A stretch of 64,000 bases of DNA from Isoetes taiwanensis. Lineage: Eukaryota > Streptophyta > Lycopodiopsida > Isoetales > Isoetaceae. The stretch is taken from the NCBI GenBank assembly GCA_021234155.1, contig JAJEKV010000049.1, positions 9,524,292 through 9,588,291 on the forward strand. The letters run 5' to 3'. The notes under the pieces are model-generated. The model was not told where the DNA came from. It saw only the letters and a program-made list of their open reading frames with translations, and did not search any database. Below, in pieces: positions 1 to 64,000 of this stretch. Every line of letters begins with the position of its first letter. The first letter of the stretch is position 1. A program made the translations under genes and the position numbers.

Positions 1-2
1 CA

Positions 3-563
3 CATTGGCTTGCGGCAAAACGAGTTCTTCGATATTTGAAAGGAACGCTTAATGATGGGCTAGAGTACAAATGGGACAAAGAGAATGGCATGATTCTAAA
101 GGCATATGCAGATGCTGACTGGGCAGGAGACACAGATTCTCGAAAATCCACTTCAGGTTATGTTACTACGTTAGGAGGAGCAGCTATATCCTGGAGAAGT
201 AAAAAACAATCTTCGGTTGCTATGTCTTCAGCAGAAGCTGAGTATGCAGCAGTATCCCTTGTAGCTAACGAAATTATATGGTTGAAAGGATTATTGACAG
301 AATTAGGGATAATACAAGATAATGCAGTACAGCTATACAGTGATAGCATGAGTTGCATAGCAATGACCAGAAATCCTGTAATGCACGAAAGAACAAAACA
401 CATTGAACTGCACATGCATTTTGTTAGAGACCTGGTTCAGAAAGGATTGATACAGGTAGCATATGTGTCAACTGATAATCAAATTGCAGATATGTTCACT
501 AAGGCTTTACGAGAAGACAAATGTAAAAGGCACAAACTTGAAGTTGGAATCAATGTGACATGA
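3..563 (+). CDS. Ty1/copia pol, RNase H C-terminal domain (partial)
   Basis: The frame is open from the first complete codon at position 3, so the gene starts before the window; no start codon belongs here. The sequence shows the usual copia RNase H landmarks in order: a stretch around WLAAKRVLRYLKGT, then YADADWAGD, RKSTSGY, AISWRSKKQ, SSAEAEY, the CD/SM acidic region, ERTKHIELH and the closing NQIADMFTKAL. The acidic residues of the RNase H active site (Asp in DADWAGD, Glu in SSAEAEY, Asp in YSDS) are present. In the family this domain removes the RNA strand of the RNA/DNA hybrid during reverse transcription. Family assignment is secure; lineage within copia was not determined. Confidence 0.93.
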   Translation, partial: HWLAAKRVLRYLKGTLNDGLEYKWDKENGMILKAYADADWAGDTDSRKSTSGYVTTLGGAAISWRSKKQSSVAMSSAEAEYAAVSLVANEIIWLKGLLTELGIIQDNAVQLYSDSMSCIAMTRNPVMHERTKHIELHMHFVRDLVQKGLIQVAYVSTDNQIADMFTKALREDKCKRHKLEVGINVT

Positions 564-571
564 AGGAGGAG

Positions 572-1148
572 TATTGGAATAATTCATGTCATTTGATTCA
601 TGTCTATTTTATGTGTATTCTATGGTTGCTCCATTTAAGTACACGTGGCAAACATGTGATAATCTCACCGACAAAACCAGGTTATAAAAACAGAAGAAAA
701 ACTAACAGGTAGATATCGAACGTGAGCGGGATCTGCACTGTTGGTCAGATCTTCATACAGGACTTCCGGATCTTGTTTACTGCAGGCTGCCGGATTTGAG
801 AGGTTGTTTACTGAAGGCTGCCGAATTCAGTGAAGACTGCCGGATTACAGAGGAAGGCTGCCGGATTTGACTGCCAGATTTGTCTGCAGGAGCAAATTCG
901 TCTACAGAGGTTTGGGTCTGAAGTTATTTGTTGCCTAGGCTTATTCTAGCTTGGATTGTTGCTTTGCAGTTTGCTTACACAGAATTGCTCTGGGTTTTCT
1001 ACCTGGAATTATTGCTCTTTATGTACATGCTCCGGGTTTTCTACCTGGAATAATTTTGATAGCAGTGAATCGCTCATACTTGTGATATGTTGAGTTGATT
1101 GGTGCAGCACAGTAACGGTTTTGTTGCAGTACAGTAATTAAATCAACA
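572..1148 (+). repeat. Ty1/copia 3' LTR
   Basis: The LTR begins directly after the purine tract, with the typical copia opening TTGGAATAAT a few bases in, and seems to end at a CA near 1148. A TATA box (TATAAAAA, about 683-690) lies about 110 bases in, where the U3/R boundary is expected. Between 765 and 890 the motif CTGCCGGATT recurs about six times with variation. The right border is a judgement from the CA end, without a partner LTR to compare. Confidence 0.75.
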
Positions 1149-1744
1149 GGTATGCAATGTGAAAAGCATGCAGTAATAATCCAAGTTTGTATCCTTTTAT
1201 TATAACAAAACTTTCCAAAGGCTTAATAACAATAAAAAAAAGACCTAGCTCCTTCATATTAGATAGTGTTGAATCAACTTAAGTTCATCTCTATTTGCTT
1301 TTTTATGTTTCATTCGATATTAAAAGTCCCGGCTTGTTTTTATTCATGATAAAGTCGAATTCAATTGAATATCATGGAATATGAGTGGGACTGCCTAATT
1401 CAAGATATCCATATAGTATATGGACCATGCATAACTCTTATGAGAAATACAAAGTGATTATCTATTTCTAAAGGTTTTTTTTAGGACAACTGAAGAATTG
1501 GAGTTGGTTTCAATTGCAGTAGTTAAAAGGAACAGAATATATGGTTGGTATACAAAACCACTGAGGATTATTGGAGTCATCTCTTCATTTCTAGAAGTTT
1601 GCAAACACCAGGAAGCAAGTCACCAAGAACAACAAACTGACAACATCTAGATATATTAGAGAAGCATTTCGTACCAGGCAGCACCGTGCAATTCTCAACT
1701 TTCCTCATAAACATATCATATTTCCTGTCTTGTTGCTCCTTTGT
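1149..1744. other. AT-rich intergenic DNA
   Basis: No reading frame, tRNA or recognisable repeat was found here. It separates the copia LTR from the LINE 3' end that follows. Confidence 0.6.
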
Positions 1745-2205
1745 TGCTCTAGAAAAGGAAGGAAGGAAGGAAGTTTATTTTAACGTCCACGGAGGCCAGA
1801 GGCCTATGAGACGGCACAGAACAGGCAAAAAAGCCAAAAACCCCAACACCAAAAACAAACCATGTAACTGTACAGTAGAACCCTACTACCGGGATGAAAA
1901 AACCCCCACTTGGGAGGAAAAACCCTAACAGTAGGCTCTCAAATACCATGCCCCAGAAGAGCAAGTCTGACGGCCGAAATCTGCAGGATGTAAGCTCCCA
2001 GTCGCGCTACCATAGGTGATGCGAGTAACTGATGTAGCGGTGTGTCAGAGCATCTAAGATCAGTGGGCACTGCTCGGACATGGGCATATGCTGGGCACCG
2101 CTGGAGAGCATGGTGCTCATCCTCTAAAGAATAGAGTTCTGAACACTTGAGAGGCCAATGTATCCCAGAAATGTTAGACTTCACTTCAATTACCAGCACT
2201 TGGAC
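1745..2205 (-). mobile_element. LINE 3' end, 5'-truncated (YADD-type family)
   Basis: Read on the minus strand, the piece opens with the very end of an ORF2 protein, including EDEHHALQRCPAYAHVR, a Cys/His tail resembling the end of the LINE at 34.2-39.7 kb. It continues into a 3' UTR with the shared pattern GGGTTTTTCC, a small G-run hairpin, then CCTCCGTGGACGTTAAAATAAA. It ends in a tetranucleotide repeat (CTTC)n at 1754-1775 in place of poly(A). It lacks all catalytic domains, as expected for 5' truncation at insertion. Confidence 0.7.
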
Positions 2206-3590
2206 TTTGAAAAATTATTCAATGTCCAGAATGAATTCAACCTGCTCTGTACAAAGCTTGGCAAAGAGTGTTAGACAAAGCTTGGCAAAGAGTATTAGAT
2301 AGATGTTCCTCTGCTCTGTACAAAAAGCAAACAAGAACAAAAATTATTATTGGTTCTCAACGATTAAAACCAACTAAATAAACAAAAGCAACAAAGCCAA
2401 GAGAGCCAACCTGATAATGTGACATCAATAATAATAGATGCATTTTCTGCTCCGTAACAGATTGTCATCTTAACATATTTGTCAACATATTTTGTATAAT
2501 AGCCTTGTGTATATGCAACAGGAAAAGCACTTTCAGGTAATTTGAACCAACTCCAATATATTTTGCAACTATGACATACAAAACCTATTTCTCAACAACT
2601 CGATTTTCGAATTATTGGGGTACATTCGATAGGTTTCTCATGGTGCGTGACACTGTTTCAATTTGCTTAAGTACCTGCGCATGTGTAGCCAGAAGGTTTA
2701 TGCATTAAAATAAGGTAAGATTTCACCTCAGGAATCTATAAATTGTCCCATTATTTTTGCTTGCCTTTCTGTGCAGAGTAGAGCATGATGACATTGACTG
2801 CTCAGTTCTTTTTAACATTCCCTGTTTCATATATGATTTCAGTCTCTGCAAAAAATTGGTATTGATTTTGTTGACAAATACTGACAAAGGGTTTTCTTCC
2901 TTTTCTAGTTCTTTTTTTTCTGCAGGATACCATTGAAAAGACATCATGGCATGGGAGAAAAGGGCTCCAATGTTGCCAAACACGATGAAGATTCTACACA
3001 GTAGAGTAAATATTAGAATGACTCTGAGAATCCAAGACTCCCCAAATAATGAAAACTTTATTTCCTTAAGTGTATCATAAGTTACAAAACTGAGTATTCC
3101 ATGTTATAGTAGAACCATGTCATGGGACTCATCAAATTCCATTCTATGTTTCTGTCAGGTCAAAAAGTGCAGGCAAATAATAATAAACCGCTCTTTCCTC
3201 TTTCTCACGTGGGTGATTTTTCCGGTATAATATCTACAATGTGATGTTTGCAGGAAAATTGCAAAGGCAGCTCCAAATTCTAAGTTTACATCACTATTGC
3301 CATTAGTGAAAATGATATTGCCAAAGAACCCGATAGAAGGAAATAGGTTCCAACCGCCCATTTTAGGAGGGTCGAGACCATCAAGTTGGCATTAATAGGG
3401 CGACCGCAAAAAAAAAACAGGATCATCGGCATAGAGATTAAGCACAAAGGAAGAGGAAAATGCACAGACGTAAAAAATACGCTTACTTGGATAAGTATTG
3501 ACATTGGCCAAGACTGCAATTAGAAAACAAATAACTAAGCAACTTATTGATATATGATTACCATGCAAATAACCTTGGAAGCAGAGAAAA
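2206..3590. other. AT-rich intergenic DNA and GH17 intron remnant
   Basis: No supported gene. A short direct duplication of about 25 bases (GCTTGGCAAAGAGT repeated) lies at 2257-2300. The part next to 3600 is probably the old intron that followed the X8 exon of the GH17 relic, because a GTATGT donor faces into it. Whether a terminal exon survives further left could not be decided. Confidence 0.5.
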
Positions 3591-3600
3591 GAACACATAC

Positions 3601-4015
3601 TGGGATCAATGGTGGTAAGAGTAGCAACTCCAGCAAAATCACAGGAGCCAGTTGCCTTCATGTTCTTTTGATAGTAGTTGTTGAATGCATAAGAAGCATG
3701 AGCGCCAATACTATCAGGAAAATAGCAACTCTTTCCAGGCTGAATAAGCGAGCAATCTGCGCCTCCTTGACCATATGCATAATCAAGAGCAGCCTGCAAG
3801 CTGTTGGAGCCAATCCCTTGCTTGGCAGTGCACCAAGTTCTCACAGTAGAAATGTTAACCCCTAGTAGCCCTGTTCCTGTGGTATCAAGAGTATAAATAG
3901 GTGTTTGGTCTGGATAATAAATACCATAGTTCTTCTCAGAAGTAGGCCCCTGCCTTCGATCTTCGTTGAAGATCTCGTATACATAAGTGTTAATAGCAAT
4001 TCCTATGCTTGGCCG
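3601..4015 (-). pseudogene. GH17 beta-1,3-glucanase with X8 (CBM43) domain, fragment
   Basis: Minus-strand exon encoding the last part of a GH17 glucan endo-1,3-beta-glucosidase followed by an X8 carbohydrate-binding domain. The GH17 end shows YVYEIFNED, GPTSEKNYGIYYPD and TPIYTLD. The X8 domain starts at TWCTAKQG and contains the usual cysteines (WC, ADCSL, KSCYFP, GSCDF) and HASYAFNNYYQ. In plants such proteins act in the cell wall on callose, often GPI-anchored. The catalytic glutamates, N-terminal exon(s) and signal peptide are absent: homology stops near 4015 and unrelated sequence follows. The exon still ends at a good splice donor (GTATGT at 3600-3595 on the minus strand), so this is a piece of a genomic gene copy and not a processed retrocopy. 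Probably non-functional. Confidence 0.8.
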
Positions 4016-4139
4016 ATGAAAGAACACTCCAGTTCATCTCCCAGAAACTGCAAGGCTGCAAGATCGGCCATGGCGGAATATAGGACTGCGAGTTTTTTCG
4101 TTCGAACCTTAAAATCTAAACCGTCCTCAATCTAGCCCT

Positions 4140-4345
4140 AGATCTAAGCCGTCCGGTCTAGGGCGCTGTTGAGGATTATTACAATTATGCAATTAATCGA
4201 TGAAGTTGTTAACATAATAAAGTATGATGAGATGTTGGATGATGTATCTGCTGAAGGCTTATCACCGGGATTAAAAAACCTCGCCCTTTCGGGTTTTAGG
4301 AAAAACCCTAATGATAAGCCCTCAGCAAGGGGCTTGGACAATCGT
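4140..4345 (-). mobile_element. LINE 3' UTR-like fragment
   Basis: On the minus strand this has the same pattern as the 3' UTR of the LINEs at 1.75-2.2 kb and 34.2 kb: an AGGGTTTTTCC-like start, complementary runs around CCCGAAAGGG, then TTTAATCCCGG. No ORF2 sequence and no clear repeat tail were recognised. Assignment rests on this pattern only. Confidence 0.4.
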
Positions 4346-4556
4346 CAGGCTATTACAATGGTTCTCAACAAACATGAATATCGACGAAACCAGAAAGCGC
4401 ATGTTAACTGAATCCCTGCACAACATAAACACTAAAACATATATATGATAAAAAACCTCCAAAATAAACAGGGTTGATCACCCGTGCCACGCGAAATAAT
4501 ACACATAACATAAATAGAGAGAGGGAGAGAATTAATTAAAAACGGGTTGGGGGATT

Positions 4557-5089
4557 GGGTTCAAGAGGAAGAGAAAGAAACCGACTGAGACGAAGAAGAA
4601 ATGCCGATTTGAGAAGCTGAAGAAGACTCCTGCTATAAAAAACTAAACCAGAGATCCAAAACTACATGCAAAACATGCATCCATGCTCCTCCTCCTGAGC
4701 ATCTCCATCCTACGGACCGATTCACATTCTCATGAAGACTCGCATCATGCATTCAACCTGCCGTTATGAAGAGAATTCTGCTTAACTTTGAAGAGTCGCG
4801 AAGGAGGAAATAGAATTGCCGCTATCCAGACAACCAGGCCAAGATGAAAAAAGGAGAATGAAAAAAACATCAAGAATTGTCTACCCATGGAGGAAGAAGC
4901 CCCCCTACATGGTTCAAGAGGAAGAGAAAGGAAACTGTTGAGATGAAGAAGAAATGCCAATTTTAGAAGCTGAAGAAAACTCCTGCTGTAAAAAACTAAA
5001 CCAGAGGTCCAAACTGCATGCAAAATATGCATGCATGCTCCTCCTCCTGATAATCTCGATCCTACGGACCGATTCCCATCTTCTGCCCA
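4557..5089. repeat. Direct repeat pair of about 180 bases
   Basis: A block at about 4557-4741 is repeated at about 4910-5089, starting with GGTTCAAGAGGAAGAGAAAG and ending with the CTACGGACCGATTC region. The copies differ by scattered substitutions and small indels. Function unknown; the ATG-like starts inside are not supported as genes. Confidence 0.7.
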
Positions 5090-5369
5090 TAAAACTTGGT
5101 CTCCATGGTAATGTCGACGTTTTAAGTCCATTGGCAAAGCCAATTCACAAGTTTCTCTGTGATAATAGTTTTCGCATGTCATCATTACCCTTGTCACATC
5201 ATCATAATCTTGCCATGTCACCTTGTTTCCGAAACAACCATTGCTAAACTTTGTAACTTGCCGCATTTCCTTACGCTAATGACATCTTGAAACATAGTAT
5301 GTAATTACACCGTAGTGACTCATATGGATGAGTGGAGCATGATGATATAGTCATGCTTGGAAAATCAGC

Positions 5370-6060
5370 TATAAAATCACCACTTCAATACTTCCTTAAA
5401 AACAACTATTTAAAAACTACACATGGTTATAAACCACACTTCAAAAAACCATACTTGCTTAAAAAACAACTAGTTATACATTAAAGCCACACCTCAAAAA
5501 ATAACTCCTCGACTTAAGAAATCACACCACTTCATAAAACCATACTTCCTTGAAAAACAACTACTTAGAAACTACACCTGGTTATAAACCACACCTTAAA
5601 AAGACCATACATTTCTAAGAAATAGCTACTTAAAAACTACATCGAGTTATAAACCATACCACTTCAGAAAACTATACTTCCTTAAAACATAGCCACTCAC
5701 ACCTCAAAAAAACCATATTTTCTTAAGAAAAGAACTAATTAAAAACTACATGCATTTAAAAACCACACCTCAAAAACACTTCAACTTAAAAAATTCCACC
5801 ACTTCAAAAAATCACACTTTCTTAAAAATAGCTACCTAAAAACTACACTTGTTTATCAACCACACCTCAAAAAGCCATACTTCCTTAAAAAACAACTACT
5901 TAAAAACTACACCTAGTTATAAACCACACCTCAAAAAACACCATCTTCTTAAAAATAACACATCTTCAAACAAAAAAATACACTTCCTTTAAAAACAACC
6001 ATATCTCAACAAAACACCACACCTCCGAAAAACAAAACTACATCATCTTCTTAATAAACC
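5370..6060 (+). repeat. G-poor degenerate minisatellite
   Basis: Degenerate units of roughly 70-80 bases built from phrases such as CTTAAAAACTACAC, GGTTATAAACCACACC and TCAAAAAACCATACTTCC. The plus strand is nearly devoid of G over about 700 bases, giving strong strand asymmetry. The array is shared with 41125-41710, so it predates the segmental duplication. Confidence 0.75.
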
Positions 6061-6539
6061 ACACCTCCACATAACCACATGTAGATTTTTCAAAACAACA
6101 ACACGTGGTCCTTCTTTTACTATTGGTTTTAAGTGTGAATCCAGAATTGTAGTGGTTGTGAAACAGAAATGGGATAACATTGTAACAATGCAACATGGAT
6201 TCAGAACGCTCCATGGGAAGGAAGGCTGCCCCTTGCATTTGTCCGTTGATCCTGTTTTATACCCACATTGGCTCCAGTGTTTGCAAAGCCAGCATCAACC
6301 ATCTGACCGATGGTCAGACCTGTCATCGCAGGTCCATTCTGACCATTGTGGTCGACCCTGGTTACAACGCAGTTTTGCTGCTTGTTATGGTTGATTTCAG
6401 CCTGAAATTGAATGAAGCCCTCAATGGAAATACTAGAAGGAGGAACAAATGAATCCCTCCCTTTTAATAATTCATTGACGTAAAGTTTATTCATCACAAA
6501 TATCTCTCCAGTGGTTCTCCTGATGGAATGTGCAGGAGG

Positions 6540-7570
6540 ACCGGTGCATATAGGTACTCTAAACCGAAGAATATCACCATCACTTGAAGAAGTACTTTGA
6601 TGATTGCCCTCTTACCAAACTTTGGGTTGTGGGTGCCCTCGAATAGGTTAAAACGACACACTACCAACAACAGTTTAATCCCATGCTCACAGGAGATCTA
6701 CAGTGCTACCTAGATGCTTATAAAGATTGATTTGTATTCTAAGAACGAACGAATGGACTCACTCTCAAATGCATAATTGACTTTCATACCTACTACAAAA
6801 CGTCTCTAAGTTCATCCTTCAATGATTCTAGGAAAGTATGTAGGCTATTGGTGTTGGAAGTAATGCTCTCCTTCGAAACAAAAAGTACTAGAATGTAATA
6901 TCTCTAACCTTGGCATCAACATGCTTCCCACCATTTAACACTATAAGTTGGACATTAATCTAGAGGAAGAAGAATGGATTGATGACCTCTCATAACAGGT
7001 AATTGCCTATGGCAGCATGCGTGGTTTATGAAATATTCCCGCTCCAGTTGCACCAAGTGGTTGTCAGCTATCAGGTGCATACAGGTACTCCAAACTGAAG
7101 AAGCTCACCATCATTTGAAGCAATACTTTGATGCTTGCCCTCTTACCAAACTTTGGGTTGTGGGCACCTTGGAACAGGTTAAAATAGCACACTACCAACA
7201 ACAATTTAATCCCATGCTCACACGGGACCTACAATGCTGCATGCATGCTTATAAGGATTAATTTGTATTTTAAGAATGAACGAATTGACTCACTCTCAAA
7301 TGCATAATTGACCTTCATAGGTATTACAAAACATCTCTAATTTCATCCTCCAATGGTCCTAGGGAAGTATCTAGGCTGTTAGTGTGGGAAGTAATGCTCT
7401 CCTTCGAAACAAAAAGTACTGGAATGTAATATCCCTAACCTTGGCATCAACATGCTTCCCACCATTTAACACTATAAGTTGGACATTAATCTAGAGGAAG
7501 AAGAATGGATTGATGACCTCTCATAACAGGTAGTTGCCTATGGCAGCATGCATGGTTTATGAAACATGCA
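6540..7570 (+). repeat. Tandem duplication of a unit of about 520 bases
   Basis: The unit at about 6540-7050 is repeated at about 7070-7570: both contain GGTACTC, CATCA, CTTACCAAACTTTGGGTTGTGGG, the GCTCTCCTTCGAAACAAAAAGTACT block and ATTAATCTAGAGGAAGAAGA. The second unit holds a frame around 7028-7261 that keeps its stop-free state but resembles no family I recognise; in the partner region it is not conserved as protein. Confidence 0.7.
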
Positions 7571-7606
7571 TGCACCAGTTGCACCACATGTGGTTGCCAA
7601 CTATGG

Positions 7607-8268
7607 GCTTAAGGTACACCGTTGCAATTTTACTTTCCACATTGACTCTTCTCTAGACTATGTAGTTACAAATGCTATCTTCTGGACTTCAAATTGAATG
7701 GAGTACTTAGAAGATGTCTAACTAAAACTTATTTCTAATTTGTTTCTCAAGCATGCTTGCCTGAATAAAAGGCCACATCTGAATGAATGAGCATATCATT
7801 AATATGGCTTTATTCCTCAATCCTAGCAAATAAACCCTCTCCAGGTTTAGGCATAACTTTAACCATATGTCTTCATTTTTAATGTTGTGAATCAGTCTTG
7901 CTTCAATATGTGTTGACAAGGTTATAAATCAAAACATATGCTTTAGACGGATTCCTTAAGTCAAGTATTGGCATTCACATAGACAATGTATTTGAAAAAT
8001 CAACAACACTACTTAAAACTCCAATGCATAATAGGGCAATAAATACCAAACAATTTTAATTCTTTCTCCTTTTGTGTAACCCATAGCTTTAGCTTTGGAT
8101 ATTATGGAGAATTACTTTATATGGTCATGTCCTTCTAATTTTCATGTACTGACAAGGTGATAAATCAAAATTATACTTAGAACGATTTCTCAAACCAATA
8201 ATTAGAATTCTTTCTGTACCACTAAACTTAACACATGGAGCACTATTAGATATCCATATTCAAAATCA
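7607..8268. other. AT-rich intergenic DNA
   Basis: Nothing recognisable on either strand: no gene, repeat tail or structural RNA was found. Confidence 0.6.
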
Positions 8269-8269
8269 G

Positions 8270-8572
8270 GTATACTTACCAGAGCTGCCCCGCATATCAT
8301 CAGATCCAAGCACGCTATGCTCTCTTAGGCAGGTCAGACCAATCGCTACACATGATACTGAGCACGACCTCGGTGCACTCACTAGGATCGTACATTCAGA
8401 AGGTAATGGAATTGGAGGCTTGCATATGCCCCTAGACAACCATTTGATGGGCAGGAAATACTCCATGACTTGTACAGCTTGTCGGCAGTCTTATTGCTGC
8501 TAGGGTTTTTCCCTCGAAAACCCTTTTTAGGGATGGGGGTTGGTTATTCAATTCAATTCTATAACTACTTTT
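8270..8572 (+). mobile_element. LINE 3' end, 5'-truncated, (ATTCA)n tail
   Basis: Matches the last part of ORF2 and the 3' UTR of the LINE at 34.2-39.7 kb: shared blocks include GCTACACATGATACTG, CATACATTC, TATGCCCC and CTCGAAAACCCTTT. It ends in a short pentamer tail (TTATTCAATTCAATTC, about 8547-8563). The same tail and flank occur at 25.8-25.96 kb, so this locus was copied as a block after insertion. Confidence 0.7.
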
Positions 8573-8762
8573 GTATTATGAGGAAAAAGGAACTTCATAT
8601 AATAACCACATATATTTACAAGCTTCTATAATTGTATTGGTATCATTGAAAAAAAAAAGCATACTAGTATAACTAAACCAAGCATAGTTTTATTGATGAT
8701 TATTCACTATAAAATATCATAATAACTATGCATTTAAAATCATCGAAGTTAGGATCTTTCGG
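8573..8762 (+). repeat. Duplicated block, partner about 25956-26157
   Basis: AT-rich sequence from the LINE tail to GTTAGGATCTTTCG, repeated with a few differences downstream of the peroxidase copy P1. The right edge at 8762 is where homology jumps to 11150 (relative to the partner locus), so 8763-11149 is present here and absent there. Confidence 0.7.
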
Positions 8763-10250
8763 TTCGGATGGGCATATAACCCCTTTATTCCAAGATCTGG
8801 ACTGTACATAGCAATCCTCGTTTGTGGGGTATGCATGTACAAGTTTTTGTGTACTGTATATTAAGATTTACAAAATACTATAAGGTTTGAGTGAATATAC
8901 TTAATGGTGTTGATTTTGTACATGTATTGTAAATATATTTTTGGAGCTCTCGCTGCCCTACGTAACCCCCCGTGTGAATATGCACCCAAACGAAAGGGGG
9001 TTTAAGGGGGATTTTAATAAAAATGTGTTAAGCAATGGTTTGTGTTAATAATATTAAATGGTAGTTGTGTGTTGATTGTTATATTAAAAAAAATTTTGGG
9101 CCCTTCGGGCCCTAACTAACGCAAACATAGGTAAATGTTATGGGCCTAAATATTAATTACTAACAAGCACAATAACAAACAAATTATTCCCATTGCAAAC
9201 AACTATGGGTACATTTTATAATTCTCAATTCCCTGCCAATTCAAAGAATTTGGAGCCTACCAAGCTGAGAAATGTGTACATCCCTATAAGAAGGGGGGCT
9301 TCCCACATCTTTGAAGCCGCATCTAACTTATAACCGTATGTATCCAGGCACCCGAATCATCCTGTATTGGAATAAACTGTCCACAAATGCCATGCTTAAA
9401 TTGTTCAAGACAAACAGATATTACAAGTGACAGATTGCACACAATCATCAAATGAGCAAATGTCACAGAAAATATTATGGCAACCATCACAAATGCGAGG
9501 AAAAACATGTCTGAAGAAAATTGAAAGGTCTTGAATGTAAAAACAACCAATCCTATGAACAGAATGATACAGATCCATTAATATATTGTTGCAAGTCTCT
9601 TCCACAATTTGGGAACATTAGAAAGAAATCTCACAAACACCAATCTTCTGCCACTATAGGCCATTGCAACTCCACAAGAAACCATTAATTTGGCAGTTAA
9701 GCCAAACAGTAAAAGAAAGGGTAATTGGAATATATTGGCCGCAATATTTTATGGAACTTTGACATAAAAGATCCTGAACAATGGAGTAAACCAAAACCCT
9801 TGTGATGTAGCAATAAGTTCTAACTTCCAAGCTTCCGATTGCTGAAACAATTACAGATTTGACAAACAATTACTGAATTGCAGCAGGTCTGTGATGCTGG
9901 GAATGAGGGCACAGAGCTTACAAAGGATAGCAGTCAACATTTTACAGCTGTTGTAGATACTTTGAAGAGTGGACTCGTGAAGGCATTTGCTTCATCCTTC
10001 ATCTAATCCCCTTCCATAAATTTCAGCATTGCAGAGTACAACCTTGAAATGCATATCGTTAAAATAGAGCAGAAATAGCTATCACTTGAACACTCAGACA
10101 ATGCCAACATCCCTTTTAATCCTACTAGTATGATTCTATACTCAATGGGCCTACCTGGGGCATGATATCAGGAAACTTAAGAAGGTTTTCCACCCTTTCT
10201 TTGAAGGCCTCTGAAATTTTCAAAAGCAGTAAAATGGCATTTAGGACAAG
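8763..10250. other. Intergenic DNA with a GC hairpin
   Basis: No supported gene. A perfect hairpin GGGCCC-TTC-GGGCCC lies at 9098-9112 in an otherwise AT-rich context. On the minus strand around 9400-9605 a Cys-rich stretch (CDGCHNIFCDIC) hints at a zinc-finger exon relic, but it is short, interrupted and not assigned to a family. Confidence 0.4.
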
Positions 10251-10321
10251 TAATGATGCAACCATCATGCCATAATGTAAGATCGGGTGGCGGCTTCTGC
10301 AACCCAGAGTCTATTACCGCC

Positions 10322-10528
10322 ATGGATCAACCTGTAAAGCTCGCCATGGTGATGAAAGTAATCGGAAGAACTGGGTCCCGAGGTCAGGTGACTCAAGTTC
10401 GTGTGAAGTTTCTGGATGACCAGAATCGTCTTATTATGAGAAACGTTAAGGGGCCGGTTCGGGAAGGGGACATCCTTACCCTTCTTGAATCGGAAAGAGA
10501 AGCAAGAAGGCTTCCATTGAAAGTATAA
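10322..10528 (+). CDS. RPS28: Cytosolic 40S ribosomal protein S28 (eS28)
   Basis: A 68-codon frame in one exon encodes nearly the complete eS28 protein, a small OB-fold protein of the 40S head near the mRNA exit. The core is plant-like throughout: [40 protein letters not shown] and LESEREARR. The start at 10322 gives an N-terminus of normal length ([10 protein letters not shown]) in a good CC-ATG-G context; upstream in-frame ATGs would add sequence foreign to the family. The C-terminus is unusual: LPLKV follows EARR, where plant eS28 normally ends LR. A perfect donor (CAG/GTAAGT, 10556-10564) 30 bases after the stop suggests a 3' UTR intron, which argues against a processed retrocopy, although plant S28 coding sequence is commonly intronless. 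The gene lies in a 2.4 kb stretch missing from the paralogous locus at 26.15 kb. Confidence 0.85.
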
Positions 10529-11149
10529 ACTGCTTTTTTTACGATGCACATAAAGCAGGTAAGTTCTTCAAGAAAAAAATTGAGTGAAAACTCACCGTGG
10601 CTGTGGAAAATGATGTCAACGCATGGAAGCATTCCACCACCGCCATGGGTACAACGAATTCAGCTTCATCCTTGCATGTAACTCAAATGTATCCTCCATT
10701 TATAGGGGTAACATCGAGCGATAGATTGGCTACTGCAGGTTTTCCCTCGTATATCTGCAGAGCTTTGAAGTTGGAGCTGCAAACAGAGCAGAATACATAT
10801 AAGGAAGGAGTAGTACACAATGAAGAATCAACGGGAAGATGGGCAGCAAAGGCCACACAGAAGGAGGAGATGGTCCTTCCATCCATAGCCGATCAAACCC
10901 TCTGTACGATTTCCTAAAAGCCCCCCTCCGGGAAAAGAGGTCCCATGTTCCTTGTGTTGGCTAAAAACCCTAAAAATAATGGAGGACCAAAAATAAAGAA
11001 GTCTGCACCATAGGATTTGCCCCCTTTTCTAAAATCAACGGCTGATAAAAGGGTGCACTCTAGAAATACTATTTAGTACACCTGGATGAATACGGCCACC
11101 AAATCATATGCAAACCTTAGAGAAAACAGTACAAAAACAGAAAGAAAAA
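10529..11149. other. RPS28 3' flank and uncharacterised sequence
   Basis: Begins with a possible 3' UTR and splice donor of RPS28. A stop-free frame at 10597-10917 has no recognised domain, lacks an ATG at its start (it opens with GTG) and is better seen as chance or UTR. An acceptor-like CTACTGCAG/G lies at about 10738 and could pair with the donor at 10559. Confidence 0.35.
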
Positions 11150-11790
11150 CCCCCTGTTATAATGCTACATATTTGCTTATGCTTTCAGAGTTTTGGAAGT
11201 TATGCTTTCAAGACATGCAAACTGGATATGCTTTCAAGATATTCAAGATAGGTTTTGTTGGGTTCACCCACATTCTTGTCTGCAACAAAGCTTCTTATTG
11301 TACTTCTAGTGAGTTCACAAATGTGTTGCACTGTTGCAAAATCTTTGCGATTCATTCTTCAGTCGATTTTTCAAAGGGGGCCTCTCTGATCATTGCACCT
11401 ACTTAAGAATTTCCAAACTTTATTGGGTTAGAGTAGGCAGGATTAGAGGTCTTACAACCAGTTTTCAGTCGATTTGCAATGGATTGTAACTAATTTGCAG
11501 AGGATTCATACCCATTTCAAGATATGCAAACTCTAATTGTTATCGCTTTGCTTGACACGGCTTGTTTGAAGGCATAGGCAGCAGCAAGGTAATTGTTACG
11601 AGGAAAAGGCCATTTTTCACCATTGGAAGTGCCAATTAAGTTTTAGATAGAAAAACTGGGGGCATTGATCTTGCACAAAATAGAGAATATTTACTACATC
11701 AAGGGCCACAAATAAAATGCACAAATAAGAGTCATAAAGTATCACATGTAATGGTGGGACTGTGCCACGGACTAGAAATAGTTCTAAGAT
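11150..11790 (+). repeat. Duplicated block, partner about 26165-26845
   Basis: Shares GCTTATGCTTTCAGAGTTTTGG, GGGTTCACCCACATTCTTGTC, TTTCAAAGGGGGCCTCTCTG and the following AT-rich text with the region downstream of P1. Differences are substitutions and small indels. Reading frames within it are not conserved between the copies. Confidence 0.75.
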
Positions 11791-14045
11791 TGCTTCAATC
11801 TTGTTAATTTGGGATTTTCAAGTTTGGTGGAAAACCTTTTTGGAATTTTTGTTTAATCGATTTCCTAAGATTTTAAATGCTTTTAGACATCGTGAAATAT
11901 TTCTGGCTTTCCAGAAATTGAGATGTTTTCTTTTTATATGAGTTCGAATTTGTTTTTGCTTCATATGGCTATGCCTTATGCCTTATCCGATCCCGCATGC
12001 TCAGGTCAAATTCTTTTCCCTTTCTGGCTGCATCGTGGCATGCATGCCACGATTTCTTAATGCCTCTGTATCTTATGAATCGGCCAAATGGATGTCTTAT
12101 CCTTAGTATGCCTGCCATTGTTGTTTAGATCATGCATCAAGGATTTTCTTAATTTCAAGGTGTTTCAGCCAAGTAATGGCATCTACGTGCACTGTAGAAG
12201 ACGATTCATGGAAGTTTTGGTTTGCTATACATCTGCTATGTGAATCCTTTCCTCCAATTGTTTTTCTCAAAAACATTAGAGCAGTATACATGATACGCCT
12301 GCATAAGAAAGCTAGGGCTTGCCTTGATGAAGGTTGAGCCATGTGTAAGGAAGACCTTGGCTTCCATGCAAGATTATTATCCAAATACATAAAGAACACA
12401 AGTCAGAAATTATGGAAACCCGTGAAGAAGCTTCACCATTACAACAAATCCATCTTAATATGCATAAGGGATCATAACTTCTGTCTCCTTGGCAGGTTTG
12501 TGTATACACAGCTGTTTCATTCTAACAAATGTTTTGAAAAATCCATTTGGCATCCAGCAATTGCCCATATCTAAAAATGCAATCTAGCTTCATGGTTTAG
12601 ATTTTTGAAGCTTCATTATTTTGACCTTATCTCCTATGCAAATGCCTGTAATAGACCCATATGGCTGCAATATCATGTTCTGTTCAAGAAGGAAAGTCAA
12701 ATCATGAGCATGTTTGTCATAGTTGAATCAGATTTTAGGTGGCTTTCTCATTCTATTTTGACAGTTTAATATTCATTGGGCATTCAGTAAATGGCCATAT
12801 CTAAAAGCACATGGAGGATTTTCTGGTAAACTTTATTACCCTCAGCATGTTTATTTCTTTTAAGATTTCCATTGTATTATCTGGTTTGAATAGAATAGAT
12901 GCAAATTTAAGGATTCTTTGTGAATAGTTCGTCCTCAAGCAGGATTTCGGTTTTAGGATTTAGCTATCATGTATGCACTCTTCCAATGATCTTCCCAGAT
13001 TTGGAAGTTAATGTATATTCGCACTAAAAAAGTGTTGGTATCCATTAAAACTTTTTAGCTTCTTTTCCCTTCATTATTATTTGAGTCTATAAATTTTAAC
13101 AAATAGGTATTTTAGGATCTAAGTATTTCAGGATTTGGCTTCATCTTTAATATGAGAGACTTGAAAGATCTATATGAAGCTTCTGCTGAAGATTAAAATG
13201 GGAAGCTATGCTGCCTTTGGAACAATAAAAATGGAGTTGGCAAGCGCATAAACCATAAACGGTATGCTACTCTTTCTATACATGCTGCATGCATTTAGTT
13301 AAGAGGATCTTCCATTTGCTAGATACTCCACCACCACATTTAAATTGATTATCGTCTTACCTCTGATTTGATTAGCAAAAAGTGTCAACTGGGCTTGAAG
13401 CTTTGAAAATAAGAGAGAGATTTCAAATTGTTAAAATTGCATGTGTTCAACTGTTTGTGTGTAATGCTACATGGAATGCTAACATAACAACATAACTAGG
13501 AGGTTGTGGCATATTAGATTTGAAGTACAAGAAGAACTAAGATGGTTGACTCATGCTCTTTGTAACATACGAGTTCAACATCGATCTTCAGCCCAATATT
13601 TGATATCTTAATGCTTTGCTAAGGTTGTAATAGCATTGTCTATCATGACTTCGACATTCGGTGTCCAGCCCAATATTTTATAGCCCAAGTATCAGAGTCG
13701 ACTTTCTATGACAGTAGTACCGTAGACCTAGGCAAAATCTTTATCTCATTTTCTGTTATGCAATTCTTGGAACTCTTATTCATGCTTTGTGAAACAACTT
13801 CTTTAGTTTGATTAGTCATGCATCTTAAATAACATATTGTTTTGTACTAGACTTAAAAGGGGCCACTTTGTTTTAATTCGAAACAAGTCTTTGAGTGAAA
13901 ACCAGCCTAGATGCAGGGGGCTGCATGTTTTGACTTTCTAAGGTTAGAAGTTGAACCTTCATTTTGAAAAAATGCTAATCGGTCGAAGTTAACGCATATT
14001 TTTTAGAATATCTTAGGTTTTAGATACTAAGACATTATATCCTCT
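11791..14045. other. AT-rich intergenic DNA
   Basis: More than 2.2 kb without a supportable gene, RNA or repeat. A palindromic GTGGCATGCATGCCAC lies at about 12034-12049. Short frames on the minus strand near 12.1-12.5 kb show no family features. Confidence 0.55.
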
Positions 14046-14049
14046 CTAT

Positions 14050-15470
14050 TATTTTGATGTGTCACCGCCCAGCCTAAAGCGCCAGGCCCCGGCCCCTTCA
14101 GGGGCCAGCATCAAGCAACAGCAGGCAAAACGCCGGAGGGTTTAGCCATCAACAGCAGGCATCAACCTGATTTAGTGGCAACGTTCAGCATCAAGGCCAG
14201 AGGATTCAGCATCAACGTGATTTGGGAATCAGGCGGGCTAGCATCCAGCTTCAGGGAGATCGGCTAAATTGCGTCAGCACATGATGGGGTCTTCAAGTTT
14301 CGACTGCAGCGCCCACTTCTAAGTATAGAGGGGATAGCACCAGGCCATAGAAGCAGCACATCACGCCGATAGCAGCAACAGCTCAGGGGCAACGGATCGG
14401 CCTCAAGCGATTCATGGGTTCATGAATTCGTCCACTTCATAGCAACCTGCAGATCCAGCAAGAGCCCTCAGCCCAATTCTTTTGCCATTCTAATCCGGTT
14501 TGGTTTGGCCCCTGCCAGAATCAGGTTTGGATTGTGTGTTATTCTTATTTTGGATTGTTGGGGTTTTTGCTGTTGTCAAACCAATAGTTGCCCTTGTCCA
14601 CGGCAACAAACAGCCTGCCATATTACATTAGATTTGAACCAAGCCCCCTTTATGCCCAGGAAGTTACGCGAGCTTAATCTAGCTTAGCAAGTGGCACGCT
14701 CGCCTGCAAGGTTGTATGCCATGACCAGACGGGCTCAGTGTAAAAATGCTAGCACACCTGGCGGGGATCTTCTCCAGTAGTTCCTTGAAATTAGAGATAA
14801 ACTTTGCCCATGTCTCTCAGCAGCAGAACATGACATGCTATCTCCTGCCTTAGAACAGACAATGTTTGCCCCTACTGTTATGATAGAAGCTAAGCAGTTC
14901 CTTCAGATACTGATTACGCTTTCTTCCAAGACCCTGCCGAATAGCCCTATAGAGCCACCACCCTTTCCCAGGCCGCAGTGCAGAGATAGGAGTATACATA
15001 CTGATCTACAACTAGACAGGCCAGAATGCACAGAGACTGATCTAGGGCCGAACATGAGCATAGATGCCAGAACGGAGATAGCTCCAGCCTCATGCAAGGA
15101 CACTATAATGACTGATGTACAGGTAACTCCAGGTTCAGACACAGACGCAGCTTCTCACAAGCATGGGGAGCAGGTTCCATCACCGATAGATGATCCCGAG
15201 CAAGATAGAGGCCTCAATTTGCGCATAGCGGGGCTACCTGAAACAGATTCTTGCTCAGATGCTGAACAGGCTGCAAAGTTTTTCACTGATATCATGCATA
15301 TTCAGCAGCCTAGTATTGCCACAGCCCGGCGAGTTGGGGCCCAGAGACCAGACAGACCTTGTCATATAGTCGTACACTTTAGCACCTCTCAGGACAGATT
15401 ATATGTGCTCCAGCACGGCAGTCATTTGAAGAGTACTAGATTCTCTGTTTAGGAAGCACTAGGTGGATGG
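14050..15470 (+). mobile_element. LINE 5' portion (GC-rich 5' UTR and ORF1 part)
   Basis: Composition changes sharply at about 14050 from AT-rich to GC-rich. The first 780 bases look like a LINE 5' UTR; the rest encodes an ORF1-type protein. Homology to the LINE family ends near 15470 without ORF2, 3' UTR or tail. A 5'-only copy is not what target-primed reverse transcription produces, so a later deletion or rearrangement probably removed the 3' part. Confidence 0.6.
14835..15452 (+). pseudogene. LINE ORF1-type protein, partial
   Basis: 205 codons from an ATG. The first 125 residues are low in recognisable structure, rich in Pro, Ser, Thr and acidic residues. From about residue 130 the protein matches the frame at 18.1-18.5 kb: LNLRIAGLPE, then FFTDIMHI, DRPCHIVVHF, and VLQHGSHLKSTRFSV. 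This layout resembles the RRM-plus-C-terminal-domain part of L1-type ORF1 proteins, which bind the element's RNA. The frame ends where the 18 kb copy continues with QEDLS, so the C-terminal helical end is missing and the copy is broken. Clade of the parent LINE is not certain. Confidence 0.55.
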
Positions 15471-18038
15471 TGCGTATAAATGATATGCCTACAACAAATG
15501 TTACAACAAATGTTACAGCAAAGGTACCAAGTTATTCAGTCCATTACGATCTGAATTCTATATGGAATTTTTTTATGTACAGCCCATGCAGATCTCTTTG
15601 ATTGCATATCCATATGTCATATGGCCTTGACTATTTTGTGGATATTCTTTACCATAGAGGATTTGTCCAGATAGTCTATTGTATCTATTGCTATAGTATA
15701 TGTACATTGTGCATGTATCTATTCCATTCTTTCTGTTTAATTGCCTTAGTTTAGAGCATCATAATTTTTTAACATGCATTATACATGTATGTAATTCATG
15801 TCACTTGTTGTTGTCCCTCTACTCTATACGTGCTAAAAATGATATCCACACAGTACTATGCATCTTTGTTCCTCTAGGTTATGCTTTTACAATAACAAAT
15901 TGATTCTTGGATTTAACAGAGTACCCATCAATGGCAATTGCTTGGCTTAGCAAAGACAAGCTATAACATCTCCAGTTTCTACAGCTCTTTAAAAAGTTCC
16001 AAAATCTAGACGTACTTGAAGTTGATATTGAGCCACGTCAACATTTTATGCGTCTTCAGTTGCAAGCAAACTGGGAACATCAGGTATGGCTGGTACAAGT
16101 TGTTCATTATTTGTCTCTTCCAGATTCTTGAAACAAAACTATAGTTAGCATTAGTCACTTAGTTCACTGACCTGAGGAAATTATTGACAGTTCATGTTTC
16201 TCCAAGCGGCAACATATTGTAGCTCACTAGCCTTTGTAGTTTACCCATATTAGCATCTTGCATTGTTTCCGTAAGCTTAGGGGCATTCAAGGTCTTTTTA
16301 TTCTGCCCGTAGATTAAAGTTTAATACATATGTACCTTTTGGACTTGGCATAGACTGATGTGCTATGACCCGATTCGTGCTTTTATCAGTCTTGCACATT
16401 TTAAGTTTGTTCTGACTATATACACATATTTGTTGATTGTCCAGACCATATGGAAGAGGAAGATGCAAGGGTAATATAGAATTTTGAAGTGACTATAGAG
16501 GTTACTCAAAGTTGGTAGTCTTATGTCGTTGCAGACAATCTGTAGTACCTTGACCTTTAGCAGTCGCATACATTAGAACTGACACTTCATGGCTTTTAAT
16601 TTCTCGGGATAATTTGAGTTTAGGTGAGATGGACAGACTTGAGGTATATGGTTTTTACAATGCCTGTAGTTGCCACCTAGGTGAATCTGGCTCACAATGA
16701 CATTGTTTTCACATTTCTAATATACCAAGATTGAACTATCGTTTATAGTCTCGCAACTTTATCCATGTACGAAATTGAATTGATATTCTCATTTAGTTCA
16801 CTCGAATAGTACCCAATGAGTTGGTCTTCATTGTGGCGCACTATTTCAATAAACTATTACAGTATTTGAACTATTATGCTTTGAGTACTCAAGCATATGA
16901 GTTTCGAGAATCATTACATAGCATTGCAGGTTTCGAAGACGGCTTGGTGGATTTCGAATGTCATGGTCTTTTCATACAGGGGCGTTGAATTTCACACAGG
17001 TGGAGACGTTAACACAATCTCATTTGTTGTTCTATTTGAGGTTATCTTTGCCAAAACTTATATATGGCTCTCATTACTCATTATAGGGTACCTTTTCACT
17101 AAAGATTGGCAAATCATAGTACTGCACTCACAAATTCACCTTAGTTTTGAATATAATGCAAATGTGCTGCAGTTTGAGAAAACAAGATTCAAGGTCTTCA
17201 CCCATTCAAGGCCTTCATCCTTTCTTTTTATTAATATCTGCCATGTGTTCTAATTGGTTCTTCATAACAAACCATATGCTGCTGTTTAACAATGACATTG
17301 CCTATCAATGGCGAATGGGTGGCTGTTATTAAAGATAAGTTATGACATGTTCAGCTTCTGTGAGCTTTTTTATTTTGTATTTCATAGTTCAAATTTGGAC
17401 ATTCTTGCAGTTTATATTCAGCAATACGAGATGCGGGTCTCAACTTACAGACTAAGAACTTTAGATAACTTGCAAGTAGACTGGTCCGGGTCAGATGTAT
17501 GTGCTATGATATAGTTCGCATAGTCACTTATGGTTTGCATAGTCACTTTGTTTCATTGGCAATAAACCACATGAACTAGAAAGCTACTGACCATTCATAT
17601 TTCTTTGAGCCCTTACAAAGTGTATCAAGATATATACACCAAGCAATTTTGTATTCACAGAGTTGTTTACCCACATTACCATCTTGGGTTGTTTTTGGAG
17701 GCTTGCTAGGCGAATAATTTGAGCTACCATTTGGTTTAACCACTCAAATCAAGAGTTGCATTTTGAAACATTATCAAACAATCATGAACCAAGTAGTCAC
17801 GAAACTCATCATAATGTCCCTCTTACATTACATGATTCATTCACAATTGCTAAACATGCTTTTTCCCATATCATAATGTCTTGATAGTTATTTGTCATAT
17901 ATTTCTATTTTTTTTTTGGCACTCCAAAAGCATCGGCATCCTTGAATTTCAACACAACAAATGACTATATAAGTTAATACTTTACAATCTTCTAGCATTC
18001 TTGGCTTAAATGTTAGACCTATAGAATAGCCCATCTAC
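15471..18038. other. AT-rich DNA with two diverged similar blocks
   Basis: No supported gene. Blocks at about 15930-16265 and 17290-17700 share scattered phrases (TATCAATGGC, AGCTATAACAT or AGTTATGACATGTTCAGC, TTCATATTTCT, GTTTACCCA..TTA.CATCTTG), suggesting an old tandem duplication of roughly 1.35 kb. This is a visual match only. Confidence 0.35.
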
Positions 18039-18569
18039 TTGAAATATTCTTTCAACACTAATCTTTTCAAGGCAATACAGACATCTCCACAATCCCAAGG
18101 GGACCAGGAGTCGCAGTGCCGCGCTAGCAGACAGGAGCAGGCTACCTCAGTATCTTCTATTACTAGGAGCCTGAACTTGCGTATTATAGGGGTTGCAGAG
18201 GCAGGAGATGATGCCCTTTCTGATATGGATGCTGCTTTGCATTTTTTCACTGATGTCATGCATGTGAAGGCTGGTGGAGTTATCTCTGCTACTAAGGTGG
18301 CGGCGGCAAGACATGATCGTCCCCGCCATCTTTTGGTTCGGTTTCAAGACACTCTTAGCCGCTTACATGTTCTTCAGCATGGAAACCATCTCAGAGGGAC
18401 TAGTTTCTCAGTACAGGAGGACCTCTCCACTCTTCAATTGTGTAATCGTAAGGAGGAGCTCTGCAAGGTGAGGGCAGCCCGCCTGCAAAAGAAATGGGCA
18501 GTGTACAGGGGAGACGCAGCAATTATTCTAGATCAATGGCCTTCCAATCCTTGGACTGGCTATGTCTAG
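18039..18569 (+). pseudogene. LINE ORF1-type protein, 5'-truncated
   Basis: 176 codons; the first part before about 18070 is flanking sequence. Recognisable order: SLNLRIIGVAEAG, ALHFFTDVMHV, RPRHLLVRF, LHVLQHGNHLRGTSFSV, then QEDLSTLQLCNRKEEL and a basic helix KVRAARLQKKWAVY. The same C-terminal module occurs on the minus strand at 39.4-39.7 kb (LKGTSLYVDE). In L1-like elements this protein coats the RNA. The N-terminal coiled coil is absent. I cannot exclude that the closing residues are read-in from 3' UTR. Confidence 0.6.
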
Positions 18570-18775
18570 ACAATTTTAGAAGCATAAATTTACCACTAGC
18601 ATTAGCATTATCTTCTCTTATTCTTGGTAGCCTTTTAATATTTGGTTATTGTATTTGGTGATGGGGCCTAGTCCCCGGGTTTTAGATGGGCTGTTGCCCT
18701 TGCATGTACCGTCCCATAACCCGTTGGGTTCCCGTGGATGTAAAAATTCTTATCTTATCTTATCTTATCTATTTA
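18060..18775 (+). mobile_element. LINE derivative with ORF1 domain and 3' end but no ORF2
   Basis: An ORF1-type coding region runs almost straight into a LINE 3' end: only about 170 bases separate its stop from the tail. The 3' UTR carries CCCATAACCCGTTGGGTTCCCGTGGATGTAAAA, parallel to the end of the 34.2 kb LINE, and the tail is (TTATC)n at 18748-18770. No endonuclease or reverse transcriptase is present. It is either an internal deletion or an ORF1-only lineage comparable in design to mammalian HAL1. Confidence 0.6.
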
Positions 18776-19487
18776 TTTATATCTTTCCAAATTTAGCTAC
18801 ACATTGACCATGCTACAAAGATGCCATGGTTCAATACATCCAATTCTAATCCCAACTACATGAAATATAAAAGATATTATTGCACATGCAAAACATATCC
18901 AATTTAGTTAAAATAATAATAGCACACACAAAATCTAAACAATTTGAATTCTATGTCGAAAACATGTATCCTTATACATTGCACTCATTAATATGACACC
19001 TTTTCTTTTGTCGGATTGATTTTTGCCATTTCAATATAAACTACACAATATCCTAGACCAACGCGCTTGACATAGACAACTTGGACATGTATGTTCAAGA
19101 ACCCATCAACATAATAAACCATCGAGCATAAATAAAGTTTTGCTATGCTCGACAAGAATCTAAATTCGGTTATGATAATGAAGGGGATGCAAATGCAAGC
19201 AAAGTAAAGCATTTAGAGCAAGCATAGTTTTTTAGATAAAGAAGTGGGTCTGGTATGAGAAAGTTTATTGATAGAAATGAGTGACATATCTATACTTTTT
19301 GCTTTCTTCAGGTGTTCTATTTCACAAAGTCATAACATGCATACCCTGTATCTGTATGAGACTTGGCTTATTGGCATACATGAGATGAGGTGCTTGACAT
19401 TCCTTTTAGGCCGCATTTTGGAATTTTCCTATTAACATTTGGAATTGAACTCGAATACTTCAAATCCCGGCAGCGCTGGGCACCATA
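18776..19487. other. AT-rich intergenic DNA
   Basis: Nothing recognised except a GC-rich patch GGCAGCGCTGGGCACC at about 19468-19483, echoed by the hairpin at 21445-21461. Confidence 0.5.
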
Positions 19488-19765
19488 AGTAGTTGACATT
19501 AAGAACCAAATGGGTAAAAAAAGTTGTTATTTAAATAGGAAGGAAAGGATTCGAAAATTGGGAATGCAAATTTATTTAGGACAACATTTTTGAAAATGTC
19601 AATGGGAACCTCGCCGCATTGGCTTTGTCAAAATCACGAGGCCAGCCCAACAGTGAGACATACACCATTTCAAAATCCAACCAAGAAGCTTCTAAACGAA
19701 TGTTCCTCCTCCATTATATAAGTTGCAAAAAGCTAGCAATTGAGCCATCGATAAATCTGCAATAT
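19488..19765 (+). repeat. Peroxidase promoter copy without a gene (copy 0)
   Basis: Carries the same upstream sequence as the peroxidase genes: AAGTTGTTATTTAAATAGG, TTTAGGACAACATTTTTGAA, ACCATTTCAAAATCC, AAGCTTCTAAACGAATG, a TATA box in CCATTATATAAG (about 19711-19722) and ATTGAGCCATCGATAAATCTGC. Homology stops at about 19765, before where the coding region would start. It is an orphaned promoter left by tandem duplication or deletion. Confidence 0.85.
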
Positions 19766-20444
19766 AGCCATGTGGATTTCTTGAAAATTACGTATCTTTT
19801 TTTTTGGGAAAACAATATCAACTTTTAAAAATTACATAGAAAAAAAAACAACACACATAGAAAAAGGGAAAAAGAACTGTCTTTTTTCAGTTTTCAACGT
19901 GTACTAGTGTTCAAACCTACATGTGTTATTTAAAAGACAAACAACGCGTAGCTCCTTTAAAAGCAACGGTCAAGAAAAAACCACCACCTAAAAATAATAA
20001 TGAAAAAGAACACGTTGACAGAAAAGAAAAGGTGCCAAAAAAACACTATGGAAACTTTCTGCCAAAAGTCAACTGTTACTTCTAGCAAATTCGGATAAAA
20101 TGACCCCGTGGATTTTTTATGCCATTTTGGTATTGTTTTTTGCATAAAATAACACTTAAAAACAATTATAGACCAAAAATTGGGGTCAGTGTGACTATTC
20201 ACGTGCATTTCGAGCAACGCCAGCAACTCAGGAATCAATTCAGCTTATGGTCGCCCAAAGAAGGGGAAATGCAGACAATCAACTAGGGATGCCTATACTG
20301 TCTATGTCCAAATCGGCCAATCGTCTGATTTGAAGCAGCTTGGCATGCTAAGGGTGGATGGAATTCCTATCGAATTAGGCTGGCAAATTGGGCTGTCCAA
20401 TTTGGCAGGAAATCTAACTGCAAAACACTAGATAAGCTTACGGT
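19766..20444. other. AT-rich intergenic DNA
   Basis: No supported feature. Includes A-rich runs at 19835-19890. Confidence 0.5.
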
Positions 20445-20744
20445 TTGGGGTCATTGCCATGTTGCAAAGAGTGCTTTGATATGTACCAAGCTTCTAAAAT
20501 TGAACAGTCATACAATTTGGCCGTCGTCACATCTACAAGACTAGTTGGTTGTGACTTCAAGAACACGAAGAAGTGGAGCATGGAAGATTACAAAAAAATT
20601 CTTGAACAGATAAGCATCCTGAAGGACAAATCACAGTCGTCGGATTCATCGATGGACAATCACAGTCGGATTCATCGATCCTACGACCCAGATCGTATGT
20701 TGGGGCCTCTGGGCACCTCTAATTTCGCTTATAGTCATTTATGA
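20445..20744 (+). other. Possible host-gene exon relic, unidentified
   Basis: A 99-codon frame with natural-looking composition (CCKECFDMYQASKIEQSYNL, STRLVGCDFKN, WSMEDYKKILEQISIL). No family was recognised. It opens without a good start and is followed by a tRNA-like insert, so at best this is part of a gene. A near-duplicate GGACAATCACAGTCG-type repeat is visible at 20625-20670. Confidence 0.25.
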
Positions 20745-20875
20745 TTGAGGCACCTATGATTTTGAAATATGAAATACGATTTCGCCTAAGGTTTTGAGGG
20801 AATAGGGCTCGAACCTCTATCAAAATAACTCAATGTCCTAATAAAACTACTTTAACCAATGTACCCAGTGAGCTA
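20690..20875 (-). mobile_element. tRNA-derived SINE head (tRNA-like sequence)
   Basis: On the minus strand an A-box-like TGGTTAAAGTAG (20858-20847) and a B box GGTTCGAGCCC (20815-20805) are spaced as in a tRNA gene, preceded by AGCTCACTGGGTACAT. The acceptor and anticodon stems do not form a convincing tRNA, so a SINE head is more likely than a tRNA gene. The 3' body is taken to run to about 20690; no tail was identified. Confidence 0.45.
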
Positions 20876-20894
20876 ATATGATTATTTTTTTATC

Positions 20895-21362
20895 TTGAAT
20901 CTATGCTTTTTTTATAACAACCCATTCAATTGTTTTAGGAATATATGGTCTATGGTTTCAGGAATTGTTATTTTTACATCCATATCAAATCCCCTCGGAA
21001 CCCTCTGTTATTTTGCTACATATGTGCATCTGGACCAACTTAACCAATGCCTCTCTGCAATGAAATCTATAGATAGGGGTAGCCGAGTGTGGATTGGCAA
21101 TTATCAGGATCCAATATTGAAGAGCTCTGCCTTCCCTAGAGTTAAAGAGGTACATGCGCTAATTGTTATGATGTCCATTTCAAGAGTGCTGGTTACTAGT
21201 GATGTACCTGAGATCGATCCTTGCTTTAGCAATCCAGACCATCCCCAAGAGTATGTAAAGCTTCCTGCATATCTAAGTACTGCAGATGAAGTTCTGAAGA
21301 AGACTCCCGATGTTGACTGCGAGATAGGTATGTCTAAAATCATGTGTGCCTCACATGCATAA
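20895..21362 (+). other. Possible host-gene exon relic, unidentified
   Basis: A 155-codon stop-free stretch. The last 90 codons (RVKEVHALIVMMSISRVL, VPEIDPCFSNPDHPQEYVKL, LSTADEVLKKTPDVDCEIG) look like real protein with acidic, proline-containing loops. It starts inside AT-rich DNA and could be an exon from about 21000. I cannot name the family. Confidence 0.3.
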
Positions 21363-21902
21363 CAAAGGTTATGAATAAGTTTTTACCAAATGCCCAATTT
21401 TGCTTTGTCCTGCATCAATGTTATAATTAGGAACTAGTAACGGTGCCCAGCGTTGCTGGGCATAAGCTGGATGTTTGTAAATGTCTTGACTGCAATGAGT
21501 TTATTATAACAAAAATATCCAAAGATAGAAAATTGCCCACCTTCGGTGGGCATTCCCTGAGATTGTAGAAAATAGTTAGAACATAATATTTGGACATTTT
21601 GCGAATTATATAGGGGTTTTGGTTGAAATAATGCACCTATACATTTTCATCCTTTGCCGTATGTTTTGCTATGCCATGGTAGAAGCCTGGAGCAATTCAT
21701 AACAATCAAATGATAGCACAAAACACTGCATGGGATTCCTTTGCCGTATGTTTTGCTATGCCATTGTGTGATGGATTATCGGTTGGTGGATAAACCGATA
21801 AGCCATCATTTGCAAATGACATGTGTTTTAGATAGGACAAGAGCCATGCCAACCATGTAAAGACAGGTTTTCCATATATTTGTAAGCAAAGAATCTCCAT
21901 AT
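21363..21902. other. Intergenic DNA with two GC hairpins
   Basis: Contains two perfect 7-bp hairpins 73 bases apart: GCCCAGC-GTT-GCTGGGC (21445-21461) and GCCCACC-TTC-GGTGGGC (21535-21551). The phrase TTGCCGTATGTTTTGCTATGCCAT occurs twice (about 21654 and 21741). No gene. Confidence 0.55.
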
Positions 21903-22459
21903 ACATTAGAGGAAAAATGAGATCACATTTTGTCCCATTAAGGGATGCTTAAAATGCCATGTCAGCTTTTTAAACTATCCAATAAGAGAAGAGCTCCATT
22001 ATATCTCATTCCAGTATTATGTGGCAGCCTGTAATTAATGCAGCTGCAACTAACTTCTGTAGAATCATTTTTTCATTATAACTTTTGATCCAGAACTCCG
22101 ATTCAAAAACTTTTTGTAGCAATGGGTTCGTGTTCACAAGATCTATCTAGTGATAACCCATTCAGACATCTTTTACGATATAAATATAAAAGAAATAAGC
22201 AAAAAATCATATTTTTTTAAGGTTAACGCATATGACCATATTGAAATACATCATAACCATATATCATTGGAAAGATCTTTTCATTCCGCATCTAATGCAA
22301 CAAACGCCGCAACATTTTGACAAGTGGATCAAAAGTTATGGGGGAAAAACAACAGCAATGAAGTTGTTGGTGCTGCATTAATTGCAGTTAATAGAGGGTA
22401 GCCATTCCATTGGAGGATTCTTATGGGGATGAAATGAGATCTCAAATTTCCTCTAATGT
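21903..22459. mobile_element. Fold-back / MITE-like element, about 555 bases
   Basis: The ends are inverted copies: ACATTAGAGGAAA at the left and TTTCCTCTAATGT at the right. Internal arms also match inversely, notably TTAATGCAGC and ATAACTTTTGATCC (22038-22094) against their complements at 22323-22382. No transposase. A possible short target duplication TCCAT flanks it with one or two bases of slippage. Superfamily is uncertain; long inverted arms would suit a Mutator-like or fold-back element. Confidence 0.6.
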
Positions 22460-23579
22460 TCCATTGGCTATATTCCATTGGCTGGTGATATTGGTCCTCC
22501 TGTTGAAGAAGCATACAACCTAATGCATGAAAAACCTGTGAAAGAAGCATACACCTTAATGCATGAAAAACCTTACTATAAGGTGCTAAAGAGAAGCAAA
22601 AAATGGCGAAGCTGCATACCTTCACTTGCATCCATGTTGTGCTAATCAATTGATTCTACCATGACTTCTTTGTAAAATCGGCTTCCATCTAACAATGGCC
22701 TTTCTGCAGAAACCACATACCTTAGGCAATCATTGGCTTCTTGCTTGGAAGCAGCAGCTATAAAATATATCCAACCATATTTCCCATGCATTTGCAACAT
22801 TCCTTCAATATTGACACTGTAGAAAGTATGTAAATAAATGAATTTAAGCTCAGCTTTCTGGCTATGGCTTACCCGACATGCTTTAAATCTAGCAATCATT
22901 TTGCACCATTAGTTGCAAGAAGAGCTGTATTTCACACCCAACTGAGAAGCTAAAATGCTTTGAATGGAAGTCTGTCCCAAAACTATGATTTGAAGGGACT
23001 ACTCAAAAATTATCAACCCGAGTTGTCTAAACTGCCAGCGCCAATTAATCCTAATGTTAATAGACTCTGCCAATTTCTTTTATATACAACATATGCTTAC
23101 AGGACTCAGGATTCGGTAGCAAGCAGGCAGCATACCTAGATATTCAACAGCTTCAATATCATATTCATGGCTTCCATTACATTAAATATGAGACAAAAAG
23201 AAAAAGGAAATGTACCTTTCTTGAATTCTTCATGGCCGATAAAAAATTAAAAAGATCTCAGATTATGAAGGAAGCTAAAATCGTTCAGAGGTGTGTATGC
23301 ACAACTGCTCTAGATGCTCCTGCGTTTATAGAACCCTAGTGCGGTTCTCGGACGTCCGCGGTTCTCTGCTCTGGTGATGGTCTGTTGCAGAAAACTCTAC
23401 TCCGATGATGGTCTGATGCAGTGGAAATTCAAGATGAAGTGGAAATTCAAGTCTTTGTATCTATAATTCCGTCACCAGAAACGTCAAGGTAAGTTACTAT
23501 TCATTCTTATTTATTGTCTAATGGGAGGTTGCCACGTGGCAACCATTCTAATCAAGAATGACAGATGAGTATACCATTC
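22460..23579. other. Intergenic DNA with a 40-base tandem repeat
   Basis: At 22519-22588 the phrase GAAGCATACAACCTAATGCATGAAAAACCT is repeated in tandem with slight change. No gene on either strand was convincing. Around 23335-23465 composition becomes more GC-rich with two GGTGATGGTCTG-like phrases. Confidence 0.45.
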
Positions 23580-24085
23580 TTGAACGACCGCTTACAGCCC
23601 GTTACCTGCCTGAAAACCTGCATTTTTGAACGATCTGTTACCTGCATGAAAACCCCCTGTTGGAGCTGCTGTGGCTATGGCGGGCATAGGAAGCAACCTG
23701 TTGTGAAACCCCCCTGTTGAACGCGCGGAAAACCCCCCGCTGAAAACCCCCATTTGTCGCGGAAAACCCCCGATTTGAAACCCCCCGCGGATAGAGCCGC
23801 CGTGAAACCCCCGTTGAACGCTCGCCGTGGCTATGGCGGGCATAGGAAGCTGAACACGCCGAAGCACCATCGCTGAAAACTGGGCTCCTGCACCATCGCT
23901 GAAAACTTGGCTGAAGCACCATCGCCTTAAAACTTGGCCTTAAAACTTGGTTGCTTACCTTGACGCTGTGGAAGGCAAACAAGTCGCCGATTCGCCCGGC
24001 GGGGGGAGCAAAGCTACTGCAGTTGCCGTGGGCGCCAGCAGGCTGCCGCAGTAGCCTGCCCCCGCCAAAGCCGTAATCGCTCCTT
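23580..24085 (-). repeat. GC-rich repetitive block with G-runs on the minus strand
   Basis: Built from short repeats: TGGCTATGGCGGGCATAGGAAGC occurs at about 23668 and 23828, and GCACCATCGCTGAAAACTTGG recurs three times near 23865-23935. Between 23650 and 23815 the minus strand has at least seven runs of five or six G separated by 7-20 bases, suited to G-quadruplex formation. The long minus-strand frame through it is a product of this repetition, not a supported gene. Confidence 0.6.
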
Positions 24086-24359
24086 GTTAGCCTTCCACAT
24101 AACATCAATACCTGCAAGAATCCAAAAAATAGATTTGCCTTTTTGCGGACGAACTGTGGCACAACAGAGGAAATCAAGTAGCTACAAGACGTGGTCGGGC
24201 AAGAACAGGCCCCAACTTAGGTCGGGCATAGGGACGACAGCAATCAAGAAATTTTTGCGCAGGATGCTTCTAGAAATCTGCTCCCTGCTGTTCCAGAGAA
24301 AAGTATTGAATTTGGATTGCTATTTAAATGTTATTTTGATCTCAGCAGACTGCCCTGCA
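24086..24359. other. Uncharacterised sequence before the P1 promoter
   Basis: No feature recognised. The end, CTCAGCAGACTGCCCTGCAA, is shared with 29221-29241, so it belongs to the peroxidase duplication unit. Confidence 0.4.
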
Positions 24360-24619
24360 ATTGATTTAGGACAACATTTTTGAAAATGTCAATGGGACCC
24401 TCGCCGCATTGGCTTTGTCAAAATGACGAGGCCAGCCCAACAGTGAGACAGACACCATTTCAAAATCCAACCAAGAAGCTTCTAAACGAATGGGTTCCTC
24501 CTCCATTATATAAGTTGCAAAAAGTTAGCAATTGAGCCTGCAACAATTATATAAGTCTGCAATATAGCTTCTAAATCACAAGCTTCCACAGGCCTCCTAG
24601 AATCAGCTCTACAGCTAAC
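24360..24619 (+). promoter_or_regulatory. P1 peroxidase promoter, TATA box retained
   Basis: Same upstream block as copy 0. The TATA box in CCATTATATAAG lies at about 24503-24514, roughly 105 bases before the ATG; a second TATATAAG-like motif lies at about 24547. The P3 copy has lost the stretch holding the first motif. Confidence 0.6.
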
Positions 24620-25730
24620 ATGGCAAAATCCATGATGTTTAACTTTAGACCTATGGCTCTTGCAGTCATTTTCCTAGGCTCCTTTGCTCTGGCAGACCTG
24701 AGTACTAGTTACTATGCAAGCTCATGTTCTAATATATCAAACATTGTGAAAAGTGTGGTGTGGTGTATGATGCAATAAACTCAGAAGCTCGCATGGCGCG
24801 TCTCTTCTACGTCTGCATTTTCACGACTGCTTTGTTCAAGTAAAGACAAATGAGATAGTCCATGAATAAAATTGAATTGAGTTTATCGTTCGACAGACAT
24901 ACTGAATGAATCTATGACTAAACTGTTTGTTACAGGGATGCGATGCGTCAATTTTGCTGGATGATGGAGGAGAAAAAAGCGCGGGACCAAATGCAAATTC
25001 ACTAAGAGGGTACGATGTGATAGATGATATAAAAACTGCAGTGGAGGCGCAATGCCCAGGGGTGGTATCATGTGCAGACATTTTAGCTCTTGCAGCGAGG
25101 GACGCAGTAGTAAAGGTAGGTGTTGAAATGTTCTTAAAAATTTGTTTGATAAATTTTGAGTTCTGTGTTAAAAGTTTGCTCCTGCTAAGAACATTTTGTA
25201 CCAAATCTACAGCTCGGGGGGCCAACAGCGACCTCCCAAAGCCGACCGAAAACGTGTCCCAAATTCTGGCCAAATTCGACGCCAAGGGTTTGTCCAAAAC
25301 TGACATGGTCGCCCTTTCCGGCAGCCACACCATTGGCCAGGCCCGGTGCACCAATTTCCGGGACCGGCTCTACGACTTTAACGGCACCGGAAAAGCCGAC
25401 CCTAGCCTGGATTCCAACTACCTTTCCACACTAAAAAATAGCTGCCCTAGTTCCAGCGGGGATGATAACCTCTCTCCCTTGGATTACCAGACCCCTACTA
25501 GTTTTGATAAGAAGTATTACTCTAATTTAGTTAGTGGCAAGGGGCTCCTTAACTCCGACCAGGAGCTTTACTACACTCGTAGTACCAAGACCCTTGCTTC
25601 TAGCTATGCCCTCTCTCAGTCGCTTTTCTTTAGTAACTTTGCTTCTGCTATGGTTAAAATGGGGAACATTAGCCCCCTTACTGGTAGTAGTGGTGAGATC
25701 CGATCCAACTGTCGATCTGTGAATTCCTGA
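24620..25730 (+). pseudogene. Class III peroxidase, copy P1, broken
   Basis: Three-exon secretory plant peroxidase: exons about 24620-24839, 24936-25115 and 25213-25730, introns with GT-AG ends (GTAAAG..ACAG; GTAGGT..ACAG). Recognisable: signal peptide [44 protein letters not shown], the proximal-His motif [14 protein letters not shown], and LLNSDQEL. Compared with P3, exon 1 has a 5-base insertion (GTGGT repeat near 24760) and a 1-base loss at the GCATGG region, and exon 3 lacks 58 bases between two CCAACA repeats, removing the [14 protein letters not shown] region and shifting frame. It therefore cannot encode a working enzyme, although its remaining residues are closer to the family consensus than those of P3. 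Reading frames that cross its introns are not real exons. Confidence 0.9.
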
Positions 25731-25801
25731 GTATGTGAAGTTAAGGAATATGTACTGTAGAAGCAATGTTATAAACAACACTTCTAATTTATTCTAACCA
25801 G

Positions 25802-25955
25802 GGGCATATTCGAGGGCTCGCATATGCCCCTGGACAACCATTTGATGGGCAGGAAATATTCTATGATTTGTACAGCTTGTCAGCAATTTTATTGCTGCTA
25901 TGGTTTTTACCTCGAAAACCCTTCGGGGCGGGGGTTATTCAATTCAATTCTATAA
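25802..25955 (+). mobile_element. LINE 3' UTR fragment with (ATTCA)n tail
   Basis: Contains GGGCTCGCATATGCCCC and CTCGAAAACCCTTCGGGGCGGGGGTTATT, the latter matching the 34.2 kb LINE 3' UTR almost exactly, then TTATTCAATTCAATTC. It directly follows the P1 3' flank at the point where P2 and P3 continue without it. Confidence 0.7.
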
Positions 25956-26845
25956 CTACTTTGGTATTATGAGGAAAAAAAACATACTAGTTTTTAACAT
26001 TCAAAACCACATATATTTACAAGCTTCTATAATTGTATTGGTATCATTGAAAAAAAAACATACTAGTATAACTAAACCAAGCATAGTTTTATTGATGATT
26101 AATCACTATAAAATATCATAATAACTATGCATTTAAAATCATCAAAGTTAGGATCTTTCGTTCCTGCTTACCTACATTATCTATTGCTTATGCTTTCAGA
26201 GTTTTGGAAGATATGCTTTCAGGACATGCAAACTAGATATGCTTTCAAGATATTCAACAAGATAGGTTTTGGTGGGTTCACCCACATTCTTGTCTGCAAT
26301 AGAGCTTCTTATTGTACTTCTTGAAAGGTTATGATCCATTAGTGAGTTCACAGATGTGTTGCACAATTGCAAAATCTCTGCGATTCATTCTTCAGTCGAT
26401 TTTTCAAAGGGGGCCTCTCTGATCATTGCACCTACTTAAGAATTTCCAAACTTTATTGGGTTAGAGCAGGCAAGATTAGTGGTCTTACAACCAGTTTCAG
26501 TCGATTTGCAATGGATTGTAACTAATTTGCAGAGGATTCATACCCATTTCAAGATATGCAAACTCTAATTGTTATCGCTTTGCTTGACACGACTTGTTTA
26601 AAGGCATAGGCAGCAGTAAGGTAATTGTTACGAGAGAGAAAACGGTCACGTGGAAAATGCCATTTTTCACAGTTGGAAGTGCCAATTAAGTTTTAGACAG
26701 AAAAACTGGGAGCATTGATCTGGCACAAATAGAGAATATTCCCTACATCAAGGGCCACAAATGAAATGCGCAAATAAGAGCCATAAAGTATCACATGTAA
26801 TGGTGGGAATGTGCCACCGGCTAGAAATAGTTCTAAGATTGCTTA
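25956..26845 (+). repeat. Duplicated blocks shared with 8573-8762 and 11150-11790
   Basis: Two blocks that lie 2.4 kb apart at 8.6-11.8 kb are adjacent here, joined at about 26157-26165. Either the 2.4 kb was inserted there (with RPS28) or deleted here. No gene in this copy. Confidence 0.7.
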
Positions 26846-27035
26846 GGATATAAGATATTGACATTAAGAACCAAATGGGTAAGAAAAGTTGTTATTTAGA
26901 TAGGAAGGAAAGGACTCGAAAATTGGGAATGTGAATTTATTTAGGACAACATTTTTGAAAATGTCAATGCGACCCTCATGGCATTGGCTTTGTCAAAATG
27001 ACGAGGCCAGCCCAACAGTGAGACGTACACCGTTT
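26846..27035 (+). repeat. P2 peroxidase promoter, 5' half only
   Basis: Homologous to the P1 and copy 0 promoters from ATTAAGAACCAAATGGG to GTGAGACGTACACC, then breaks before the TATA box. Confidence 0.75.
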
Positions 27036-27333
27036 TGAAATTTTACTCACCTTAAAATTTCGGCCTTTTTTGGCCCGTTTTTACATAACGAAAAACAAAG
27101 TTGAACTCTGTGGGCATTTTTTGGGCGGCGCCGCTTCTACCCTATTTCTGCACAACCTCGCCTCATCCATTTTCTCTCTCTAAGGCTGCTTCCGAATACC
27201 TTTCCTGTTCTAGCTGGCTTGTATGCCTAGCTATGGCGTTTGCATCCCTAGCTTCTGGCCTTGATGGCATGAGCAACCATTTTTCTTCTCAAAGGCTTCT
27301 TCTGGCTGTCATAGACAAAGTTCCAGAATGACC
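27036..27333. other. Foreign 300-base segment inside P2
   Basis: Replaces the P2 TATA box, exons 1 and 2 and most of exon 3. It is open on the plus strand at 27101-27331 (FASLASGLDGMSNHFSSQRL) but matches no family I know. It may be filler DNA captured during repair of a break. Confidence 0.4.
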
Positions 27334-27609
27334 AGCGGGGATGATAACCTCTCTCCCTTGGATTACCAGACCCCTACTGGTTTTGATAAGAAGTATTACT
27401 CTAATTTAGTTAGTGGCAAGGAGCTCCTTAACTCCGTCCAGGAGCTTTACTACACTCGTAGTACCAAGACCCTTGCTTCTAGCTATGCCCTCTCTCAGTC
27501 GCTTTTCTTTAGTAACTTTGCTTCTGCTATGGTTAAAATGGGGAACATTAGCCCCCTTACTAGTAGTAGTGGTGAGATACGATCCAACTGTCGATCTGTG
27601 AATTCCTGA
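27334..27609 (+). pseudogene. Class III peroxidase, copy P2, last part of exon 3
   Basis: Starts at [14 protein letters not shown] and runs in frame to the normal stop (NCRSVNS). It has the YYSNLVSGK and [13 protein letters not shown] segments and the last cysteine. All catalytic residues are missing. The 3' flank is shared with P1 and P3. Confidence 0.9.
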
Positions 27610-28565
27610 GTATGTGAAGTTAAGGAATTTGTACTGTAGAAGCATTTTATAAACAACACTTCTAATTTATTTTAAATTATCATTTCCATAATGTTTGTTT
27701 GTAGTGCAATTTGTTGAAGTTCATGTGGTTAGGACAAAATTCCGTATCAGTCTAGGTAGACGGATAAATATTGTGTGGCCACTTAGGTGAGAATTGAACA
27801 ACAAAACATAGCGCATAGGGCCTACAGGCCAAGTGAAGGATCTGGGACAACTACGAAAGAGTAGTATCTGGAATCAACTTTGGGAGATACTATAGTTTTA
27901 GGAAGTCTTGGGCCATTGTTCGTAGGAGACATACAGATACTACAAGGAAAGAACATGAGAAACATTTATTATTAGTGTCATGCCTTGAATTTCAAAAGTG
28001 TGCCCTATCTCAAATATTGATCTTTAGAAATTTTGCCTATGTGATGGTTAAAGTGGGGAAAATTGGTTTTCTTACTGGTACTATTAATAAAATCCATTTC
28101 ATCATGAGTCTGTAAACTCTTGAGCATGTGATTGTGAAGAAGAGAGATTTATATTATTTAAGTCACTTGCTTGCTATTGAAAAAAAGAGTTTTTTCGTGT
28201 GAGGATGAATCCCTTTACCAAGACATTTCAGGTCTTTTCTCTTGGATGGGCAGACAAGAAATCACAAACAACAACAAAAATCAAGCAAATTATTTAGTTA
28301 GTCACCAAAAAGTGCTAGTTTTGAGATACTTTATATTTATAAATGGGCTCATTACAATATATATACAGTGAATGAAGAGACCATGATGGTCATGCTGTCA
28401 TTACGATTACACCCTCTTCACACACGAACCACCTAGTATGAATGTCGTGTGGAGATGATAGAAATATGTATGAGGTGCTTCATGGGCTACGTGCTAGCTT
28501 GTCCAAACGATCACCAACCTCTTCTCACCTCCTTTCTTCAAGGAACAGGTCTTCCCATTGCTCCT
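27610..28565 (+). repeat. Peroxidase 3' duplication unit A
   Basis: Homologous to unit B (30672-30928 + 33569-34203 + 39699-39900) in the same order. Unit A lacks both the TTAA element and the LINE, so it supplies the empty sites for both. Confidence 0.85.
28018..28127 (+). pseudogene. Older peroxidase exon 3 relic (unit A)
   Basis: The translation FRNFAYVMVKVGKIGFLTG parallels [19 protein letters not shown] of P1-P3 and the following bases keep the shape of the P3 3' end (a TCTGTAAACTCTTGAG..GTGA..GAAG pattern). Much more diverged than P1-P3, so it predates them. Confidence 0.6.
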
Positions 28566-28570
28566 AAACC

Positions 28571-29220
28571 CCCCTTTTTTTTTTTTTTTGAAGGACGACA
28601 AACTCTTATTCAATATTCCAGAAGACGTACACACATAGATGCAGAGACAGGAATAAAATCTCGCAGACAAAGATAATCTACTGAGTGCAGCCACCTGTCC
28701 ATGCATAAGATAAGATACCCAAACATTCCTCAAAAATCAAACGTCTTTTCTCAGGAGCAAGCTGAGAACATAGGTATGCCTTCACCAATCTGTCTTGCGC
28801 CTCGTGAAGAAGTTGGTCGACACTAATTGATAAGCCTTTGAAGATACACAACCGCCTTCTTTTCCAAATAGACCACAGTAACAAGCCTGAAGCTAGGTGG
28901 GAAGCCTGTTGCTACAAGCTGTTCCAAGTGGAAGGATAAATGGTGAGAAGCACCTGCTGGCTAGTCACATGGAAGAGATAGTCACATGGAAGAGAGATAG
29001 TAAATGGTTGAACTTGATCACATAGAAAGAAGCTGTGCTCGAGACTCTCAACTTGCCACTTACACAGCGGGCATAGTTCTTAAATGCGGGGATAAAACTT
29101 ATGAACCAGCACATTAACCCGCAGACATCTGTGAAGGAGTTGCCACCATAAGGTAGAAACTTTGGGATGCAACAATTTATTATAGACCCAGGACCACATA
29201 CGCTTCCACTGAGGAGGGGG
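28571..29220 (-). mobile_element. L1-type LINE 3' end with poly(A)
   Basis: On the minus strand the sequence encodes the reverse transcriptase zinc-binding (zf-RVT) end of a plant L1-type ORF2: KRMWSWVYNKLLHPKVSTLW, then LCPLCKWQVESLEHSFFLC, then LLLWSIWKRRRLCIF. It ends in a poly(A) tract seen as T16 or so at 28572-28588. It is 5'-truncated with interruptions. Its poly(A) end separates it from the other LINE family in this window, whose tails are short tandem repeats. Confidence 0.8.
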
Positions 29221-29526
29221 ACTCAGCAGACTGCCCTGCAATGGTCCAAAGTCTTATTGGCAGCAAATATGGGCACATGACTCTATCTAAATGGGAAGGA
29301 AAGGACTCAAAAATTGGGAATGCGAATTGATTTAGGACAACATTTTTGAAAATGTCAATGGGACCCACGACGCGCTTTGTCAAAATGACGAGGCCAACAG
29401 ACACCATTTCAAAATCCAATCAAGAAGCTTCTAAACGAATGGGCCATTGAGCCATCGATAAATCTGCAATATAGCTTCTAAATCACAGGCTTTCACAGAC
29501 CTCCTAGAATCAGCTCTACAGCTAAT
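29221..29526 (+). promoter_or_regulatory. P3 peroxidase promoter, TATA region deleted
   Basis: Aligned with P1 and copy 0, the sequence jumps from AAACGAATGGG to CCATTGAGCCATCG, losing about 37 bases that contain CCATTATATAAG in the other copies. The rest of the block is present. No substitute TATA box at a normal distance is obvious (AATATAGC at about 29467 is a weak candidate). Confidence 0.6.
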
Positions 29527-30671
29527 ATGGCAAAAACCATGATGTTTAACTTTAGACCTATGGCTCTTGCCGTCCTTTTCCTAGGCTCCTTTGCTCTGGC
29601 AGACCTGGATACCAGTTACTATGCAAGCTCATGTTCTAATATATCAAACATTGCGAAAAGTGTGGTGTATGATGCAATAAACTCAGAAGCTCGCATGGGC
29701 GCGTCTCTTCTACGTCTGCATTTCCACGACTGCTTTGTTCAAGTAAAGACAAATGAGATAGTCCATGAATAAAATTGAATTGAGTTTATCGTTCGACAGA
29801 CATACTAAATGAATCTATGACTAAACTGTTTGTTACAGGGATGTGATGCGTCAATTTTGCTGAATGATGGAGGAGAAAAAAGCATGGGACCAAATGCAAA
29901 TTCGCTAAGAGGGTACGATGTAATAGATGATATAAAAACTGCAGCAAAGGCGCAATGCCAAGGGGTGGTATCATGTGCAGAGATTTTAGTTCTTGCAGCG
30001 AGGAACGCAGTAGTAAAGGCAGGGTTTGAAATGTTCTGAAATATATGCTGGATAAATGTTGAGTTCTATGTTAAATGTTTGTGCCAAATCTACTGCAGCT
30101 CGGGGGACCAACATGGAGCGTGCCTTTGGGAAGACGAGACAGCACCACAGCCAGCCAAAGTTTAGCCAACAGCGACCTCCCAAAACCGATCGAAAACGTG
30201 TCCCGAATTCTGGCCAAATTCGACGCTAAGGGTTTGTCCAAAACCGACATGGTCGCCCTTTCCGGCAGCCACACCATTGGCCAGGGCAGCTGCACCAATT
30301 TTTGGGACCGGCTGTACGACTTTAACGGCACCAGAAAAGCTGACCCTAGCCTGGATTCCAACTACCTTTCCACACTCAAAAATAGCTGCCCTAGTTCCGG
30401 CGGGGATGATCTCTCTCCCTTGGATTACCAAACCCCTACTAATTTTGATAAGAAGTATTACTCTAATTTAGTTAGTGGCAAGGGGCTCCTTAACTCCGAC
30501 CAGGAGCTTTACTACACTCGTAGTACCAAGACCCTTGCTTCTAGCTATGCCCTCTCTCAATCACTTTTCTTTAGTAACTTTGCTTCTGCTATGGTTAAAA
30601 TGGGGAACATTAGCCCCCTTACTGGTAGTAGTGGTGAGATCCGATCCAACTGTCGATATGTGAATTCATGA
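29527..30671 (+). CDS. Class III secretory peroxidase, copy P3 (three exons)
   Basis: Exons 29527-29742, 29839-30018 and 30099-30671 give 322 codons, the usual family length. Class III peroxidases use H2O2 to oxidise phenolics, lignols or IAA in the wall or vacuole. A 25-residue signal peptide ends at ALA before DLDTSYY. The distal site RLHFHDCF, the calcium-site GCDAS, the GRRDS region, the proximal His in SGSHTIGQ and all eight cysteines are present. Odd points: intron 2 has a GC donor (AAAG/GCAGGG) where P1 has GT; VSCADI is VSCAEI, AARDAV is AARNAV, and the usual ARCxxFRxR reads GSCTNFWDR. These and the missing TATA box raise doubt about activity, but coding capacity is complete. The start was chosen because it gives the signal peptide and aligns with P1. 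Confidence 0.85.
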
Positions 30672-30928
30672 GTATGTGAAGTTAAGGAATTTGTACTGTA
30701 GAATAATTTTATAAACAACACTTCTAATTTATTTTAGATTATCATTTCTATAATGTTTGTTTGTAGTGCAATTTGTTGAAGTTCATGTATGATGGATTCT
30801 CGTCCAGCTCAAACTTTGGTTAGGACAAAATGCCGTATCCATCTAGGTAGACGGATTATGATTGTGTGGCCACTTTGGTGAGAATTGGACAACAAAAACT
30901 AGCGTATAGGGCCTACAGACCGAGTTAA
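30672..30928 (+). repeat. Peroxidase 3' duplication unit B, first part
   Basis: Parallels 27610-27830 after P2. It is interrupted at GAGTTAA by the TTAA element; the unit resumes at 33569. Confidence 0.8.
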
Positions 30929-33568
30929 CACTAGACCTGTCCCATGATGGACCATTAAAGGGCATTTTGAAGGTTTATAAAAAAAATCATATAAAATCAA
31001 GGGCACAAAAACTGGCCAAAGTCTTTCTAGGAGTTCATATATGGCAGTTATGGTTCACATAAAAAATACACAAAAATGTATCAGCTCCCGTTCTTGTAAG
31101 TTATGCACTAGCAAACCCAAGGGGGTCAAGTACCAAAAGCTTCATGTTCACACAAAGTAAAATTGTCTTAACGAAAAGATTTTTTGATTTTTTTGGCTAT
31201 AATGTGATTTTTCTACACGAGATATAGAGCAAGACACAAAAAACCGCATCTCAATCCGAAGTCTGTGAAGGAAGATATAGCCATTCAAACATGACAGGGT
31301 CAGAACTGTCTTTTGCTTTCTGAGAACCAGTACTAGTTCCCAGAAAGCAGTTGTGGTATAAAAACAACAACTTTTGGAAGGAGATAAATTTTGAGCTCGA
31401 ATTTGGCATATAAGTAGTTAACGAGGTCCTCCATCCTAGAAAAATGTTTGTTGAGTTTGAATTTGATGTTTTGACTTTTACTTCTAATTTTAATTTTAGG
31501 GAATTTATACAAATGGGTAACATTGATACATATGACTCTAGGTTGTCCTCCAAAAAATCACATTATGAAAGTTTATAAGAATATGAAACCAATGCAAAAA
31601 CAAGCTCGTGAAAAGAGTAAAAGACATGGTAAATAAAAATCAAAAACGATTTCTGTACCTGCCCATTACTGGTCCATAGTCCATTTAAAAATCAATAATA
31701 TACTTATGTTAGTCCATCTCACGTTGAGTTTTGGGACATGAGTAGCTCCTGAACCACTTTGTTCACAAAAAATATCTGTTGGTCATTATCTTGAGGATTG
31801 TATTAAAATAAATAACATCAATTATATTATGTCTTCCATGTTTATTCTAGATTTGTGCCTTAAAGGTGTGACTTTACAAAATCACATCCTTGAAGTATCT
31901 CATATCAAGAACCAAGGAAAAATATGAAAAACTTTTTCTATAAAACATCAAGATAGACTGCTATCTGCAGTCCAGTTGCAGACCATCATTGGTCCAAATG
32001 ATTGAAAGTTTAAAAATCAATAACGGTATCACTTTAATCAATTTTGATCTCAACTTTCGCATATAGTTTACTTGTATGATTCTCTGTAGGAGAAAATTAG
32101 TTGACTATGTGAGCTTGCGTAATTTAAGGGTAAGATTGAAGCACAAAGAATTGAGAATTTATGAGGAACTTATGACCAATTGAACCTACATGGACCTCCA
32201 CTTACACCTTTCAAAAATCATGTGATCGAAGCTAAAAAGCCACAGTATCATTCTATGGGGCAAAATGGATAAGGCTAGTGAGAGATATATGCTCTATACA
32301 ATTGGTCTCATGGACCATAGATGGTGATGCATGCTTATATAAATTAAAACCTTAGAAATAACATGTTACTTTAACATGCAACTAGAGATTTATATTGCCA
32401 AGAAGGGTACACATCCATGAAAAATATAATATACATGAAAGATAACCTACATGTAACATTATTTTACTTAGATGACAATGCTTTATAGCAGCAACACAGA
32501 TATAAAGTTTATGCTAGTAAGAAATAAACAGATTTCTTCGTCTTTTTTTTCAATAAGGACATACAACCTATATAAGAGATCTCCATATAAGTCAATGTTC
32601 ACATTTTCAACTATTTTATAGGCTTATATGGGGAAAGGTAGTGTCTCTTCCATGAACTAAAGAAACATACATATAATGTCATATGGTCTAATTACATATT
32701 GTCATGGCTAAACTTCACAGCACTCACTTAATTCATCAATAAACATCACTAACTATGACCATTGTGGAGTTTTGGAGCTATAATTGTGGAGTTAACTCAA
32801 CTTTTATACTCTAATGTGTTAATCCTGCAGCTGTACATCATGTTTTAATCCCAAAAATTGCATGATTACACTCTAGTTACCCTATATGTAAGTTGATAAG
32901 AGTTATATTCTATGTAGATATAAGTAGAATGCATCACTTATTACCCTCATGGTATTATGGATGGTTGTTATTTGAGCATTTTAACATATACTTGTGTCCT
33001 GAATTCTGTATCGTAGATTCTCTTAGTAAAATGTGAGGTTAACATGACTTATGAACACTCCAAAGAATCATGAGACTATAGCTCGTATAGTTAGCAACTC
33101 ATGGCCACAAGAATTAAGTTACAACTTGTTATAATAAGAGAGAAATAATTCTCGAACCTCAAGCAGCTTTTTTGACCAAAATAGGGTTTGGCGGCTTCCA
33201 CCAATGTCAGATGATAGCAAAAAAACATGGGAACATAAAACTCAATGTGTTCTATGATAAACAGGCAAATACCTCCAACTTTAGCAAGGTTTAGGTCACT
33301 TTATGCTAGAAAAATTGAAGAAGGCAGTTCTGGACTGGTGCAGAAACTGCCAAATTCTCTAATGTTTGAGCAATCACCACAAGGTAGAGGTGACCCCATT
33401 GGTCTTGAAATTCTCAGAGGTCATTAAGAAACAAGTGAAGACTCAAATGGTGGTGGTATAGTACAAAATCGAAATTTCTGTTATGAGTTACATGGGTTTA
33501 AGTGGCAGAGGTCATGTGGGCCAGTTCTGATCCATGGATCAGGAATGGTTCCAGAGACAGGTCTAGTG
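30929..33568. mobile_element. Non-autonomous DNA transposon, TTAA target, CACTAG ends
   Basis: Exact borders follow from comparison with unit A, where the site is empty. The element is 2640 bases, begins CACTAGACCTGTCCC and ends with the complement of CACTAGACCTGTCTC (14 of 15 matching), and is flanked on both sides by TTAA (30925-30928 and 33569-33572). The inside is AT-rich, with no transposase; degenerate copies of TGGTCCAT/TGGACCAT followed by AAA.TTTAAAAATCAATA recur near 30950, 31660 and 32000. A 4-base TTAA duplication is the hallmark of piggyBac; the CACTA start would also suit CACTA/EnSpm, but its 3-base duplication does not fit (TAA left, TTA right). Confidence 0.8.
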
Positions 33569-34203
33569 TTAAGGACATGGGACAACTACGAAAGAGTAGT
33601 ATCTGGAATCAACTTTAGGAGATACTATTGTTTTGGGAAGTCTTGGGCCATTGCTCGTAGGAGACATACATATACTACAAGGAAAGAACATGAGAAACAT
33701 TTATTATAGTATCATGCCTTGAATTTCAAAAGTGTGCCCTATCTCAAATATTGATCTTTAGAAATTTTGCCTCTGCGATGGTTAAAGTGGGGAAAATTGG
33801 TTCTCTTACTGGTATTATTGATGAAATCTATTTAATCATGAGTCTGTACTCTGTAAACTCTTGAGCATGTGATTGTGAAGAAAGGAGATTTATATTATTT
33901 AAGCCGCATTTAATTAAAGTGGGTCACATGCAATTCCCATTTTGTTTTTGGAACCCTCTTATTTTACAAGAAATGGACATGATGTGAAACATTTTTGGGG
34001 CTTGCTTGTCATTGAAAATAAGAGTTTTTTCGTGTGAGGGTAAATTCCTTTACCAAGACATTTCGGGTCTTTTTTCTTGGATGGGCAGACAAGAAATCAC
34101 AAACAAAAATCAAGCGAATTGTTACTTATTCACCAAAAAGTGCTAGTTTTGAGATACTTTATATTTATTAATGGGCTCATCACAATATATATTATAGTGG
34201 GTG
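33569..34203 (+). repeat. Peroxidase 3' duplication unit B, second part
   Basis: Continues the match to unit A (27835-28380) after the TTAA element, up to the LINE insertion. An extra stretch at about 33900-34000 is lacking in unit A. Confidence 0.8.
33757..33868 (+). pseudogene. Older peroxidase exon 3 relic (unit B)
   Basis: Counterpart of the relic at 28018: [19 protein letters not shown], closer to intact peroxidase than the unit A version. It shows that an older peroxidase lay downstream of each recent copy before the latest duplication. Confidence 0.6.
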
Positions 34204-34985
34204 AAGAATAGAATAGAATATAGAATTGTTTTTATCGTCCAGGGAGACCAATCGGCCTATGGGACCCAATACAAAAAGTGCAGCAGTCACATTACTGCCC
34301 GGATTAAATAACCCCCGCCCCGAAGGGTTTTCGAGGGAAAAAGCGGGCAAAGAATAAGCTGGCCGACAACGATTAAATGGTTGATCGGGGCATACCCGAG
34401 CCCTCAAGTCCCAAGATTTCCCGAATGTATGATCCGAAAGTGGAGCGACCACCGTCGCGGCCCAGTATCATGTGTAGCGCTCATCGTGTCTAAGCAACCG
34501 AGCATAGCGTGGTCCGAACTGATCATATGCCGGCGCAGCTCGAAAGTGTGACACTCATCCTCAACAGCTCCCTTCGGGCAAAGACCGACAAACCCTATCC
34601 TCGACGTGGCTCCCCAATCCATCGACTGCCTCAATCCCGGAGATGGTGGGCACCCTGCGGGCGAATGGGAGGCGATATGCCCGCGCTTTTTCATGGGCGT
34701 GATGTGAATGTAGGTAGCGCCGTGGGCCTCGCTCTAATGTGGGATTTATGTGTTGCTTGTAATGTGCCGTTTGACTTGCTCCGTGGCCCTGAAATCCCAA
34801 AGCTTGCCGGAGAAACAAGCATCAAGGTAACATCTCAGCCGCCGCGACCGCCTTTGTTTCTACCGATGCACATGTGCTCCCCCGACATTCCATCTAGTTA
34901 GCCATCGCAATCTTTTATCCTTCCAACAATTTTTGAGTCGTTAGGTCCCATTGCCACCGTGATAAGCTGCGCGTGTAGACGATCA

Positions 34986-35927
34986 TCATCCAAGATTTAC
35001 CACCTTCTGGAAATAGACGATGTGTCTATCAAGGGCCACTCGATGAAGTGGCAGGAAACCTGTCTCCTGCAACAAAATTTGATATGGGACCGTGGATTTC
35101 ACTCCGAGTGCCCGTGCTAAGAAGGGCTTCTGCACCTGTTCTAAGTCGCTCCAAGTAGCAAGGGACACCACTGGGCCCCAGACTTCAACCCCGTACAAAA
35201 GAACGGGCTCTACCAATACCCTGAACAGATGTGCCTGATGTCCCCAATCATACAATTCTGCTCTGTGGTTATTGTTCTGCATTGCATAAAGTGCTTTCCA
35301 GCCTGCTGCTACACGCAATCTTATGGAAGTGTCCCAAGCCCAGCATTGTGTAGAAGGAAACTCCACTCCCAGATACTTGTAGGCGGGTGTCACCTCCACT
35401 TGTTGCCCTCGATAAGTGAATGAAGGGGGCCTTGGATGGCGCGAGGATGAGATTAGGACCACCTTAGTCTTGGCCAGATTGACGTTCATGTCTGTGGCCT
35501 GGCAGAATGTATCCAGAGCATCTAGGTGAGACTGCATATCCTCTGGAGTGTGAGCTAAGAGGTCAACATCATCTGCATAGATGAGTTGCCTGATGACCTG
35601 ATGCAAAAGTTGGGTCCCGCCACCCCCATTGTCCATGAGCCAGTGTTCCAACTGGTCAATGTACAGACCAAACAATGTTGGGGAAAGAGGACATCCCTGG
35701 CGGACCCCAATATCGCTAGGGAATGGTTGTCCCGCCATCCCGATCGACCAACAACTCTCATTACAACCTTTTATAATCGCATTTTGCATATCCACGTGAA
35801 CCTGCAGTTTGCCAATCTTTCCCATAACTTTTCCCCGCGCAAGTGTGTCAAAAGCCTTCGCAAAGTCAACAAAGCAACAATACAGATCCCGTCGACGGTT
35901 TCTGCTATCCTCAACCAAAGTCCTCAA
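34986..35927 (-). pseudogene. LINE reverse transcriptase domain
   Basis: 313 codons open. RT motifs in order: FVDFAKAFDTL, IGVRQGCPLSPTLFGLYI, and the catalytic LIYADDVDLL, followed by NLAKTKVVL and YKYLGVEF of the thumb region. It copies the element RNA at the nicked target. Upstream RT motifs (PDEWT.., FxKARDP) lie in other frames at 36022-36288, so the gene is broken. The C-terminal HFRIIHSG end is at about 34410. Confidence 0.88.
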
Positions 35928-36989
35928 TGTGAAGATATGATCAATGGTTGAATGCCGGGGTCTGAACCCTGTTTGCGTGAGAGTCAGACACTGTTATACG
36001 CCCACCTAGTCAATCTGTTGCTCAATAATGCCGCCTAGCGGTTTGGCAAACACCGAACCGACCATGATTGTTCGCAGAATTGGTTGGACTATATGGATCT
36101 CTCGCCTTTGTAAATGGGGATAACTCGCTTATGGTCCACTCATCGGGGAATCCTTCCTGGAGTGCTCGCTGAACATAATGGTTAGGGATCGGTACCATAA
36201 GCTCCCCGCCCACTTGAGCAACTGCGCATACCATCCAGGTCCGTTGCTTTCCCATTGGCCAAACGCTGCAGACCCTGGGTAACATCATCCTCTGTGATTT
36301 TTAATGTCGGGCCATTCTACGGGGGAATGAGTGCTCGTGTCCCTTGAGGATCATGGAGTTGCTGCAAGTATTGTTCCCACTACTCATTAGTGATGTTTCC
36401 CGTAGGCTGGACTGGCTTTCGAAGAACCTTGCGTCAAAAGGTTCTAGGATGGCTTTCCAACATGTAAAACATTTTCTTTTGATGACGTGCATGTACTGAG
36501 ATTTCTTTGCCTTCAAGAAAGCACGACATCGTGGTGGTGGCATGTGGGCGCATGCGAGGATCTGTGATCCGGGCGGAGCCGCATTTGTATTCCTTACACT
36601 CAAAGATCAAACCACCGACACGTGGGAATGTTGCAGTCCCCGCGGATACTTCTCCGGGCATGCTATCCCAAAACATCTTTTGCGACGATTACCAAGTAGC
36701 TCAATCACCTGACCGCTTTGTCTCTCTAGCGTGGGGGCCCGCAAAAATTCCCCGAAAAGGTCATCTATGAGCAAATCAAGATAATCCTTTGCCTGCTCAT
36801 AATCCAATCGCAAGTGAGGTATACGAGGAGCTGCCGTAGAAGGGGTTCTAGCAGCCTGCCAAGCCAACTACAAGTAGAGTGGAAGGTGATCTGAGTCGGT
36901 CTCCTCATCTCTACTGTTTGTGCCTACCCGAAAGTGGTTGATCAAATGTACATCCTGCTCAGCGACTAATAGATAGTCCACCACACTAG

Positions 36990-37655
36990 ATCCTCCACCC
37001 GATTCTTGTTATGCAGGTGCACTTACAGGAGGAAGGCCACTGTGCTAGGCCATTACAAATTACCAAGTCAAAGACACCACATAATAGAAGCAACTGCCTG
37101 CCAAAGCGCGTGACCTGACTATCATCTGATGTTCGTGGCCAAGCCGCCTCCGCGGGGGCCAGCTGTAACACATCCTGAGCCAAAGGATCAAGTCTCATGG
37201 GCTGCTCTACTCCTGTCAGTGCATTGAAGCCCCCAAGGAGTACCACACTACCCAACTGTCTATATTGCTGTATGTCATCATATAGATCGACATATGGAGC
37301 TAGCCTGTCCATATCTGAGTGGGCATGGTAAAAGTTGCTTTCTGCATGTGGAAAGTAGCAAGCAGCCAAGAAGAGAGGGTTGCCACTACAATTCTGCACC
37401 CGCACCCACAAGTACCGGTTGTGTCTGTCAATCTTGTGCAGGAAGGCCGACTGTGCCAAAGACTCCCGGTAATAACAGGCAACCCCTCCATGTCCCCTCT
37501 TGCCTGTGCAGATATTGAAGACTGAGAAACGTTGATAGCCTAGAAGATCGGGTAACCTATGTCCTGCGCGCTCTCATGTCTCCATGAGGAAGATGAGATC
37601 CATATCTGTAGCAACAGAGTTGAGACTATCCCCCTTCTGCCATGGGAAACCTCGA
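36990..37655 (-). pseudogene. LINE AP-like endonuclease domain
   Basis: Exonuclease-endonuclease-phosphatase fold. Motifs on the minus strand: DLIFLMET (the conserved catalytic Glu region, about 37590), a GGVACYY strand, LAACYFPHAE, and VVLLGGFNALTG (the GDFNA motif, with Gly for Asp). This enzyme nicks the target DNA. A stop follows the ET motif and the GDFN Asp is lost, so it is inactive. Confidence 0.75.
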
Positions 37656-37679
37656 CTTAGTAGCAAAGGCATGCGCAGA

Positions 37680-37815
37680 TTGAGTTGTGGGGGAAGAGTG
37701 GGAAGCGGTAGCAGACTGAGTCATGCGGACAGAGTGAGAAGCAGTAGGGGTTGGGGCAGAGTGAGAAGCAGTAGGAGTTGGGGTGGCATATGACTGAGGA
37801 GTATAGTGGCAAAGT
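37680..37815 (-). repeat. Pro/Ser/Thr peptide repeat in the LINE linker
   Basis: Encodes tandem PTASHS units (TPTASHSAPTPTASHSV and variants), an unstructured linker between the ORF1-type module and the endonuclease. The nested solo LTR sits at its upstream end. Confidence 0.6.
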
Positions 37816-37830
37816 GGCAAAGAAGACGGG

Positions 37831-39405
37831 TGTGGCGTTTCCCCGACAAAGATACGGTCCCGGGGCGATATCTCGATCGCCCTAAATCCGCCGTTACACG
37901 CCACCCGACCGACGTGATATTATCGCCAGAAGCCAGGTGAGTAGCCCCTAGGGGGCAACTTGCAAGGTATGTGCATTTATTATTAATGTGCACACTTACC
38001 AATGTGCACATTTATTTAGGTGCACACCTTTCCATGTAGATACATTTATGCCACCTAGCCATTAAAGGCAAGTGGGCCATTCCCAATTATCCCACATGCT
38101 TAAGAGGATAATTGGAAACCCTAGCCCTAACCCCTTGTCTATTTAGGTAGGAGGGAACCCTAACTTGCCATTTTCGTCCATAGGGTTTTAGGGCTCTGTT
38201 TTGGCTGCCCCAGGAGCCAAAATCGCCTCCCTGAACTCCTGTAATTTTAATTGCACCATTAGTTTTCCTTGATTCGAGCAGTTCAGCAGAATGGTCGAAC
38301 TCAGGTCAGGAGGAGCAACCCAAGGATCAGGTATTTACTCAATTTAATAGCCTAAACCGTCTTTCAGTCATAGAATCAGTAGGTTTAGCCTATTAAATTG
38401 CCCATAGCAGCCATCTAGATCTCTAGATACCAGACTCTAACTAAAGAACCTAACTCTATGATATAGATTAGATCTAGTTCTTTAGTTCTTCTGTGATGTA
38501 TATGGATGATGTATCTCTATGAACTCCTTGTATTGGGAAGGGGGGTAGAGACCCCAAGCCTAGTAGTTGATGCTCCTAGTTAGCCTTTCTAGCACACTGT
38601 AGATTCGGCCTGTGTACAAGAACCACACCGGTTGTGGGTGAAGGGGCAGACCGCTAAGAAGGAGGTTCGTGTTTCGACTCTTGAACGATCCCTCGGTGTG
38701 TAAGGCCCACCGGGGATCATTGTGACTAGGTTTAATGGCTTACCACTGAGTGTGGGTAAGGCATGGGCTCGACACCGTGAAGTGGTGTTCACTTTCCGTG
38801 GGTTCAACCGAATAAGGGCAAAGTGGCCCTCTAGTCACCTTGAGTGACGATGTAGACCTCGGAGGGAGTGATCCCTACACGCCCCATCGGGAACCGGGAG
38901 ATGCAACCCGGGAATAGCCCTCTTGGCTATGCATCCCGGGCTACATGTCCAGTCCCAACACTTTTCAGCCTACCGCAAAGTGTGCACAGGAGGGGCGGAT
39001 GGAGTGGACAACCCTATGCCATGTTCTTATGCCAGCCAAATCCATTGCCATGAATTCTGTCTACAATGAACTCTGGAGACCCAAGCCGTCAGTCACCCCT
39101 TCGAGTCTGAGCCTTGGGTAGGAACCCCTATGTATGATGCTGATCATTGTCTATGCAGATGTTGATGCACCACCCTTCGAGGTAGATTTGTGACTATGTT
39201 GTATATTGACATGTATGTTTACGCTTCCGCAGCTAGGTAGGCCCTGAGGGAGACGGGGTAAAATGACCCCTTCACTCTTCCCACTGGGGACCCGGTACGG
39301 TCATAGTGATATGTGAAGGGCCCTGTATCAGCATGGAGCTGGTATGGGGGATGAACTCTTGTTTGTATACGGTGAGTGCACCGTATACGAGTAGGGGACG
39401 TCACA
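37831..39405 (+). repeat. Solo LTR of the Ty3/gypsy family seen at 43-64 kb
   Basis: Runs from TGTGGCGTT to ACGTCACA, 1575 bases, colinear with the G2 LTR (52765-54425, opposite strand) and with the start of the G1 LTR (52541). No internal sequence is attached. It lies inside the LINE linker. Flanking pentamers ACGGG and TTGGG agree in three of five bases, so the target duplication is decayed or imperfect. A conserved hairpin is at 39365-39388. Confidence 0.85.
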
Positions 39406-39419
39406 TTGGGCTGGAGCAG

Positions 39420-39684
39420 ACAATAGAGGAGCATGATCAGAGGAGGTGGGGGCGGCAGCTGAATGGCCCGGAGGGTCTGCAGCAACATTCGGTGAGCGAA
39501 AAATGTGCATCTTGCCTCGAACTAGTCCCGCAGCTCCTCCTTGACGGCGGATGCCTCGAACCTTGGTGAGCTCACCAAGGACTCTTTGTTGCGCTAGGGG
39601 TGAGGTCTCGTCCACATACAAGGATGTTCCCTTCAATTGTTTGTGCCGGGCTAATATGGCATCCCGTACTTGCATATCCGGCAT
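39420..39684 (-). pseudogene. LINE ORF1-type C-terminal module
   Basis: MPDMQVRDAILARHKQLKGT then SLYVDETSPLAQQ and a basic RRQGGAAGLVRGKMHI helix, followed by Pro/Ser-rich linker. It parallels the VLQHGNHLRGTSFSVQEDLS region at 18.4 kb. The match begins at the LINE 5' truncation point (39690). Confidence 0.65.
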
Positions 39685-39698
39685 CTTGCGGAAGAGAA

Positions 39699-39900
39699 CA
39701 TGGTGGTCGTTCTGTCATTACGATTACACGCTCTTCACACACGAACCACCTAGCGCGAATGTCGTGTGGAGCACTCTCCAAGCCACGAGAACAACTTACA
39801 GATGATAGGCTTCATCGGCCACGCACCAGTCTGTCTAAATGATCACCAACCTCTTCTCGCCTGCTTTCTTCAAGAAACAGGTCTTCCCATTAATCCTAAG
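39699..39900 (+). repeat. Peroxidase 3' duplication unit B, third part
   Basis: Resumes the match to unit A (28385-28560) on the far side of the LINE: TCTGTCATTACGATTACAC, ACACACGAACCACCTAG, GAATGTCGTGTGGAG and GATCACCAACCTCTTCTC. Confidence 0.8.
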
Positions 39901-39999
39901 CATGTACTATCTGGTCGAGATAAGGATTGCAAAAGACGGAATCAAGTTAGTCAATTGATGCTATAGGTAAGAAAAATAAAATAAAAACCAGTTCTGAAG

Positions 40000-40222
40000 G
40001 CCATATTGAAAATGGAGATCTGAAAGTCTTTCTCGACTGGTGAGTAGAGAAAGGCAAAATGTGAGTGAAAAAAACGAGGTCTGAGGGCATTTCTTAATGA
40101 ATAATGCGAGCCTGAGGGCCTTTCTCGACTCACGAGTGGAGAAAGGCAGCTCAGAGTAAAAAATGTAGGTCTGAGGACCTTTCTCGATGAAAAACGCAGG
40201 TCTGAGAGCCTTTCTCGGCTCA
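40000..40222. repeat. Hairpin minisatellite with alternating long and short units
   Basis: Units of about 58 and 32 bases alternate. Both start near GGTCTGAGGNCCTTTCTCGA; the long unit adds a complementary arm (GAGAAAGGC after CACGAGTGG), so each long unit can fold into a GCCTTTCTC...GAGAAAGGC hairpin. About five units are visible. Confidence 0.65.
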
Positions 40223-40223
40223 C

Positions 40224-40850
40224 TGTGACGCTCCCTGAACCTATACGATGCTCCCATCAATAAGGGAAATTCCCTTCCCATGGTGACTCCATCACCATAA
40301 AAAGGTCCTCCATCTAACTCGGACCTCTTGTGATGGACAAGTGTTTGGGTGAAGTACACGGAGGTGTCATTCGCCCCACGCCTTCTATGGGAATCCTATA
40401 TAGTAGAAGCGTACATACATGTTAGCACTTGGCAACAATACAAATAAATAATTTATCACCACGAAGGGTGGGCCATCATCATCAATATGAATACAACAGA
40501 ATACCAACATAACAAAGAAAATGCACCATAAATGAGGCTTCTATCCCAGGCTCAGACTCAAGGGTGTCGACTGATGGTCAAGGCCTCCGGATAACAACAA
40601 ACAGAGGTATAACATGGCGTTAGCTGGCATAGAACAATGGTTAGGATAGTCCACTCCATCCGCCCCTCCTATGCACACTTTGCAGATAGGCTGAAACATG
40701 CTATGATATGGATGTAGCCTTCCGGAGACGTAATCTCATATAATCACCCTATGAGACTACTTTGGGTTACATCTCCCTGATCTGATGAGGCAGAAAAGGA
40801 GAAATCCCTTCCAGAGCACGATGCTTCCATCGGCGGCTAGAGGATCGTGG
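40224..40850 (-). repeat. Diverged LTR relic of the G1/G2 family
   Basis: Starts TGTGACGCTCCC and follows the G2 LTR in order on the same strand: GAAGCGTACATACATGT, CACGAAGG, GGCTCAGACTCAA and CACTCCATCCGCCCCTCC. More diverged than the LTRs at 37.8 and 52.8 kb, so older. Its right end is indistinct. Confidence 0.65.
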
Positions 40851-41124
40851 TTCCGTGGTCCCCATGGTAATGTCGACGTTTTAAGTCCATTGGCAAAGCC
40901 AATTCACAAGTTTCTCTGTCATAATAGTTTTGGCATGTCATCATTACCCTTGCCACATCATCATATTCTTGCCATGTCACCTTGGAGGCTTTTGCCAAAA
41001 CAACCATTGCCAAACTTTGTAACTTTCCGCATTTCCTTACGCTAATGACATCTTGACACATAGCATGTAATTACACCGTAGTGACTCATATGGATGAGTG
41101 GGGCATGATGATATAGTCATGCTT

Positions 41125-41710
41125 GTAAAATCACACCACTTCAATACCTCCTTAAAAACAACTATTTAAAAACTACACCTGGTTATAAACCACGCCTCAA
41201 AAAACCATATTTCCTTTAAAAGCAACTAGTTATACTTTAAAGCCATACCTCAAAAAATAACTCCTCGACTTAAAAAATCACACCACTTCATAAAACCATA
41301 CTTCCTTGAAAAACAACTGCTTAGAAACTACACTTGGTTATAAACCACACCTCAAAAAGACCATATGTTTTTAAGAAATAGCTACTTAAAAACTATACCA
41401 CTTTAGAAAACTATACTTCCTTAAAACATAGCCACTTACACCTCAAAAAAACCATATTTCCTTAAGAAAACAACTACTTAAAAACTACACGCATTTATAA
41501 ACCACACCTCAAAAAACAACACCTCAACTTAAAAAATCACATCACTTCAAAAAATCACACTTTCTTAAAAATAGCTAACTTGTTTATAAACCACGCCTCA
41601 AAAAGCCATACTTCCTTAAAAAACAACTACTTAAAAACTACACCTAGTTATAAACCACACCTCAAAAAACAACACCTTCTTAAAAACAACACATCTTCAA
41701 ACAAAAAAAA
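41125..41710 (+). repeat. G-poor degenerate minisatellite, copy 2
   Basis: Same array as 5370-6060, somewhat shorter. Confidence 0.75.
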
Positions 41711-41712
41711 AA

Positions 41713-42242
41713 GGGAAATTTACCAAAATAACCTTAATTGTTGACTTAATTCCCAAAAAGCCCTTCGTATTTCTGAAATTCCCAAAATGCCCTTAATTTT
41801 TAAGTATTTTTCCAAATAGCCCGTTGTATTTTAAAAATCATCAAAAAGCGTTATTCACAAATGTGAAGGTCGCCTTCTGGTCATGCATTTGTTATTATTC
41901 TTTTTCGACGACAAGTTCAGAGCTTTATACCCATCCAAATTACTTGTTGACCTCATTTTGCTATTCATATGGTGGAGCTATTTATTCATCAAATATTCAA
42001 CTTCTTAAAAATAATGAAATGCTATCTCCTGCAACATGTCCTCCTCTTGGCAGACCTAAAAGGAAACAGGATAGGACAGAAGACATTAGACAAAAATGTG
42101 TGTACAAGTGCACATGTTGTGGTAATGGCGGCCATAGCAGTTGAAGAAATTGTATAATAAAATGACGGTGAAATTATTAATGAAATGATGAAACGAAGCT
42201 TTTTGGTGATTTTTAAAATGCGAAGGGCTATTTGGGAATCCC
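41713..42242 (+). mobile_element. Internally deleted Mutator-like element with transposase tail
   Basis: Inverted arms of 38 bases at 41812-41849 and 42198-42235 (CCAAATAGCCC ... AAAAATCA.CAAAAAGC) enclose a relic of a MURA-type transposase C-terminus: CPPLGRPKRKQDRTEDIR, then a zinc knuckle CTCCGNGGHSS followed by a stop and RNC (about 42022-42162). Left of the arm lie two more tandem copies of the TTCCCAAAA.GCCCTT motif. Absent from duplication copy 1, though about 130 bases of copy 1 are also missing here. No clean 9-base target duplication was found. Confidence 0.65.
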
Positions 42243-43639
42243 GTGGTCCTTCTTCTACTATTGGTTTTAAGTGTGGATCCAGAATTGGGGTTGTTGTGAA
42301 ACATAAATGGGATAACATTGTAACAATGCAACATGGATTCAAAACGCTCCATGGGAAGGAAGGTTGCCCCTTGCGATTGTCCGTTGATCCTGTTTTACAC
42401 CCACATTGACTCCAGTGTTTGCAAAGCCGGTCAGCCATCTGACCGATGGTCAGACCTGCCATCTCAGGTCCATTTCGATCCTTGAGGTTGACCCTTGGCC
42501 ACAACGCAGCTTTGCTGCTTGTTATGGTTGACTTCAGCCTAAGGCAAAAGCTTCAGGCCCTTTTAATTTTCTTCCCAACCAACCGAGTAGTGTCACCTCA
42601 ACAATTTCATACCAATAATTATTTTAGTTTAATCTTGCTCCCTTCTAATCATGTTCATAACACCAGATGTTACCTCTTGGGATATTTCCTAGATTATTAT
42701 GAATGTAAGAGTGTCCTACAAATGGAAAAATCCAAAAGAAGAAATGGGTAACAAGAAACAAGAAGGATTGATTTGTATTCTAAGAACGAACAAATGGATT
42801 CAGTCTCAAATGCGTAATTGACTTTCCTACCTATTACAAAACGTCTCTAAGTTCATCCTCCAATGGTTCTAGGAAAGTATGTAGGCTCTTAGTGTTAGAA
42901 GTATGCTCTCCTTCGAAACAAAAGCTGGAATGTAATATCTCTAACCTTGGCATCAACATACTTCCCACCATTTAACACTATAAGTTAGACATTAATCTAG
43001 AGGAAGAAGAATGGATTGATGACCTCTCATAACAGGTAGTTGCCTATGGCAGCATGCGTGGTTTATGAAACATGCCCGCACCAGTTGCACCACATGTGGT
43101 TGTCAGCTATCAGGTGCATAAGGTACTCCAAACTAAAGAAGATCACCATCACTTGAAGCAGTACTTTTATGCTTTCCCTCTTAACAAACTTTAGGTTGTG
43201 GGCACCCTGGAACAGTTAAAACAACACACTACCAACAACAATTTAATCCCAAGCTCACACGAGACCTACAATGCTATCTGCATGCTTATAAGGATTGATT
43301 TGTATTCTAAGAATGAACGAATGGAGTCACTCTCAAATGCAATATGACCTTCATACATATTACAAAACATCTCTAATTTCATCCTCCAATGGTTCTAGGG
43401 AAGTATCTAGGCTGTTAGTATTGGAAGTAATGCTCTCCTTCGAAACAAAAAGTACTGGAATGTAATATCCCTAACCTTGGCATCAACATGCTTTCCACCT
43501 TTTAACACTATAAGTTGGACATTAATCTAGAGGAAGAAGAATGGATTGATGATCTCTTATAACAGGTAGTTGCCTATGGCAGCATGCATGGTTTATGAAA
43601 CATGCCTGTGCCAGTTGCACCACATGTGGTTGCCAACAG

Positions 43640-44480
43640 AAAGAGAAAACAGGAGAAGCCCAACACAGCCGAGGAGCCGAAGAAGAAGAAGGCGAAGGCG
43701 AAGGGCAAGATGGTGGGCAAGAGAAAAGTCGTACAGGTTAAGCGGGTAAAGGGTTTAGTCATCAACGAGCCGCAAACCGACCAGACCCCTCGCCCACCGA
43801 CGACTCCGACGGCTAAGATTACGCCCCCAACACTGAGGGGGCAAGCTCTTCAAAACCTCCGGTTGTGGAGAAGGTAGTACCGAAAGGTGTGGCACCCCGA
43901 GCAGAGCAGCTGGCAGCGCCGAAAGCCCCACCTTTTACCCGGACGCGGGGACAGGGTCAAAGCACCGCGGCCACAACGGGAGGCGTATGTGATAGACCCC
44001 GTCAAGGTCTATCAAAAGAAGCTGAGGGAACACAACACCTTCATGGCGAAGTGGGAGGCATACAACGCATACTATCAGGAGCAAAGGGTGAGAACCATCG
44101 AAGGCGGACACCCGACAAAGAGCCAGACCCTAAAACCGCCACCGCCGAAGCCCAAGCCTCCCAGAGCACTAGGAAAGAAGCGGACCGGCAGGAAGGAGAT
44201 GGAGAGGAGAGCCCTCAAGGAGATCCGGCACTTCCAGCGAAGTTACGGATTCTTGATCCCCCGAGCACCGTTTGCCCGCCTGGTCCGAGAGGTCATCCAA
44301 GAGTATAACACAGACATGAGGGTGACTGACGAGATGTTGCTGGCCCTGCAGGATGCAACATAGCAGAAACTGGTGCAGCACTTCGAAGATTCGACGGCCT
44401 GCACAGTTCACGAGAAGAGGGTCACACTTATGAGGCAAGATATGCATCTTGCTAGTCACATCAAGGGAGAGCGCCCTTAA
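43640..44480 (+). pseudogene. Histone H3 / CENH3-like coding region of G1
   Basis: Ends in a histone H3 fold occupying 44211-44480, the same length as canonical H3 from the alpha-N helix to the end, with no loop-1 expansion. Landmarks: ALKEIRHFQ (44211), LIPRAPFARLVREV (44256), LALQDA (about 44340), [11 protein letters not shown] (44379) and [10 protein letters not shown] (44412), closing with IKGERP. The positions matching H3 Cys110, His113 and Asp123, which form the H3-H3 contact, are kept. EIRHFQ, LIP and TLMR resemble plant CENH3 more than H3. Upstream is a Lys-rich tail (PKKKKAKAKGK) and a conserved KWEAYNAY segment (about 44050). Part of a fossil LTR element and broken. The same region is found in G2. 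Confidence 0.85.
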
Positions 44481-44626
44481 ACATTTTGTAAATAATAGAA
44501 AATTTTTGTTAATATAAAGGAATTTTTGGTTAAATAATATGTTTAATCTTGCTTAATTAGGTTAAGATATTGAATTCCAGCTTTGTTTTGGTTAAATTGG
44601 ACTTTTTGAGCAAAATTGAGACGATG

Positions 44627-44693
44627 TCTCACACGTCGCGCCAGGACAGAAAATGAACTTTTCATTTTCGGGCTGGGCGCAACGTGTGAGACC
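44627..44693 (+). other. Hairpin 1 of G1
   Basis: Near-perfect inverted repeat with arms of about 32 bases: GTCTCACACGTCGCGCC at the left, GGGCGCAACGTGTGAGAC at the right, meeting through GAAAATGAA/TTCATTTTC with a loop of about three bases. Lies between the H3-like region and the accessory ORF. Confidence 0.85.
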
Positions 44694-44823
44694 ATGCCCC
44701 AAAAATGCCCAAAACAGCTCCAAATTGACCAAATAAGGGGTCAATTCTGCCTATCTCGACGAGTCCAGTAGAATTAGGCCCTTAGATCACCCAAATTGGT
44801 CAAGTTTAGCCCATTTAGAGCCC

Positions 44824-44892
44824 ATGTCTCACACGTCGTGCCAGGGCAGAAAATAAACTTTTCATTATCGGTCTGGGCGCAACGTGTGAGAC
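44824..44892 (+). other. Hairpin 2 of G1
   Basis: Second copy of the same inverted repeat, about 200 bases on, with its own substitutions but the same arms (GTCTCACACGTCGTGCC / GGGCGCAACGTGTGAGAC). Confidence 0.85.
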
Positions 44893-45084
44893 CTCTCAGC
44901 ATTTTCTTCACCATGCCATATCCAAATGATCTCCAGTTTGTTGCAATAGATTCATTAGTTGATCTTAGCATGCTCAAACCCCAAAAGTAGTCTTCAAATC
45001 CTCATTTTAGCCTCCTAATAGGTCAGAATTACCCAACCCCAGTAAAATTCTAGGTCATCCAAAAATTAGGGTTTCTCACTTTTC

Positions 45085-45092
45085 TATAAATA
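45085..45092 (+). promoter_or_regulatory. TATA box upstream of the accessory ORF
   Basis: TATAAATA in CTTTTCTATAAATAGG, about 115 bases before the accessory ATG. The same motif in the same context is present in G2 (62645-62652, minus strand). Suggests an internal promoter. Confidence 0.55.
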
Positions 45093-45206
45093 GGTCCCCC
45101 ATTTCTCACTTAGCACCCCACAAGTTTGCTCTTAACTGTTTAGGCGATTTTCCAGCTCCCTGAGGCACTTCTGCATCCGTTTGTTAGTCTCACCTTCATT
45201 AGATCA

Positions 45207-46733
45207 ATGGCCACTGCTGACTTCAGGCGATGGTACAGCGCCAGTGCCCATGCTGTCGAGGCTGATGTCAATGACATCTTCCGAGTCTTTAGAAAAGAGA
45301 TAGATGTCCAGGCAACGCTGCATGCAACCCCAGCATATAGCCAAGTATTAGCCGAGTCCCAAGCTAGGGTAGGAGCCTCCCTAGTGCAGCTACCCCCTTG
45401 CACAGGCTATTTTGTTCCCCGCCCATCCCTTCAAGCAGCCCTGGGCGACGTTCTGAACATCGCCAAATACTTGACCAACAAGGCACAGAGGCTGCCAGAT
45501 TACATGGTCCTGACAGTTGACAGGACCAAGTATTTCTCCTACACCGCCGCCTTAGCCATTTTCCTTTCCCACCGTGCCGAAAACCCAATGGGGGGAACCT
45601 CTATTCCTCCCATGGAGGTGGACCCCATAGCAGCCTCAGCAGCAGAGCGGATGCTTTTGCAGTACCAGCAAGAGCAGGAAGGAAGAGCGGAAGAAGAGGA
45701 ATCGGACGAGGAAGAGTACACGGAGCTCGACCCAGAGGAGGAATGGCAGCAAGCGGAGGAGGAGCTAGCCAACTACGAGCGGAGCCGGCAGACCCTCAGA
45801 GTCGCTCCCCCACTTGGGCTAGGCATCACAAGCCTAGCCCCCATCATCATCGACGGCGAGGAGTATTTGCTCCTCAGCGACATCCAGAATCTCCCCGAAT
45901 GCAGGGAGAGGGAGCTCCGACTTGATGAGTTGCTGCACCAACTACGGCAGCAACCAGACTTGGACGACTTCATCATCCGGGGAGTCTCAGACTTCCCGCT
46001 CCAAGTGCGAGAAGCCGACACCTATACAGGGGAGTCGACTTCCGACATCCAGGCCTATAGCAACACAAGACAGGTTATGGAGGCCCGAGACTTGTCATCT
46101 GAAGAAGAGTTCCTCGTCATTCAGGAACGGATGGGGATCAGAGGCAAGACCACAAGCATCTTGATGTCGAGCTCGTCGACACCACCTCGCGCAAGAGGAG
46201 CAGGAATCGACATCAGGCGAGTCGACTCGACAATTGCAGACTACCGAGAACTGACTGAGGTAGAGGTCGACGAATACGCCGGACGGCATAGAGCTGGAGG
46301 CCAAGCAAGTGGGGAATCATCTGCGACACACAATGACAGGTCGCTGAGGTACTACCTTCCCCTGCTGCTGGATGGAAGAATAGCGGTGGTACACCGCAAA
46401 TTTAGTCCCCGTGGTGAAGAAGGAGTGTTCATGCTCATTGCACTCTCAGGCTTTGGCAGGCATGCTCGAATAGCTGCAAACGTCGACTATGCTGTCTTAG
46501 TCAAGAGTGCGATGGCACTCGACCTCTTCGACTTCGCCGTGGCCTACCGACGGCAGGGAAGATTGGCAGTGACCGCGGTTTACACCTCCGACCGCAGGGT
46601 AGAAGAATTGGTGACAGCCTTGCAGGGCGGGTCATCAACCAATGTCCTTAGGAACTTGGGACGCTCGGTGGGAACGTCCCAAGTTAAGAAGTTCCTCGAG
46701 GACAACCCATCTTACCGGCGATTTCAAGAATAG
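45207..46733 (+). CDS. Accessory ORF of G1, acidic, unknown function
   Basis: 508 codons, open, upstream of gag and in the same direction; start at the first ATG after the TATA box (ATCAATGG). No known domain was recognised. Residues 1-135 look globular (DVNDIFRVFRKEIDVQATL, LNIAKYLTNKAQRLPDYM). At about 150-185 there is a very acidic stretch (EEEESDEEEYTELDPEEEW) leading into a helical segment. Residues 230-300 are rich in Leu and acids; 330-390 contain Ser/Arg-rich linker; and 395-508 appear globular again (YYLPLLLDGRIAVVHRKF, VFMLIALSGFGRHARIA, VKKFLEDNPSYRRF). It is not an Env: no signal peptide or membrane segment. The counterpart in G2 (61032-62540) is recognisable along its length. Acidic tracts occur in histone chaperones, but that link is inference. 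Confidence 0.8.
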   Translation: MATADFRRWYSASAHAVEADVNDIFRVFRKEIDVQATLHATPAYSQVLAESQARVGASLVQLPPCTGYFVPRPSLQAALGDVLNIAKYLTNKAQRLPDYMVLTVDRTKYFSYTAALAIFLSHRAENPMGGTSIPPMEVDPIAASAAERMLLQYQQEQEGRAEEEESDEEEYTELDPEEEWQQAEEELANYERSRQTLRVAPPLGLGITSLAPIIIDGEEYLLLSDIQNLPECRERELRLDELLHQLRQQPDLDDFIIRGVSDFPLQVREADTYTGESTSDIQAYSNTRQVMEARDLSSEEEFLVIQERMGIRGKTTSILMSSSSTPPRARGAGIDIRRVDSTIADYRELTEVEVDEYAGRHRAGGQASGESSATHNDRSLRYYLPLLLDGRIAVVHRKFSPRGEEGVFMLIALSGFGRHARIAANVDYAVLVKSAMALDLFDFAVAYRRQGRLAVTAVYTSDRRVEELVTALQGGSSTNVLRNLGRSVGTSQVKKFLEDNPSYRRFQE

Positions 46734-46951
46734 TTAGACTCTTGATCCCGGGGGTTTTTGTATTAAGATATTATATAATATAAATATAATTTCTTTTGCA
46801 CTTTAAATGTTTTGTTGATGTATTTTGTTTCGCAACTATACCAACAACACATATAATGCAAGAGAACAAATGAAACTAACCGTATAGCCATGACCAACTT
46901 GTGTATGCAGCTAGAGGCCTAGGCTCAGGGGAACGACAACGCCGAGACCAT

Positions 46952-48364
46952 ATGGAAGAACAGACTCCGCCCAGGCCACCCCCGGCAAGGAGCCTGTATG
47001 AAGAATTTGGACCCATGACCCCAGAAGAGAAAATATCACAGATGAGGACGGACCTTGAGCAGATAAAGGCTCTCCTGGCCGCACAAGCAGGAGTGGGTTC
47101 GGAGGGCAACGCTCAGTTGCCACAAGCATCAGCTCGGAAAACAGGAAGGGACAAGAGGAGAAGCAAGAGAAGGAGCTCGGAATCCTCCGACTCAAGCTCA
47201 GATTCGGACTCCGACTCCGAGGAAGAGGAAGAGCAAGCCCAGGACCGTAGAGATGGAAGGCAGAGGGACACCACAGATGGAAGGCAGAGGGACACCACAG
47301 ATGGACGACAAAGGGATACAAGAGCCTCTGACTACCAGAAGGAGGTAGACTCGGCATTGGGAAATGTTTGGAAGGCCAGGAAGCTCGAGCAATTCTCAGG
47401 CGAGAACAGGTCAGGCATGGAGGTAGAGCGGCTCGATGAGATGAGTGAATATGGCAACGCTTATGGTATGAAGGACAAGGATAAAGGCAGGGTGGCAACA
47501 GCCAACCTGAAGGGAGCAACACGCATTTGGTGGAAGGGTTATGCCAAGGCCCATGGCTTAAGCAGGGATGCTTGCAGGTTCAGAGAGTTCGCTAAAGCTT
47601 TCAAGCGCCATTATGTCCCGAGAGAGCACAAGTCCAGCATAATGCAGCAGTTCTACAGGTTGCAGCAGGGAAACAAATCAGTCCAGAAATATACAGAGGA
47701 ATTCATGAGGCTAAGGCTTTATGTGCCAAAGTTGGGTGAAAAGCATGCAGTGGAGAGCTATATTGGGGGGCTGAATGATGAGATCCGCAAGCTTGTAAGG
47801 GCAATAAACCCTAAGACAGTATCAGAAGCAGAGTCCAAGGCAATAAGCTTGCAAGGAACGGGGCCTCAGAACAGCGGGCAGAGGCAACAATATTACCATG
47901 ATAAAGGCAAGGCAACAGGGAGTTATAGCCCTAGAGCAGCCAGCCCAGGCCCAGCTAGAGCCCCATATGGTGGCAACCAGGGGAAGCAGCAGGAGAAGAA
48001 GCATGTGTCCTTCAAAGACAAGCAGGAGGGGTCAAACTACTCCAAAGCAGTGCGATCCTTTTTGCAGGCGATGCCCAAGGAAAAGAGGCAGGAGTGCATA
48101 GAAAAGCAGCTTTGCTTCAGGTGCTTCCAGCCAGGCCACAGGACAGCGAATTGCCCCTACGTCATGAGTGCAGCGCTAGCGGAGTTGGGAGATTGGAACA
48201 CTCTGTCTGACGACGACGGCGAGGCAGCCTGCGACTACGTTCAGGGTGAGTGTCATATCTTTGCCGCAATAGATACAGAACAAGCAGAGAACCAGTATAA
48301 GGTAATTTCCACAGTAGGGGGCCAAGGCCAAGTCCTTCATAGTCCTGATAGACTCGGGAAGTAG
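46952..48364 (+). CDS. Gag of G1
   Basis: Open frame; the first ATG is at 46952, although the frame is open from 46901, where GTGTATGCAG could act as a splice acceptor. N-terminal part carries an Arg/Ser and acidic tract (KRRSKRRSSESSDSSSDSDS) and three copies of DGRQRDT. The Retrotrans_gag domain follows (WWKGYAKAHGLS, FKRHYVPREHKSSIMQQF, YTEEFMRLRLYVP, AVESYIGGL). A CCHC knuckle CFRCFQPGHRTANC is near the end. Gag forms the particle and packages RNA. It runs up to the protease region. Confidence 0.9.
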   Translation: MEEQTPPRPPPARSLYEEFGPMTPEEKISQMRTDLEQIKALLAAQAGVGSEGNAQLPQASARKTGRDKRRSKRRSSESSDSSSDSDSDSEEEEEQAQDRRDGRQRDTTDGRQRDTTDGRQRDTRASDYQKEVDSALGNVWKARKLEQFSGENRSGMEVERLDEMSEYGNAYGMKDKDKGRVATANLKGATRIWWKGYAKAHGLSRDACRFREFAKAFKRHYVPREHKSSIMQQFYRLQQGNKSVQKYTEEFMRLRLYVPKLGEKHAVESYIGGLNDEIRKLVRAINPKTVSEAESKAISLQGTGPQNSGQRQQYYHDKGKATGSYSPRAASPGPARAPYGGNQGKQQEKKHVSFKDKQEGSNYSKAVRSFLQAMPKEKRQECIEKQLCFRCFQPGHRTANCPYVMSAALAELGDWNTLSDDDGEAACDYVQGECHIFAAIDTEQAENQYKVISTVGGQGQVLHSPDRLGK

Positions 48365-51300
48365 CCATAACTTTGCATCCCCCAGAATGGTTGAGATGTT
48401 GAAGTTGAAACCGCTGAAGTCGAAGCCGAGGCCCGTTGTCCTAGCAGACAGCAGGCATGAGAATTAACTTCGACATCGACTTGCCAGGGATTAATATCCA
48501 GATGGGGGCAGAAGTAATGGGCATTGGCAAGTATGACTTGATCATAGGAATGGAGTAACTTGGACTAGCAGGGGCCATCATTGATTGTAGAAAGTGGAAG
48601 GTGACCTTCCCAATGCCCGACGGCAAGATCATTGAGATCACAGGTAAAGAAGTTGTTCCCATCATGCAGTGTATGTCTTCTAAACGACTGTTCAAGTGCA
48701 TCAAGAGCGAGCAGGTAACATACATCTTCAAGCTTGAGGTTGAAGAGCCGGAGTCAGAAGAAAGCAAAGAAGACAAGGTGCTCAGCAAGTTGCCGAAGCA
48801 AATAGCTAAGTTGATCACGGAATTCCACGATCTCTTTCCAGACGAGATCGAGCACCTCCCTCCTTACAGGGGAGTCGAGTGTGAGATAGCACTCGAACCA
48901 GGAATGAAGCCGACAAGCAAGGCTCCATATTGAATGATGACGCAGGAGTTGACGGAGCTAAAGAAGCAATTGCAGGAGTTGCTCGACCTAGGCTTCATTA
49001 GACCTAGTGTCTCACCATTTGGAGCGCCCATTCTTTTTGTCAAGAAGAAAGATGGCAGTTTGAGGATGTGCATAGACTATAGGCAGTTGAACAAGCACAC
49101 CATCAAGAACAAGTATGCGCTTCCCAGATCGGACGACTTGATGGATCAGCTCCAAGGCGCAAAGGTCTTCTCCAAAATTGACTTAAGGTCAGGCTATCAT
49201 CAGATCCGGATAAAGGAAGAAGATATCCATAAAACCGCCTTCAGAACGCGGTATGGGCATTATGAGTTCAAGGTAATGCCTTTCAGCTTATCGAACGCCC
49301 CCGCGACGTTCATGAGGCTCATGAACGACATCTTAAGGGAGTTCTTAGACACCTTTGTGATAGTGTTTTTTTAATGACATTTTGGTGTATAGCAGATCCC
49401 TTGAAGAGCACGTATAACACTTAAGGAGAGTGCTGGAGAAGTTGAAGAAGCACCAGTTGTACGCCAAGTTGTCAAAGTGCCACTTCGCAACGGAGAAGGT
49501 GGAATACCTGAGTCATGTGATCTCAGCAGAAGGAATTTCGACGGATCCCGCCAAGATTGAAGCAGTGATTCAGTGGCCGGCACCGAAGAATGTGCATGAG
49601 GTCAGAAGTTTCCTCGGCCTAGCAGGGTACTATAGGAAGTTCATGAAGAACTTTGCTAAGATAGCGGCCCCGCTAACAGACTTGACGAGGGCGGAGAAGG
49701 TGAAAGATTGGGCAGAGCATTGGCACAAGAAAGCCCAAGCGGGGTTTGAATTGTTGAAGGAAGCTCTGATGACCGCCCTTGTCTTGACCCTGCCAGACCC
49801 AGAGAAAGATAAGCTTGTAGCCGCAGATGCGAGTAAGATAGTTACAGGTGCAGTGCTCATGCAAGAAGAGTGTGTAGTAGCGTATGATTCCAGGAAGATG
49901 AATGACGCCGAAACGCGCTACCCGACGCACGACCAAGAATTGCTTGCGGTTGTTAGGGCATTAAGAATTTGGAGGCACTATCTCTTGGGAAGGAAGTTCT
50001 AATTGGATACAGATCATCAGAGCCTCCAGTATGTATTTACACAACCACATCTTAACCTGAGGCAGAGAAGGTGGATGGAGTTCCTTGAAGAGTATGACTT
50101 TGATATAGTCTACAAGCCAGGGAAGCTCAATGTGGTAGCGGATGCACTTTCAAGGCATACCCTGACAACTAGAGTGCATTTCAATGCAATTTCGACGCTC
50201 TCCAACGACTTTGGTAAGAAGATTGAAGAGTCCTTGCCAACGGACGTGGACTTCAAGGAAGTATGGGCAAGCTTATGCAGGGAAGCAAGAACAGATAAGG
50301 AGAGAGAAAGCTTCAAAAAATTTAAGAAGGAATCTCTTGTACCATAAGAACAAGTTGTGCGTGCCGGAATCATCGGGTGTGAGGAAGTTGATTCTCCACG
50401 ACACCCACAACAGCCCAATAGCTGGCCGTGCAGGATTTATGAAGACATATTTCAAAGTGCGCAGCAGCTATTATTGGCCCAGAATGAAGAAGTAGGTAGC
50501 TCGCTACATCAAGGAATGTCAGCTATGTCAGCAGACGAAAGCAGAGCAGCTCCGAATTCCAGGGGCATTAGAGCCATTAGCGGTGCCAAACGCTAAGTGG
50601 GAGGTCATCAGCATGGACTTCATCACAGGGCTTCCAAGGACGGTAAGAGGGAAGGATGTCTTGATGGTAGTGGTCGACAAGTTGTCGAAGATGGCACATT
50701 TTGTGCCTTGCAGGACCACAAGCACCGCTATGGATACAGCGAAGCTCTTCACCAAAGAGATCTTCAGGCTTCATGCATGCCAAGGGAGATTATCTCCGAC
50801 AGGGATCCGAAATTCATGAGCGCCTTTTGGCAAGACCTCTTTGCGACAATTCAGACGAAGCTATCTATGAGCACAGCATACCATCCTCAGACGGATGGCC
50901 AAACAGAGCGGACCAACGGGATTTTGGAGGACATGCTACGGAACTACGTCTGGAACAAGCAAGGTATATGGGAAGAATTTATTCACTTGGTGGAGTTTGC
51001 CTACAATAGCACCAAGAAAGAGTCATCCCAAATGTCGTTATTTATGATCAATTACGACTATCAATGCCTAACTCCAGACACTTGGCACAACCCCGTGTCA
51101 AAAGTAGAGGTTTCGCAGCAGATGTTGTCCGACATGTAGCAGCTCGTGGAAGAAGTTCGAGGGTATCTGCTGGCAGCAAGGAGTCGACAAAAGAGCATCG
51201 CCGACAAGCATCGAACAGTCAGGGAGTTCCAAGTGGGAGATGATGTATGGCTCAAGATCAAGGTAAAGCAGGCGAAGCTCCGCATCGGCAATTGTAAGAA

Positions 51301-51658
51301 GCTTGCTCCAAGGTGGGCTGGACCTTTCAGAATAGTCAAGAGAATAGGAAATCAATCCTATAGATTGGACCTACCAGCACACCTAAAGATTCATAAGGTC
51401 TTCCACGTGAGTTTGTTGAAGAAGCACACTCCAAATCTGGAAATAGTTCCAGAATTGATTCTTGATAAAGCCTTCAAGAAAACAAGGAGATCAGAGTTTC
51501 TCCAATACTTGGTCAAGTGGAAACACTTGCCAGTGGAAGACGCGACATGGGTACTTAAGAAAGATCTAGTAAAGCAGTACCCACAGTTCATGGAGCAATG
51601 GGACGGCAAGGTCATCTCCGAAGAAATCGGCTCAGGCATGTCGATTTGTGTAGATTAA
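48300..51658 (+). pseudogene. Pol of G1: protease, RT, RNase H, integrase, chromodomain
   Basis: Fossil pol with a handful of breaks. Parts: aspartic protease region (about 48300-48600), RT (48600-49600; [34 protein letters not shown]), RNase H (about 49800-50200), integrase with zinc-binding HNSPIAG region and core ([25 protein letters not shown]; about 50390-51100), and a C-terminal chromodomain (YLVKWKHLPVEDATWV, about 51507-51560). Chromodomains mark the chromovirus clade and, in studied members, bind histone marks such as methylated H3 to steer insertion. Confidence 0.9.
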
Positions 51659-52540
51659 TTCTATGTGTAGTTAAGATTAACCCACGATGCAACCTATGCT
51701 AGATATGGGTTGCATGCGTTGTTATCGATGATGAGACCACTACGGTGATCTCTAGGGCGGTGTAATGTCAATGTAGGCATGACCGCGTTTCGCGCTGGAT
51801 GAGTGGAAGGTAGATTAGAAAGTCTACTGCTCCACGGCAGAGGCGACCTCGAGAGAAAAGAGGTCATTGAGGAATGCATTGATAGGAAAAGCACCTCTAG
51901 CCCCATATATGCTTTGATAGGAGGAATCTGGCCTTCACGCCCCATATACGGGAAGGACCTATCCTCCACGCTGGGCAACTAAAGGTGTAGGCATGAGCGG
52001 CATATAGGCATATAGGCACTGTCTCCACGGCCACGATGGAAGATTCACCCTCTTCCTACGCCGGGAGATTAGCCATGCATTCATGTAGATAGGTGGGGTG
52101 GTCACCATATAACCAAAAATTTTATTAATAATTAAATGGTACTAACGTAGTGTCGACCTGCAGGCCAATAGAGCGTTCCGGAGGGCAAGGAGGTCGAGCT
52201 ACGAAAACTTGCAACACAAATTTTGTTGGAATGTGTTGCAAGGAATGAAGAGTACCTCGAACATTAATTATATATATGAAATATTAAAATTTTGATAAAC
52301 TAAATTGTCGTGAAAAGTAAGTTATTGAGTAACTTGTTTTAACGATGTTACGATTTGATAAGTTATTTCGTAAGATAATAGCGTAATAATGTTCTAAAAA
52401 TATTACCTTAAGGTAATCTTAATAAATGTGTAAGTATTATAGTAGTATATTGTATGCATCAGGTTGATTGCAGGTTAGGAAGATTCCAAGGTGGGGAGAC
52501 CCACCATGCCGCCGGACAAAGATCATTTCAAGGTGGGGAG
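51659..52540 (+). other. 3' noncoding region of G1
   Basis: About 880 bases between chromodomain and LTR, conserved in G2 (54426-55360). Holds a perfect palindrome ATTACCTTAAGGTAAT (about 52404-52419) and the purine tract CAAGGTGGGGAGAA just before the LTR, with a second CAAGGTGGGGAG 35-40 bases upstream. Confidence 0.75.
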
Positions 52541-52764
52541 AATGTGACGTTCTAGCACAATTATAACGGCCCCCGGACATATACATCGCATCGCTTCGCC
52601 ACGCGACACGCCACCCCCGACCGACGATACCGCCGCGTAGATCAGATGAGTAGCCCCTAGGGGGGCAACTTGCAAGGTATGTGCATTTATTATTAATGTG
52701 CACACTTACCAATGTGCACATTTATTTAGGTGCACACCTTTCCATGTAGATACATTTATGCCAC
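52541..52764 (+). repeat. 3' LTR of G1, first 224 bases
   Basis: Starts TGTGACGTTCTAGC after the purine tract. It matches the solo LTR at 37.8 kb to ATTTATGCCAC, where G2 is inserted. Confidence 0.85.
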
Positions 52765-54425
52765 TGTGACGTCCCCTACTCGTATACGGTGCCCTCACCG
52801 TATACAAACAGGAGTTCATCCCCCATACCAGCTCCATGCTAATACAGGGCCCTCCACATGACACTGCAACCGTGACGGGTTCCAGTGGGAAGAGTGGAAG
52901 GGTCATTGCACCCCGTCTCCCTCAGGGCCTACCTAGCTGCGGAAGCGTAAACATACATGTCAGTAGCACATACATCAACATCATATGACCATCACGAAGG
53001 ATGGTCCTCCACATATCTGCATAGACAAAGATCAGCACATCACATAGGGAATCCTACCCAAGGCTCAGACTCAAAGGGATGATCGACGGCTTGGGTCTCC
53101 GTGAGTTCATTGCGCATGTAATTCATGGCAATGGATTTGGCTGGCATATGAACATGGCTTAGGGTTGTCCACTCCATCCGCCCCTCCCGCACACTTTGCG
53201 AGTGGTCGAAAAGTGTCGGGACTGGCCAGAGCCAGCCCGGATGCATAGCCAAAGGGGCTATTCCCCGGTTCATCCTCCCAGCCCGATGGGGCGGTAGGGA
53301 TCACTCCCTCCGTGAGATCTACATGCTGACTCAAGGTGACTAGAGGGCCACCGCCCAGATTCGACGGAACCACGGGAAAGTGAATACCACTTCACTGCAG
53401 CCGAGCCCATGCCTTGCCCACACGCAGCTGGCAAGGCATTAGACCTAGTCACAATGATCCCCGGTAGGCTTTACACACCGTGAGGGATCGCTCAAGAGTC
53501 GAACATGAACCTCCTTCTTAGCCAGTCTGGCCCTCCACCCACATCCCTGTGGCTCTTGTGCACAGGCCGAATCTACAGTGTGCTAGACAGGCTACTCTAG
53601 GAGCATCAACTACAAAGCTTTAGATCTCTACCCCCCTTCCCAATACAAGGAGTACATAGAGATACCTCATCCATATACTTCACAGAGAACTAAAGAACTA
53701 GATCTAATCTACAACATAGAGTTAGGTTCTTTAGTTAGAATCTGCTATCTAGGGATCTAGAGGGCTGCTATGGGCAATCTAATAGGCTAAACCTACTGAT
53801 TCAATGACTAAAATAGGGTTTAGACTATCTAATTGGCCAAATACCTGATCCTTGAGGGGCTCCTCCTGACCTGAGCTCGACCATCCCCCAAAACGCCGAG
53901 TCAAGAGAAACTAAGGATGCAATTCTCCCGTGCAGTAGTTCGGGATGCGCTTTGGCCGCTGAGGCAGCCAAAACAGAGTTCTAAAGCCCTAAAATCTAAA
54001 AATTGGGCTAGCTAGGGTTTCCTACCCTATATAGACAAGGGGTTGGCTAGGGTTTCCAATTATCCCTTTGGCATGTGGGATAATTGGAAATGGGCCCACT
54101 TGCCTTTAAGGGCTAGGTGGCCAAATGTGCACACATGGAAATGTGTGCCCATTTTAATGTGTACATTGGAAAATGTGCACATTAATTGCACCTATGGGTG
54201 TGGCCCACTTGGCATGAAGTGTCCACTTGGGAATGTGTGCCCACATTAATGTGTACATTGGAAAATGTGCACATTAATAGTTGCACATATTTCTGGCACG
54301 TCACCCCCTAGGGCTACTCGCACCGCTACACGCTTAGCCGCACACGCCACCGAGGTGGCGGTACGCCGTGGACTAGGCAAAGACGATACCGCCCCGGGCC
54401 GTGATAATCGTGGCCGAACGCCACA
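52765..54425 (-). repeat. 3' LTR of G2, complete
   Basis: 1661 bases, TGTGACGTC at the plus-strand left end and GCCGAACGCCACA at the right, followed by the complement of the purine tract (TTCTCCCCACCTTG). Colinear with the solo LTR at 37831-39405. Hairpin GTATACGGTG-CCCT-CACCGTATAC at 52782-52805. Confidence 0.88.
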
Positions 54426-55360
54426 TTCTCCCCACCTTGAAATGATGTTTGTCCGCAAAGATCGCGGGTCTCCCCCACCTTGGGATCATCAGAACCGCAA
54501 TCAACCTCGATACATACGATAACTACTATAATTCCTACACATTTATTAAGATTACCTTAAGGTAATACTTTTATGACATTATCACATCATTATATTATGA
54601 AATAACTTATCAATTCATAACATTACTAAACAAAGTTACTCCATAGTTCACTTAACATGACAATTAAGTTTATCCAAAATTTAAAATTAACGTCCGAGGT
54701 ACTCTTGATTCCTTGCAACACATTCCAACAAAATTTGTGTTGTAAGTCTTCGTCTTCGACCTCCTTGCCTCCCGGAGTGCTCTATTGGCTGTGTCGACAC
54801 TACGCTAGTACCATTTAATTATTAATAAAATTTTGGTTATATGGTGACCACCCCACCTATCTACATGGATGCATGGCTAATCTCCGGGCGAGGGAAGAGG
54901 GTGAATCTTCCATTATGGTCATGGAGACAAATGCTTCTATATGCCTATATGCGCGCCATGCCTAACCTCTAGTTGCCCAACATGGAGGATATCCTTCTCG
55001 CGGGGGGGGGCGAAAGGATAGATTCCTCCTATCAAAGCATATATGGGGCTAAAGGTGCTTTCCCTATCAATGCATTCCTCCATGACCTCCTTTCTTCGAG
55101 GTCGCCTACTTCGTGGGACGTAAGTAGACTTTCTAATCTACCTTCCACTCGCCCAAAGGAAACGCCGGTCATGCCTACATTGACATTACACCACGCCCTA
55201 GAGATCACCAAAGTGGTCCCATCATCGGTAACAACGCATGCGACCCATACCAAGCATAGGTGGCATATGAGATTAATCCTAACTACACAAGAATTAACCT
55301 ACACAAATCGACATGCCCGAGCCGATTTCTTCGGAGATGACCTTGCCAGTCCCATTGCTC
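54426..55360 (-). other. 3' noncoding region of G2
   Basis: Counterpart of 51659-52540 on the opposite strand, with the same palindrome ATTACCTTAAGGTAAT (about 54549-54564). No coding capacity supported. Confidence 0.7.
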
Positions 55361-55364
55361 CATA

Positions 55365-58300
55365 AATTGTGGGTACCGCTTTACTAAATCTTTCTTAAGT
55401 ACCCACGCCGCGCCTTCCACGGTAAGTGTTTCCACTTGACCAAACATCGGAGGAATTCCGATCTCCTCGTTTTTTCTTGAGAGCTTTTATCAGAATCAAT
55501 TTCGAACTATTTCCACCGCTCCTCCATCATTTCCAACAACGTTGGAGAATCCAAGACTTCGTCTGGGTTTGGAGTATGCTTCTTCAACAAACTCACGTGG
55601 AAGACCTTATGAATCTTTAGGTGTGCTGGCAAGTCTAGCTTGTAGGATTGATTACCTACTCTCTTGACTATTCCGAAGGTCCAGCCCACCTTGGAGCAAG
55701 CTTCTTGCAATTCTCGATCCCCGAGCCGCTTTGTTTCACCTTGATCTTGAGCCAAACATCATCTCCAACTTTGAACTCTCTTATCGTTTCGATGCTTGTC
55801 GGCGATGCTTTTCCGACGACTTCTTGCCGCAAGGAGATAACCTCGAACTTCTTCCACAAGCCGCCGTGATATCGCCAACATCCGCCGCGAACTTCCACTT
55901 TTGACACCGGGTTGTGCCAAGTGTCCGAGTTAGGTAATCGAGAAGTCAGAATTGATCATAAACTGGCGACATTTGGGATGATTCTGCTTGGTGCTATTGT
56001 ATGCAAACTCCACCAAGTGAATAAATTTTTCCCACATACTTTGCTTATTCCAGACATAGTTTCAGTAGCATGTCCTCTAAAACTCGTTGGTCCGCTTCCG
56101 TCCCGCCATCCGTCTGAGAGGATGATATGTCAGGCTCATGGATAGCTTCATCGGATCGCCGAAAGAGGTCTTGCCAAAAGGCGCCATGAACTTTGAATCC
56201 TGTCGGAGATGATCTCCTTGGCATGCCATGGAGCCCAAGATCTCTTTGGTGAAGAGCTTTGTTGTGGTCCATAGTCAGACTGTGGTCCCGCAAGGCACAA
56301 AATGTGCCATCTTAGACAACTTGTCGACCACTACCATCAAGGCATCCTTCCCTCTTGTTGTTCTTGGGAGTCCTGTGATGAAATCCATGTCTGATTACCT
56401 CCCACTTAGCGTTCTCGACACCGCTTAATGGCTCTAATGCCCCCGAATGAAGTTGTTCGCCTTTGTCGGCCGACATAGCTGGCATTCCTTGATGTAGCGA
56501 AGCCACCGCTTCTTCATTCCGGCCAATAATAGCTGCTGCGTACTTTGAAATATGTTTTCATGAATCCCGCATGGCGGCTATTGGGCTGTTGTCAGCGTGT
56601 CATGGAGGATCAATTTCCTTATACCCGATGATGGCACGCACAACTTGTTCTTATGGTATAACAGGTTGCCTTCCTTCTTAAAATGCTTAAAGGCTTCCGC
56701 TCCTTATCTGTTTCTAGCCTCCCTAGAGAGACTTGCCCATACTTCCTTGAAATCCACGCCCGTTGGCAAGGACTCTTCAATCTTCTTACCAAAGTCATTT
56801 GGAGATCGCCGAAATTGCATTGCAATGCACTCTAGTTGTCAGGGGATGCCTTGAAAGCGCATCCGCTACCACATTGAGCTTCCCTGGCTTGTAGACTATA
56901 TCAAAGTCGTACTCTTCAAGGAACTCCATCCACCTTCTCTGCCTCAGGTTGAGGTGTGGTTGCGTGAATACATATTGGAGGCTCTGGTGGTCTGTATCCA
57001 ATTGGAACTTCCTTCCCAAAAGGTAGTGCCTCCAAATTCTTAATGCCACGACAACCTAGCAATTCGATCGAGGCGTGGGGGTAGCTGCGTTCGGCGTCGT
57101 TCATCTTCACGGAATCATCGCTACCACCGCTCTTCTTCTTGCATAAGCACTGCTCCTGTAGCTATCTTACTTGCGTCCGTCGCTACAAGCTTATCTTTCT
57201 CCGGGTCCGGCAGGGTTAAGACTGGGGCTGTTGTTAAAGCTTCCTTCAACAATTCAAACCCTGCTTGGGCTTTCTTGTGCCAATGCTCTGCCCAATCTTT
57301 CACTTTCTCTGCCCTCGTCAAGTCTGTTAGCGGGGCTGCTATCTTGGCAAAGTTCTTCACGAACTTCCTGTAGTACCCTGCTAGGCCGAGGAAACTTCTG
57401 ACTTCATGCACATTCTTCGGCGCCGGCCACTGAATGACGGCTTCAATCTTTGCAGGATCCGTCGAGATGCCTTCTGCTGAGATCACATGACCTAGATACT
57501 CCACCTTCTTCAAGGCGGTGGCACCCGACAACTTGGCGCATAACCGGTGCCTCTTCAACTTCTCCAAGCACTCTTCTCAAGTGTTATGCGTGCTCTTCAA
57601 GGGATCCGCTATACACCAAAATGTCATCAAAGAAAACAATCACAAAGGTGTCTAAAACTCCCCAAGATGTCGTTCATGAGCCTCATGAACGTTTGGGCGC
57701 TCGATAAGCGAAAGGCATTACCGTGAACTCATAGTGCCCATACCGCGTTCCGGCGGTCTTATGGATATCTTCTTCCTTTATCCTGATCCGATGATAACGA
57801 CCTTAAGTCGATTTTGAGAAGATCTTTTGCGCCTTGGAGTTGATCCATCAAGTCATCGATCCGGGGAGCGATACTTCCTTTATCCTGATCTGATGATAAC
57901 CTGACCTTAAGTCGATTTTGGAGAAGATCTTTGTGCCTTGGAGCTGATCCATCAAGTCATCTGATCTGGGGAGCGCATACTTGTTCTTAATGGTGTGCTT
58001 GTTCAACTGCCTATAGTCTATGCACATCCTTAAGCTGCCATCCTTCTTCTTAACGAAGAGAATGGGCGCTCCAAATGGCGAAACACTAGGTCTAATAAAA
58101 CCTAGGTCAAGCAGCTCCTGCAACTGCTTCTTTAGCTCCGACAACTCCTGCGTTGTCATTCTATATGGAGCCTTGCTCGTTGGCTTTGTTCCCGGTTCGA
58201 GTGCAATCTCGCACTCGACTCCCCTGTAAGGAGGGAGCTGCTTGATCTCGTCTGGAAAGAGATCGTGGAACTCCGTGATCAGCTTAGCTACTTGCTTCGG

Positions 58301-59460
58301 CAACTTGCTGAGCACCTTGTCTTCTTTGCTTCCATCCGATTCCGGCTCACTAATCTCAAGCTTGAAGATGTACGCCACCTGCTCGCTCTTGATGCACTTG
58401 AACAGCCTCTTAGAAGACATGCACTGCATGATGGGAACAACTTCTTTACCTGTGATTTCGATGATCTTGCCGTCAGGCGTCGGGAAGGTCACCTTCCGCT
58501 TTCCACAGTCGATAATGGCCCCTGCTGGCCCAAGGTACTCCATTCCTATGATCAAGTCATACTTGCCAATGCCCATTACTTCTGCCCCCATCTGGATATT
58601 AATCCATGGCAAGTCGATGTCGAAGTTAATTCTCTTGCCCGCCGTCTGCCTTACTGCACCACTTGCTAAGACAACCATGGAATAAAATAACGGCTAAGGT
58701 TAGCCAAATGGCTATTTTGTAGCAGTTTTGCAAAGGAAAACGGCTAAAGTAAATAGAAAAAATGCCCAAAAAAAAGAAAATTTTAGCCCAATTTTTTTGT
58801 CGCCCAAGTGAGTTTTTAGGTTGAATAGCCAAACCTTTACCTCCAGACATATCCATCAGGACATCGATTAGCTAAACCTAAGATAGAGTGGGCTTGGAAA
58901 AATGGATAGATTAGCCTGAAATTCAACACCAATGTATGTAACTTTAAGAAATTTCAAATAGGGTTTATATTTTTCTTTTTCTTTTTTTCCACTTTCTTTC
59001 TTGTTCCAAGTACAAAGTTGAAGCATTAGAGGAAAAGAAACAATGTAGTCCCTTTTTTTTTTGGTTTTTGAACATGTTCATGTATGTTTGTGTCTTGATT
59101 TATGTATTTACAATAAATTCAATGTCTTTGCCAAAATGCTTGGATTTTTTTAAATTACTATAGCGTGATGGCTAATATTTGTCTTTCCATTTTGTGAAAG
59201 TTTAGCCAAAAGCAAGAAACTGTGATGGAGAAAAACCATTTAGTTTAGCCAAGTGTTAGAAACTTCTAGCCCCAATTTGAAGGTAGTTTAGCTAAACCTA
59301 TTTTGGCTACACTAAAATATAGGAGTAGTAATTTATTCCATGAAGACAACGGGTCTTGGCTTGGACTTTAGCGGCTTCAACTTCAACATTTGAACCATTC
59401 TGGGGGATGCAAAGTTATGGCTACTTCCTGAGTCTATCAAGACTATGAAGGACTTTGCCT
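55365..59460 (-). pseudogene. Pol of G2
   Basis: Same domain order as G1: chromodomain and integrase C-terminus (PAHLKIHKVFHVSLLKKHTPN at about 55560-55630), integrase core (55900-56500), RNase H (56800-57110), RT (57121-58280) and protease region (58300-58678 and right of the inserted DNA transposon). Broken in many places. Confidence 0.85.
58679..59339. mobile_element. Small non-autonomous DNA transposon inside G2 pol
   Basis: Absent at the matching place in G1 (near 48440). About 660 bases with ends GGAATAAA and TTTATTCC. CATG occurs on both sides (58676-58679, 59339-59342), so the target duplication may be CATG with ends GAATAAA/TTTATTC, or AT with one base more in the ends. The motif GTTTAGCCAA/GGCTAA recurs near both ends, as subterminal repeats do. 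No coding capacity. Superfamily unknown. Confidence 0.75.
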
Positions 59461-60960
59461 TGGCCTTCCCTACTGTGGAAATTACTTTATACTGGCTCTC
59501 TGCTTGCTCTGTATCTATTGCGGCAAAGATGTGGCACTCACCCTGGATGTAGTCACGGGCTTCTTCGCCGTCGTCGTCAGACAGAGCGTCCCAATCTCCT
59601 GCACTCATGACGTAGGGACAGTTTGTTATCCTATGGCCTGGCTGGAAACACCTGAAGCACAGCTGCTTTTCTATGCACTCCTGCCTCTTTTCCTTGGGCA
59701 TCGCCTGCAAAAAGGATCATCTTTTTGCTTTGGAGTAGTTTGACCCCTCCTGCTTGTCCTTGAAGGACACACGCTTCTTCTCCTGCTTTGTTTCCCACGG
59801 TTTCCCACCATATGGGGCTCTAGGTGAACTGGATTTGCTGCCCTAGGGCTATAGCTTCACGTCGCCTTGCCTTTATCACGGAAATCACTGGCATACGCCC
59901 GCTATTTGCCGGTCCCGACCGACCTGCAAGCTTATAGCCTTGGACTCGGCCCACGATCTTTGTCCTAGGGTTTATTGCTCTCACAAGCTTGCGGATCTCC
60001 TCATTCACCCCTCGATATAGCTTTCCCTTTGCATGCTTCTCTCCCAACCCGGCACATACTGCCTTAGCCTCATGAATTCCTCTGTATATTTTCGGACTGA
60101 TTTGTTTCCCTGTTGGAGCCTATAGAACTGGCTGCATCATGCTGGACTTATGTTCCCTCGGGGACGTAATGGCTTTTGAAGGCTTTAGCGAACTTTCACG
60201 AACTTACAAGCATCCCTGCTTAAGCCATGTGCCTTTGCATAACCCTTCCACCAAATCGGCGGCTCCTTTCAAGTTGGCATTTAACTCTGTCTTTGTCCTT
60301 ATCTTTCATGCCATAAGCATTTCCAGTACTCACTCATTTGGGTCCAGCCATGCCTCTGCTTCCAATCGACTGTTTCTCCCCCGAACTGTTCGATTCAGGG
60401 CCTTCCATACATTGCCGGTCACGGAATCTACCTTCTTACGGTAGTCGAGGCCCCGGTGTCTCTTTGTCGTCCATCGGGGTGTTCCTCGCCTTCCATCTTG
60501 GTGTTCCTTTGCCTTCCATCAGTCTGATCCGAGCACCGCTCTTCCTCTTCCTCGGTGAGTCAGTGCGAACTTGAGTCGGAAGATTCCGGACTGGAGGATC
60601 TCCTTCTCTTGCTCCTCTTCTTGTCCCTTCACGCTCGAAGGAGCTGATTGCGAATCGAAGCGTTGCCCCTCACCGAACCCATTCTTGCGCGGACGGCAAG
60701 GCCTTTATCCGCTCAGTCAAGTCCTCATCCGGGATATCTCCTCCTCTGGGGTCATGGGTTCCCTATCTTCAAATAGGTTCCTTAGGTGGTGGTGCGGGGT
60801 TACGTTCTTCTATAAGGTCTCATGATTTGTCGTTCCCCGCGTTTAGGCTTCTATTTGCATACACAAGCAATTCATGGCTATTTGGTTAGTTTCATTTGTT
60901 CTCTTGCATTGTTTATGTTTGTTGGTATGATTGTGGGGCAAAAATACATCAACAAAGCAT
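59333..60960 (-). pseudogene. Gag of G2
   Basis: Zinc knuckle CFRCFQPGHRITNC, EKQLCFRCF, and the Gag-domain remnants EIRKLVRAINP and GEKHAKGKLY. Broken; the N-terminal half is hard to follow. Confidence 0.8.
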
Positions 60961-61031
60961 TTAAAGTGCAACAGAATTGTATTTATATATCATATAATAT
61001 TTTAGTACAAAAAGTCTCCGGGATCAAGAGT

Positions 61032-62540
61032 TTAACTAGTCTTGAAATCGCCAGGTAAAGGCGGGTTGTCTTCAAGGAACTTCTTAACTTGGGCCGTCCC
61101 TCGAAAGTGACCCAAGTTCACGATGATGCTTGCCGACGAGCCTCCTGTATGGCTCTCACCGGGTCTTCTACCCAGCTGGTGGGATGTAAGGGCCTTGATC
61201 CTTTCGCCGATCTCGCGACGTCGGTGGGGTATGGCGAAGTCGAAGAGGTCGAGTGCCATTGCCCTCTTGACCAGGACAGCATAGTCAACATTTGTTGCTA
61301 TTCGAGCATGCCCGCGAGCCCTGAGAGTGCTGTCGGCATGAACACTCCTTCTTCACCTCGGGACTGAACTTGCGGTGTATTACCGCTATTCTCCCATCCA
61401 TCAGCGGCGGCAAGTAGTACTGGCGACACATGCGTTGTAGCCCTTCGAGAAGCTTCTCGGCTTGTTTGGCCTCGGCTCTGTCTTGGCCCTCGTCGACCTC
61501 AATTCGGTCGGCTCACCCGTAGTCTTCAATTGTGCGGTGAGCCTCACGAGTCGATTCCTTCTCCTTTTGGCGGGGTGATGTCGAAGGACTTCGGCATTAG
61601 GATGCTCGTGGTCTTCCCACGGATCCCCATCTGTTCTTGGAGGCGAGGAACTCCCTCCTCGTTGGCGACTCCGCTCGTCCATCATTTGCACGATCTTTGC
61701 CGTAGGCTGGATATCGGAGGTCGTCTCCCCTGTGTAGGTGTCGGCCTCCCTCACTTGAAGCGGAAAGTCGAGGCTCCCCGGACGATGAAGTCGTCCATGT
61801 CGGTCTGCCGCCGATTGGTGGAGCAGTTCGTCAACACGAGCTCCCTCTCCCGCATTCGGGAAGGTTACGGATGTCGTGAGGGAGTAGATGATAGGGGCTA
61901 GGCTTGTGATGCCTAGCCCAGTGGGGAGCAACTTCGATGCCCTTACGGCTCTACGCTTTCGAAGTTGATCGGCTCTGCTTCGCTTGGCGTTCTTACCGTC
62001 TGAGTCGGCTGCGTGTATCCGCCGTCGTCAGGCTCCTCGCCGTCCTCTCTTGACTCTGTTCCTGGCGATCTTTGCAGAAGCATACGCTCTTACCTTGGAC
62101 TGCTATGGGGTCTACCTCCATCGGAGGGATAGAGGATTGCCCCCCATCGGGTTTTTTGTGATGGGATAAGAAGATGGCTAGAGGCTGCGGTGTAAGAGAA
62201 GTACTTGGTCTGTTGGTCATGTCGGGACCATGTAATCGAGCGACCTCTGCGCCTTGTTAGTCAAGTACTTGGCGATGTTGGGGACATAAGCCCAAAAGTA
62301 CTTGAAGGGATGGGCGGGGAGCGAAGTATCCTATGCAAGGGGGACTTGAACAAGGAGGGTCCTACCCTAGCCTGAAATTCGCTAACTTTTTGCCTATATC
62401 TTTGGGGTTGCATTTAAGCGTAGCTTGGATGTCAATTTCCTTCCCAAAGACTTGGAAGATGTCGTTGACATCCCGAGCAAAGATATAGACCATCGGCGCC
62501 GTACCATCGCCCAAGTCGGCAGTGGCCATGGATCTAGCAA
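61032..62540 (-). pseudogene. Accessory ORF of G2
   Basis: Counterpart of 45207-46733: RDVNDIFQVFGKEIDIQATL near the start, TSIPPMEVDPIA, LGITSLAPII, FPLQVREADTYTGE.TSDIQ in the middle, VKKFLEDNP at the end. Broken, but similarity extends over the whole length, including the acidic part, so it belongs to the family. Confidence 0.8.
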
Positions 62541-62644
62541 AGAAGGGAGTATCAAACGGATGAAGCGCCTCGTGGAGCTGAAAAGATCGCCTAAGCAAAG
62601 TGGGGAGCAAATTTGCGAGGGTGCCAATTGAGAAATGGGGACTT

Positions 62645-62652
62645 ATTTATAG
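62645..62652 (-). promoter_or_regulatory. TATA box upstream of the G2 accessory ORF
   Basis: TATAAATA on the minus strand in CCTTTTCTATAAATAAGTCCCC, at the same place as in G1. Confidence 0.5.
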
Positions 62653-62837
62653 AAAAGGGGAAACCCTAATTTTTGGATGACCTAGAATTTACCGAGATTA
62701 GGCAATTCTGATCTATTAAGGGATGCAATTGCAAGTTTGAAGACTATTTCTAGGGTTTGAGCATGTTAAGAACAACTACTGAACCTATTGTACAATTTGG
62801 AGATCATTTGGTGAAAAATGAGATGAGGCGCGAGGTC

Positions 62838-62896
62838 TCACGTTGCTGCACCGATTTTAAAAATGTCGAAATCTGTCTCGCGCGGCGACGTGAGAC
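62838..62896 (-). other. Hairpin 2 of G2
   Basis: Inverted repeat with GGTCTCACGTTGC and GCGACGTGAGAC ends, matching hairpin 2 of G1. More eroded than hairpin 1. Confidence 0.75.
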
Positions 62897-63028
62897 ATGG
62901 GTTCTAATTGGGCTAGGCTTACTCAATTTAAGTGATCTAAGGCTGTAATTCCACTAAACTCATCGAGTTAGGTAGAATTGACCCCTTACTTGGTCGATTT
63001 GGAGCTGTTTTGGGCATTTTTGGGCATG

Positions 63029-63096
63029 GTCTCACACGTTGCGCCCAGCCCGATTTCTAAAATCTAAAAATCTGTCCTGGCGCGACGTGTGAGACA
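63029..63096 (-). other. Hairpin 1 of G2
   Basis: GTCTCACACGTTGCGCC and GGCGCGACGTGTGAGAC arms with AT-rich centre. Arms still pair although the inner bases differ from G1 (GATTT/AAATC in place of GAAAATGAA/TTCATTTTC). Confidence 0.85.
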
Positions 63097-63243
63097 TCGT
63101 CTCAATTTTGCTCAAAACTCCAATTTAATTAAAACAAAAGCTAGGGATCGATATCTTGACCTATTTAAACGGGGTTTGACACTTTATTTACACAAAATTT
63201 TCTTTATATTAACAAAATTTTCCAGTTATTTACAAAACTCAAG

Positions 63244-63999
63244 GGCGTTCTCCCTTGATGTGCCTGGCAAGATACATATCCTGCCTCATGAGGGTAACCC
63301 TCTTCGCGTGCACCGTGCAGGCCGTTGAATCTTCAAAATGCTTTACTATGTTCGCTTCGGCCGCCTCCTGTAAACACAGCAAGATCTCGTCGGTCCGCAT
63401 GTATACGTGTTATATTCTTGCATAACCCAGCGGACCAAAGCGTTGGGGCGTATACGGGAATCAAGAGTCCGTAACTCTTACGGAAATGGCGGATCTCCTT
63501 GAGGGCTCTGTCTTCTAGCTTCTTCTTCTTGTTAAAGCTTCTTCCACGGTGCTTTGGGGAGGCTTGGGCCCGGGTGGCGGTGGCTTCAGGTTACGCCTTG
63601 GGGGTACTCGCCTTATTTGTTCTTACCCGATGCTCACGGAAATAGGCATTGTATGCCTCCCACTTCTCCACATAGGAGTTGTGCTCTCTAATCCTCTTCG
63701 ATAGACCTTTACGGGGTCTATCACATAGGCCTCCCGGGTCGCGGGGGGCTTTAACCCCGTCCCCACGCCGGAAGCGGTGGGGGCTTAAGCCGAAGGTCCT
63801 GGGTCTCCTCACGCTCTTGGGCTATCTCGCTCAGGGACCTCTTCCTCTGACCAGGGGGCTTTGAAGAGCTTGCCCCGTCTCGCTCGTGCACGTAGTCTTC
63901 ATCCGAAGTCGTCGGTGAGTGGGGAGTCTCCTCTCCCGGCGGCTCGTTGATGACAAGATCCACTGCCCGCTTCCCAACTTTTATCACCTTCCTCTTGCC
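63244..63999 (-). pseudogene. Histone H3 / CENH3-like coding region of G2
   Basis: Second copy of the H3-like region, running off the right edge. Clear landmarks on the minus strand: EIRHF and LLIP (about 63500-63450), [10 protein letters not shown] and [11 protein letters not shown] (63395-63310), [10 protein letters not shown] (63309-63280), and [10 protein letters not shown] before the end (63275-63246). HAKRVT is the canonical H3 spelling; G1 has HEKRVT. The KWEAYNAYF segment and basic tail lie at about 63660 and beyond. Broken, as is the rest of the element. Confidence 0.82.
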
Positions 64000-64000
64000 T

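Follow-up and report, generated by a model that had tools for sequence, protein, structure and literature searches.

A chromodomain-bearing Ty3/gypsy retrotransposon lineage in Isoetes taiwanensis carries a captured histone H3 gene

In the lycophyte Isoetes taiwanensis, the first long open reading frame (ORF) of a lineage of chromodomain-bearing Ty3/gypsy retrotransposons is a captured canonical histone H3 gene, located between the 5' LTR/primer binding site (PBS) and ORF1-gag-pol. We assign a probability of about 0.6 to the reading that the encoded protein is a long-tailed H3 variant, kept under selection, that enters nucleosomes, a function we infer. In the following, the window denotes the whole stretch of 64,000 nucleotides that was analysed; it harbours two copies of the element, which belong to clade A of the family, while B, C and D denote its sister clades.

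Results

The H3 fold encoded in the window

Every H3 landmark named in the initial annotation lies within one frame (43887-44480, plus strand), in which the only internal stop is a TAG at 44361-44363. The globular domain, i.e., alpha-N to C-terminus, covers 44202..44480 and ends with the stop codon TAA at 44478-44480. Searched separately, both open pieces pass the cut-off of the Pfam Histone profile PF00125 (26.4 bits), namely 43887-44360 with E 8.7e-12 (45.8 bits) and 44364-44477 with E 3.2e-6 (27.9 bits). Among the structures of the PDB, H3 chains match best (E 2.8e-24). The contact residues of H3 are found as well, with several of them altered in clade A. The H3 fold reported upstream of hairpins, ORF1 and gag is thus real. 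Its canonical length holds for the globular domain, which shows no indels, but not for the whole protein, for which intact copies encode 411-459 aa.

The AlphaFold model of the window's H3 protein is weak (pTM 0.28), so the assignment of the fold rests on sequence. Foldseek returned three matches for this model, which are chains of nucleosome complexes with 42-48% identity and poor TM-scores.

Comparing the two copies, 43 of the 81 differences within the fold fall on third codon positions of the H3 frame. The fold's dN/dS is 0.233 in this frame (94 codons) and 1.26 and 1.69 in the other two. We obtained 0.148 for the REAYVI part (43980-44110), 0.352 for ORF1, 0.280 for gag and 0.093 for a pol piece. 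The far 5' part of the linker (43716-43860) yields 0.82, i.e., no constraint is seen there between the window copies.

Anatomy of the two copies

Copy 1 is arranged on the plus strand as 5' LTR, H3 ORF, hairpins, ORF1, gag, pol with chromodomain and a 3' LTR that is cut at 52764; copy 2 is nested, inverted, inside this 3' LTR. The 5' LTR of copy 1 (37834..39405, TGTGGC...GTCACA) is 91.9% identical to L027:2858-4226 and 83.5% identical to the 5' LTR of copy 2. The start of the 3' LTR (52544..52764) is split from its rest (L027:2858-4226) by the insertion of copy 2. A PBS is not recognisable in copy 1 and only approximate in copy 2.

The H3 ORF of copy 1 is abutted by another repeat (40856..43637, plus strand), also present at 5097-7620, whose matches end at 43637-43635 and show 89-93% identity where they are long. 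This repeat removed or displaced the 5' part of the ORF, i.e., the N-terminus of the protein. It contains a direct duplication (42763-43105 and 43290-43635), which matches 6722-7620 too. The N-terminal extension/linker of the H3 ORF (43638..44201, plus strand) shows a basic KKKKAKAKGK followed by a REAYVIDPVKVYQKK... motif and is broken by frame changes.

Between H3 ORF and ORF1, self-matches reveal a hairpin region of inverted and direct repeats (44587..44895, plus strand). A similar hairpin pair is found at the corresponding place of copy 2 (about 62840-63110), and the pair is possibly an RNA signal for the production of the downstream ORFs. ORF1 (45207..46733, plus strand, 508 aa) has 85 scored loci in the genome; a Pfam search found no domain in it and its structure model is uninformative (mean pLDDT 32). 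It is followed on the same strand by gag (46901..48364; Retrotrans_gag, Ty3_capsid) and the pol pieces (48601..51658), in which stops and frame changes break the reading. The latter comprise RT (48934-49371), RNase H (49430-50344), a weak integrase (about 50597-51136) and SH3 plus chromodomain (51146-51655).

On the minus strand, the 3' LTR of copy 2 (52765..54363) is 92.7% identical to its 5' LTR (L027:1189-2797). An open pol piece of 276 aa (57848..58678) served as query of our pol search. The H3 ORF of copy 2 (63242..64000) provides fold part and linker and continues past the window edge to MARTKQIAFEA (L027:533). The second, opposite-strand copy of the initial annotation is confirmed insofar as 63999-54210 aligns to 43716-52763 in three pieces; its fold, on the other hand, is frameshifted. 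About 0.7 kb between gag and pol of copy 2 (58650-59344) appear as an alignment gap, i.e., they are without counterpart in copy 1.

Element type

That the H3 gene is borne by a chromovirus agrees with the domains we found, namely Retrotrans_gag (2.4e-16), RVT_1 (2e-22), RT_RNaseH_2 (2e-27), the Tf2-1-like SH3_Tf2-1 (5.1e-23) and Chromo (1.4e-10). The integrase core is weak in copy 1 (rve 0.0084, below cut-off) and is found at 7.9e-9 in the clade B locus L025. By eye, the integrase chromodomain is of type II.

The features of an LTR retrotransposon are present in two elements, one from clade B and the other from clade D, and LTR pairs occur in both window copies. In L013 and L015 from the sister clades, the H3 ORF is flanked by LTR pairs, the PBS TGGTATCAGAGC, a purine tract and target site duplications (CAATC; GTGACC), and it is the first ORF of at least 150 aa after the 5' LTR. 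L015 has no ORF between H3 and gag. Other sister-clade loci show an extra ORF of about 150-170 aa before gag (L010:4634-5149, L019:4760-5215, L028:4666-5169), which ends with [IV]QAWARYKLVRAVRESVRY..., IQ-motif-like by eye; for the one from L010, no Pfam domain was found. The terminal inverted repeats and transposase of a hAT-H3L transposon are not what we see, since the H3 gene is located between LTRs with gag-pol downstream. A host gene cluster or a chance association is ruled out by the LTR-internal position and the copy number.

Prevalence in the genome

A search of the whole assembly (1,658,258,908 bases in 1110 contigs) with the window's H3 protein gave 150 scored matches, all with E<1e-94 and an identity of at least 79%, besides 10764 loose first-look candidates that are unconfirmed. 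By eye, 119 of the 150 are without internal stop and 31 contain one. The PF00125 search also gave 150 scored loci, of which 15 cover the profile from position 2 and 135 begin later. The eight inspected from the first group (L001-L008) are canonical host H3, and all 19 inspected from the second have the H3 fold. A gag match lies within 10 kb at 17 of these 19 (not so for L023 and L024).

Given that these 19 loci had been picked by H3, we also picked loci without reference to H3. Taking one in four of the 85 scored ORF1 loci (n=20), the H3 ORF is found upstream at 18 (not at the expected place in L042 and L048). Every tenth of 140 scored pol loci gave 14, and 7 of the 8 inspected contain the H3 ORF (not at the expected place in L064). 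Three of the remaining six are covered by other searches: L052 has H3 and L048 does not (both already in the ORF1 sample), and the third has a match of the H3 search on its upstream side, at a distance of about 4 kb (C1056:19682213). Since both queries stem from the window's clade, the rates of 18/20 and 7/8 are valid for that clade; the sister clades were sampled through H3-chosen loci. Two outcomes had been named beforehand as speaking against a captured gene, i.e., lack of a histone profile match and confinement of H3 to the two copies, and neither was seen.

Clades and protein architecture

Scanning 25 clade A loci gave 17 readable starts and five complete ORFs of 411-456 aa (L036, L050, L053, L055, L056). 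Another 15 ORFs of 411-459 aa, from clades B (10), C (4) and D (1), were taken as complete among the 19 H3-chosen loci (excluding L021, L025, L026, L028). The clade A protein consists of an H3 tail, a clade-specific extension of about 300 aa and a complete H3 fold. It starts exactly with MARTKQTARK in 11 of the 17 readable starts, where A1, T3 and K/R at positions 4 and 8 were fixed by the search pattern itself. Among the other tail residues, R2 and T6 occur in 17/17, Q5 in 16, A7 and K9 in 14 each; S10 is replaced by P in all 17.

Starts picked by eye for the sister clades are MPRFK/MSRFK/MPHFK (B), METPK/MEEVK (C) and MANTK (D), whose recurrent K at position 4 could be left over from the H3 tail. 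The N-terminal extensions of B, C and D are homologous to one another (E 7e-29 to 5e-39), and no homology to the clade A extension was detectable. Extensions contain strongly basic stretches. ORF1 of clade A is weakly similar to the ORF at the same place in clade B (profile E 8.6e-4, probability 23%) and, in tblastn, to 2 of the 19 loci (E 1e-5 to 2e-5).

Selection and residue conservation

Within clade A (5 ORFs, 10 pairs), dN/dS is 0.071 for the tail, 0.254 for the linker, 0.075 for the REAYVIDP motif, 0.155 for the next part, 0.054 for the fold and 0.172 for the whole ORF. The respective values for N-domain, linker and fold are 0.133, 0.197 and 0.041 in clade B (10 ORFs) and 0.196, 0.166 and 0.019 in clade C (4 ORFs). 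These estimates derive from intact ORFs, which may favour low values; the contrast between fold and linker is observed within the same ORFs. That is, the family dN/dS asked for in the initial annotation reveals strong purifying selection on the fold (0.019-0.054) compared to the linkers (0.166-0.254). Together with the H3 ORF at independently chosen loci and its presence in further clades, this bears out that the family kept its captured gene.

We also checked 36 H3 positions (H3 numbering) in the 20 ORFs taken as complete. The host residue is found in 20/20 at positions 52, 69, 72, 73, 81, 83, 93, 97, 106, 110, 113, 115-118, 123, 126 and 130. Constraint falls on positions known for H4 pairing, H3-H3' contact and contact to nucleosomal DNA. 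Altered in all five clade A ORFs are K53, R63, L65, F84, Q85, S86, K122 and R129 (e.g., R63P, F84V, R129H), and in all ten clade B ORFs E105 and R134. Judged from the sequences, selection shows the protein to be of value to its element; presence in nucleosomes does not follow from it.

Origin of the gene

Over 96 fold positions, 46-53 are identical to host H3 in clade A, 79-82 in B, 84 in C and 85 in D. In the fold tree, clades A, B, C and the P0020 family described below form one clade each, A being on a long branch; B/C/D group with host H3 (80/84 support), with weak support for the deep branches. Loop 1 has H3 length throughout A-D and the C-terminus is of H3 type (GERP).

The initial annotation had considered a CENH3 source, given the motifs EIRHFQ, LIP and TLMR. 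These are also shared with Arabidopsis CENH3; they are more simply explained as derived changes in one fast-evolving clade. The clade A fold shares 43-48 of 96 positions with the Arabidopsis CENH3 sequence used for comparison, i.e., its identity to H3 is similar or slightly higher. Neither a loop-1 insertion nor a CENH3-type end is found, and within the phylogeny called for at the outset, clade A stands apart from this Arabidopsis CENH3 (weak deep support). Canonical loop 1, H3-type C-terminus and the identities to host H3 thus indicate by sequence that the source is canonical H3; a CENH3 origin is not supported.

Whether one or two captures occurred was approached via the other genes. The RT tree places A apart from B/C/D, with B and C not each forming a single clade (four too-short loci dropped). 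Gag-pol is related across clades, with up to 59% identity for gag; for RT, 9 long matches were obtained beyond the window itself, 8 of which show 59-69% and the ninth 39%. The same gene order and the related gag-pol favour a single capture, while the unrelated clade A extension favours two.

Related sequences elsewhere

A protein database search with the window's H3 protein gave 28 H3-type proteins with a best identity of 53%, none of them a close family member, and a viral contig search gave no match. Among the 28, 16 belong to the P0020 family. This family is multi-copy: 129 proteins match the N-terminal part of P0020, and the 120 listed are all from 'ena' contigs. Members followed to their end have an H3 fold, with 67-73 of 94-96 positions identical to host H3 (8 aligned). 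From its sequences, the P0020 family looks transposon-borne. With ORF1, the protein search yielded P0030 as single relative (45% identity over 99%), encoded on a Logan contig of 2007 bases. The element lineage thus probably exists in another sequenced sample.

Discussion

How might an H3 gene serve its element? The element H3 would pair with host H4 and would be deposited into nucleosomes by host chaperones, such that its extension is displayed there. We consider this nucleosome entry probable, given the residues kept. The displayed extension could then loosen or disguise the chromatin on element DNA, or could tether the integration complex; that the element benefits in either way is a tentative proposal to which we give slightly less than even odds. 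Unlikely, in our view, is the more specific idea that element H3 within nucleosomes is recognised by the integrase chromodomain or Gag and so marks sites of insertion or activity.

Other roles have to be weighed against nucleosome entry. The protein could act off chromatin as a mimic of the histone tail, which occupies H3 readers, H3K4/K9 enzymes or chaperones and thereby weakens silencing. The first nine H3 residues, exact in 11/17 clade A starts (pattern partly fixed), K9 in 14/17 and the many synonymous changes in the clade A tail (5 ORFs) are in line with such a decoy. The exchange of S10 in every readable start is not; furthermore, clades B/C/D lack the ARTKQTARK tail but have the best-kept fold, such that the constraint shared by all is on the fold rather than the tail. 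We thus deem a decoy rather unlikely. Protamine and viral histones compact or protect nucleic acid, and the fold could do so for the element's cDNA or RNA, be it within the particle or within the reverse-transcription complex. Such a structural role would suit the basic extensions and a gene that is regularly found ahead of gag; it is nevertheless quite improbable since constraint is found at residues known for H4 pairing, H3-H3' and nucleosomal DNA contact.

We give hardly any credence to an element-encoded CENH3 that steers copies to centromeres or founds them: the motifs shared with the Arabidopsis sequence face a canonical loop-1 length, the GERP end and sister clades that are clearly H3. 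Equally implausible is a passenger, i.e., a host H3 that was picked up accidentally and multiplied without serving any function. Neither window copy is intact and internal stops occur in the scored copies, but the fold's dN/dS is below that of the rest of the same ORFs and H3 is present at most loci chosen without it.

Transposon-borne H3, viral histones and gene capture by Ty3/gypsy elements are already known from PMC3538342, PMC9145170 and PMC9289625. The nearest precedent of the element H3 is H3L, a gene borne by a hAT DNA transposon of the species Pyrenophora tritici-repentis (Manning et al. 2013, PMC3538342), a fungus. H3L has an insertion in its N-terminal tail as well, is neither H3 nor CenH3, and occurs in 26 very similar, recent copies, for which its authors suspect drift. 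Here, by contrast, the carrier is an LTR retrotransposon, one clade of which has 150 scored copies; sister clades exist, and purifying selection is strong. For viruses, a singlet H3 (PMC5423620) and the bracovirus histone CvBV-H4 are described, the latter with an extended N-terminal tail, joining host nucleosomes and altering expression (PMC9145170). As a mobile or viral histone acting via its tail, the bracovirus H4 is the nearest working model, although it is an H4 with a 38-aa extension from a DNA virus (polydnavirus) instead of an H3 with about 300 aa from a retrotransposon. Orchid Ty3/gypsy elements likewise retain a captured host-type gene, an ORF for the m6A demethylase AlkB; these are Tat/Ogre-like and encode an RNA demethylase rather than a histone (PMC9289625).

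Gag-pol with an integrase chromodomain is shared with Tcn1, Galadriel, Chlamyvir, Tekay, Reina and CRM, for which the excerpts of PMC6317226 and PMC3350952 mention no histone gene in plant chromoviruses. The word histone is also absent from the main text, as far as available, of the genome papers on I. taiwanensis (PMC8566536) and I. sinensis (PMC10541799). The ligand of type II chromodomains is reported as not yet identified (PMC6317226); the element H3, with its K4/K9 tail or a replaced tail, is a possible one. Our searches of the open-licence literature brought up no histone-bearing LTR retrotransposon.

The H3-bearing elements amount to a naturally occurring collection of H3 variants with long tails. 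Retrotransposon silencing goes through marks on histone H3, a protein around which DNA is wrapped. A high-copy lineage with its own selected H3 offers a handle on how a parasite acts upon the silencing protein of its host, and these elements may build or disguise chromatin to aid their own spread.
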